A stretch of DNA of 36,916 bases from a virus, in the IMG/VR virus record IMGVR_UViG_3300025655_000118, positions 1 to 36,916 of that record; one strand, 5' to 3'. Below the pieces are notes generated by a model, which searched no databases, was not told the DNA's origin, and worked only from the letters and a program-made list of their open reading frames with translations. Below, piece after piece: positions 1 to 36,916 of this stretch (position 1 is its first letter; each line of letters begins with the position of its first letter). The position numbers and the translations under genes were made by a program.

Positions 1-220
1 ATTCCATATCAGGTTCGTTGTACTGCATGTACTCACGATCACCATCTTTATAATAACTGATAACGCCTCGAGAAGCAAGGTCTTTTACAATCGGTCTTAG
101 CGTATTGGGAAATTCCTTGAGCGTCTTAGACATATTGCTCAGCGTACACCACTCGTTGTCAGTAGGATAGGAGTTCTCAATAATATATTGATACACCATT
201 GTTTCAATTGTACTTTTCAT
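1..220 (-). CDS. Small winged-helix-like protein, 3' end cut by window edge
   Basis: An open frame from an ATG at 220 runs off the window at position 1, giving at least 73 residues. A GGAG ribosome binding site lies about 9 bases upstream, and the ATG overlaps the stop of the 31-aa gene before it. The visible protein (helical start, a turn near TLSNMSK, then RPIVKDLASRGVISYY and charged DGDREY) has the helix-turn-helix-then-hairpin look of a small winged-helix domain, but no named family was recognised. It is the last visible gene of the small-protein operon that starts at the early promoter near 1119-1146. The fold suggestion is inference; that the frame is coding is well supported by start, spacing and codon pattern. 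Confidence 0.6.
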   Translation of the reverse strand, partial: MKSTIETMVYQYIIENSYPTDNEWCTLSNMSKTLKEFPNTLRPIVKDLASRGVISYYKDGDREYMQYNEPDME

Positions 221-312
221 AGAAAATACTCCAAAAGTCTATAACCAATATAGATCGATCCAACCACAGTTGGAATTACAAGGAAGATAAGTTCAGCTGT
301 TTCAACTTTCAT
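217..312 (-). CDS. 31-residue single-span membrane peptide
   Basis: A 31-codon frame starts at an ATG that overlaps the preceding stop (TAATG) and ends in a TGA that overlaps the next start (ATGA). GGAG sits about 8 bases before the ATG. The peptide begins MKVETAELIFLV, continues with a hydrophobic stretch through VVGSIYIGY, and ends RLLEYFL, so it is probably one short transmembrane helix with a basic C-terminal side. The tight overlaps on both sides and the good ribosome binding site argue that it is real despite its size. No family was recognised. It is one of three consecutive small membrane proteins in this operon. Confidence 0.6.
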   Translation of the reverse strand: MKVETAELIFLVIPTVVGSIYIGYRLLEYFL

Positions 313-545
313 TATGCACTCCAATAATTATAACCAACAGCAAAGATACCAACTGAAGTCATGAGTAGATTCGTCATGATCAGCGGCATGTCATTCATAT
401 ACCATGCAGCAATCAGCCAGAGGATACCACCTAAGATTGCGAGAATTGGACCCCATGGATAAATCCCGAGACCGTTCAGCGCAACTGATATAACCAATAG
501 ATTGGTAGCAGTCCACTTGACGATACTCAGCAACTTGTTAGTCAT
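312..545 (-). CDS. Small multi-span membrane protein (77 aa)
   Basis: The frame is open from 563, but the likely start is the internal ATG at 545 (MTNKLL...), which overlaps the stop of the upstream 52-aa gene in the compact way usual in this operon; the upstream ATG at 563 lacks a clear ribosome binding site. The protein is nearly all hydrophobic, with about three spans: the VKWTATNLLVISVAL region, GPILAILGGILWLIAAW, and a last span after NDMPLIMTNLLMTSVG. Function is unknown. Its place behind an early promoter with other tiny membrane proteins suggests early expression at the host inner membrane, which is inference. Confidence 0.65.
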   Translation of the reverse strand: MTNKLLSIVKWTATNLLVISVALNGLGIYPWGPILAILGGILWLIAAWYMNDMPLIMTNLLMTSVGIFAVGYNYWSA

Positions 546-696
546 TGCGTTGAACCGTTCCATCTACGATTGGCCAAGCCATCATCAGCAAACCAAGAGC
601 GGCAACTGCCATACCAACGAACACGCTGGAACCATCGACTTCCATGCCACCCATGGCACCCATTACAACCAACAAACCAGTAACAAAACGAATCAT
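538..696 (-). CDS. Small two-span membrane protein (52 aa)
   Basis: The longest frame starts at 726, but a strong GAGGAGAGAG ribosome binding site directly precedes the internal ATG at 696 (MIRFVTGLLVV...), so 696 is chosen. The 52 residues hold two hydrophobic segments (residues about 2-14 and 22-40) separated by a short loop with E and D, and a polar tail ending VQRND. The stop overlaps the next gene's start by a few bases. No family was recognised. It may form a functional pair with the 77-aa membrane protein that follows. Confidence 0.65.
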   Translation of the reverse strand: MIRFVTGLLVVMGAMGGMEVDGSSVFVGMAVAALGLLMMAWPIVDGTVQRND

Positions 697-706
697 ATCT
701 CTCTCC

Positions 707-1078
707 TCACAGATCAAAAATTTCACCAGTCAGCGCATCAACAACACGCTCACCTGGACCAAACGCAGCACGCATCTCAAACATCTCTTCACGACGCTGT
801 TCGGCAGAACGATTCTTACGAGCTTCGATGTAGGCACTCAGGAACACATCCTTCTCAACAACCTTAGTAGCGATGGTGGTGTTCAACTCACGCTCGGTGA
901 TCAGATCCAACTCGAACCAATCGTTCAGCATATCCTCATTCGGGATGTTAGCAGTCGCCGAGGTGGACCAGTAGATCACACCGTTACGGTTATCGGTAGC
1001 ACCGAACTTCTCAAACAGGTATCCTGCGGAGTATCCAGTGAAGGTATTGTGGTTGTTCCAAGTTTGACGATTTAGCAT
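707..1078 (-). CDS. Conserved-looking hypothetical protein (123 aa)
   Basis: The frame is open from 1135, but the true start is almost certainly the ATG at 1078 (MLNRQTWNNHN...). It is preceded by GAGAGAGGA in a leader nearly identical to the one before the ArdC-like gene at 32849. The earlier start would lie inside the promoter region. The protein is soluble and mixed alpha/beta, with an aromatic N-terminal half (TGYSAGYLFEKFG, NGVIYWST) and a charged helical C-terminal half (ARKNRSAEQRREEMFEMRAAFG). No known domain was recognised. It is the first gene of an early operon. Confidence 0.7.
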   Translation of the reverse strand: MLNRQTWNNHNTFTGYSAGYLFEKFGATDNRNGVIYWSTSATANIPNEDMLNDWFELDLITERELNTTIATKVVEKDVFLSAYIEARKNRSAEQRREEMFEMRAAFGPGERVVDALTGEIFDL

Positions 1079-1118
1079 AATATAGTCCTCTCTCTGTTTT
1101 TTCTCAATCAATGCGTAT

Positions 1119-1146
1119 ATTATATCGCACTGCACAGAAATGTAAA
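1119..1146 (-). promoter_or_regulatory. Sigma70-type early promoter
   Basis: On the minus strand TTTACA (1146-1141) is followed after 16 bases by a perfect TATAAT (1124-1119). It lies about 40 bases upstream of the 123-aa gene start and drives the small-protein operon. Host sigma70-type promoters of this strength are typical of T4-type immediate-early units. Confidence 0.8.
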
Positions 1147-1193
1147 GTCCTGGAACCGACTTTTTTCGACCTTTTCCCCTGAATGTTTTTATG

Positions 1194-1218
1194 CCCCCAT
1201 AAACTGGACTTATGGGGG
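1194..1218 (-). terminator. Stem-loop upstream of early promoter
   Basis: A perfect 9-bp stem (CCCCCATAA / TTATGGGGG, 1194-1202 with 1210-1218) has a 7-base loop and lies between the glycosyltransferase stop and the early promoter. No clear U-run follows, so this may be a weak or processing-type terminator rather than a classical one. The equivalent stem in the copy at 32954-32976 has the arms exchanged (GGGCATAA / TTATGCCC), so pairing is kept while sequence is not. Confidence 0.55.
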
Positions 1219-1237
1219 TGCTAAGTCATTGATTTTA

Positions 1238-2905
1238 TTAGGAACTTCGGGTGTCGTAAGTTATTGAATTTACAAACCAGCTGTACCAGCGGCGATACAA
1301 ACGCTTGCGTGCCTCAAAATCGTCCGCCTTTACCCTCTCCCACGTCCCTGCAAGGTCGTTCAGGTCGCCCTTGATCACTGCGCCCTCATAATCACAGCGA
1401 CCGAACACGACCACTGGACGGTCGTGGAGCATCGCCTCCTGCCCAGTTCCCGAGTTGATCACGTAGGTGGCGCAGGCATGGTCGATTAGATCATGGATAT
1501 TGTAGTCGGTCACGTACAGGACGTTCTTGTACTGCTCAATAATCTCCATGATTGGAACCATAGCGGAAGCGTTGACTGGATGCCCCTTAAACACAACTGG
1601 AACCTGACTAGACTCAGCCCACTCACACATTGCCTTAACCATTTGTGGCACAGTTACATCTGAGTGATACTTAATCGTTTCGTCATGTGGAATCTGAATC
1701 GGTACGAATACAAACCCACCTTTTACTAGACCATTAATGTCACGATTGCCTTGCAGGTGTCCAAACTTCGTACCACCCTTTTTGATATATGCTTGAAGTT
1801 CGTCAAATGGAACATCTGAATATACTGCCTTCGGATCAAAGGTATCTTTGTATGCACTGCCACCAAGATATCCCTGAGTGTCGATTGTGAACAACCATGG
1901 GAATACAGTCTGCATATAATAGCGACAGTTGACACCACCACCCCACCACGCTTTCTCTACATGTGGAACATATACAGTTGCCTTCGGAAAGTATTCGTCA
2001 GCAATTGTTGGATTAAAGAACCAACGAGGAGCGGTAATGACCAGCGTTTCAGAAACTTCACTTGACAGTTTGTTGACGAAGTTTGCCCAATGTTCACGGA
2101 TCGGCTCTCGCATACTGTTTGCGGTTGTCAATCCATTGCGCTTAAACATAATGTCTAGACGTGGTTTGAGAATTACGACCTTGGCAAAATCAATAAAGTC
2201 TGCCGCACGATCATACTTGTGTTTCTCAGCAACATAGGTTGGATTGTCATACTTGCGAGGTCCTTTACCAGTCCAGATTGCTGTGCCTCCAACAAACTCC
2301 CAATCCATAAACTGAGAGTCAAACTTATAGCACGCTTCATCAGGTAATTGCTGGAATACATGATTCAATGCAATCTGATCATTAAACCAGCGCATCGGCA
2401 ATCCTTTAATCGTATCCGCAACAGCTTCAGCTACATTAAGTGCGTCTACACTATAATAAACTGCACCTGCTGCTACCTTTGTCCCTTGTGCCTCCCAACC
2501 AACAGTGCCAGGTAATGGCTCACGAGGATAGTATCCAACTGGCAGCTCAGGAAAGTCAAACTTCTCCATCACAAGACAGTCGATGTCAAGAATTAACAAC
2601 TTTTTCGCAGAATGTAGAATAGGCGGTGCTGTAACAAAACGCAGACAAGCATAGTATGCACGTTTTTCTTCATCTGTTACATTGACAAACTCTTCATCGT
2701 TGAAAGTATAGGTCAAGCGTACTTGTACTGTTGATGCGAGAATAGCAGCGTATGAAAGTACCTCGTCCGTTGGATTGACTACATGAATGTGTGCATCAAA
2801 CCCATGCTCATCAGCGGAATAAACAAATGGACCAGCATGATCTAGAAAGTATTTTGAGTCGCATGCTGCAAATACAACAGGACTGGTAGGAAGTTCGCCG
2901 TACAT
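1238..2905 (-). CDS. Two-domain glycosyltransferase (GT8-like plus capsule-synthesis-like)
   Basis: The start is the ATG at 2905 (MYGELPTSPVV...), overlapping the stop of the homing-type gene (TAATG); the longer frame from 2959 lies inside that gene. The 555-residue protein has two parts. The N-terminal part (about 8-230) looks like a GT-A nucleotide-sugar transferase: a CDSKYF start strand and LDIDCLV, whose D107-x-D109 is the metal-binding DxD. The C-terminal part (about 285-555) resembles capsular polysaccharide KpsC/KpsS-type transferases: VPIQIPHDE near 401, KGHPVN near 440, and NSGTGQEAML...RPVVVFG near 484-502. It probably adds sugars to a cell-surface or virion glycan together with the neighbouring genes. 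The fusion of two transferase types is notable. Donor and acceptor cannot be read from sequence. Confidence 0.75.
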   Translation of the reverse strand: MYGELPTSPVVFAACDSKYFLDHAGPFVYSADEHGFDAHIHVVNPTDEVLSYAAILASTVQVRLTYTFNDEEFVNVTDEEKRAYYACLRFVTAPPILHSAKKLLILDIDCLVMEKFDFPELPVGYYPREPLPGTVGWEAQGTKVAAGAVYYSVDALNVAEAVADTIKGLPMRWFNDQIALNHVFQQLPDEACYKFDSQFMDWEFVGGTAIWTGKGPRKYDNPTYVAEKHKYDRAADFIDFAKVVILKPRLDIMFKRNGLTTANSMREPIREHWANFVNKLSSEVSETLVITAPRWFFNPTIADEYFPKATVYVPHVEKAWWGGGVNCRYYMQTVFPWLFTIDTQGYLGGSAYKDTFDPKAVYSDVPFDELQAYIKKGGTKFGHLQGNRDINGLVKGGFVFVPIQIPHDETIKYHSDVTVPQMVKAMCEWAESSQVPVVFKGHPVNASAMVPIMEIIEQYKNVLYVTDYNIHDLIDHACATYVINSGTGQEAMLHDRPVVVFGRCDYEGAVIKGDLNDLAGTWERVKADDFEARKRLYRRWYSWFVNSITYDTRSS

Positions 2906-3381
2906 TATTGACCTTTTGGACGAGTCGACCACGAGTGTGGACCACGACCCAAGTTCCATCCTTTGTTTAAATAATTATCTAATTCTTCCATTTTAACTCT
3001 TTTCACCACACCAGTCAAGTTTATGTATTTCATATCTCTGGTTACATTTGTTTTGCCTTTGTGGGCAAGAGATTGCTTTTTTCTAGTTTCTTTGCTAACT
3101 TTTTTATTTTTGTGCACACGACTAGCATTCTTTTTATGCCAATCAGTTGCTGGGTGTCCACCATATTCCCAACCATTATCCAAATAATATTTTTGCTCTT
3201 CTGGGAATACACGAACATATTCTCCATTTTTGTTCATCCATGAAGAACCTTTGAATGTTATTCCTGGTCCATATGATGTTTCTCGTAGAAAAGATTCAAC
3301 ATCAGAAACATCAATTTTTTTGTGGGGAATTCCAAGAATGGAAGAAATACTTTTTTGATCTAGATAAATATGATCAGACAT
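2905..3381 (-). CDS. Homing-endonuclease-like protein with NUMOD3-type motif, no obvious nuclease core
   Basis: The frame is open from 3450, but AAGGAG precedes the ATG at 3381 (MSDHIYLDQ...), so 3381 is chosen. The 158-aa protein has an ISSILGIP segment shared with the gene at 26481-26936. It has two copies of a W/Y...G...(V)...YL..GW..G motif (about residues 48-74 and 118-146). Between them is a basic NUMOD3-like stretch (HKNKKVSKETRKKQSLAHKG). NUMOD modules are DNA-binding parts of phage homing endonucleases. I see neither an HNH nor a GIY-YIG catalytic core, so it may be a remnant or use another nuclease fold. It sits between two glycosyltransferase genes, is more A+T-rich than they are, and carries its own late promoter and leader hairpin. 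Confidence 0.6.
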   Translation of the reverse strand: MSDHIYLDQKSISSILGIPHKKIDVSDVESFLRETSYGPGITFKGSSWMNKNGEYVRVFPEEQKYYLDNGWEYGGHPATDWHKKNASRVHKNKKVSKETRKKQSLAHKGKTNVTRDMKYINLTGVVKRVKMEELDNYLNKGWNLGRGPHSWSTRPKGQ

Positions 3382-3449
3382 GACGCTACTCCTTACAGTG
3401 CGTTGTTGTTTAGGATGGGAAGGTGTTACCGCACCTTCCTGTCTGATCA
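3382..3449 (-). promoter_or_regulatory. Homing-gene leader with stem-loop, copy 1
   Basis: The transcript leader of the homing-type gene contains the stem GGAAGGTG/CACCTTCC (3418-3425 with 3432-3439) around a 6-base loop, then ATCCTAAACA and the ribosome binding site AAGGAG. The same arrangement precedes the HNH homing gene (8617-8684). The outer stem pair is G-C here and A-T there, a compensatory change that supports a functional RNA hairpin. Confidence 0.7.
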
Positions 3450-3457
3450 TATTTATA
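3450..3457 (-). promoter_or_regulatory. T4-type late promoter
   Basis: An exact TATAAATA octamer on the minus strand lies just after the stop of the upstream glycosyltransferase and about 70 bases before the homing-type gene. TATAAATA is the sigma-gp55 late promoter signature of T4-type phages. Confidence 0.75.
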
Positions 3458-3459
3458 AT

Positions 3460-4272
3460 TTATTGCCCCTGCGAACCGTCAAACCCATTATTTGCTCGAT
3501 ATCCTTTTTGGGATTCTTTAACATAGTTGACCCATGTGTCAGGATCGGTTGAATAATAATCATAAACACTCATACCAGACTTGATTGCTTCCATGTAGTA
3601 TGTATCAAACAAATCTTCAACATCTGGTCTACGATGTGATCTAAACTCTCCATCGAACCAATGTTTGCGTCCTTCACTGTCCAATCTTTTTGTAGCATAT
3701 TTCCCATGAGGCTGCGACGCCATGTCTGTATAGTGTAGAATCTTGATCTGGTCAAGCGGATCATTCTCACCATCGAAGTTGTTCCACTGACGATCAAATG
3801 ACTGCTGTAGATGTGGGTTTTGTTGCAGACCACTAAACAGTTGTTGGTGTGCGTTCGGCACTGACTTGATCTGATCAATCGGTGGGAGAACTTTGCCTGC
3901 TCGCTCGCAGTTCCACTTTGCAACACAGGTGCGCCAATCACCCTTCATCTGAATGATAGAATGATCGTCCCATGGATTGTTCCACAACTCAGCAAGATCA
4001 GCAAGGATAATCATATCGCTATCCATATAGATCGCCTGCCCCTGATAACCGCAAGCAGCAGGAATACCCCAACGGAAACCAGAGAATGGAGTTGCCCATG
4101 TTTCAGAACGCCATCCATACCAGAAGGACATCGGATCGTTACTATGCTTCATCCATGTAATTTCAATTGGCATACTACTATGCTTCCTAGCAGTGTACTC
4201 AAGTACCATTTGACTTTCGGCATCTTCACCATTAGGTGCGCAGCCAACGAACAGCTTAATCGTATCAGTCAT
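3460..4272 (-). CDS. GT8-like glycosyltransferase
   Basis: The 270-residue protein begins with a typical GT-A strand (IKLFVGCAPNGEDAESQ). It has a WATPFSGFRWGIP segment and IYMDSDMIILADLAELW, where D84-S-D86 is the likely DxD that holds the divalent metal and nucleotide sugar. A later HYTDM and KHWFDGEF stretch fits the C-terminal part of GT8-type enzymes. It overlaps the sulfotransferase start upstream by a few bases and belongs to a run with methyltransferase and sulfotransferase genes, so it probably works on a surface glycan. No signal peptide or membrane segment is visible, so it should act in the cytoplasm. Substrate unknown. Confidence 0.75.
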   Translation of the reverse strand: MTDTIKLFVGCAPNGEDAESQMVLEYTARKHSSMPIEITWMKHSNDPMSFWYGWRSETWATPFSGFRWGIPAACGYQGQAIYMDSDMIILADLAELWNNPWDDHSIIQMKGDWRTCVAKWNCERAGKVLPPIDQIKSVPNAHQQLFSGLQQNPHLQQSFDRQWNNFDGENDPLDQIKILHYTDMASQPHGKYATKRLDSEGRKHWFDGEFRSHRRPDVEDLFDTYYMEAIKSGMSVYDYYSTDPDTWVNYVKESQKGYRANNGFDGSQGQ

Positions 4273-4882
4273 AAGTATATCCCATCAGTTTAATCACAGG
4301 TTCAAATTTATTCGCAATAAAGTCAATCGTCTTAGGTGTATGCAGTTCACGATAGTCTTGAATCTTACGAATGTTTGCTTTCAATTTTGTGTTCTCAATC
4401 TTGTATGGAGTAATCGCAAAACGAAACATCTCATTTAGATCATCATACATTGTTTGCATTTCTTCATACTTATAGATCTTATCAACTTGCAGCGTACCAC
4501 GCTGTGCATATAGTTGATAGTCCATAGGCAGCAACGGAGACTTGAGGACATACTGCTCAAACTCCATTTGGAAATATTCTTGTGGCTTGATTTTCTGATG
4601 CCAGAAGTAACTGCTGACAACCTTATCCCAGGGATTGCGCTCAATGGTAAATTTGTATGCGCCGTTCCACCAAACGTCGTTACAATATTTTTCTTTGATC
4701 TGATCCCACTTCATATGTCCATTCATACCAATGTCCATATTCTTGGCTGGAGTATCGTCACGCTCAGAGCCAGTGCAGTAATCTTCGTGTCCCAGATATG
4801 GGAACACCAACTTCTCTAGCGTAGAGCCAGCAGTCTTACGAGTCTTAACGAATACAAAGTGATGTTTCTTAGATACAATCAT
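4265..4882 (-). CDS. Sulfotransferase-family protein
   Basis: The start is set at the ATG at 4882 (MIVSKKHHFVFVK...), which overlaps the TGA of the methyltransferase gene; the longer frame begins inside that gene. Near the N-terminus, KTRKTAGSTLE (13-23) matches the 5'-phosphosulfate-binding loop of PAPS-dependent sulfotransferases. ERNPWDKVVSSYFW (81-94) matches their 3'-phosphate-binding motif (R and S contacts). The length of 205 residues fits the compact sulfotransferases seen in phage and bacterial glycan clusters. It probably sulfates a sugar or a related cell-surface acceptor, in series with the neighbouring glycosyltransferases. Identification from the two motifs is strong; substrate is unknown. 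Confidence 0.8.
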   Translation of the reverse strand: MIVSKKHHFVFVKTRKTAGSTLEKLVFPYLGHEDYCTGSERDDTPAKNMDIGMNGHMKWDQIKEKYCNDVWWNGAYKFTIERNPWDKVVSSYFWHQKIKPQEYFQMEFEQYVLKSPLLPMDYQLYAQRGTLQVDKIYKYEEMQTMYDDLNEMFRFAITPYKIENTKLKANIRKIQDYRELHTPKTIDFIANKFEPVIKLMGYTYD

Positions 4883-5550
4883 TGCGTCACTACCACCGTT
4901 GCACCTTGGAACCAATTACGACAAAGAGGAACAACTCTACGATCATACTTTTCGAGCCATTCATTCATTGCTTTCCATTCATGATCTTTCCATGTTGTAT
5001 ATGCTACACGATTTGCTTTACCAGTTGGAGATGCTTCACCAAATACGCTGCGCCAACAAGCAAGTTCGTCAAAACGAATAATCGTTCCTGGCATAATCAT
5101 ATCATTCAACTCATCAAGTACAGTAACAGTTGATGAATAGATGTCACAGTCAACATGCAGATAACCGATTGGCTTTGCCATTTCATTTGCGGCACGCTTC
5201 CACTCAGGAATAGTATCGTTGAACCAACCTTTCCATAGTCTTACATTATCAGGCACTTCAGGCATCTCACCCTTGCGGTCAAATGCTTCTTTTTTTACTT
5301 GCTTTTGCCCCATGTCCCAGTCTTCAGGCAATCCTTCAAAAGAATCAAACCCATTAAACTCAAGATCAGGACGTGCGGTAGCAAGACAAGAAATAGTCAG
5401 TCCGCTGAATACGCCAAACTCAACGCAGTGAGTGTTAGCTGAGATATAGGGAGCAAGCCACTCAAGTTCACGAATACGAACATCGTTTGTATTTTGATCA
5501 CTCGGTAAGAACTTAAACTTCAGGACATTTTGAAATTCTGTAATTTTCAC
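4879..5550 (-). CDS. TylF-like SAM-dependent methyltransferase
   Basis: The 223-aa protein has a class I methyltransferase motif I (CVEFGVFSGLT, 42-52), an acidic strand end with GFDSFEGLPEDW (67-78), and a metal/catalytic region HVDCDIYSSTVTVLDEL (132-148) followed by PGTIIRFDEL. These are features of the macrocin O-methyltransferase (TylF) type, which methylates sugar hydroxyls with divalent metal. Start and stop overlap both neighbours by 4 bases, so it is translationally coupled in the glycan cassette. It likely methylates a sugar on the glycan built by this cluster. Confidence 0.8.
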   Translation of the reverse strand: MKITEFQNVLKFKFLPSDQNTNDVRIRELEWLAPYISANTHCVEFGVFSGLTISCLATARPDLEFNGFDSFEGLPEDWDMGQKQVKKEAFDRKGEMPEVPDNVRLWKGWFNDTIPEWKRAANEMAKPIGYLHVDCDIYSSTVTVLDELNDMIMPGTIIRFDELACWRSVFGEASPTGKANRVAYTTWKDHEWKAMNEWLEKYDRRVVPLCRNWFQGATVVVTQ

Positions 5551-6188
5551 TGTTGTTTTGCTCCCATTCCCATTGGATTATTATCGTCCCAAAAAATTAC
5601 TGCAGTAAATTGAACCATAGCAAATCTCCCATAATCTTCCAAATCTGTTAACATTTTTATTGGAGTCACTTCGTGATTTAAACTTGAAGGAAAAATTATA
5701 GATCTATTGTTTTTGCATTCAACTTCAATTTCTCCACCCAAAATCATGTCACCACCAGAAAAACCCTTTGGTTCTTTATGGAACCACGTTACGATGGTAA
5801 TCACTCCCATATCTGTATGCGGTTTATAATAATCAGAATCTTCATAGTAGCTTATCATTGTTCCATCATATGATGTTCTTTTCAAATATGAAAAGAACGG
5901 ATGCATTGTCGCAAGTTCATCAGCAACTTCTTTAAAAATTTTTCGATTTGTGTTGAGTATGTACGAATATTCTTTTACATGAAACACTTCGTCCACAGCT
6001 ACAGTTTTATTTTTTTTAAGCAAAGTTTTGCCGTCTAGAGTTTTTGCTGATCCAGAATATTTTTCTTCTAAAAAGAAATCTTTATTATAGAATGTGAGTT
6101 CTTTCCAAATATCAGAAAGCTCTTTTTCATCATATAAATCATCAATTACAGCAATCGGTAGCCCGAGTTCGTATAGAGAAATGTTCAT
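5547..6188 (-). CDS. 2OG-Fe(II) oxygenase, prolyl-hydroxylase-like
   Basis: The 213-residue protein shows the double-stranded beta-helix signature: YYKPHTDMGVIT (H124-x-D126) for iron, FSGGDMIL (GG-D-L of the following strand), IIFPSSLNHEVTPI with the distal H172, and GRFAMVQF with R188 for 2-oxoglutarate. A GGAAGAG ribosome binding site precedes ATG 6188, and the gene overlaps the preceding GIY-YIG-like frame by 47 bases. It is clearly more A+T-rich than its neighbours, which suggests separate acquisition. It sits at the head of the methyltransferase-sulfotransferase-glycosyltransferase run, so it may hydroxylate a sugar, amino acid or protein in that pathway. Substrate unknown. Confidence 0.8.
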   Translation of the reverse strand: MNISLYELGLPIAVIDDLYDEKELSDIWKELTFYNKDFFLEEKYSGSAKTLDGKTLLKKNKTVAVDEVFHVKEYSYILNTNRKIFKEVADELATMHPFFSYLKRTSYDGTMISYYEDSDYYKPHTDMGVITIVTWFHKEPKGFSGGDMILGGEIEVECKNNRSIIFPSSLNHEVTPIKMLTDLEDYGRFAMVQFTAVIFWDDNNPMGMGAKQQ

Positions 6189-6648
6189 TTATCACTCTTC
6201 CATCAATAATATGTTTTGGTTTCCTGTGCCACTTGCCGCCGATATTTTCGTTTAGGAACCTATCATCCTCAAGTACATTATTTACAAACTGCTGGCGGAC
6301 TTCTTCATAATTGCAGTCGCCTTCTGTCGTGTGTAGTGACAGAATAACTCTTTTGAAGTTTTCTGTTCCATGGGTTTTGACGAGTTCTTTGAGCGTTTCA
6401 CTAGACCCATAATATTTTTGCCAATCAGATTCAGATTTTTTGCGGCGAGTTGCGCCTTTCACCTTTCTCTTATTATAAAAGTATTTTCTACCAATGTAAA
6501 GTTTCCCATCAATCAACGACTCAATACAGTAAACGAAACCAACGAAATGCTGTATATCTTCAGATGTGAAAGGTTTGTCGTTGAAGATCCAAGGATTGTC
6601 GTAGTTAGTCGTCTTCGAAGTCAAGTTCGTCAAAGAACTCATCATCAT
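6142..6648 (-). CDS. GIY-YIG nuclease-fold protein
   Basis: A GFVYCIES...GKLYIGRKYF stretch is the GIY-YIG core (first tyrosine in FVYC, second in LYIGRK with the catalytic arginine). It is followed by basic KRKVKGATRRKK and KYYGSS with a later E, as in small phage GIY-YIG proteins. The conserved part begins at YDNPWIF; the exact start is uncertain, and I chose the ATG cluster at 6648-6642 inside the upstream gene because it follows AAGAAG. The 3' end overlaps the oxygenase gene. It could be a standalone endonuclease or a degenerate Seg-type homing enzyme; no NUMOD module is apparent. Confidence 0.65.
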   Translation of the reverse strand: MMMSSLTNLTSKTTNYDNPWIFNDKPFTSEDIQHFVGFVYCIESLIDGKLYIGRKYFYNKRKVKGATRRKKSESDWQKYYGSSETLKELVKTHGTENFKRVILSLHTTEGDCNYEEVRQQFVNNVLEDDRFLNENIGGKWHRKPKHIIDGRVINEHFSIRTRATDCCN

Positions 6649-6811
6649 CAACTTCTTCAGCAATATCCTCTTCCACATCTGTCAAATCAATATCGCTACC
6701 ACAGAATGGGCAGTACATTGGTTCATTGTGATTAGCGATTCCATCAATATAATTGATCTGATAATCTGCGCCACATGAATCGCAAACAAGTTCGTAAACG
6801 ATTTCAGACAT
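6605..6811 (-). CDS. Zinc-ribbon protein with acidic tail
   Basis: The 68-aa protein has two CxxC knuckles (C10/C13 in CDSCG and C34/C37 in CPFCG) about 20 residues apart, a classical zinc ribbon, and a very acidic C-terminal third (VEEDIAEEVDDDEFFDELDFEDD region). The acidic tail could mimic DNA or bind a polymerase. It follows the nrdB gene and may be transcribed from a late-like octamer at 6840-6847. No specific function can be assigned; a transcription- or replication-associated role is a guess based on zinc-ribbon families. Confidence 0.7.
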   Translation of the reverse strand: MSEIVYELVCDSCGADYQINYIDGIANHNEPMYCPFCGSDIDLTDVEEDIAEEVDDDEFFDELDFEDD

Positions 6812-6839
6812 AATAGTACTCCGTTGGTTTAATCACTGT

Positions 6840-6847
6840 TATTTATT
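6840..6847 (-). promoter_or_regulatory. Late-promoter-like octamer (one mismatch)
   Basis: AATAAATA on the minus strand overlaps the nrdB stop codon and lies about 29 bases before the zinc-ribbon gene. It differs from the T4 late consensus TATAAATA in one base, so the call is tentative. Confidence 0.35.
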
Positions 6848-8072
6848 ATTGATATGCTTCTGCCCAATTTCCTTTCAAACCAGCAACTTCATATTCAGTT
6901 ACACGATTCTCAAAAAAATTCGTGTGATCCGCACCGTTGAGCACCCACTCCAACCATGGTAGTGGATTATCCTTCACACCATAGTTTGGTTTCAATCCCA
7001 ACTGAAGCAAACGGCGATCAGTGATATAACGAATGTACTGCTTCACTTCTTCTTGTGACAATCCTTCAATCTCACCAATTCTATACGCAAGTTCAACAAA
7101 TTTGTCTTCCAACTTAACTGCTTGTCTTGCCATCTTATAAATCTCTGCCTTAAACTCCTCATCAACTACACGTGAGTGTTCAGAACAGAATGCCTTAAAC
7201 AACTTAGAGTTTCCTTCCACGTGCATTGATTCGTCACGAATGCTCCACTCTACAACCTTGCCCATGCCTTTCATCTTACCGAAACGCTGGAAGTTGAGCA
7301 ACATAACAAACGAAGCAAACAACGCAACACCCTCGTTGAATACAGTCTTAGCAAGAGCAAGAGCAAGACCACGTTGAGTGTGTGGATCGCTATCCATCAT
7401 AAAGTCAACCTTATCGGTCATCTCTTTATACTCAAGGAACGCATGATACTCTGAGTCAGGCAAGCCAAGTGTTTCATTCAACAACGCATAGGCACGCTGA
7501 TGAATACCCTCACGAGCAGCAAATGAACCAAGCATGTTGCGAATCTCATTGTTCTTAAACTTAGGAATGAATTGATCATAATAGTTTTGACCAACTGCGA
7601 CATCTGACTGAGTGAACAAACGAAGGATGTTGGTGATGTAATCCTTTTCGGTTGGCGTTACACGACCACCCTTCCAGTCAGCAACATCTTCAGACAAATC
7701 AAGTTCGTCTTCAATCCAGTGCGCCTTTTCATGGCGAGTTGTTACTTCAACTGCCCAAGGATAATAGAATGGTTTGTAGGTCTTAGAGAACTCCATCAAA
7801 CCACCAGACTGTTTCTTAACCAGCGTGTTACCAATCTTCATCAACTCAGTATAACCACCGATGTTCTTACCATCAATGATAATCTGTGGAACAGTACGTG
7901 CGCCATTACAACGCTGCATAAACGCAAGGACTTGCTCTTCGTTATACAGTTTGTTTTCGGTGTAACTAAATCCGTGTTGCGTCAACCAAGTCTTTGCTTG
8001 TACGCAGTAAGGGCAGTTGTCTTTTGTATAGACTTCAATCTCTGGGCTATGCGTCGTCAGTGCGGCGTTCAT
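6846..8072 (-). CDS. nrdB: Glutaredoxin-NrdB fusion, ribonucleotide reductase small subunit
   Basis: The 408-residue protein joins two domains. Residues 11-88 form a glutaredoxin with the redox pair C20-P-Y-C23, cis-proline motif RTVPQI (59-64) and GGYTEL. From about 92 it is a class I ribonucleotide reductase beta subunit: carboxylates near HWIEDELDL, E188-x-x-H191 with the radical tyrosine Y195 in REGIHQRAY, E247 (FNEGVALF), and E281/H284 in RDESMHVEG. The Tyr and all iron ligands are present, so a tyrosyl-radical enzyme is expected. The fused glutaredoxin would reduce the C-terminal CxxC of NrdA. AAGGATAG precedes the ATG. A homing endonuclease gene separates it from nrdA and overlaps its start. 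Confidence 0.9.
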   Translation of the reverse strand: MNAALTTHSPEIEVYTKDNCPYCVQAKTWLTQHGFSYTENKLYNEEQVLAFMQRCNGARTVPQIIIDGKNIGGYTELMKIGNTLVKKQSGGLMEFSKTYKPFYYPWAVEVTTRHEKAHWIEDELDLSEDVADWKGGRVTPTEKDYITNILRLFTQSDVAVGQNYYDQFIPKFKNNEIRNMLGSFAAREGIHQRAYALLNETLGLPDSEYHAFLEYKEMTDKVDFMMDSDPHTQRGLALALAKTVFNEGVALFASFVMLLNFQRFGKMKGMGKVVEWSIRDESMHVEGNSKLFKAFCSEHSRVVDEEFKAEIYKMARQAVKLEDKFVELAYRIGEIEGLSQEEVKQYIRYITDRRLLQLGLKPNYGVKDNPLPWLEWVLNGADHTNFFENRVTEYEVAGLKGNWAEAYQ

Positions 8073-8616
8073 GTTGTTCTATCCTTTCTATATCTTTATA
8101 TTTTCTTTTTGCTTGGTATGCTGAGTGCACGCCACTATAATTATAACCGTTTTCTTTGCACCATTTAGTTAGGTCTTCAACAATTATACTATTTCCATCT
8201 ATCACCAGCAACCATTTCTTTTTGTTTCTATCATGCCCCATTGCTTTTATTGACATAATTTCTTTTGAATTTTTTTTGTGTTTTTTGTTTTTGAATGGAT
8301 TTACTGGTCCAATAGATTTCATTCTTTTGGCAATAGTTTCTGGTGATTGTTTTGGTCCTGGTTTCCCACGACGCATTTCTGCCATTTTTTCTGCACCAAG
8401 TTTGGATCGCTGATAAAGAAGTTCTTCTTTACCGATACATCCACTAAGTGCTTTCCAAGCAATATAATCTTGCCTATTCCCATATTCTTCATATAACTTA
8501 CGATGTGCTTCTGCGTGTTCTTCTACAGTAAGTTCTATAAGGTTTGATGGGTCATCCGTTCCGCCCATATATCTTGGAACAATGTGATGAACATGAGTAT
8601 AAATAGATTTAGACAT
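8047..8616 (-). CDS. HNH homing endonuclease between nrdA and nrdB
   Basis: The N-terminus carries an HNH core: H10-H11-I-V-P-R...N25LIELT...H34xxxH38. It is followed by a NUMOD3-like basic motif (RGKPGPKQSPETIAKRMKSIG) and a C-terminal helix-turn-helix-like segment (VEDLTKWCKENGYNYSGVHSAYQ) typical of sequence-specific homing enzymes. The 189-aa gene is A+T-rich relative to the nrd genes, has its own late promoter and leader hairpin, and its 3' end overlaps the nrdB start by 26 bases. T4 and relatives carry a homing gene (mobE) in the same nrdA-nrdB spacer, so the position is a known homing target. CGGAG precedes the ATG. Confidence 0.85.
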   Translation of the reverse strand: MSKSIYTHVHHIVPRYMGGTDDPSNLIELTVEEHAEAHRKLYEEYGNRQDYIAWKALSGCIGKEELLYQRSKLGAEKMAEMRRGKPGPKQSPETIAKRMKSIGPVNPFKNKKHKKNSKEIMSIKAMGHDRNKKKWLLVIDGNSIIVEDLTKWCKENGYNYSGVHSAYQAKRKYKDIERIEQHERRTDDA

Positions 8617-8684
8617 GATACGACTCCGCTAAGTTGTATTGTGTTTAGGATAAGAAGGTGTTCCCGCACCTTCTTGTCTGTTTC
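8617..8684 (-). promoter_or_regulatory. Homing-gene leader with stem-loop, copy 2
   Basis: The leader holds the stem AAGAAGGTG/CACCTTCTT (8652-8660 with 8667-8675) and a 6-base loop, then ATCCTAAACA and the ribosome binding site, in the same order as 3382-3449. It also encodes the C-terminus of the 53-aa frame from 8790. Confidence 0.7.
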
Positions 8685-8790
8685 TATTTATATATTCTTC
8701 AACTTTACGCACAATCTGTTCTTCGCTATCGCAGGGGAACGCATTGCGAATCCAGTCATAGACTTGCCAATATTTGGCAGCATCATGCAT
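8629..8790 (-). CDS. Small protein downstream of nrdA (53 aa), tail formed by homing-gene leader
   Basis: An ATG at 8790 overlaps the last codons of nrdA, and the frame runs 53 codons to TAG at 8631-8629. The first 35 residues (AAKYWQVYDWIRNAFP, then EEQIVRKVEEYI) look like a genuine amphipathic helical protein. The last 18 are encoded by the homing-gene leader, including the late promoter and hairpin. The likeliest reading is a short gene whose 3' end was replaced when the homing cassette entered. No family recognised. The ribosome binding site (GAGGAG) is rather far, about 13 bases. Confidence 0.45.
   Translation of the reverse strand: MHDAAKYWQVYDWIRNAFPCDSEEQIVRKVEEYINRNRQEGAGTPSYPKHNTT
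8685..8692 (-). promoter_or_regulatory. T4-type late promoter
   Basis: An exact TATAAATA on the minus strand lies about 70 bases before the HNH homing gene and inside the 53-aa frame. It gives the homing gene late expression independent of the early/middle nrd transcripts. Confidence 0.75.
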
Positions 8791-10549
8791 GACAGGCAAC
8801 ACACTCCTCTTCTTGTGAAGTTTCTACGAACTCTTTCAAACGCTCACGCTCAATTTTTTGCGCAACATTCTCTGCTCTATTTGAAGTTTCTGTACGCAAA
8901 TAATAGAGCCCTTTGCATCCATAACGCCAAGCATCAAAGTGTACCTTATGTAGATATGCTTTGGTTGCGCCAGCAGGGAAGAAAATGTTTAGCGACTGCC
9001 CCTGACAAATATACTTCTGTCTTTCTCCACCTTGGCGTACAACCCAATCCTGGTCAATCTCAATTGCAGTCTTAAACACTGCCTTCGATTGATCGTCCAA
9101 CCAATCAAAGTGTTGAACGGATCCACCGTTGGTGATAATTGACGACCAAGTCTTGTCGTCATTCCTGCCAAGTTTCTCAAGCAATTTCTCCAGATATCTA
9201 TTCTTAGTCAAGTGCGAACCAGCACGAGTGCGTGATGTAAATGCGTTTGCCTTCCATGGTTCAATAGAAGGAGAAGTACCACCGATCAAACTAGAGTTAG
9301 CATTTGGCGCAATCGCAATTAGATGTGCGTTGCGCATACCATAGCCAACTAGATCAGGTGCTTCACCACGCTCTTTCGCCAACTGCATTGATTCAAGAAT
9401 AGCGTCTTGTTGAATCTGCTTAAAGATACTTTTATTTACAGCAAGTGCCTCTTCAGATTCGAAGGCAATTGAGTGTCGTTGGAGATAGGAGTGGTATCCC
9501 ATAGCACCGAGTCCGAGAGATCTTTCTCTTTCGGCTGAGAATCTTGCTCTGCTGATTGTGTCTGGTGCGTTGTCGATGAAGAACTGAAGGACATTGTCCA
9601 AAAATCTCGTAAGGTCCCGAACCAGCGATGTGTCTTTCCAGTCATCATATAACTCCAGATTGAGTGAGGACAAACAACAAACGGCAGTACGATCTTCGTT
9701 TGTTGCCAAATGAATTTCATTACAAAGATTAGAACCGTGAATCTTCAAACCAAGTTTCTTTTGCGCTTCAGGCAGTGCACGATTGGCAGCATCAATAAAG
9801 TTTAGATACGGTTCACCTGTACGATAACGAGTTTCAAGTAACAGTTCCCACAGTTTGCGAGCAGGCATTGTTTCACGAACAGTGCCTTCGTTCGGATCTT
9901 TGAGATCCCACATAGCACCATCCATCACTGCCATCATAAAGTCATCAGTAAGATTAACTGCATGATGTAGATTTAAATTCTTACGATTGACATCGCCAGT
10001 AGGAATACGCATGTTGATGAACTCAATAATATCAGGATGCGAAATATCCATGTAGGCAGCATAGGAACCCTTGCGAGTCTTACCCTGCCTGTATGCAGTC
10101 ATGTCTGCATCAACAGTATGAAGGAAAGGAATAGGACCAGGGGCAATGTCACTAATAGAACGAACATCGCTCCAATGCCCACCGACACCGCCACCCTTAA
10201 CAGAGAGCCAACGCAACTCTGCGGTGTGATCAATGAGTCCTTCAAGCGAGTCGGGGACATATGCAAGAAAACAAGAGATAGGAAGTGCTTTAGCTTTTTC
10301 ATTTGGTAATGGTGCGTTAGAAAGAATTGGTGAACTGAACATGAACCATCCTTTACTCGCAGCATCATAAATGCGCTGCGCCAACCCCATGTCCCCTGCT
10401 GAATATGCTACTGCCGCACGAGCAAATGCTTCTTGCGGTGACTTCTCGTCTTTGCGGCAATAGTAATCTGTTAAAAGTTTGAATGCCTGATCTGAGAGGG
10501 ATTTGTCCCTACGAACATCAATGCTGATGCCCAAGTGTTCTCTTGCCAT
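8783..10549 (-). CDS. nrdA: Ribonucleotide reductase large subunit, class I
   Basis: The 588-aa alpha subunit has the expected cysteines: C93 in LPISCFL and C292 in CCLSSLNL as the redox pair, C276 in SNLCNEIHL as the thiyl radical site (with N274 and E278), and C583/C586 in the C-terminal CVACHA tail that shuttles electrons. It is much shorter than the E. coli enzyme and starts at the catalytic region, so the N-terminal ATP-cone that provides dATP feedback is missing, as in several phage enzymes. AAGGAAAG precedes the ATG. It works with the glutaredoxin-NrdB fusion to make deoxynucleotides and is followed upstream by thyX. Confidence 0.95.
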   Translation of the reverse strand: MAREHLGISIDVRRDKSLSDQAFKLLTDYYCRKDEKSPQEAFARAAVAYSAGDMGLAQRIYDAASKGWFMFSSPILSNAPLPNEKAKALPISCFLAYVPDSLEGLIDHTAELRWLSVKGGGVGGHWSDVRSISDIAPGPIPFLHTVDADMTAYRQGKTRKGSYAAYMDISHPDIIEFINMRIPTGDVNRKNLNLHHAVNLTDDFMMAVMDGAMWDLKDPNEGTVRETMPARKLWELLLETRYRTGEPYLNFIDAANRALPEAQKKLGLKIHGSNLCNEIHLATNEDRTAVCCLSSLNLELYDDWKDTSLVRDLTRFLDNVLQFFIDNAPDTISRARFSAERERSLGLGAMGYHSYLQRHSIAFESEEALAVNKSIFKQIQQDAILESMQLAKERGEAPDLVGYGMRNAHLIAIAPNANSSLIGGTSPSIEPWKANAFTSRTRAGSHLTKNRYLEKLLEKLGRNDDKTWSSIITNGGSVQHFDWLDDQSKAVFKTAIEIDQDWVVRQGGERQKYICQGQSLNIFFPAGATKAYLHKVHFDAWRYGCKGLYYLRTETSNRAENVAQKIERERLKEFVETSQEEECVACHA

Positions 10550-10564
10550 ATTCTTTCCTTGTTA

Positions 10565-11245
10565 TTATTCTACAAACGAAGTCGTCATAGGAAAGATCTC
10601 TGCGATTACCTTAGCACAGGCACGAGCAACTTCCATATGTTCTTTTTGTGTTCCGTTTGCGCTTCTTAACTCAATATAATGAATCCATGAGCGGAGAGTA
10701 CCGTTCATGTACATGCGTGACATCGTCAATCCTTCAGGCAAAACTGCACGTGCCTGTTCTTTTGCGATGCCGTGATCAATTGCCCAAGAGTATGCTTCTT
10801 GTGCTGCTTTGATCAAATTCTTTTGATGTTGTTCCCACTGATATTGAAGACGACGATTATCGTCATTCTCCATGTCCAGTTCTACGCTGTTCTGTCGATT
10901 GACGGTATCTTGTAGTCTTGCTTCTCTAACCACAAAAGACAAGTCCTGAGTTGGGTCGGCATACCTTTGTGAGAATTCTTGAAATGAGAATGAACGATGT
11001 CGTAAGATCTGTCTCGCAATGTCTCGAGTAGTTTCAATCTCAAGGCAGGCGGATACTGTTTCCAGTGGTGACCAATGTTTGTGCTTAACCAGATATCTAA
11101 TGAGTCGTTCGGAAGTTTCTGTGTTAAATTGATTGCTTGGATTGCTAACTCTAGCGCAGTAGGCGATAAGATCTTGTACATTCTCTAATCCTTCGTGAGA
11201 CATTTCCTCACTTGGCTTGCTATAACTAATCAACTTTACATTCAT
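10565..11245 (-). CDS. thyX: FAD-dependent thymidylate synthase ThyX
   Basis: The start is at 11245 (MNVKLISYS...), where GGGGAG is well placed and the ATG overlaps the previous TGA. The 226-residue protein carries the ThyX signature R82-H-R-x7-S92 (RHRSFSFQEFS), plus downstream LPEGL and RSWIHYIELRS segments for dUMP and FAD contacts. It converts dUMP to dTMP with methylene-tetrahydrofolate and NADPH. It forms a nucleotide-synthesis run with nrdA and nrdB. Confidence 0.95.
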   Translation of the reverse strand: MNVKLISYSKPSEEMSHEGLENVQDLIAYCARVSNPSNQFNTETSERLIRYLVKHKHWSPLETVSACLEIETTRDIARQILRHRSFSFQEFSQRYADPTQDLSFVVREARLQDTVNRQNSVELDMENDDNRRLQYQWEQHQKNLIKAAQEAYSWAIDHGIAKEQARAVLPEGLTMSRMYMNGTLRSWIHYIELRSANGTQKEHMEVARACAKVIAEIFPMTTSFVE

Positions 11246-11451
11246 GCAAAACTCCCCCACTTATTCACCCAGTTTTCTGCTGCGTCATAGGCATACTGTT
11301 CGCTATGCCCTTTACACTCAATTAATCTTACGAAATGTGCACCATCATAACAGTCAACACACCAAACATCTTCACCTAAACTTTTATCAACAAAGACCAC
11401 TGCTTTGCGGTCATTATCTTCATTATATAACTCACATGTTCTTACTGTCAT
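11242..11451 (-). CDS. Small hypothetical protein upstream of thyX (69 aa)
   Basis: The start is set at the ATG at 11451 (MTVRTCELYNE...) because GGAG lies six bases upstream; earlier in-frame ATGs lack spacing. The protein has a beta-rich appearance (AVVFVDKS, VWCVDCYDG, FVRLIEC) and ends with a helix (YAYDAAENWVNKWG). It overlaps the 3' end of the 2OG oxygenase gene and couples to thyX by ATGA overlap. No family name recognised; it resembles short conserved proteins of marine T4-type phages. Confidence 0.65.
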   Translation of the reverse strand: MTVRTCELYNEDNDRKAVVFVDKSLGEDVWCVDCYDGAHFVRLIECKGHSEQYAYDAAENWVNKWGSFA

Positions 11452-12040
11452 CACCATCTCCAAACTTTGAAATATTACCAGCAATTGTTATTCTTTCTTC
11501 TTCTACATTATTCGGCGTCACCATATGCTGAAGCGATGATGGGAACAATACAAGCGAGCCTTCTTTAACTTTAGGAACAAAATTATTTTGATTATCTTGC
11601 TGTCCAATATAATTTATTGCTGAGTTTCTATTTAAAAATACAAAATTGCCACTATCTGGCGGTAATCTATGCATATATGCATACGAAAATATATTGTCAC
11701 CATTTATATGATCGTGCGGTTCTTGGTAATCGTGTTTCCTGTATATATTAACCCAAGGAATATTTGCCAAATATTTACATTTTTCTAAATTAATTTCTTG
11801 AATATATTTTTCAACATAAGGAATAATGGTTGACAGAAATAATTTAACCCATGGCGTATCAAGAGTCAAAAAATCTTCATTATGTCCAGTAAGAACATCG
11901 CAAACCCAATCACGATTAGCTGAGTTTTCGTTTTTTGTTTCTATGACAAAATCGTGAAGATTTATATTTTTCAATGCAGAATTAATAATTTCTGCTTCAT
12001 TAACTTCAGCAATATAAATTGGGGTTGAAAAAAATATCAA
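11432..12040 (-). CDS. Putative 2OG-Fe(II) oxygenase
   Basis: The 202-aa protein shows EPHDHINGDNIFSYAYM (H109-D110-H111, iron ligands), SGNFVFLN, and SLVLFPSSLQHMVTPN with distal H172. EERITIAGNI follows with R183 for 2-oxoglutarate. This order matches the phage-common 2OG-Fe(II) oxygenases of the TIGR02466 type. It is A+T-rich compared with primase and thyX on either side, hinting at a separate origin. Substrate unknown; possible targets are a nucleotide, a DNA base or a protein. Lies between gp61 and the thyX operon. Confidence 0.75.
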   Translation of the reverse strand: MIFFSTPIYIAEVNEAEIINSALKNINLHDFVIETKNENSANRDWVCDVLTGHNEDFLTLDTPWVKLFLSTIIPYVEKYIQEINLEKCKYLANIPWVNIYRKHDYQEPHDHINGDNIFSYAYMHRLPPDSGNFVFLNRNSAINYIGQQDNQNNFVPKVKEGSLVLFPSSLQHMVTPNNVEEERITIAGNISKFGDGDDSKNM

Positions 12041-12043
12041 ACT

Positions 12044-13066
12044 TCACACTTTTCTCCATTCACTCAACTTAGCTTTGGCTTTCAATCCTTGATAGGTGTT
12101 ATTACTTATAATTGCTTGAACTTCTTCTGCATCCCTGCCAGCTAACACCATATCGTTGATGTCTTTTTCTTTTACATAGTCAGGGAACAAAGCAATACTA
12201 TAACCTAGATCGGCAACTTTTTCAATACGCTTGAGAATTTCTTTATTTCGTGGCTCATTATCAAATACAAATACGATGTCAGTTGTACCAAGAGCATTAA
12301 GTGCTTCGGCAGAAAGATCTGACCCAGCCATTGCAACTGCGTTATCAAGAAACATTGAATCAATTGGTCCTTCTACTATGTAAACTGTCTTTGATCGATC
12401 AACAGTATCAAGACCAAAGATTTTCGGTGCTTCTTCATCTATCTTCACAGTTATATAGCGTAGACCATTCTTGCTAAACGATCTGCCTTGGAATCCCACC
12501 AATTGTTTATTCCTATCAATAAAGGGGATTATTAGGCGTGGTTCGTCTTTGTCAATGTCAGTAAATTTTGATGGTGCAAACTGTCTAGCAAATTCATAGA
12601 ACTTCGGTGCATAGAACAGTTTGTAGTGTACACGCTTAGGAATACCACGCTTGGTAACATACTGACGCACTGGATGCTCAGGATCCAGTTGAGATACCTT
12701 TTTGAGTTTACCAAGCGGTGTTTTTAGATACTCAGGACGCTTCTGAAAGCGCAGGGATGGTTTTGACGCAGGAGATATAGGTTTGCGTCTTTCTTGAGTG
12801 CCGAATCGCTCTAGAGCGTACTCTTTGTGTAGAGAGGGATTGACATGTTTAATTAAATTAGATAGAGTAGCACCATGACCACAGTTGTGACACTTGTAGA
12901 TTGGTTTGTTTTCTTTGTCGAAAATGTAGCCACGTGCCTTAGACTTATTGGTCTGTGAGTCTCCACAGAAAGGGCAGCGCATGTTATATACGCCATTGCC
13001 CTTGTTCTTAAAGTTTTCTAAAGAAGCAGAAACAAGTTGAATGTACTTTGTATCAATATAATCCAT
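12044..13066 (-). CDS. 61: DNA primase gp61
   Basis: The 340-aa protein has an N-terminal zinc knuckle (C31-PF-C34 ... C59-HN-C62) and a TOPRIM core: E232 in YIVEGPIDSMFLDNAV, and the acidic strand IVFVFDNEPRNKE (D269, E271). A conserved IPFIDRNKQLVGFQGRS precedes the core. This is the T4 gp61/DnaG-type primase that makes RNA primers with helicase gp41. In T4 itself gene 61 follows gene 41; here about 18 kb of late genes lie between them. Confidence 0.9.
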   Translation of the reverse strand: MDYIDTKYIQLVSASLENFKNKGNGVYNMRCPFCGDSQTNKSKARGYIFDKENKPIYKCHNCGHGATLSNLIKHVNPSLHKEYALERFGTQERRKPISPASKPSLRFQKRPEYLKTPLGKLKKVSQLDPEHPVRQYVTKRGIPKRVHYKLFYAPKFYEFARQFAPSKFTDIDKDEPRLIIPFIDRNKQLVGFQGRSFSKNGLRYITVKIDEEAPKIFGLDTVDRSKTVYIVEGPIDSMFLDNAVAMAGSDLSAEALNALGTTDIVFVFDNEPRNKEILKRIEKVADLGYSIALFPDYVKEKDINDMVLAGRDAEEVQAIISNNTYQGLKAKAKLSEWRKV

Positions 13067-13101
13067 TCAGTGATTATACACTGAAAGGCAACCAAAAGCA
13101 A
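13066..13101 (-). promoter_or_regulatory. Possible promoter with palindromic -10 at gp61 start
   Basis: TTGCTT (13101-13096) is followed after 17 bases by TATAAT (13078-13073). That TATAAT is the loop of a perfect 7-bp inverted repeat TTCAGTG/CACTGAA (13066-13072 with 13079-13085) abutting the primase ATG. The repeat could be an operator or an mRNA hairpin. No ribosome binding site is visible before the ATG. Confidence 0.4.
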
Positions 13102-13104
13102 TAA

Positions 13105-13470
13105 TTATGACAAGAAGATTTTAATGGCGTCTAATCCACCTAGCAATAGCCAGCCAAGAACAATTGCTCCGCCAAGAAACAACCATCTGGTTTGCTCAAG
13201 ATCAATCAATCGTTTATCGAGTTTTTGAAGAACTTCTGATTCTTCTTTAGCATGCTTGCGTTGATCTTCTTTCATCTCACGAATTTCTTTCATAATCTCT
13301 TTATGAGAGTCAGATATTTCTTCGTAGAGTTCGTCTTTCAAAGCATTGATCCTTATGTGTAGGTTTTCGATGTGTCTTTCGGTCTCCACACGACGATCCT
13401 CCATAAGTTGAAAGTAGTCTATCTCACCAGAGTCGTAGACATAATTTGCGGGTACTTTGCGAGCAGTCAT
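13105..13470 (-). CDS. Coiled-coil protein with C-terminal membrane anchor
   Basis: Residues about 28-95 of 121 form a long charged heptad-rich coiled coil (RHIENLHIRINALKDEL through VLQKLDKRLIDLEQ). A single hydrophobic span follows (WLFLGGAIVLGWLLLGG, about 95-111) and then a short tail. It is tail-anchored, with the coiled coil on the cytoplasmic or virion side. It lies between the structural genes and primase. No family recognised; spanin-like or virion-associated roles are possible but no lipobox or partner is visible. Confidence 0.6.
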   Translation of the reverse strand: MTARKVPANYVYDSGEIDYFQLMEDRRVETERHIENLHIRINALKDELYEEISDSHKEIMKEIREMKEDQRKHAKEESEVLQKLDKRLIDLEQTRWLFLGGAIVLGWLLLGGLDAIKIFLS

Positions 13471-13486
13471 TAGTCAGCCAACCATT

Positions 13487-14833
13487 TCATCGGCTAATTT
13501 CCTCCCAATCGAGTGAAGCAAAAACATCAGCACCAGCAGAATTAGTAGCACATACAAGTGTTAATTCATAAGGAGTTCCAGTCAGTCCATTTCGTTCTAA
13601 CTGGAACTTAAAGAGTGCTTCTTTGAGAATATCTACTGATGCTGTAGATTGATTTGAAGCATTAAAAAATCCAGATGCTAGTATTCTCCCACCACTTACA
13701 CTTGTTCCACCAAGTTTATACTCAACCGCACTATCCACCCCAGCACTGACCCAAGTTCCTCCAGTTGTAGTTGAGGATGCTCTTACTTGCCAATTATAAT
13801 CTGGACCATTTCCTGCTCCCATTATTGATAGAGCAGTCATAATGACAATCGCATCTAATCTATCTGGAGAAGATTTAAGACGAATAGAAATAACTGGATA
13901 GAAAGTGCCAGCAGGAGTGGGCAGATCTACTGGTGCTGTGATTGGTGTTTGTACTGCCTGTTGTAATCCACGAAGTTCATAACCACCTTCAGAAATTACA
14001 GTAGAACAAATTTGTTTGAGTGTGCTACTACCACTTGTAGCACCAGTATTAGTAATCTCATATCTCAAAGGTAATGATGCTGTTGTGATATAAGTTGATT
14101 GGATAATATTTGCGTGGTGGAATGTATGGCAAGTAATAAACTGACCGTTGATGATAAATCCCATTCTCACAGAACCAACACCTAACCATTCAATATCCAT
14201 CCAAAGAATTTGTGCTTTAGTCATATCTAAAGTCAGACCAGAAGCACCAGTTCCATTTAACTTATCACCATTCCAAGATGCTTGTGCTATTCTGGTTTCT
14301 GCTAAAGAACCACCGACCGAAGTTCTTTCCACCAAATTTAGAGTTGAACCATCAAGCTCCACATACATTCCGTCGGCAGCACCATAGTATCCAACTCTTT
14401 GACGAAGACCTGACTTTGCTGGTGACATCACAAAAGTATTCATCACCAACAAAGATTTACCAGGCTGATATGAAAATACTTTTGTGGTCTCTCTTACGAC
14501 TTCAGCGTTGATAGCATTATTGACTGTCAAATCAACTAAACCTTGAGCAGCATTAAAAGTTGCTGTTGCTGTTCCTGTGGTTGCTGTGCTCCAAAGGTTA
14601 TTGTCTCTATACCTATGGGAACTATCAAATAGAGTTAGAGGATTGGAAACTCTTTGACGACCGAAAGCATCTGTAGATCCTGTTGCTGCTGTAGTTGTAA
14701 ATGTTCCTGTTACAGGAAATGGATTTGCTTGTGATACCACATTGCCTGTTGGACCAGTTCCAACCTGAACCACCTCATAGATGGTCTTGTTGTTGGAAAG
14801 CATCTCATTTGTGTCAATGCGGTACTGTGCCAT
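13487..14833 (-). CDS. Virion structural protein (marine T4-type)
   Basis: The 448-aa beta-rich protein opens with an oligomerisation-type region. It then has GDAFGRQRVSNPLTLFDS-like text (TDAFGRQRVSNPLTLFDSSH region, about 53-72), SYQPGKSLLVMNTFVM and LRQRVGYYGAADGMYVE, which I recognise from structural proteins widespread in marine myoviruses. The rest is Ser/Thr/Gly-rich beta structure. It is probably exposed on the virion (fibre, baseplate accessory or capsid-associated); the exact place is not known. Its start touches the stop of the 185-aa gene. Confidence 0.7.
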   Translation of the reverse strand: MAQYRIDTNEMLSNNKTIYEVVQVGTGPTGNVVSQANPFPVTGTFTTTAATGSTDAFGRQRVSNPLTLFDSSHRYRDNNLWSTATTGTATATFNAAQGLVDLTVNNAINAEVVRETTKVFSYQPGKSLLVMNTFVMSPAKSGLRQRVGYYGAADGMYVELDGSTLNLVERTSVGGSLAETRIAQASWNGDKLNGTGASGLTLDMTKAQILWMDIEWLGVGSVRMGFIINGQFITCHTFHHANIIQSTYITTASLPLRYEITNTGATSGSSTLKQICSTVISEGGYELRGLQQAVQTPITAPVDLPTPAGTFYPVISIRLKSSPDRLDAIVIMTALSIMGAGNGPDYNWQVRASSTTTGGTWVSAGVDSAVEYKLGGTSVSGGRILASGFFNASNQSTASVDILKEALFKFQLERNGLTGTPYELTLVCATNSAGADVFASLDWEEISR

Positions 14834-15390
14834 TAGCTGAGTCCTAGTTGTTTCATGAAGTCTTTACGCTTCTTGATTGCTTCACGCTTACCTTTTGATT
14901 CTATGTAACGGCGAAGAAACATCTTAGTCTTTTTGTTTCTTGCATCCATTCTCCAGTGTACAGGGTCATCGCCAGTACCAGCAACGGCAGCACCTGTAGC
15001 GTTGGCAGGCGCATCTTCTAACAGCTCATTAAGTTTTTTATAAGATGTTTTCTCAAGCATCTCAATATTCTCCATCAAAGCGTAAGCAAGTTCCTCATCA
15101 GTGTAGTGCTCTTTGGGGTTAGCACTTTCTTTGATGAGCAATAATGCTGCAGCAAATGAACCAATACGAGAACTACCACCAGGCACCTTGCCCAGTAGAC
15201 GTTTAAGATTAAAGATCAAACGATCGAAGTATGTCATAGCATCTTTTTCTTCTTTCGTTTCTGCTTTTCTCAGCTTCTTACCATCTTTATCAATTAAACC
15301 AAGTTTAAATGCATCGGTTTGATCAAAAGGCGTGGTGAGTCTCTTTATAAACTGATAGATTAAAAAGAGATCCATTACTGGCTGAGCCAT
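14833..15390 (-). CDS. Conserved phage protein, helical (185 aa)
   Basis: The N-terminal half (FLIYQFIKRLTTPFDQTDAF, FDRLIFNLKRLLGKVPGGSSR, SFAAALLLIKE) matches in style a family common in T4-type marine phages with the order FLIYQF, VPGG, AALFLI. The C-terminal half is charged, ending in a basic helix (RRYIESKGKREAIKKRKDF). No enzymatic motif seen. Tight coupling (start/stop contact) with the 128-aa gene and the structural gene suggests a virion or assembly role. Confidence 0.6.
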   Translation of the reverse strand: MAQPVMDLFLIYQFIKRLTTPFDQTDAFKLGLIDKDGKKLRKAETKEEKDAMTYFDRLIFNLKRLLGKVPGGSSRIGSFAAALLLIKESANPKEHYTDEELAYALMENIEMLEKTSYKKLNELLEDAPANATGAAVAGTGDDPVHWRMDARNKKTKMFLRRYIESKGKREAIKKRKDFMKQLGLS

Positions 15391-15776
15391 TAAATTTTCC
15401 TTAATGCGTCAACGACGCCTTGATCTAACGATATGTTACTGTCTAGTATCTTCTTTCCGTTGACCAATCCAATATCGGTTGGCCAATAGTTTAAAAACAC
15501 CAAAAAAGGTTTCAGATATGACAAATACTCATCCAATTTCTGAAACAACATTCTTGTCATTGCTCTGCTTTCAAACATATTGTAGAGTACAACAAGATGA
15601 TTCAATATCAAACGCTCTTTTAGTTCTCCAGTATCTTTGTACTTTTTGAACAAACGCTTTACATATCGAATTCTTCTCAGGTCATCATGAAATTCTAACA
15701 GATCCGTACAGTGCGGATTATCATAATATTTCATGGCAAAGAGTAGGAAGTTGTCTTCCGTCAAATCATCAAACAT
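15390..15776 (-). CDS. Conserved phage protein, helical (128 aa)
   Basis: All-helical protein with ENFLLFAMKYYDNPHC, LRRIRYVKRLFKKYKDTGEL and RLILNHLVVLYNMFE, a pattern I associate with a small family found beside structural genes in T4-type marine phages. No catalytic residues apparent. It ends in direct contact with the next start, so translation is coupled. A structural or assembly role is inferred from position only. Confidence 0.6.
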   Translation of the reverse strand: MFDDLTEDNFLLFAMKYYDNPHCTDLLEFHDDLRRIRYVKRLFKKYKDTGELKERLILNHLVVLYNMFESRAMTRMLFQKLDEYLSYLKPFLVFLNYWPTDIGLVNGKKILDSNISLDQGVVDALRKI

Positions 15777-15777
15777 A

Positions 15778-16332
15778 TTAGAATACGCTTAGTGGCACCC
15801 TCTTAATTGTGTTAGCATCAACTGCAATATACAAGTATGTATTACTAAATGCCATAGTCCCTGCAGTCCATCCTTCTGTTGTTGGATTATTAGAACTTGG
15901 CGCTGAGCCAACTGATACAACTAATCCAGTGTTTGACTGTACAGTTACTGTATTTGATGAAACATTAAATTCGTTGTTAATTTCATTTGATTGTGTTACA
16001 CCAGTCAATGTTGTATAATGAAATAAGCTGGTAACATTCGCTACTTGCATACGATCTTGAATCGCAGGCAAAATAGCAGTACTGTTTACTGACAAACCAC
16101 CAGTAATTGCAAGATTAGCAGTTGCTGTTACGCTATTCGTGGCAATAATAACATTTGCATTAAATGTTGTTCTTGCTTTATGAGTAGTGCTAACAACTAC
16201 ATTACCAAACAAATTGTTTACAGTAATCTTTCTGCTTGCAGGTGTACCTGAAGGATCGTTGACGACCAACAAAAGGTCATCACCACTCGCTGTATTGAGT
16301 GTTGTTAATTCGGAGACCTTTTTGTCAGCCAT
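15778..16332 (-). CDS. Fibre-like virion structural protein
   Basis: The N-terminus (KKVSELTTLNTASGDDLLLV, then SRKITVNNLF) is the small trimerising head seen at the start of many phage tail-fibre and virion proteins. It is followed by Asn/Thr/Val-rich beta repeats (ANVIIATNSVTATANLAITG) and a C-terminal TAGTMAFSNTYLYIAVD...KRVPLS motif common in marine phage fibres. Length 184 aa. Probably an exposed fibre or accessory structural protein. Confidence 0.7.
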   Translation of the reverse strand: MADKKVSELTTLNTASGDDLLLVVNDPSGTPASRKITVNNLFGNVVVSTTHKARTTFNANVIIATNSVTATANLAITGGLSVNSTAILPAIQDRMQVANVTSLFHYTTLTGVTQSNEINNEFNVSSNTVTVQSNTGLVVSVGSAPSSNNPTTEGWTAGTMAFSNTYLYIAVDANTIKRVPLSVF

Positions 16333-16343
16333 TCGTCAACTCC

Positions 16344-17333
16344 TTATTCTGGCAACTTAGAATCGTCTTCAGCGTCACCACCGATGCTAGACATAGCAAC
16401 CAGTGTTTCATACTGTACACGACCAGCACGACCACCTGTACCAACAGTGCGGCGAACCCAACCAGCGTGAGCAACATTTGCTCTTTCAGAAGCAACCAGT
16501 GCAGCAGTAGCAGTAGCAACAGAAGATGCAGCACCACCAGTGTTAGCAATCGTTACAGTTGGGCTAACATAGCCAGAACCAGCAGCAGTTATGAGTACAG
16601 AAGCCAGACCCATGCTCAGGTCAACCTTCAGACCAGTACCAGTACCAGTTTCAGCAGTGGTAGCTGCGCCAGTCAATGTAGGCAGTGCACTGTAGAGACC
16701 AGCATTAACAACTGCGAGAGATGCAACAGAAGTGTTAGAAGCACCAGTTGTAACAGTTGCGTTTGCGGAAGTACCAGTACCACCGTTGACCTTGATTACA
16801 TCGCCGTTGGCATAGCCAGTACCAGCATCAGAATCAAGAGCAGAACCAACAGTGAAAGTAATAACCTTCGCTCTTGTGGAAGTGGTTGCGCTTGCGCCGT
16901 TCGCATCAGTGATAACTGCGGTTGGCATAACTGTATAACCTGCACCAGCAGCGGTAACAGTGATCGAACCGATACCACCAGAACCAGACATTTCTCTAGA
17001 AGAAACGCCATAAACGGTGTTAGAGTTACCATCAGCAACATTCTTCGCTTCAGCGAAAGTAGTGAACAGTGGCTTTTCAGAAACTACATAATCACCGTTA
17101 GACTGAGCACCCTTTAGTGCTGCACCAGTGTTAGCAGAAACTACAGTTGCAACCGTTGCGTTTGCGATAGCAGTGAAAACATACCAGTTCTTACCAACAT
17201 ACAGGTAATCACCAGCCTCAAAATTCGTGCTAAGACTAGCACCTGAGCCAATAACGGTGCTGTTAGCAGCAGTTACAGTAACTGTACCTGTACCAGAAGC
17301 AGCTTTGGCATCAAATTTTCCCCAAAGTGACAT
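16344..17333 (-). CDS. Virion structural protein, Ala/Gly/Thr-rich
   Basis: The 329-aa protein is low in charge and rich in A, G, T, S and V. It has repeated beta modules of the form AGSGYTVxPTxxI / NGGTGTSANATV, like repeats in exposed virion proteins. The C-terminal segment (HAGWVRRTVGTGGRAGRV then YETLVAMSSIGGD) is a strongly conserved ending that I recognise from T4-type marine phage structural proteins. A late promoter at 17368-17375 lies about 35 bases upstream, consistent with late expression of this and the following genes. Exact location in the virion is unknown. Confidence 0.75.
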   Translation of the reverse strand: MSLWGKFDAKAASGTGTVTVTAANSTVIGSGASLSTNFEAGDYLYVGKNWYVFTAIANATVATVVSANTGAALKGAQSNGDYVVSEKPLFTTFAEAKNVADGNSNTVYGVSSREMSGSGGIGSITVTAAGAGYTVMPTAVITDANGASATTSTRAKVITFTVGSALDSDAGTGYANGDVIKVNGGTGTSANATVTTGASNTSVASLAVVNAGLYSALPTLTGAATTAETGTGTGLKVDLSMGLASVLITAAGSGYVSPTVTIANTGGAASSVATATAALVASERANVAHAGWVRRTVGTGGRAGRVQYETLVAMSSIGGDAEDDSKLPE

Positions 17334-17367
17334 TTGATTTCTCCTTAATTAATCGGAAATTGTAATC

Positions 17368-17375
17368 TATTTATA
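17368..17375 (-). promoter_or_regulatory. T4-type late promoter
   Basis: Exact TATAAATA on the minus strand between the giant 1417-aa gene and the 329-aa structural gene. It can drive the structural run 17333 to 13105. Confidence 0.8.
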
Positions 17376-17377
17376 AT

Positions 17378-20300
17378 TTACTTGTTGCGTTTCTCACGCT
17401 CTTTCTTGAGCATGTCCGCAATCTTGCCGAGCTTGCTCTTATCAGAACCAGACATGTTCTTTTTCTTTTCAACATCAGCAGTGTCAACTGTTGCTTCCAT
17501 TACATACACTTCTTTAGAACCGAGTGCTTTCATGGCGTTCTTAGCAACATCACCCAGCTTACCCCTGCCGCTGAAAGTTTCTTTCGACTTTCTGCCTGGA
17601 GCTGCAGTAGTGAACATCCAGTTGCCTTCTCCTGATGCTTTCTTACCATGAGCATTAATATAGCGATCATGTCTGATTGCTTCATTAATTTCGTTTTCGC
17701 TCATAGCGTCAACATCTTCCTTTCTAAAAGGAACAACATTGTCCTTTGGCACTGGCTTCTGAACATTCTTCAATGGATCCAAGCGAGTGCGAGCATTGCC
17801 CAAGTTCTTTGCATAAGTGTCCATAGACTTCTTACCTGGCAAAGAACCAGAAAGTGCCTGACCAATACGCTTCTGAGCATAGTTGAAAACAGTACCTATT
17901 CCCAATTCGTCAATTTGCTCTTCTTCCATTTTAGACTTAGAGTTTGCCCATGATGGATTGTGACTTGGATCTTTTAGATCCTTTTGTGCCTTATCATTTG
18001 CTTTCTTGCGCTTCTTCAACATCATTGCGGCATAGTTCTTAGGGATCTTATACGCTTCGCCAAGTTCTTCCCACTGCTCATCAGTCAGGTCAAAACCTTC
18101 CTTCATAGCCATCTTCGTAGCAGTTGCATACATCACTGCCTTAGCACGATCACCATAACGCTTCTCGAAGTCGCCCTTCTTGTCCTTCATAGACTTGACG
18201 ATTTCTTCACGCTTTCTCATTTGCTTATCGGTCATCTCTGCTTCTTTCATAGTCTTGCAAGATGCTTCATCAAGATCAATCTCTTCTTCTTCGTTGCGCA
18301 AAGCACGACCAAGTGCCTTCATTGATTGTTGTCTAGTCGCATGACCAGTATCGCCAGGACCAATGTTCAGTTTATTGCGCTTGTTGTACAGATCACCACG
18401 AGCGGTATCCATACGATTCTTCTTCGTCTTGTTGCGAGTCTTCACTTCGCCTGCTTCATCAAGTTCAATTTCTTCATCCATGCTACCCTTGACACGATTT
18501 ACTTCATACTTGCCGCCAACACGGTCAACCATATTGCCACGCTTGGCATATGCTTTCGCTGACTTTTCGTCTCTGAAGTTCTTTTCTGCTTTCGCCTTAC
18601 CATTCTTGTCTTTATAAACAACATGCCAGTAATCTTCTTTTATGTTAGGATTGACTTCGATTGGTTCCTGCTTTGCAGTTCCCTTGCCCTTCTTAACATC
18701 ATCAGCGTCCTTGGCTTTCATGCCCTTTACTTCTTCAGCATCATCTTCCTTTTCAACTGCCTTTGTGACAGCCTTACGACGATTATGCAGATACTTGTCA
18801 GTCTTATCTACCTTGCCATCATTGTTAATATCTTTGTCCTTGCGATCAGCAAACTTACCTTTGGCTTGCTTAGGATCAGCAGGATCAAGTGGTTTGGAAT
18901 CGACATCGCCATCCGCTGCGAGGACACCCTTAACAGCATCCAACAACGATTGCGTCAATCCATATTTCTTGGCTTCGTCAACCGTATTAATGGACATGTT
19001 AATCTCCTCGTCTAAATCAATTTCTGTTTCTTCGATGATTACACGATTACCCTTGATTGTAATATTCTTACCAAGAACTTTGGCAAGACGGATAAGTTTA
19101 TCATCGCTGGTCTTGTCAATGTAATCAGACATCATTTGCTTCAGCGTCTTTGGCATACCTGCCTTCGGAATGTTGAGTGGTGCTTCGTTGATTTCAACTT
19201 CTTCATTCAACGCACTCATTACATTCGCAATCTGTCTTGGCGACATATTCATTCTATTCATAGCAGCAGTTGCGTCTTTAACAGATACTTCTTTTTTCGT
19301 ACCTGGCTTCAGATAACCAAGAACCTGAGCAGAAACTCTTGGGCTAAACTTAGCAGTCACTGCTTTGTTCAGCGCATCAGTTGATACCATTGCTGCTTCA
19401 TCAAGTTCTACAGACTCTGCTGTAACTCTAATGACATCAGCAATCTTTGCTGCAGTAGCAGTTGGGTGTGCTTTGACCGCACGATCAAATTCTTTATCAA
19501 CCATCTGCTTCACGCTCTTAGGATTGTTGCCATACTTGACTAGCAACTTGGCTACATTATCCTTAGTGACTCGTGCTTCATCAAGTTCAAACTCTTCGTT
19601 TGCCTTGTCAAACTCTTTCTTGGTTGCCTTAACAATACCAGAGAAACGCTTATCGCCACGCTTGAAGTCGCCTTCCTTGTCTGCCTTACGAGCATCTTCG
19701 CCTGCCTTCTTCTTGTAAGAGGCAAGAGTTTCTTTGCTCAGTTCATCAAGTTCCACTTCTTCACCAAAGAAAGCATCGACTTTCTTTTCGCCATATCTGT
19801 CATCAAGGACTTGTCTAATTGCGCCTGCTTTATCATAACCCTTTAGGTCAACAACACGATGACTGCGTCCAATGATGTTGCGAAGATCAGCAATGGGCTT
19901 TTTCTTAAGTGCTTCGTATTCTTTATAGATTGGTGAAGACTTATCTAACTTAGCTTCATCAAGTTCAATCTCTTCTTTCATAACAACATAAGAAACAAAT
20001 TTCTTACCTGAAGTTGGGTGAATAAAGGTTTTCATCTTAACCTTACCACCATTCTTTTTTGCATGGGCAAAAGCATCAGCCTTCTTCGCAAACTCATTCT
20101 GAGGAGGTTTAATCATTGGCGATGCTTCATCAAGTTCAACTTCTTCATTCATAACACGATCAAGCAGCTTCTTCGCTTCCTTATCGTTGACATTAAATGC
20201 CTTCTTGATAGCAGCCAAACCTTCTCTTGCGTTCTTCGTCTTAGCAAGAACAATATGAATCGCATCGTTGCTAATCTTCTTTGCTTCGCCAAGTACAACC

Positions 20301-21631
20301 GCACGAACTGCCTCATCGAGTGAGTATTCAACTTCTTCTTTAGCAACACCACGACCAGCACCCTGCCAATCTGGTTTAGCCATAGCTGCAGTCTTTGAAG
20401 CAACACCCTTTCCTGGACCAGTCCAGTCTGCCTTAGCACCAGCAAACTTCTTCTTGGTTTCCAAGTCGCTCATACTATTAGATTTGGATGGTGTGGTTGG
20501 ATCAGGTTTAGCTGGTGCAGCTGGGCGAGGCTTGTTAACATATGCCTTCAGTTTATCAAAACCTTTGTTTGCATATGGCTTAACTACATCAACTGCTTTC
20601 GAAATCGCATCACCTGCAGCATCAGCTGCACTGCTTGCAAATTTGCCAATTGCTTTGACTTGTGATGTGGTCTTCGGTAATGTATCAGAAATGCTCTTAT
20701 CACCAAGTCCGCCATAGAACTTAGTATAACGATCCTTGATTTTTGATGCAACATCGCTGACAGCAGAAACTGGTTTGGAATTCGCAATCTTATCGCCGAG
20801 TCCGCCATAGAACTTAGTATAACGATCCTTGATGCCCTGCCAATCCAATTCATCCAACTGAACACCTTCTTCATTGAGTTCTCCAATAAACTGTTCCCAC
20901 AGTTCATCGTTGACATCAATCTCGATTTCAAACTCTTCGTTCATGTTATGCTTAGTTACATCGCCACCCTTGGTCAAACGATTGTATGCAAGAGAGTGCT
21001 GAGCAGCAGTGTCCATATACTGCTTGCGAGCATTATCATTTCCAGCTGAGTTTGCTGCAACGATGCTCTTTTTGTAGTTTGAAGCATGGTAGTCTAATCT
21101 TTCTTTGTCGCTCATACCTTTTGTGTCATCTCTAGACTCTTTCAGCTTGTCATAGGTCTTAGGAATAGTCTTATCAACATCCCATCTAACATCTTTTGGA
21201 TTAACTTTCTTACCGCTGCCAACTGGTTCTGGTGGACCAACTTCAGGAGCCATTTCGCTCATACCCTCAAGCTGACGAGCTGGCACTTGGTAGGTTTTGC
21301 CATCTTCGCACTTAACGGTGTAGACCTCATCTTCGCCTTCGCCTTCAGAAGAAATAACTGAACCCTTCATACCTTTCCAGATTACAGTGTCGCCTTTCTT
21401 GAAATGTGACTCATCAAGATCCATTTCTTCTTTGATGCTCTTGCCAGTCTTTTCTCTATAAAGAGCAGCGTGTTCCTTTGCCGCATCCTTATGATACTTT
21501 TCTTTGGTGTCCATATACTTTGCGATATGGTCGTGGTATGCATCTTTGTGTTCGTCTGGCGAATAGTTGCTTACATCCGCTTCTTTCAACGGTTGATACA
21601 TCCCACGGATTGTATTGATCAGATTAGCCAT
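17378..21631 (-). CDS. Giant modular capsid-associated polyprotein (1417 aa)
   Basis: The protein starts with a short leader ending PLKE|A (E17) and is punctuated by at least fourteen [L/I]-[D/N]-E sites, mostly after acidic EEVEL-type stretches. E is at 74, 261, 440, 502, 559, 630, 685, 745, 816, 875, 1059, 1122, 1242 and 1317. This is the consensus of the T4 prohead protease gp21. Between sites are 40-150-residue mini-domains: an SH3/KOW-like piece (76-125), helical modules (450-495, 560-620), an LSKETLASYKKKA module (631-675) whose relative is in the 1469-aa protein, an EF-hand-like DINNDGKVDKTD loop (934-945), and others. Likely made late, packaged and cut into many peptides; packaging and cleavage are inference. 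Confidence 0.7.
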   Translation of the reverse strand: MANLINTIRGMYQPLKEADVSNYSPDEHKDAYHDHIAKYMDTKEKYHKDAAKEHAALYREKTGKSIKEEMDLDESHFKKGDTVIWKGMKGSVISSEGEGEDEVYTVKCEDGKTYQVPARQLEGMSEMAPEVGPPEPVGSGKKVNPKDVRWDVDKTIPKTYDKLKESRDDTKGMSDKERLDYHASNYKKSIVAANSAGNDNARKQYMDTAAQHSLAYNRLTKGGDVTKHNMNEEFEIEIDVNDELWEQFIGELNEEGVQLDELDWQGIKDRYTKFYGGLGDKIANSKPVSAVSDVASKIKDRYTKFYGGLGDKSISDTLPKTTSQVKAIGKFASSAADAAGDAISKAVDVVKPYANKGFDKLKAYVNKPRPAAPAKPDPTTPSKSNSMSDLETKKKFAGAKADWTGPGKGVASKTAAMAKPDWQGAGRGVAKEEVEYSLDEAVRAVVLGEAKKISNDAIHIVLAKTKNAREGLAAIKKAFNVNDKEAKKLLDRVMNEEVELDEASPMIKPPQNEFAKKADAFAHAKKNGGKVKMKTFIHPTSGKKFVSYVVMKEEIELDEAKLDKSSPIYKEYEALKKKPIADLRNIIGRSHRVVDLKGYDKAGAIRQVLDDRYGEKKVDAFFGEEVELDELSKETLASYKKKAGEDARKADKEGDFKRGDKRFSGIVKATKKEFDKANEEFELDEARVTKDNVAKLLVKYGNNPKSVKQMVDKEFDRAVKAHPTATAAKIADVIRVTAESVELDEAAMVSTDALNKAVTAKFSPRVSAQVLGYLKPGTKKEVSVKDATAAMNRMNMSPRQIANVMSALNEEVEINEAPLNIPKAGMPKTLKQMMSDYIDKTSDDKLIRLAKVLGKNITIKGNRVIIEETEIDLDEEINMSINTVDEAKKYGLTQSLLDAVKGVLAADGDVDSKPLDPADPKQAKGKFADRKDKDINNDGKVDKTDKYLHNRRKAVTKAVEKEDDAEEVKGMKAKDADDVKKGKGTAKQEPIEVNPNIKEDYWHVVYKDKNGKAKAEKNFRDEKSAKAYAKRGNMVDRVGGKYEVNRVKGSMDEEIELDEAGEVKTRNKTKKNRMDTARGDLYNKRNKLNIGPGDTGHATRQQSMKALGRALRNEEEEIDLDEASCKTMKEAEMTDKQMRKREEIVKSMKDKKGDFEKRYGDRAKAVMYATATKMAMKEGFDLTDEQWEELGEAYKIPKNYAAMMLKKRKKANDKAQKDLKDPSHNPSWANSKSKMEEEQIDELGIGTVFNYAQKRIGQALSGSLPGKKSMDTYAKNLGNARTRLDPLKNVQKPVPKDNVVPFRKEDVDAMSENEINEAIRHDRYINAHGKKASGEGNWMFTTAAPGRKSKETFSGRGKLGDVAKNAMKALGSKEVYVMEATVDTADVEKKKNMSGSDKSKLGKIADMLKKEREKRNK
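20696..20833 (-). repeat. Duplicated 15-residue segment in the 1417-aa protein
   Basis: Codons for IKDRYTKFYGGLGDK occur twice (20833-20789 and 20740-20696), 93 bases apart and almost identical in DNA. A second near-repeat, DWTGPGKGVA/DWQGAGRGVA, follows at residues 402-430. Both suggest recent internal duplication of short linkers or binding peptides. Confidence 0.8.
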
Positions 21632-21632
21632 T

Positions 21633-22079
21633 TTATCCTACCTTCTTTAGATGAGAGTTTAACATCCAACGATGTTTGTTATGTGCGTCAATTCTTGCGG
21701 CAAGGTGATCCATCAATCCTTGCAGATTTTCTTTTTCTGCTGCGGCGAACGCTTCGAGGAACGCAGTCCTAGTCTTTTCGTTATCCGCCAGGAGTATTTG
21801 TACCATTGTGAGCGGAGGCAATTCAACTCTGTCTTCACCAGTGACGGTGCTAAGTTCTTGAAGACGTCCCAGTGAACCAGGAGTATAAGCATCGAGTGTT
21901 CTAATCTGCTCCGCTGTGATATCCAAGGAAGCCTGAACCTCTTCATAAATGTCTCCAAAGAACTCATGGAATTGATAGAACTGTGGTCCTTCTACATTCC
22001 AGTGAAAGTTGTGCGCCTTCATATAGAACGCAAAAGACGTTCCGAAAGCAATCTTCAATTTTTCAATTACTTCATCCAT
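21633..22079 (-). CDS. dps: Dps-family ferritin-like protein
   Basis: The 148-aa protein has the full Dps ferroxidase set at exact family spacing: H26, H38 (+12), D53 (+15) and E57 (+4), within KAHNFHWNVEGPQFYQFHEFFG and SLDITAEQI. E. coli Dps uses H51, H63, D78 and E82. Dps forms a 12-mer that oxidises and stores iron and can coat DNA, protecting it from Fenton damage. Unlike E. coli Dps it lacks a long lysine-rich N-terminal tail. The start overlaps the stop of the 1469-aa gene (TAATG), and the next giant gene starts a few bases after its stop, so it is made with them as late product. Packaging is possible but no leader is seen. Confidence 0.9.
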   Translation of the reverse strand: MDEVIEKLKIAFGTSFAFYMKAHNFHWNVEGPQFYQFHEFFGDIYEEVQASLDITAEQIRTLDAYTPGSLGRLQELSTVTGEDRVELPPLTMVQILLADNEKTRTAFLEAFAAAEKENLQGLMDHLAARIDAHNKHRWMLNSHLKKVG

Positions 22080-25000
22080 TAGTCTTCCACCTTATGTCCA
22101 GCACGCCATTGCCTGCAGCTCCAATATCTTGCTTTCCACTTTGGTCCAATATCATCATCGCAAGAGTGACGAGAGCGGAATGCTTTTCTGCGCTCAGGAT
22201 CGTCACGCTTGATCTCCATGTTTGGATCACCAAATGTTACCTTGACAACATTGCCTTTGTCGTTCTTTACATATACACCAAACTTCTTCTTAGAACCAGC
22301 AGGCAAGCGGAACGGATTATTTAGTTCTACCTTCTTGCCTTGATACTCAGCTGCTTCGATAACCAAAGATTCAATCAGATCACCAGTTTCTGGGCAGTAT
22401 CCGTTCATAAGATTGCTTACTGCCTTCAGCGGACGCTCAACTGCCTGACGAACCGCTGCAGTTGGACCAGTCTTGACCATATCTGGTGTAAATGCTTTCA
22501 TTGGACGCAAACTAGAAACGCTTGTATCACCTGACTTAAACGCAGCATCACTGCGAGTCATCTGGCTGATGTCGTCTTTGGCAAGAGTCTTTAGCGATGC
22601 TTTATCTTCACCAGGAACTCTTACATTACGTCCTTTGTTCCACCAATCAGACTTACCGAGTTTGTTTAATCCTTTAGTTGCCAGAGAAGCAGCACCTCTC
22701 GCAGCCAAACCAACCAGTGGACCAATCTCATCTAACTGAGTTTCTTCAGTCTTTAACTTGGTTGCTTCATCGTGTCTTGGGTGTTGCGGATTATTTAAAA
22801 TTTCTCTAAACTTCTTACGAGTAACACCCATTTGCGATTGCGGCGAACTTGATGGAGCAGCAGTTGTACCCTTATGTTCAGGTTTTGCCACGCCCTTCAG
22901 CGCATTCATACGCTGACCAGCTTCGCTTGATTTAACAGCACTATCATGTGCCATCTTCTTAGCCATGTCCTTGTACATAGGACGAACATCTGGATCAACC
23001 TTTGGATTCTTAGAAAGATCAGTTACCTTATCAATCGCACCTTGTGGATCTTTGTCGAAGTTGAATTGCTTTTTATTGTATGTGTCCAACTTATCAAACG
23101 CACCCTGATAACCTTTCGTAGCTTGATTCTTTGCTGCACGCTCAGCTCTATCAGCTTCAGATGCTTTAAATGCCTGAGATCTTCTTTCTGCATCTTTTGC
23201 TGCTTGAGCAACTTCAGGTTTCTTAGCAGCAGCCTTTGCTTGCTCACGAGCCTTTGCCTTAGCGATAGCGGCAGCATCATCTGCGGTGCTGGTTGCTACC
23301 TTGCTAAGAATACCTTTAATGATTGGATTTTCTTGCAGAGTTTCTTCAGATACAGATTGACCAGGAGTTTGATTTCTGTAATTGTTAGCCAGCTCATCAG
23401 TGCCCCATTCGCCAGCACCAGCAGTTGACTTGGCTTCTTTTTTCTTTGATAGGATAGACTTCAAATTTTTCTTTTGAGCGTCTTCTTTTACATATGAGTT
23501 AGTCTGAAAATCAGATACATCACCTTTCTTCAAATTAGATTTGATCTTAGGATCGATGTTATCATATGCCTTCCAAGCATTAGACCAGTCTTTGTCAGTC
23601 ATAGACTTAGTTGCTGGAATATAGTTTGGCGCCATCTTCTGAATAATAGCACGACCAAACATACCACTGTCAGCAGCACCCATAAATTTTCTGACTTGAT
23701 CACTGTTCTTGCTTACATAGTCACGAACATAACCCTTCAGCTGATTATTTGACATACGCTTGAGTGGTTCCATCTGTGGAACATCAGCCCAGCGCAAACG
23801 ATCAATGGTGCGATCCGCATCTTCAAGCATCTTGCTGAATTCTTCTGGAATGTAAGAGTTGTTCATTACATTGCGTTCAGCTGGCGTGATGCGTTGGATT
23901 GGTTCAAAGTCAGATGCTTTCTCTGGTTTTCTTAGAATGTCTGCCAACTTCTTTCTTTGGCTCACATCTCTAGCGTTGAATGTATCTGGATTCTTAATCT
24001 GTTTGAATCCCATAGCATCCATTCTTCTAGTCAATTCTGCTCTTTCAGTATCAGAAAAGTCTTGCCACTTGTAACCGTCTTCACCAAGAGGTGTTCTTTC
24101 TTTCTTTTCAAAGTCATCAGGTTTCTTAACTGGTTTTGAAGCGGTGCGACTAGCAACTTCTTTATCCATTGCTCTAGAAATACCAGCCTCACGCTTTTTC
24201 GCTCTTTCTATATCACCTGCTTTACTAGCAGCAGCAGAATCAGATGCTGCCTTAGAAGCATACTTGATCAATGTTTGTGGGCTGAGTTCATTCAGCTTAG
24301 GAACATCGCTGGTAGATGTGGCTGTATCTTTAGGTTCAAGTGCCATCGTACCAACACTACTACGACTTGCTGTACCTTTTCCAATTGCTTTAGCACCAGT
24401 CTTAATTGCTTTACCAGCGGTTGAGATAATTCTGGCAGCAGTAGCAAGTGCTGGTACAATTTCGTCTAGTTGAGTTTCTTCATATGCAACACCAACCTTG
24501 GTGTGCTTCTTTTCCAACTCACCATGTTTCTGTAGTGCCATCTGGACTTTCTTTTGATCCTTTTCTGTACCAGTAACTTCAGGTGGAGCAGATAGTATTC
24601 TATCAATGTCATCAACATCGCCGTCGTTATCAACATCAACGCCGACATCCTTCATAGAATGCTTCAAACTTTTCTTTGGATCCAAAGCATGAGCAATTTT
24701 TGCTTCATTCATATGTTTGAAGAACTCAATCTGACGCAAACGCTTCTTGGCTGCAGCTTCAGTATCGTATGTGCCAAGTTTTTTAGAGCCATCCTTAGAA
24801 TAGATAACCCACTTTTCACCTTCATGCTTGATGGTTTCGTTGATCTCAGCAAATTTACCGATTCCGTTAGACTTCGCCCACTTCAAAAACGCCTTTGGCT
24901 CATAATATGTGGTAGAACGACCTCTTACATATGTGGTGATGCCTGATACTGGTTTAGGCATATCAGGATATTTTTTTGCCAATAGACCAAATTGATTTAC

Positions 25001-26488
25001 TTTAATCCCAACCATATCAGCAATTTCTTTTGCTGTTCTTAGAGGAAGTCTAGGAGTTGTGTTTTTTTGAGGAGTATAATCCCATGACTTCTTCACCATT
25101 CTTCCAGATTTATTTTTATGTGGATCAACTTCTTCTTTAACAGGAACGCAGTTTGGAACGGTCTTACCATTCTTTTTCTTAGTGCCAATTGCTTCATAAC
25201 CCTTCCAACATGCACTCTCAAGACCATTCTTTCTTGCTTCAGCAACAAAATGATTTACTGCAGCAAAACGCTGTTGTTGCTCAGTTGCGCTCTTAGAAGA
25301 ATCTATCTCAGCAGCATCATACACTTCAAGAACTGCATCAATGCTTACATTAATTGCTTCAGCTTTCTTTTCAAGACTTTCATATGCTTCTTTAGTGATG
25401 CCACGATTACGAAGCAGCGTATCCTTTAGTCTTGCTTGATCACGCATACGATCATGCTTAACAAAGTCATTACGCTTTTCTCGATTAATGTCGTTTAACG
25501 CACGGATTTCGTTTGGTCCTTTGCGTCTTTCCATTAAGTCTTTAAATGATTTCACTGGAGCAACCTCTTCTCTTAGGTATTCTTCGTTCTTAGGTGCACG
25601 AGCAGCTGATACACGAGCAATTTCTGCTTTACGAACTTTCGGCAACAGTCTTTTTGCAAGACGGTCAATCATTGCTGACTTCTTCTGCACCAATTTGTCG
25701 ATGGTGATCTTTTCACCTCTACCGAGTTCTCTGTATTCTTTACCACGCTCGCCAGCAACACGCTTACGAAGGAACTGAATGGCTTGCTTACGAGAACGCT
25801 TCATCAAACGATTAGTATCTGCCATGCGTTTCGCACGGATCTTACGCATACGAGCAACTTTCTTAGCAATGCGCTTCATCATACGAGCACGCTTTAGACG
25901 CTGCTGTTGATTCAGTACAGCATACTCGTCAAGCTGTTGTTCAGTTTCTGGCTGTTCCATAATAGAACGCAGCTGGTCATAAATCTTCTTAGCACTAGAT
26001 TGAAGATTGCGTGGAAGACCTGTCTTAAATGCTGCAAAGTTTCCTTCTTTAGCCAGAGCACGCAACTTGCTTGCGCTCATGCCTGATACATCATCAGCAT
26101 CAGGATCACGCTGACCAGCAGAAACAACTTTAATTGAATCAAATGTGTAATCCTTGCCGTTATATTTGTTCAGCAAAGTATCAAAATCTTTTACTCGATC
26201 AGAACCAACAACGATTGTAACATCAGTGTACCCTGCTTTTTGCAGTTCCTGCATTACTTGAATGATTGTTTTAGCGTTGCTCTTAGTTACTGATGGACCA
26301 AATGCTTTTTGAGCAAGAGCAATTTTGGTATTGTAATCGAGAGGATCTTTCTTATTGTTCTGAGAGTGAGAAAGATAGATTCGAGCATCTGCACCTTTCG
26401 CTAATGAAGTGATCTTATCAACGAGTTTCTGGTGTCCAGATGTTGGTGGATTAAGGCGACCAAAGGTTGTGACAACTTTCTTAGACAT
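22079..26488 (-). CDS. Giant modular polyprotein with N-terminal nucleotidyltransferase domain (1469 aa)
   Basis: The start is set at ATG 26488 (MSKKVVTTFGRLNPP...), overlapping the homing-type gene stop; the longer frame lacks a ribosome binding site. Residues 1-165 form a cytidylyl/adenylyltransferase-like domain: GRLNPPTSGHQ (the HxGH-type motif has S17-G-H19), VVGSDRV, and SASKLR (138-143, the ISSTxIR-type motif). Next come an Arg/Lys-rich helical region (about 190-300), a CWKGYEAIG...VPNCVP motif (427-449), a helix-turn-helix-like segment (about 478-540), an EF-hand-like DVDNDGDVDDID (618-629), an LSPQTLIKYASKA module (735-747), and a conserved C-terminal domain ending YWSCRQW. [L/I]-x-E sites recur (E188, 307, 551, 676, 734, 1053, 1254). 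Likely a packaged, protease-cut protein; inference. Confidence 0.7.
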   Translation of the reverse strand: MSKKVVTTFGRLNPPTSGHQKLVDKITSLAKGADARIYLSHSQNNKKDPLDYNTKIALAQKAFGPSVTKSNAKTIIQVMQELQKAGYTDVTIVVGSDRVKDFDTLLNKYNGKDYTFDSIKVVSAGQRDPDADDVSGMSASKLRALAKEGNFAAFKTGLPRNLQSSAKKIYDQLRSIMEQPETEQQLDEYAVLNQQQRLKRARMMKRIAKKVARMRKIRAKRMADTNRLMKRSRKQAIQFLRKRVAGERGKEYRELGRGEKITIDKLVQKKSAMIDRLAKRLLPKVRKAEIARVSAARAPKNEEYLREEVAPVKSFKDLMERRKGPNEIRALNDINREKRNDFVKHDRMRDQARLKDTLLRNRGITKEAYESLEKKAEAINVSIDAVLEVYDAAEIDSSKSATEQQQRFAAVNHFVAEARKNGLESACWKGYEAIGTKKKNGKTVPNCVPVKEEVDPHKNKSGRMVKKSWDYTPQKNTTPRLPLRTAKEIADMVGIKVNQFGLLAKKYPDMPKPVSGITTYVRGRSTTYYEPKAFLKWAKSNGIGKFAEINETIKHEGEKWVIYSKDGSKKLGTYDTEAAAKKRLRQIEFFKHMNEAKIAHALDPKKSLKHSMKDVGVDVDNDGDVDDIDRILSAPPEVTGTEKDQKKVQMALQKHGELEKKHTKVGVAYEETQLDEIVPALATAARIISTAGKAIKTGAKAIGKGTASRSSVGTMALEPKDTATSTSDVPKLNELSPQTLIKYASKAASDSAAASKAGDIERAKKREAGISRAMDKEVASRTASKPVKKPDDFEKKERTPLGEDGYKWQDFSDTERAELTRRMDAMGFKQIKNPDTFNARDVSQRKKLADILRKPEKASDFEPIQRITPAERNVMNNSYIPEEFSKMLEDADRTIDRLRWADVPQMEPLKRMSNNQLKGYVRDYVSKNSDQVRKFMGAADSGMFGRAIIQKMAPNYIPATKSMTDKDWSNAWKAYDNIDPKIKSNLKKGDVSDFQTNSYVKEDAQKKNLKSILSKKKEAKSTAGAGEWGTDELANNYRNQTPGQSVSEETLQENPIIKGILSKVATSTADDAAAIAKAKAREQAKAAAKKPEVAQAAKDAERRSQAFKASEADRAERAAKNQATKGYQGAFDKLDTYNKKQFNFDKDPQGAIDKVTDLSKNPKVDPDVRPMYKDMAKKMAHDSAVKSSEAGQRMNALKGVAKPEHKGTTAAPSSSPQSQMGVTRKKFREILNNPQHPRHDEATKLKTEETQLDEIGPLVGLAARGAASLATKGLNKLGKSDWWNKGRNVRVPGEDKASLKTLAKDDISQMTRSDAAFKSGDTSVSSLRPMKAFTPDMVKTGPTAAVRQAVERPLKAVSNLMNGYCPETGDLIESLVIEAAEYQGKKVELNNPFRLPAGSKKKFGVYVKNDKGNVVKVTFGDPNMEIKRDDPERRKAFRSRHSCDDDIGPKWKARYWSCRQWRAGHKVED

Positions 26489-26936
26489 AATCCCATCCCA
26501 ACTCTCTTGGAGTTTTCCCAATGTCATTAACTGTAAATAATTTACCTGCCTGTTTTACAGGAGAATCTAATCTTTCGTTAAGTATAGAACGAATTGCTTC
26601 AGTTGTTGTATCTAGTGCTTTAGCAGCTTCAACCTTGCTTCTATATTCACCATAAGGAGTTTTTATTTTTTTTGCTGCTGCGTTGTTTAAAGAAATAAGT
26701 TGTTTAGTCTTTTTGCTGAGAGTAACACCTTTTCTATTACATGGGCGTGCTTTTGCAGAAATACTCATTTGAGTTTTACTTTCTTCAGTATGTTTTTGTC
26801 CATAAAATGTATTGAGTTCACCAGACATACAAGTTTGGTGCTCATACCCATCAAGTTTAAGATTTTTTGCTGGGGGAATCCCCAGAATGGCAGAAATGTT
26901 TTGATTTAGGCGCAAAAGTTGCGTTTCTTTTTTCAT
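26481..26936 (-). CDS. Homing-endonuclease-like DNA-binding protein (NUMOD), nuclease domain not seen
   Basis: The 151-aa protein contains a NUMOD3-type motif (FYGQKHTEESKTQMSISAK). It then has a NUMOD1/HTH-like module (TPYGEYRSKVEAAKALDTTT and TEAIRSILNERL), the usual DNA-recognition part of GIY-YIG and HNH homing enzymes. No catalytic GIY-YIG or HNH core is present, so it may be a remnant or a partner of another nuclease. The N-terminal ISAILGIP is shared with the gene at 2905-3381. It is inserted between the membrane-protein gene and the giant gene, whose start overlaps its last codons, and it has its own upstream late promoter. It is more A+T-rich than its neighbours. GAGGAAAAT precedes the ATG. 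Confidence 0.65.
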   Translation of the reverse strand: MKKETQLLRLNQNISAILGIPPAKNLKLDGYEHQTCMSGELNTFYGQKHTEESKTQMSISAKARPCNRKGVTLSKKTKQLISLNNAAAKKIKTPYGEYRSKVEAAKALDTTTEAIRSILNERLDSPVKQAGKLFTVNDIGKTPRELGWDYV

Positions 26937-27032
26937 ATTTTCCTCAGGGTTTTGCGTACACTTACCTGATTGGGGTATTGACGAATTGTATGGCAGACAG
27001 TATAATTAGATTGTCGCCTTTAAGGTTTGAAT

Positions 27033-27040
27033 TATTTATA
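27033..27040 (-). promoter_or_regulatory. T4-type late promoter
   Basis: Exact TATAAATA on the minus strand about 12 bases after the stop of the 96-aa gene and 97 bases before the homing-like gene. It can also drive the giant polyprotein genes and dps downstream. The leader lacks the hairpin found before the other two homing-type genes. Confidence 0.75.
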
Positions 27041-27051
27041 AGAAATCAATT

Positions 27052-27342
27052 TTACCAGGGCATCATACTACGCATCATTCCCATTGGATTCATTCTACTT
27101 CTCATATCACCGACATTCCCGTTGATATTATAGACGCCTTGATTCATTACTTTCATGTCTGTTTCAATGCGAGCAACATCCTGTTGCATCTTATGAACAG
27201 CATTCGCCATCACTTCCCAAGATTCAACCATACGACTCATGTGTTGGTTTGCTAGAAACCCAACATACAATACACAAGCTGCTACGGTGAGTTGAGATAT
27301 TGCGGTTATCCAACCGCAAACCTTACTTGATTCACATTGCAC
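27052..27342 (-). CDS. Small membrane protein with coiled coil (96 aa)
   Basis: The start is a GTG at 27342 overlapping the TAG of the previous gene (TAGTG); no in-frame ATG lies nearby. Residues about 10-30 form one transmembrane helix (WITAISQLTVAACVLYVGFL). A helical coiled-coil part (SRMVESWEVMANAVHKMQQD) and a Met-rich tail (RMNPMGMMRSMMPW) follow. The tail looks like a conserved ending. It sits in the cargo cluster, but it lacks the propeptide of its neighbours. Function unknown; a membrane-docking or DNA-entry role would be speculation. Confidence 0.6.
   Translation of the reverse strand: MQCESSKVCGWITAISQLTVAACVLYVGFLANQHMSRMVESWEVMANAVHKMQQDVARIETDMKVMNQGVYNINGNVGDMRSRMNPMGMMRSMMPW
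27300..27319 (-). other. Perfect 8-bp hairpin inside a start region
   Basis: TTGCGGTT-GGAT-AACCGCAA on the minus strand forms a perfect 8-bp stem with a 4-base loop, about 23-43 bases after the GTG start of the 96-aa membrane protein. It encodes CGWITA residues. It may affect translation or RNA processing; no function is known. Confidence 0.5.
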
Positions 27343-28571
27343 TAGCGTTGCCAGCCTTTAATAATATCGGAGGAGAAATTGGCTTTCGAGAACTCCATTC
27401 TGTTCACAAGTTTCAAAGCACCACCAGTGTGATCAATACCAACATAACCTTCTGGAGCAGTTACTCTGAAACCATCAGTTGTGCGAAGAAAAGTACCAAC
27501 ACTTGATGCTTGATTTAACTTGTGAATGATAATTTCTTTCGCTTCAATTATATAGTTCATCATCAAAAAGATATTCTCCAGATGCACTCGATTCGCATTA
27601 CTGAAAAATCGTAGAATCTCAACACGCTTTTCCAATTGAGTTTGCTTGCCTGCTGGAGTTTTGCGCTTACCTGCTTCTTGCGAATAGTATTGTGAGATGT
27701 AGTTGATCAAATCTCTTACATGAGCACGGACATTGGTAATCTTTTCACCTGCTCGTACTTTGGTATTGTAATGCGTCTTTACTTTCTGCAGCAGTTCAGC
27801 ATTATCTGAGATACCATTAAGTGTTTTGGCGTCAAGTTTATTGAAGATTGTACCAGCAGCAGAAAGCAGCTTAGTAATCTCAGCAGTTTCTTTCTTAGTG
27901 AAGGTAGCATTACCTGAAACATCATGAAAGGTAGCATCAACTGACCATACATTCTTAGACTGTCTTAGTTGACTGGCAATTTCTTTACCGAACGATGCCT
28001 TCATTGTTTCAAACGAGCCACCAGTGTATGTTGTATGCCATACGATACCGATCTTAGATGCAGCAATCTTGCGACCTAGATCTGAACGAACAGGTACAGC
28101 ATACACGATTGTATTTGGATGGAAGGTAAGCAACTGCTCACCATCAATTGTTTCTTTTCTCAGATCAGACTTCGCATAAAGGAAGTCGCCCTGATACACC
28201 CCATGCTTGATACCAAGTTCAGGTAGATATTGAAGTGCCAACTTTAATTTAGCGGCAAGATCACCAGAGGTATCAGCGTCAACCTCAGCGGCAGTCTTAT
28301 ATACTTTCGGGTTCTTATTGAAGATACCTTTCTTAGCAACAAAGAACTTGCCATCAGTTGGATCAATACCAGCAAACACTGCTGGTGCACCATCCCACTT
28401 TACGGTAACATTGACTGGTTTATCAGCATGACCAGCAAGCATATCTCTAAGACTGCGAAGAAGATTAATTGCATCACGAGTTCCTTTCACGCCACCATTG
28501 AGAACAGCATCCTCAAGATGCTCCATGTGGGTGTTCTTTTCTTCTGCTATGAATGTTGAAAATTTACGCAT
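27342..28571 (-). CDS. Ligase-fold nucleotidyltransferase with capsid-targeting leader
   Basis: The first ten residues, MRKFSTFIAE, followed by E, match the T4 internal-protein leader (MKTYQEFIAE|A), which is cut by the prohead protease. The 409-aa body has VKWDGAPAVFAG (K58-x-D60-G61), the motif I lysine of ATP-dependent DNA/RNA ligases, then FFVAKKGIFN, GVYQGDFLY (124-132) and IGIVWHTTYTG (174-184) as candidate motifs III-IV. It resembles KxDG proteins found in other marine T4-type phages. Predicted to form a nucleotidyl-lysine and possibly seal nucleic acid after injection. The start overlaps the stop of the 87-aa gene. Activity and packaging are inferred. Confidence 0.7.
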   Translation of the reverse strand: MRKFSTFIAEEKNTHMEHLEDAVLNGGVKGTRDAINLLRSLRDMLAGHADKPVNVTVKWDGAPAVFAGIDPTDGKFFVAKKGIFNKNPKVYKTAAEVDADTSGDLAAKLKLALQYLPELGIKHGVYQGDFLYAKSDLRKETIDGEQLLTFHPNTIVYAVPVRSDLGRKIAASKIGIVWHTTYTGGSFETMKASFGKEIASQLRQSKNVWSVDATFHDVSGNATFTKKETAEITKLLSAAGTIFNKLDAKTLNGISDNAELLQKVKTHYNTKVRAGEKITNVRAHVRDLINYISQYYSQEAGKRKTPAGKQTQLEKRVEILRFFSNANRVHLENIFLMMNYIIEAKEIIIHKLNQASSVGTFLRTTDGFRVTAPEGYVGIDHTGGALKLVNRMEFSKANFSSDIIKGWQR

Positions 28572-28827
28572 AAAAATCCCAAGCGTTATCTACTGACCAA
28601 CCTTGCTTCTTCTCAAATGCCTTCCAAGCAGCAACACCGAATTGATCTTTGTACTGTTTAATCATACCATTCATTGCATCAACATTGTTTTGTGCTTGTC
28701 TGTTGTTACCAACTGCGCCACGAATACCACGATCTAAATGATTGCGAATCGTTTGCGCTTTACGCAGCATTTTCTTTTCCAGCGCAGAGGCATTTGCTTC
28801 ATTTAGATAAGTTGAAAACGATAACAT
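28564..28827 (-). CDS. Small helical protein with capsid-targeting leader (87 aa)
   Basis: The start is at 28827, where ATG overlaps the previous stop (TAATG); an earlier ATG at 28845 lies inside the upstream gene. The N-terminus MLSFSTYLNE|A has the same pattern as its neighbours, with E at position 10 and a leucine two before it. The mature part is helical and basic (EKKMLRKAQTIRNHLDRGIR), then a WKAFEKKQGWS segment and NAWDFYA end. No family recognised. By analogy with T4 IPI-IPIII, it is a candidate small injected internal protein, the type that in T4 can inhibit host restriction enzymes; that role here is speculation. Confidence 0.65.
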   Translation of the reverse strand: MLSFSTYLNEANASALEKKMLRKAQTIRNHLDRGIRGAVGNNRQAQNNVDAMNGMIKQYKDQFGVAAWKAFEKKQGWSVDNAWDFYA

Positions 28828-29315
28828 TACAGATAACCTACCCATGCTCTTTGTTTATACCCATCAGGAAATGCAATCAAATTTTGAATCGTTCTATGCC
28901 AACCTTCTAGAATCTCAAATCCATCTTTGCGTTGTAGAACAATAATTGGTTCTGGGCTAACTTTCCCAGTGGATTTAATAATGTTTGATTGAGCAGCGTG
29001 TCTTTCTGCGTCTTTCGGAACTCCCCATGGGTTTTTCTTTCCGCCAGCACGACGCTTTAGATTGTTTGTTGTTTGCTTGTCAAAAGAATCTTTAGTAAGA
29101 TCAATCGTTTCCAATTTCCATTGCTTTACAGGCATTTCTTTTGTAAGCATTCGATTGATTTCTCTTTTCAGAGTGCCAAGATCCGCTTCATCTTCTAGTT
29201 TACGATAAAGCATATCCTTTACGACATAATCTGGCCAATGTTTTGGTACAAGATCACGGATTACTTTCCATGATCCTGCTCTTGCTTCGGTTAGATATGA
29301 GGTAAACGATTTCAT
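28827..29315 (-). CDS. ParB/sulfiredoxin-like protein with capsid-targeting leader
   Basis: The N-terminus MKSFTSYLTE|A is a T4-style 10-residue leader. In the C-terminal part PEPIIVLQRKDGFEILEGWH (121-140) with R141 matches the ParB/Srx core, where G-x-H-R binds nucleotide (CTP in ParB, ATP in Srx). The middle is basic, with KRRAGGKKNPWGVP near 87-100. The 162-aa size suits a single-domain ParB-like protein, a group that includes nucleases and nucleotide switches. The gene overlaps both neighbours by 4 bases or less. It is predicted to be packaged and injected; whether it binds or cuts DNA cannot be told. Confidence 0.7.
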   Translation of the reverse strand: MKSFTSYLTEARAGSWKVIRDLVPKHWPDYVVKDMLYRKLEDEADLGTLKREINRMLTKEMPVKQWKLETIDLTKDSFDKQTTNNLKRRAGGKKNPWGVPKDAERHAAQSNIIKSTGKVSPEPIIVLQRKDGFEILEGWHRTIQNLIAFPDGYKQRAWVGYL

Positions 29316-30145
29316 TTTGCGCCAAACAGTTCTTTCACGTCTTTCATATTATCCAAACTGTATGGAGACTTGCTCTTGGTAAGCATACGACCGATACATC
29401 TTAACTCAGCACGACGTGCTTCAATAACTTTGTTGCTACCTGCTTTGTTAGAAAACGCTTTACTGGTAGAACCACCAGAGTCACCAGCGTAACCAATACG
29501 CACTTCGACTTGAATCTCACCATTAAATTCAGGCACAGGCAACTTCAGAGGATTCTTACCCATGTAGAACAAACCAGCACCGCCGATCTGAATGTAATAT
29601 ACATTTTTGCCGTTGTAAAGATTCTTAATGTAGCGTGAGTCTAGTTTAACATAGTCCTGTACTGCTGCTTGGAGACCTGCTTTCTTAGCGGCATCCCTTG
29701 CTGCTGTGCTTGCTACAAAAGGAACACCAACTTTAGCATAATCTTTATGCACCTTAGTTGGTTCTTGTTTTGCGATAAAATCTAGATACTTATTGATAGC
29801 AGGAAGTTTTGCTTCAACCGCTTTCATCAAAATGGCAATGTCTTCTTCGTCACCAGAAGCGGCGAGTTTAGGGGAAGGAGTCAATTGTTTGCTCTTACGA
29901 TCATAGCGCAGACTTCCGCCACCCATCTGGTCTTTCATACCTGCTTTGATTTCGATATTGAATGCCTTGCCGTTGTAGGCTGCCTCAATATCACCAGAGC
30001 CATGACTAGAGAATCCAGCACCTGGTTTGTCACCAGCGTCCAGCCCTTTGATCTTTGCGCCTGTTAGTGCTCTGTACACCTTCAGTTCATAATCAAGTCC
30101 AGCTGTTCCAACGGTTTCTTCTAGATATTCTTTAAACGAGTGCAT
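29312..30145 (-). CDS. PD-(D/E)XK nuclease-like protein with capsid-targeting leader
   Basis: The protein starts MHSFKEYLEE|T, a T4 internal-protein type leader with E at position 10. The body has a helix with E20 (DYELKVYRAL), then SGD52IEAAYNG and FNIE65IK67AG, the D...ExK active site of PD-(D/E)XK nucleases. QMGGGSLRYDR and a long helical C-terminal part follow. Length 277 aa. It is the first of four overlapping leader-bearing genes and has its own late promoter (30169-30176). It is predicted to be packaged in the head and injected; its target could be host DNA, superinfecting DNA or its own recombination intermediates. Confidence 0.75.
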   Translation of the reverse strand: MHSFKEYLEETVGTAGLDYELKVYRALTGAKIKGLDAGDKPGAGFSSHGSGDIEAAYNGKAFNIEIKAGMKDQMGGGSLRYDRKSKQLTPSPKLAASGDEEDIAILMKAVEAKLPAINKYLDFIAKQEPTKVHKDYAKVGVPFVASTAARDAAKKAGLQAAVQDYVKLDSRYIKNLYNGKNVYYIQIGGAGLFYMGKNPLKLPVPEFNGEIQVEVRIGYAGDSGGSTSKAFSNKAGSNKVIEARRAELRCIGRMLTKSKSPYSLDNMKDVKELFGAK

Positions 30146-30168
30146 GAGTAATTCCTAAATATTTTCAG

Positions 30169-30176
30169 TATTTATA
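30169..30176 (-). promoter_or_regulatory. T4-type late promoter of the cargo operon
   Basis: Exact TATAAATA on the minus strand, overlapping the stop of the 401-aa gene. It is 23 bases before the nuclease ATG, with an AGGA ribosome binding site in between. It drives the four leader-bearing genes. Confidence 0.8.
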
Positions 30177-31377
30177 CTTGAACGCCCATTCGGTCAGACG
30201 CTCTAGTGTAGCCATTCTTGGTTCTAAGATATACTCTACCATATGACTGGATTTCTTTGATGTCATCAGAAGCAATTACACCCCATTTACCAGTTCCGTC
30301 TGGTCCAACCTCAAACTTAACATATAAAACTTGTTCTTGAATCGCATCAGAAAAAATAGAGTTCATGTCTAGAGTACCATTCTTGGTCTCTTTCATAATC
30401 ATCTTTTCACATTCATACATTATTTCATTGGCAGTTGGTGTAATTCTTTCACTCAGATATTGATTGGTTGCAATAAACTTTTGAAAGCCAGCAACATTAT
30501 AACTCTGTTTCGTTGCTGTTGCTGCTGCATTCATATCAATCAAATTGGGATAGATAGAAGCAATCGCCATCATTGGTCCATTCAAAATACTATTTTCAGC
30601 AAGCATCTTAAGCAATGCCCATTCTTTTGTGCGCTGCCACTTTCTAACTTTATTTGGATTGATACTCAACAGATTTAAAATGTCACCTGGTTTGACCACA
30701 TTGGTTGTGTTACCAGACTTAGCAGAAATAACAAACTGTTTGTTGCCCTGATACAAACCATAATCCATTAATGGTTCATTCGGACGCTCAGGCATATACA
30801 CCTTTGCCCCATTACTTAATTCAACACCCTTTGGTCTAAGAATATCTTCTACAATGCATGCAGCTGGACCAAGAACTTCACCAAAGTCTTTATTGATATC
30901 ATTAATAGGAATTTCGTCTTTGACTTTACTGTAGATATCTTTTAGTTTCGATTTGGTTATTGATCCGCCAGAATAATAATCAAACAATGCAGCCAAATAA
31001 GTTTTAACTGGAGCACGAAGGTCTTTGCGCTCCTCAATAGAATCTTTGACCAATCTTTTGTATTCGCTCCAACTATACTTGTTATCACGAACGCCAAATG
31101 CCTGCGGTTTGAGGGATGCTGCACCAGACGCTTTAACTCCTGGCTTGGCTAAACTATCAAAAGGAACACGGACTAGATCTTTTCCCCATTTAACAAGTGC
31201 ACGCTGCTCATATTTTGCAGCCTTTAGATAAATTACACTCTCTCCAGCTTTAATGTCGCCAATCTTTTTGCTTGGATTATCAGCTGCATATGTCCCTGCG
31301 TCCTTCTTCATTGTTGTGAGAAGGTCGCCTTTGCCTTGAAAGTATTTTCCCCATGCGGTTGCGCCAGAACTTGCCAT
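30172..31377 (-). CDS. Hypothetical protein, possible restriction-endonuclease-fold (401 aa)
   Basis: The N-terminal 35-80 region looks like an SH3-type barrel (IKAGESVIYL...RALVKWGKDLVRVPF). The centre has FGEVLGPAA (E167), LMDYGLY (D205) and FVISAKSGNTTN (K220). The order E-helix, D, then x-x-K followed by SG is reminiscent of PD-(D/E)XK enzymes, though the usual E/Q before K is S-A here. No capsid-targeting leader is present. No ribosome binding site is visible, and a late-like octamer lies so close that the mRNA may be leaderless. It sits just downstream of a strong terminator and just upstream of the cargo operon. The nuclease call is weak. Confidence 0.5.
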   Translation of the reverse strand: MASSGATAWGKYFQGKGDLLTTMKKDAGTYAADNPSKKIGDIKAGESVIYLKAAKYEQRALVKWGKDLVRVPFDSLAKPGVKASGAASLKPQAFGVRDNKYSWSEYKRLVKDSIEERKDLRAPVKTYLAALFDYYSGGSITKSKLKDIYSKVKDEIPINDINKDFGEVLGPAACIVEDILRPKGVELSNGAKVYMPERPNEPLMDYGLYQGNKQFVISAKSGNTTNVVKPGDILNLLSINPNKVRKWQRTKEWALLKMLAENSILNGPMMAIASIYPNLIDMNAAATATKQSYNVAGFQKFIATNQYLSERITPTANEIMYECEKMIMKETKNGTLDMNSIFSDAIQEQVLYVKFEVGPDGTGKWGVIASDDIKEIQSYGRVYLRTKNGYTRASDRMGVQV

Positions 31378-31382
31378 AGCAC

Positions 31383-31390
31383 TATTTATT
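31383..31390 (-). promoter_or_regulatory. Late-promoter-like octamer (leaderless?)
   Basis: AATAAATA on the minus strand, five bases before the ATG of the 401-aa gene. It is the only candidate promoter between that gene and the strong terminator at 31396-31424. A start 6-7 bases downstream would fall on the AUG itself. Confidence 0.45.
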
Positions 31391-31395
31391 CAGAC

Positions 31396-31424
31396 AAAAA
31401 AATGCCGCCCGAAGGCGGCAAAAG
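31396..31424 (-). terminator. Strong rho-independent terminator with UUCG loop
   Basis: Minus-strand GCCGCC-TTCG-GGCGGC (31419-31404), then A and seven T. This is a textbook C(UUCG)G tetraloop terminator. It ends the early unit coming from 31.5 kb and insulates the late 401-aa gene. Confidence 0.95.
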
Positions 31425-31537
31425 TTGTGCTATCAAAACACAAGGAGACATAAGGTGGGGTGACAGTATTGCGCTGCCATTTTTTCACATGGTCGGAGTT
31501 GATTTGAGAGAGAGATGACCATGCGCCCCATTTAACT
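31404..31537 (-). ncRNA. Candidate small RNA between promoter and terminator
   Basis: About 130 bases lie between the promoter at 31538-31566 and the UUCG terminator with no convincing gene. A 33-codon frame exists but has no ribosome binding site. The interval contains an inverted repeat CATGGTC/GACCATG (arms at about 31489-31495 and 31516-31522). An untranslated transcript ending at the terminator is the simplest reading, but read-through from the metallopeptidase gene, making this just a 3' untranslated region, is also possible. Confidence 0.35.
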
Positions 31538-31566
31538 ATTAAACTATAATTCTTTCGAAAAGTCAA
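31538..31566 (-). promoter_or_regulatory. Possible sigma70-type promoter
   Basis: TTGACT (31566-31561) and TTTAAT (31543-31538) on the minus strand, spaced by 17 bases, immediately after the stop of the metallopeptidase gene. It would drive the candidate small RNA. Confidence 0.45.
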
Positions 31567-31569
31567 TTT

Positions 31570-32106
31570 TTATTTCTTATCCTTCCAATAACCACGTGGG
31601 TAGAAATCCTCAAACGCCCATGCGTTTTCTTTAGGATGCTTGAAGATGTCGTTGGCTTCCGCCCACATTTCAAATAGTCCACGCTCCCATCCGTGTGCTT
31701 CTAACTCCCACGGTTGTTCCCAATAATTCATGTGGTCGGCGTATAGTTCGCCCTTGTACTTGGTCATCGGAATAAAGCTGGTGCGTCTACTGAGACCTTT
31801 CATTTCTTCGGTAGCGTACTGCTTGACGTGTACCATTTCGTGGGCGACCGTTGTAAGCATGTTACGAAGCGTCATACATGAGTCGACACGGATCTTAAAA
31901 TGCTTTGGTCGGCGTGCTTCTTCGTCTAGGACTTCCACGTCGCCGTATGATCCTTCCTTAAGGAAAAGATCTTTGTATAGTGAAATGCTAACTTCTAGTG
32001 AATCCGCCATGCGCTTAGACATGAGTTTATGCGCTACCCATCGTGCGATAGAATTGGTGGCTTTACGCTGGTCGGCGGTTCCGCCTCGTGTAATCGTCTT
32101 AATCAT
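31570..32106 (-). CDS. SprT-like zinc metallopeptidase
   Basis: The 178-aa protein has the zincin motif H89-E90-M-V-H93 in TTVAHEMVHVKQYAT and a likely third ligand E136 in ELEAHGWERGL. This is the layout of SprT/Spartan-like and related phage metallopeptidases (wEhEAhg helix after the HExxH helix). The N-terminus is basic. GAGGGAGA precedes ATG 32106, and a strong early promoter lies just upstream (32134-32162), so it is an early protein in the host cytoplasm. Possible roles include removing host proteins or DNA-protein crosslinks; these are inference. Confidence 0.75.
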   Translation of the reverse strand: MIKTITRGGTADQRKATNSIARWVAHKLMSKRMADSLEVSISLYKDLFLKEGSYGDVEVLDEEARRPKHFKIRVDSCMTLRNMLTTVAHEMVHVKQYATEEMKGLSRRTSFIPMTKYKGELYADHMNYWEQPWELEAHGWERGLFEMWAEANDIFKHPKENAWAFEDFYPRGYWKDKK

Positions 32107-32133
32107 TATCTGGTCTCCCTCAAATCAGATACT

Positions 32134-32162
32134 ATTATATCTCAAGCTGGGCTGGAAGTCAA
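32134..32162 (-). promoter_or_regulatory. Sigma70-type early promoter
   Basis: TTGACT (32162-32157), 17-base spacer, perfect TATAAT (32139-32134) on the minus strand. It drives the SprT-like gene. With the adjoining hairpin at 32173-32189 it forms a third promoter-plus-stem-loop cassette, divergent in sequence from the other two. Confidence 0.85.
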
Positions 32163-32172
32163 GTCCCCTGCC

Positions 32173-32189
32173 CATAAAATTTTTTTATG
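32173..32189 (-). terminator. A/T stem-loop over a stop codon
   Basis: CATAAAA/TTTTATG forms a 7-bp stem with a 3-base loop. The stem contains the TAA of the 70-aa gene and lies just before the early promoter. Weak as a terminator on its own, it holds the same relative position as the hairpins of the other early cassettes. Confidence 0.4.
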
Positions 32190-32397
32190 CGGCATTAAAT
32201 TTCTGGACTGCCAGCACGTGATTTTCCAGAGAGCCTTTTAATAATTCAATCTGTTTTTTATTCAGATTAATACTCCAAGCCAAATTCCGAATAAAAGATT
32301 CTAGATAACCAGCGGCATATCCATAACCATTATATTCAATCAATTCTTTATTTAATTTATCCGTCAAAACGGTAATAATCTCATAATCAGTATTCAT
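32185..32397 (-). CDS. Small hypothetical protein (70 aa)
   Basis: The start is the ATG at 32397 (MNTDYEIITV...), preceded by AGGAGAGAG; an earlier in-frame ATG at 32427 lies before that site and is not used. The protein is helical, with IITVLTDKLNKELIEY, GYAAGYLESFIRNLAW and KKQIELLKGSLENHV. No domain recognised. It ends an early three-gene unit (ArdC-like, 55-aa, 70-aa). Confidence 0.65.
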   Translation of the reverse strand: MNTDYEIITVLTDKLNKELIEYNGYGYAAGYLESFIRNLAWSINLNKKQIELLKGSLENHVLAVQKFNAA

Positions 32398-32410
32398 AAT
32401 CTCTCTCCTA

Positions 32411-32578
32411 TTATAATTTTTTAACAATTTCTTTCATACCGAAATAAAACCAATTTCCAGTAGGATGATGAATATCAATTACACCCATCATCATAGCGGT
32501 GCGAGAACTCTTTTTGGTATAATGATTACCATTTACAAAGAAATGATCACCAACTGCCAATTCTTTAAACATTTTCAT
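32411..32578 (-). CDS. Small basic phage protein (55 aa)
   Basis: A 55-codon frame starts at ATG 32578, preceded by GGAGG, and begins directly after the ArdC-like stop. The sequence pattern F-K-E-L-x-V-G-D-x-F-x-V-N-G-x-x-Y-T-K-K-S followed by RTAMMMG is a small beta-barrel-like pattern that recurs in short phage and plasmid proteins (LxxGDxFxxxGxxYxK). No function known. Too short for most gene finders, but start, spacing and pattern are convincing. Confidence 0.7.
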   Translation of the reverse strand: MKMFKELAVGDHFFVNGNHYTKKSSRTAMMMGVIDIHHPTGNWFYFGMKEIVKKL

Positions 32579-32579
32579 A

Positions 32580-32849
32580 TTATGCCTCCGCCAATTCTTC
32601 GGTTTGAGAATAATTAAATACGGTGAAGTATTTTGGGGCAGGAACCTTCTTTACCTTGCCAGTCAGCTTATCCTTCTTTTCAACCTTCACTACACGCATC
32701 AGACCGATGCCCTGCTCACCCTTGCGGACGGTGCGACCGATGGTACGAGCCTGACGGAAGGTGAGGAAGCGTGGATCGTCAAACCCAGCTGCTTCTAGTA
32801 CGATAGCGTTGTTGCCAGTATAGGGATTTCCAGTAATAGCATTGATCAT
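32580..32849 (-). CDS. ArdC N-terminal-domain-like protein (antirestriction family)
   Basis: The 89 residues NAITGNPYTGNNAIVLEAAG, PRFLTFRQARTIGRTVRKGE and YFTVFNYSQTE match the order of the ArdC N-terminal domain. That order is N-x-x-[ST]G-x-x-Y-x-G-x-N, then P-R-[FW]-[LM]TF-x-Q-A, V-R-K-G-E-x-G, and a closing FNxxQ. This domain binds single-stranded DNA in plasmid ArdC antirestriction proteins. The metallopeptidase domain normally C-terminal to it is missing here, although an unrelated-looking zincin (SprT-like) is encoded two genes downstream. It is the first gene after early promoter cassette copy 2, so it is expressed early, as would suit protection of incoming DNA. Antirestriction function is inference. 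Confidence 0.75.
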   Translation of the reverse strand: MINAITGNPYTGNNAIVLEAAGFDDPRFLTFRQARTIGRTVRKGEQGIGLMRVVKVEKKDKLTGKVKKVPAPKYFTVFNYSQTEELAEA

Positions 32850-32886
32850 AATATAGTCCTCTCTCTTTCACTCAATCAATGCACCT

Positions 32887-32915
32887 ATTATATCCGATCC
32901 TGACAGGGGTGTAAA
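32887..32915 (-). promoter_or_regulatory. Sigma70-type early promoter
   Basis: TTTACA (32915-32910), 17-base spacer, perfect TATAAT (32892-32887) on the minus strand. It drives the ArdC-like, 55-aa and 70-aa genes. Confidence 0.85.
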
Positions 32916-32953
32916 GTCCCTGGACGAACTTTTTTCCCTGAATGTTTTTATGA

Positions 32954-33021
32954 GGGCATAAAATAGACTTATGCCCCCACCATTATAAATCAATGACTTG
33001 CGATCGGTGCTAAGTCATTGA
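32954..33021 (-). terminator. Two stem-loops after gp41
   Basis: On the minus strand the first hairpin is TCAATGACTT/AAGTCATTGA (33021-33012 with 32999-32990, 10 bp, 12-base loop), followed by TTTATAAT. The second is GGGCATAA/TTATGCCC (32976-32969 with 32961-32954, 8 bp). They lie between the gp41 stop and the early promoter and probably end the replication transcript, though U-runs are poor. Confidence 0.6.
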
Positions 33022-33026
33022 TTTTA

Positions 33027-34412
33027 TTAGACCTTCAAACCACCGAATTTAGAGGTCTTGTCAGGACGCTCACGAGTCCCAAATGTATTGATTGGTCCAG
33101 CGTCCTCCTCATGGATCAGGTCATCCTGAGCGGACTGCTCAGCGTCGTACAACCTCATCTTTGGACGGTCTATACCCACTACAAACTTTTTATTGGTATT
33201 TGGATCTCCATAACGATTCTTTAATTGTTTTACCAAAACCTGATTTAATTGATTTAATTCATCATTAGAAATAATGGCAATCATAAAATCGGCAGTTGCA
33301 GGTAATCCAAATGATTCAGAAGTATCTTCCAAACCAATATCAGAATTGGTATATCCAGAACGAGTAGTCTGAGTCGCTGACCAAATTGGAACATTCTGCT
33401 CCACTGCCAATCCTCTTAATTCCTCGGCGATCGCTTTAATGTAGGAATAAGTATTAACCGATCCACCCATTTTCATTCTACTGGATGCACAAATATTGAG
33501 ATAATCAATGTAGATAATATCTGGTTTAAATGACTTTTTGAGTTTAAGTTCATTAATCAAATGTCTAAAATGTCCCACGTTTGCAGCAGCTGTTGGATAT
33601 TCTTTAACAATTAACTTGCCAGTGGTTTTATTGCGAATCCGATCCATCTTTTTATCATAAGATGCTTTCGGCAATTCAGCCAATTCATCCAAACGAACAT
33701 TCAACATATTGGCGTCAATACGCTCCGCAATCTTTTCTTCTGCCATTTCCAGAGTAATGTATAATACATTCTTTCCGTCTAGGAGATTTGCCGTTGCCAT
33801 ATGACACATCGCCAAAGATTTACCCACGCCTGTACCAGCAAGGATAATGTTCAGGGATTTCTTCGGAACCCCACCTTTGGTAATCTTGTTGAGATAATCA
33901 AGGTCAAACGGAATACGCTCTTCGACACGGTGGTAAAAATCAAATCGAGCATCGCTATTATCAAGAAGGTCATGCCCGACATTAGGATCAAAAGAAACAG
34001 CAAGGGCATCAGAAAGAAGCTGAGGAATCGCTCCTTTGTCCCTTTTCCCATCGCCATCGATGATCGAGATAGAGTCCATAATCGCATTGTAGATTGCCTT
34101 TTCTTGACAGAACTTTTCAGTTGTACTTACAAGCCAGTCTTTATCGTCATGCTCTTCATCGGTCAATGTATTAACATACCGAGCAATGTCTTCAAACTGC
34201 TTGTCGTTTAGATTGGAGCGATTGTCAATCTCAATCGTCAATGCCTCCCTTGATGGGAGAGCATTAAATTTGCCAATAAACTTGTCGAGTTCTTCGTAGA
34301 TAACCTTCTCTGTGATGTCAGAGAAGTATTCAGGTTTTAGATAAGGGAGTGTACGTCTTGCATAATCCTCAGAGTGCAGGAGATTCTTCAGTATCAGATG
34401 TTCCGTTCTCAT
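33027..34412 (-). CDS. 41: Replicative DNA helicase gp41 (DnaB-like)
   Basis: The 461-residue protein has Walker A AGTGVGKS (192-199), Walker B KPDIIYIDYLN (297-306 region), a LEMAEEKIAERI segment after the nucleotide site, and a C-terminal RYGDPNTNKKFVVGID arginine-finger-like region, as in T4 gp41 and DnaB. It is a hexameric 5'-3' helicase that works with primase gp61 and polymerase gp43. The start overlaps the 106-aa gene by 44 bases. Its 3' end abuts an early cassette, which separates the replication genes from the accessory island. Confidence 0.95.
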   Translation of the reverse strand: MRTEHLILKNLLHSEDYARRTLPYLKPEYFSDITEKVIYEELDKFIGKFNALPSREALTIEIDNRSNLNDKQFEDIARYVNTLTDEEHDDKDWLVSTTEKFCQEKAIYNAIMDSISIIDGDGKRDKGAIPQLLSDALAVSFDPNVGHDLLDNSDARFDFYHRVEERIPFDLDYLNKITKGGVPKKSLNIILAGTGVGKSLAMCHMATANLLDGKNVLYITLEMAEEKIAERIDANMLNVRLDELAELPKASYDKKMDRIRNKTTGKLIVKEYPTAAANVGHFRHLINELKLKKSFKPDIIYIDYLNICASSRMKMGGSVNTYSYIKAIAEELRGLAVEQNVPIWSATQTTRSGYTNSDIGLEDTSESFGLPATADFMIAIISNDELNQLNQVLVKQLKNRYGDPNTNKKFVVGIDRPKMRLYDAEQSAQDDLIHEEDAGPINTFGTRERPDKTSKFGGLKV

Positions 34413-34689
34413 TCGCTTGTGCTTCCAATTGTTCTTGAATAATATTGACTAGAATACCACCTAGGATACCCTTATCATTCTCTTCTGTCAAGTCACAATT
34501 ATTTGGATTGTCAACAGTAATTGTATTGAATGTTAGCGTTGCGCTACCATCTTCATCAAGGTCTTCGCCAATCTTAACTACATCATATTGATAAACAAGA
34601 CCAGCATATTCACCGTCTAGAATTTTAATGCACCAATGATCATCGTGAAAACCATTGGGGTGTTCTACAACCTCAAACTTCGGAATCAT
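34369..34689 (-). CDS. Conserved hypothetical protein between uvsX and gp41 (106 aa)
   Basis: The frame can be opened at a TTG (34695), but GGAGG lies six bases before the ATG at 34689 (MIPKFEVVEHPNG...), which is chosen. The protein has a compact beta-rich N-terminal part (DDHWCIKILDGEYAGLVYQYD) and a helical, acidic C-terminus. A protein of this size and start is common between uvsX and gp41 in marine T4-type phages. Its position suggests a recombination/replication accessory role; none is known. Confidence 0.7.
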   Translation of the reverse strand: MIPKFEVVEHPNGFHDDHWCIKILDGEYAGLVYQYDVVKIGEDLDEDGSATLTFNTITVDNPNNCDLTEENDKGILGGILVNIIQEQLEAQANENGTSDTEESPAL

Positions 34690-35725
34690 CTTCAACCTCC
34701 TCTACTGGGCGTTCTTCATGTTGTCCATACTTATATTCCTTTGCCGCAGCAGCGTCAATTTGCTTTAACAACTCAGGTGTAAAATACTTTTCTGGTTCCT
34801 CGTTGATATTCTTACCAAATACCTTCGTACCATCAGGCAACTCATAACGAGTAGAAACCTTCTTGATAATATCATACTTCTCAGCAAGGTCAAGCAGACC
34901 ATAGTAACGATCAAGTCCCTTATCATAGGACAACTTAATCTCAGACTTCTTACCTTCCTTCGTGAAGCGAGACTTATGCATGGTTGCCTTGATGATGTTA
35001 CCAACAATCTCAGTGCCGTCTTTGTCTTTTTTCTTACCCAGCATCACAATAGAGGATGCGGCATACTTCAGACCAGAGCCACCTGAGATTTCTTTGGTGG
35101 GGATATATGCTCCAACCACATCATAGACGTGGTTGGTTACGAGCAGCGGAACATTCGCCTTTGCCAATTTGAGAGACAGAACACGGAACGTGCCACGAAG
35201 CAACTGTGCCTTCGTCATATCACGTGCGTTCTTACCTGACTCGGTGTCCTCTAGTTCTTTTTGTGAGGACAACATACCGAGTGAGTCAAGCACCATCATC
35301 ATCTTGGGCTTTTCCTTGTCGGTCGTCTCGATGTAGTTGGTAAGGATACGAGTTGCGCTCGTACGAAACTCTTCAATAGAAGTAGGTTCGGCAATCACCA
35401 CACGGGATACATCAATCCCACGGTCTGCCATCATGTCTTTAGTGACTGCTGCTTCGGTGTCGAAGTAAATAACACCAGCATCCTTGTTCTGATCAAGGAA
35501 CGTCTTCAGTACACTTAGAACAAAGAATGTTTTACCAGTCGCTGACTCACCAGCAAAAGCAGTAATCTTATTGTTTGGTACACCGCCATAGATGCTACCA
35601 GAGATCAACGCATTGAGTGCATAGGATCCAGTATCAATTGTTCCTGAGAACTCAGAGCTGTTGCCTCCTTCACTGAGGAGATTGGCGTTGTCAATGCCCT
35701 TCACCATATCTTTCAAAAAATTCAT
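34673..35725 (-). CDS. uvsX: UvsX recombinase (RecA-like)
   Basis: The 350-aa protein has Walker A GESATGKT (59-66), the glutamate in FDTEAAV, Walker B MMMVLDSLG (142-150), an L2-type region after VTNHVYDVVGAY, GSGLKYAAS, and an acidic C-terminal tail (VEEVEDDSEV). It is the T4-type strand-exchange protein for recombination-dependent replication. A strong sigma70-type promoter is placed at 35749-35777. Confidence 0.95.
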   Translation of the reverse strand: MNFLKDMVKGIDNANLLSEGGNSSEFSGTIDTGSYALNALISGSIYGGVPNNKITAFAGESATGKTFFVLSVLKTFLDQNKDAGVIYFDTEAAVTKDMMADRGIDVSRVVIAEPTSIEEFRTSATRILTNYIETTDKEKPKMMMVLDSLGMLSSQKELEDTESGKNARDMTKAQLLRGTFRVLSLKLAKANVPLLVTNHVYDVVGAYIPTKEISGGSGLKYAASSIVMLGKKKDKDGTEIVGNIIKATMHKSRFTKEGKKSEIKLSYDKGLDRYYGLLDLAEKYDIIKKVSTRYELPDGTKVFGKNINEEPEKYFTPELLKQIDAAAAKEYKYGQHEERPVEEVEDDSEV

Positions 35726-35748
35726 AATTTACTCCATTAGAAAGCAAT

Positions 35749-35777
35749 ATTATACTAGGATCTATATACTTCGTCAA
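35749..35777 (-). promoter_or_regulatory. Sigma70-type promoter of uvsX
   Basis: TTGACG (35777-35772), 17-base spacer, TATAAT (35754-35749) on the minus strand, overlapping the 3' end of the 87-aa gene, about 24 bases before the uvsX ATG. Confidence 0.8.
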
Positions 35778-36018
35778 GTTTATCGCTAAACAATTCAATT
35801 TTATCCATGCGGTTTGGCCAATAGATGTAATCCTTCTCTGGATTCAAACGCAGGTTGTTTAACAGCGGTTGAAACATATTGTACAACTTGTCGATCTTAT
35901 CGTGTAGGTGTTCAACATCAGTTGATGCTGATTCAGCTGCTGCTTTAGTTTGTCTTACAACTTCCAGCTCGTCTTCAGTGACAGCTGTAAAGCCAAAGTC
36001 AAAGTCGAAATCGCTCAT
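35755..36018 (-). CDS. Conserved protein downstream of gp43 (87 aa)
   Basis: The start is the ATG at 36018 (MSDFDFDFGFTAVTEDEL...), which overlaps the gp43 TGA (ATGA) and has AAGGAT upstream; the earlier frame start at 36060 lies inside gp43. The acidic aromatic N-terminal repeat DFDFDFGF is followed by a coiled-coil helix (TDVEHLHDKIDKLYNMFQPL) and a DYIYWPNRMDKIELF segment. I recognise it as a conserved protein of marine T4-type phages between gp43 and uvsX. Function unknown. Confidence 0.75.
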   Translation of the reverse strand: MSDFDFDFGFTAVTEDELEVVRQTKAAAESASTDVEHLHDKIDKLYNMFQPLLNNLRLNPEKDYIYWPNRMDKIELFSDKLDEVYRS

Positions 36019-36916
36019 GAGAAAAATCCTTCTAGTGTGCTTCGTTTCTCTGGATTCCACCCAACACTGTTAAGAATAATCTTCAGAGGTTCAAGGAATG
36101 CCTTGTCAAACTGTAGATCGTAGTCAATGTAACTTTCTAGACCGAAGTCTTTCGGCAAGGTAGAAAGAACACTAAGAACATTTTGCCTAACAGGATTTGG
36201 AGTCTGTAGATAACAGAATTTAATTTTCTCGCCATCTTTGATACGCTCATATCGCTTCTCCAACTTATGTTGTTTGAGCAGATGATTATAAAGTAATGCA
36301 CCTCTGACATGAATCGGTGTTCCCTTTGGAATCTCCAACTCTTTACTGCCAGTGGTATATTTAGCCAGGTCTGAGATAGAGCGTGGGAACGCTACATCTT
36401 CAAATGGAAGTGTTCTAAACTTTTCACGGAACTCGGCAATATAATCTTGTACTGTCTGCTCGTCTGAATTTACGATAAGTCCAATTGCTTTCTTCAACGC
36501 ATCACGGCATACCGCTGGTGTTGATGACTTGACTGTTTCAATACCCATCATCTTCAGCTTCGGTTCCGCATAGCGGACACCTTCGTTGTCATATACATTT
36601 AGAATATAACGCTTCTTCGCAGTCCAGATGCCCTTGTTAGCGATTGCTTCTCGCTTCATAAACATCTTCTGCGCATAGGCATTCATATTCTTAGCAAGGT
36701 CTTCATAACTCTGATCAATAAACGGTTCAATTTTCTGTCGAGCAACTGAGTCCAAGAATGACACGGTCTTAGCAACTTCTTGTACTCCACCTCTTTTTTC
36801 AAAAGACTTGTGTACCAACATGTCAAACCTAATGTACAACGAGTCTGTGTCTGACGCAATGACATAATCTTCTCCATCTGTTTTCAATAGATTATTTAGA
36901 TATTCGTTCATCCGTC
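36015..36916 (-). CDS. 43: DNA polymerase gp43, C-terminal part (cut by window edge)
   Basis: About 300 residues are visible; the frame has no stop before the edge, so an internal Met at 36911 is not the true start. It contains palm motif C as ASDTDSLYI (DTDS, metal-binding aspartates). It also has REAIANKGIWTAKKRYILNVYD (KKRY motif of family B polymerases), EPKLKMMGIETVKSSTP, FHIRG-like PIHVRGALLYN, and a C-terminal TLEGFFS resembling the sliding-clamp binding tail of T4/RB69 gp43. The YGDTDS of T4 is ASDTDS here. Replicates the phage genome with gp41 and gp61. Confidence 0.95.
   Translation of the reverse strand, partial: RMNEYLNNLLKTDGEDYVIASDTDSLYIRFDMLVHKSFEKRGGVQEVAKTVSFLDSVARQKIEPFIDQSYEDLAKNMNAYAQKMFMKREAIANKGIWTAKKRYILNVYDNEGVRYAEPKLKMMGIETVKSSTPAVCRDALKKAIGLIVNSDEQTVQDYIAEFREKFRTLPFEDVAFPRSISDLAKYTTGSKELEIPKGTPIHVRGALLYNHLLKQHKLEKRYERIKDGEKIKFCYLQTPNPVRQNVLSVLSTLPKDFGLESYIDYDLQFDKAFLEPLKIILNSVGWNPEKRSTLEGFFS

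What the first reader, a model, noticed from the sequence alone, without database searches (positions are those of the whole stretch)
27342..30145. Four consecutive genes share a T4-style 10-residue capsid-targeting propeptide: a candidate injected effector operon
Seen: the proteins start MHSFKEYLEE|T, MKSFTSYLTE|A, MLSFSTYLNE|A and MRKFSTFIAE|E. All have E exactly at position 10, L or I at position 8, and an aromatic F/Y pattern. Known: T4 internal proteins IPI-IPIII begin MKTYQEFIAE|A; this leader targets them into the prohead and is removed by protease gp21 at [L/I]-x-E. Inference: the PD-(D/E)XK nuclease, ParB/Srx-like protein, small helical protein and KxDG ligase-fold enzyme are co-packaged and injected. 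A nuclease plus a ligase-like enzyme plus a nucleotide-switch protein, coupled by overlapping stops and a dedicated late promoter, could act as one DNA-processing kit on entry.
Basis: partly seen in the sequence, partly recalled or inferred. Interest (0 to 1): 0.9.

Follow-up and report, generated by a model that had tools for sequence, protein, structure and literature searches.

The report
Phage enzymes tagged for virion packaging
Four neighbouring genes of a T4-like, probably aquatic, phage make proteins that all begin with the same short detachable address tag that T4 uses to load proteins into its head, so this phage very probably ships a DNA-cutting enzyme and a ligase-like enzyme inside the particle for use at the start of infection.

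Summary
Four overlapping genes (30145 to 27342, minus strand) start MHSFKEYLEE, MKSFTSYLTE, MLSFSTYLNE and MRKFSTFIAE, 23 nt behind a perfect T4-type late promoter. Residues 4, 7, 8 and 10 match those that T4 mutagenesis assigned to targeting (4, 7) and gp21 processing (8, 10). The pattern occurs 18 times at N-termini in seven sequences (T4 IPII and IPIII among them) and never at 4,394 internal methionines. In 80 DUF6267 homologues those four positions are conserved and the others drift. The leader sits on about 40 unrelated bodies. One leader-bearing relative, S-SM1 cytidylyltransferase T4-GC190, is a published virion protein. Packaging and cleavage are therefore very likely; injection is inferred from T4.

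A fixed four-gene kit is not supported: genes 2 and 3 occur only in this lineage. A nuclease-like gene beside DUF6267 (ligase-like) does recur. The nuclease model resembles HhaI, and phages carrying it almost entirely lack CGCG (window 0 against 59 expected), suggesting a methylase-free packaged restriction enzyme; not significant after tree correction. Outside the coordinates, a neighbouring ORF repeats (E)EVELDE|A-like motifs and looks like a prohead-protease polyprotein.

The parts
30169..30176 (-). T4-type late promoter TATAAATA, 23 nt upstream of the nuclease start codon
   Evidence: 6 in the window against 1.6 expected; same element 13-44 nt upstream of the nuclease in 10 of 21 related loci
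30116..30145 (-). leader 1, MHSFKEYLEE|T
   Evidence: residues 1-12 below pLDDT 50 in the AlphaFold model
29312..30145 (-). PD-(D/E)XK nuclease, HhaI-like fold; invariant E20, D52, E65-x-K67
   Evidence: alignment A2, model pLDDT 82.8, Foldseek best PDB hit HhaI 6uke, probability 0.98; 47 viral loci
29286..29315 (-). leader 2, MKSFTSYLTE|A
28827..29315 (-). 162-aa protein with a ParB/Srx-like ILEGWHRT motif; lineage-specific
   Evidence: no significant Pfam or PHROG match; only two further contigs, 100% identical
28798..28827 (-). leader 3, MLSFSTYLNE|A
   Evidence: the open frame extends 6 codons upstream (28845)
28564..28827 (-). 87-aa small, probably helical protein; lineage-specific
28542..28571 (-). 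leader 4, MRKFSTFIAE|E
   Evidence: residues 1-14 below pLDDT 50
27342..28571 (-). DUF6267 (PF19782) ligase-like protein: KWDG 58-61, QGD 127-129, EG 374-375, K387
   Evidence: E 1.7e-115; invariant columns; pLDDT 86.5; best PDB matches are DNA and RNA ligases, weak
27033..27040 (-). second late-promoter-like TATAAATA, ahead of the homing-endonuclease remnant and cytidylyltransferase ORFs
22079..26527 (-). 1482-aa cytidylyltransferase followed by modules after LxE sites; its 609-689 module is a leader gene in L138 and L229
17378..21631 (-). 1417-aa candidate prohead-protease polyprotein, 16 [LI][DN]E sites against 1.5 in shuffles
33027..34412 (-). gp41-type DnaB helicase, one border of the conserved gp41-to-gp61 interval
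12044..13066 (-). gp61-type DNA primase, other border of the interval; T4 gene 61.1 beside gp61 carries the same leader

Best explanation
The four proteins are internal head proteins of a T4-like phage of the marine/freshwater (Kyanoviridae-like) group. They are made late, from one T4-type late promoter. Their 10-residue leader (F4 and F/Y7 for targeting, L/I8-x-E10 for cutting) binds them to the prohead core. The gp21-type protease cuts after E10 and the mature enzymes stay in the head with the DNA. By analogy with T4 internal proteins they enter the cell with the genome. The nuclease (HhaI-like fold, intact PD-(D/E)XK site) then attacks DNA that is not the phage's own; the phage is probably spared because its genome has been purged of the site, most likely CGCG, instead of being methylated. 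DUF6267 is a KxDG ligase-like enzyme that probably acts on nucleic-acid ends. Shown by sequence: leader, its conservation, its portability, late promoter word, nuclease active-site residues, CGCG absence. Inferred: packaging and cleavage of these four proteins, injection, cutting at CGCG, ligase activity. The confidence given is for the packaging-and-cleavage core of this statement; the CGCG step alone I put near 0.4-0.5.
For: T4 IPIII mutagenesis: residues 4 and 7 target, 8 and 10 are for processing (PMC9026906). Those positions are the conserved ones: in 56 distinct leaders of 80 DUF6267 homologues, position 4 is F37/L16, 7 is F27/Y24, 8 is L36/I19, 10 is E53, others vary. 18 N-terminal hits against 0 of 4,394 internal Met, T4 IPII and IPIII recovered. 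About 40 unrelated bodies carry the leader, including Zeta-toxin-like kinases, an HD_4 protein and a HAD-like protein. S-SM1 T4-GC190 was found by mass spectrometry in purified virions (PMC3037559) and starts MKKFSAFLNE|A. Peptidase_S77 (gp21) is in C48C1, DLP6, HTVC008M and 7 of 9 further related records; gp23 propeptides carry FLTE|T in C48C1 and FLTE|A in T4. Leaders are low-confidence in both models. Leaderless cyanophage DUF6267 homologues begin at the mature residue. Late promoter word before 33 of 182 leader genes against 70 of 2,480 random stretches. CGCG depleted in 20 of 24 nuclease-bearing records against 5 of 37 without; no other 4-mer palindrome behaves so.
Against: No virion proteomics exists for this phage, and the window is a 36.9-kb fragment without its own gp21 gene. 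The virion-proven relative carries the leader on another body (cytidylyltransferase). Leaderless homologues exist, so packaging is not needed in every phage. Leaderless nucleases (G006, G007, P-SSM2) also go with CGCG absence, so avoidance does not prove packaging. Three nuclease-bearing records (L012, L038, G048) keep normal CGCG. After correction for kinship the CGCG link is in the same direction (about 3.8 agreeing against 0 opposing pairs) but not significant (median p 0.125). The HhaI match has only E 0.0067 and the ligase matches E 0.06.
Confidence: 0.88

Rival explanations
1. The leader does target the proteins into the prohead, but they serve head assembly (core or scaffold partners) and are not injected effectors.
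For: T4 IPIII affects head assembly (PMC9026906); the neighbouring LxE-rich ORFs look like core or polyprotein material.
Against: Gene 1 keeps an intact nuclease site in 22 homologues and gene 4 an invariant KxDG, which a scaffold does not need; bodies change freely behind the leader.
Confidence: 0.15
2. The shared N-terminus is a translation or DNA-level element (for example a mobile initiation region), not a protein signal.
For: The genes overlap, so their starts lie in similar contexts.
Against: Codons differ while residues 4, 7, 8 and 10 stay; upstream sequences differ between genes; the same residues are functional in T4.
Confidence: 0.02
3. CGCG is absent because common hosts restrict CGCG, and the nuclease is a passenger without CGCG specificity.
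For: Site avoidance against host restriction is widespread in phages (PMC6286503, title and abstract); DLP6 lacks GGCC (0 of 538) without this nuclease; the window also lacks CCGG (0 of 22); L145, L190, L200 and HTVC008M lack CGCG without this nuclease family.
Against: The nearest DUF6267 relatives without the nuclease (L125-L131) have CGCG at about half to full expectation; GCGC and the other palindromes do not track the nuclease; distant carriers G005 (3 of 67) and G007 (0 of 192) agree; L145, L190, L200 and HTVC008M carry a different PD-(D/E)XK-like gene in the same slot.
Confidence: 0.4
4. The four genes form one obligate DNA-processing kit.
For: One promoter, overlapping genes, same leader; nuclease-like genes recur beside DUF6267 (65 of 94 against 78 of 559).
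Against: Genes 2 and 3 are absent from other lineages; the neighbour of DUF6267 can be a kinase-like or HAD-like protein; in cyanophages DUF6267 occurs leaderless, or next to or fused with cytidylyltransferase.
Confidence: 0.12

Closest known systems
T4 internal proteins IPI, IPII, IPIII with capsid-targeting sequence (CTS) and gp21 processing (PMC9026906)
   Same: 10-residue N-terminal leader, same functional positions 4, 7, 8, 10, late-promoter word, gp21-type protease in relatives
   Different: Bodies here look like enzymes (nuclease, ligase-like), four in one overlapping operon; virion presence not shown for these four
Injected Ip proteins of T-even phages in a hotspot, anti-restriction function (PMC12373910)
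   Same: Unrelated bodies sharing only an N-terminal packaging leader, exchanged in one genomic slot
   Different: Those inhibit type IV restriction enzymes; here one body itself has a restriction-endonuclease-like fold
Chlorovirus PBCV-1 virion-packaged restriction endonucleases (PMC7019647)
   Same: Virus-encoded restriction-type nuclease thought to enter with the genome and degrade host DNA
   Different: Eukaryotic algal virus; own DNA is protected by methyltransferases, whereas here the site is absent from the genome; packaging route differs
Cyanophage T4-GC190 cytidylyltransferase and T4-GC71 (DUF6267) genes (PMC3037559)
   Same: Same gene neighbourhood between gp41 and gp61; T4-GC190 is a proven virion protein in S-SM1 and carries the leader in S-SM1, P-SSM2 and DSL-LC02
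   Different: In cyanophages DUF6267 is often leaderless or fused to the cytidylyltransferase; its role was not explained
Polyvalent and MuF-fused injected effectors (PMC5512222, PMC9503650)
   Same: Head-packaged enzymes acting early in infection
   Different: Those ride on structural fusions or very large proteins, here on a cleavable leader or LxE-separated modules

Membership tests
T4-type CTS internal head protein | 10-19-residue N-terminal propeptide with targeting residues 4 and 7 | tested here: met
   F4 in all four, Y/F7 in all four; conserved in 56 distinct homologous leaders
T4-type CTS internal head protein | gp21 cleavage motif L/I-x-E at residues 8-10 | tested here: met
   LEE, LTE, LNE, IAE; same motif in gp23 propeptides of relatives
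T4-type CTS internal head protein | gp21-type prohead protease in the same genome | tested here: inconclusive
   absent from the 36.9-kb fragment, present in most longer related records
T4-type CTS internal head protein | late expression | tested here: inconclusive
   TATAAATA 23 nt upstream fits, but it is a consensus match only; no transcript data
T4-type CTS internal head protein | cleaved protein present in the mature head and injected | not testable with these tools
   only indirect: S-SM1 T4-GC190, leader-bearing, detected in virions (PMC3037559)
PD-(D/E)XK nuclease (gene 1) | conserved D...E-x-K active site in a restriction-type fold | tested here: met
   E20, D52, E65, K67 invariant in 22 sequences; best PDB fold match HhaI, probability 0.98
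HhaI-type restriction endonuclease (gene 1) | detectable sequence homology to HhaI and its GCGC specificity | tested here: not met
   profile search of PDB sequences finds no HhaI; GCGC is not depleted, CGCG is
Covalent nucleotidyltransferase / ligase superfamily (gene 4) | motif I KxDG and downstream EG and K motifs | tested here: met
   K58-W-D-G invariant, E374-G375 and K387 invariant
Covalent nucleotidyltransferase / ligase superfamily (gene 4) | ligase fold | tested here: inconclusive
   top PDB matches are DNA and RNA ligases but E 0.06 and probability about 0.5
ParB/sulfiredoxin-like (gene 2) | significant match to the domain | tested here: not met
   no Pfam or PHROG hit to such a domain; only a motif-level resemblance
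Prohead-protease polyprotein (17378-21631) | repeated cleavage motif at module borders | tested here: met
   16 [LI][DN]E against 1.5; homologous modules start right after such sites in other proteins
Prohead-protease polyprotein (17378-21631) | actual cleavage by the protease | not testable with these tools
   needs protease assay or virion peptides

The most novel reading that the evidence does not exclude
Phages of this group carry in the virion, by a cleavable CTS, a site-specific restriction endonuclease without a methyltransferase; the enzyme is injected to destroy host or rival DNA, and the phage's immunity is the loss of every CGCG from its own genome. Beside it, a ligase-like DUF6267 and a prohead-protease-processed polyprotein of a dozen or more small modules complete an exchangeable set of injected proteins.
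Probability: 0.4. Interest if true: 0.88.

Novelty: new variant of a known kind. Interest (0 to 1): 0.72.

Why it matters
It carries the T4 capsid-targeting rule to a large, mostly uncharacterised group of environmental T4-like phages and turns it into a search tool: a 10-residue pattern with almost no background flags about 40 unknown protein families as probable internal, likely injected, proteins. It gives a reason why a cyanophage cytidylyltransferase is found in virions. It also gives a testable case of a packaged restriction-like enzyme whose phage protects itself by site loss instead of methylation, and of a bacteriophage polyprotein apparently cut by the head protease. I found no paper in the held library that mentions DUF6267, and none among the search results that I looked at describes such a polyprotein.

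Tried and rejected
Peptidase_S77 search in the window itself: nothing, as the record is a fragment. Sequence searches of PDB with single proteins and with profiles A1 and A2: no usable hit. Related loci for gene 2 only returned the same lineage. HhaI's own site GCGC tested as the avoided site: rejected, GCGC is near normal. Idea that only leader-bearing nucleases go with CGCG loss: rejected, since leaderless nucleases in G006, G007 and P-SSM2 do too. Kinship-corrected test of the CGCG link: right direction, not significant. 'Four-gene kit': rejected because genes 2 and 3 are lineage-specific.
Full report
WHAT WAS CLAIMED AND WHETHER IT IS THERE. The four ORFs are present on the minus strand in the order nuclease (29312-30145), 162-aa protein (28827-29315), 87-aa protein (28564-28827) and 409-aa protein (27342-28571), with overlapping ends. 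They begin MHSFKEYLEE|T, MKSFTSYLTE|A, MLSFSTYLNE|A, MRKFSTFIAE|E. The frame of the third is open six codons further upstream, so its start is chosen here by the leader. TATAAATA, the T4 late-promoter word, lies 23 nt before the first gene (30169-30176); the window has 6 such words against 1.6 expected.

CHANCE. With the pattern M..[FYW]..[FYW][LIVM].E I scanned the window, T4, DLP6, C48C1, HTVC008M, S-SM1 and DSL-LC02. It occurs at 18 of 2,157 candidate start codons and at 0 of 4,394 internal methionines. In T4 it returns IPII and IPIII, both starting MKTYQEFIAE (identified by their positions and sequence, from general knowledge), and gene 61.1 (for the gene's name), which lies beside gp61, at one border of the gp41-to-gp61 interval in which the window's genes lie (the T4 position of gp41 relative to 61.1 is from general knowledge). 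So the pattern has almost no background and finds known capsid-targeting sequences.

FUNCTIONAL POSITIONS. A review of Black's work reports that in the IPIII leader residues 4 and 7 carry targeting and residues 8 and 10 processing, and that gp21 cuts after L/I-x-E (PMC9026906). I took 80 homologues of the fourth gene from viral contigs. Their 56 distinct leaders keep F (37) or L (16) at 4, F (27) or Y (24) at 7, L (36) or I (19) at 8 and E (53) at 10, while 2, 3, 5, 6 and 9 vary. Codons of the conserved residues differ. This is protein-level selection on exactly the positions that T4 genetics names.

PORTABILITY AND REMOVABILITY. The leader is found on 188 distinct proteins in the loci held, which fall into about 40 unrelated body groups; a few of the single-member groups may be chance ORFs. 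Most have no known domain, but two match Zeta-toxin-like kinases, one an HD_4 domain, one a HAD-like DUF2608 (just under its cut-off), one DUF6321. In cyanophages the DUF6267 homologue has no leader and starts at the residue that would be the mature N-terminus (MKNTHLEHLED in DSL-LC02). AlphaFold gives the leader below pLDDT 50 in both modelled proteins while the bodies are confident.

PROTEASE AND VIRION EVIDENCE. The window's record is a 36.9-kb fragment and has no Peptidase_S77, but DLP6, C48C1, HTVC008M and most longer related records do, and their gp23 propeptides contain an L-x-E site where T4 gp23 is cut, FLTE in C48C1 as in T4. The best experimental support is indirect: T4-GC190, a cytidylyltransferase, was detected by mass spectrometry in purified S-SM1 virions (PMC3037559). 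In S-SM1 that gene is SSM1_190 and it starts MKKFSAFLNE|A; in P-SSM2 and DSL-LC02 it starts MKSFSQFLTE and MKRFLQFLSE. A leader-bearing member of the same gene neighbourhood is thus known to be in the virion. Whether it is cut there was not reported in the text I read.

THE BODIES. Gene 1: E20, D52, E65 and K67 are invariant in 22 homologues. The model (pLDDT 82.8) has HhaI endonuclease as its only good PDB match (6uke, probability 0.98, E 0.0067, TM 0.44-0.47); there is no sequence-level match to HhaI. Gene 4: PF19782/DUF6267 (E 1.7e-115), in 465 phage records, mostly cyanophages. K58-W-D-G, QGD127-129, EG374-375 and K387 are invariant, which fits motifs of covalent nucleotidyltransferases (my reading); the closest PDB folds are DNA and RNA ligases but weakly. 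Gene 2 has a ParB/Srx-like motif only. Genes 2 and 3 were found only in this lineage.

IS IT A KIT. Among 94 ORFs of 200-450 aa directly upstream of DUF6267, 65 bear a PD-(D/E)XK-like signature against 78 of 559 other ORFs of that size in the same loci. They belong to several unrelated clusters and many carry the leader; other loci have a HAD-like or a kinase-like protein there. The signature is a regular expression I wrote after seeing some of these proteins, and some loci were fetched by the nuclease itself, so the rate is only indicative. My reading: a variable packaged nuclease next to a conserved ligase-like protein is a recurring arrangement; the exact four genes are not.

SITE AVOIDANCE. 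The window has no CGCG (59 expected from its trinucleotides), no CCGG (22 expected) and 4 GGCC (38 expected). Shuffling synonymous codons of 15 window genes gives 33.2 CGCG (sd 5.2) against 0 observed. Across records, CGCG is depleted in 20 of 24 that carry the nuclease and in 5 of 37 that do not (Fisher p 7.5e-8), and no other 4-base palindrome shows such a difference. Distant carriers agree: G007, with a nuclease about 33% identical, 0 of 192; G005, 42%, 3 of 67; P-SSM2, 27%, 0 of 16 in 120 kb. Exceptions are L012, L038 and G048. L145, L190, L200 and HTVC008M lack CGCG without this family but have another PD-(D/E)XK-like gene in the same slot. Records are related, and on a DUF6267 tree the independent pairs point the right way (about 3.8 to 0) without reaching significance (median p 0.125). 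Leaderless nucleases show the same avoidance, so this speaks for specificity, not for packaging. Host restriction remains a real alternative: DLP6 has 0 of 538 GGCC without this nuclease.

BEYOND THE COORDINATES. ORF 17378-21631 (1417 aa) holds 16 [LI][DN]E motifs against 1.5 in shuffles, and 9 of the longer acidic form against 0.02. The DNA coding for EEVELDEA occurs in at least 120 viral stretches (scan stopped at its limit); 25 of 80 loci read have three or more such sites in one ORF. Module borders coincide with the sites: window residues 609-689 of ORF 22079-26527 follow MNE|, and the same module follows the leader directly in L138 and L229 (MIRFKQFLDE|K); the module at 631 of ORF 17378-21631 follows LDE|, and its homologues in three other proteins follow IDE| or INE|. 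A polyprotein cut by the prohead protease is the simplest reading; cleavage itself is untested.

HOW IT COMPARES. It works like the T4 internal-protein system, and by the leader features it belongs to it; the defining virion test is missing. It differs in its bodies and number. A packaged restriction enzyme that enters with the genome is known for chloroviruses, where methyltransferases protect viral DNA (PMC7019647); here no DNA methyltransferase was recognised among the window genes searched, though the record is only a fragment, and the site is missing instead.

VERDICT. Packaging by a capsid-targeting leader: very likely. Injection: likely, by analogy. CGCG-specific packaged nuclease with self-avoidance: somewhat below even, worth a direct test. 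Four-gene kit: unlikely as stated.

Noticed in passing
window 17378-21631 (-): 1417-aa ORF with repeated (E)EVELDE|A-like motifs every 50-180 aa, like a polyprotein for the head protease; the motif is common in viral contigs (L250 is a second good example and begins MKSFLDFKSIDE).
   Followed up: partly
window 22079-26527 (-): 1482-aa cytidylyltransferase ORF followed by further modules separated by LxE sites; its C-terminal module (1392-1482) is a stand-alone gene in other phages.
   Followed up: partly
window 26481-26936 (-): NUMOD3 homing-endonuclease-like ORF overlapping the start of the cytidylyltransferase ORF, which lacks the usual leader here; the insertion may have displaced it.
   Followed up: no
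window, whole: CCGG (0 of 22 expected) and GGCC (4 of 38) are also strongly avoided, besides CGCG; cause unknown.
   Followed up: partly
window 30172-31377 (-): 401-aa ORF just upstream of the cassette with a PD-(D/E)XK-like stretch (DYGLYQGNKQFVISAKSG), no leader, no family match.
   Followed up: no
L212 267-431 (T4 gene 61.1): T4 61.1, beside gp61, starts MKTFKEFIKE|D, the same leader pattern; annotated only as hypothetical in this record.
   Followed up: partly
L106-L114 (S-SM1 genome): GTAC is absent from the whole genome (0 of 486 expected) and CCGG too (0 of 138); the slot before DUF6267 holds another nuclease-like gene.
   Followed up: no
window 27052-27333 (-): Small probable membrane protein directly downstream of DUF6267, outside the leader set.
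   Followed up: no
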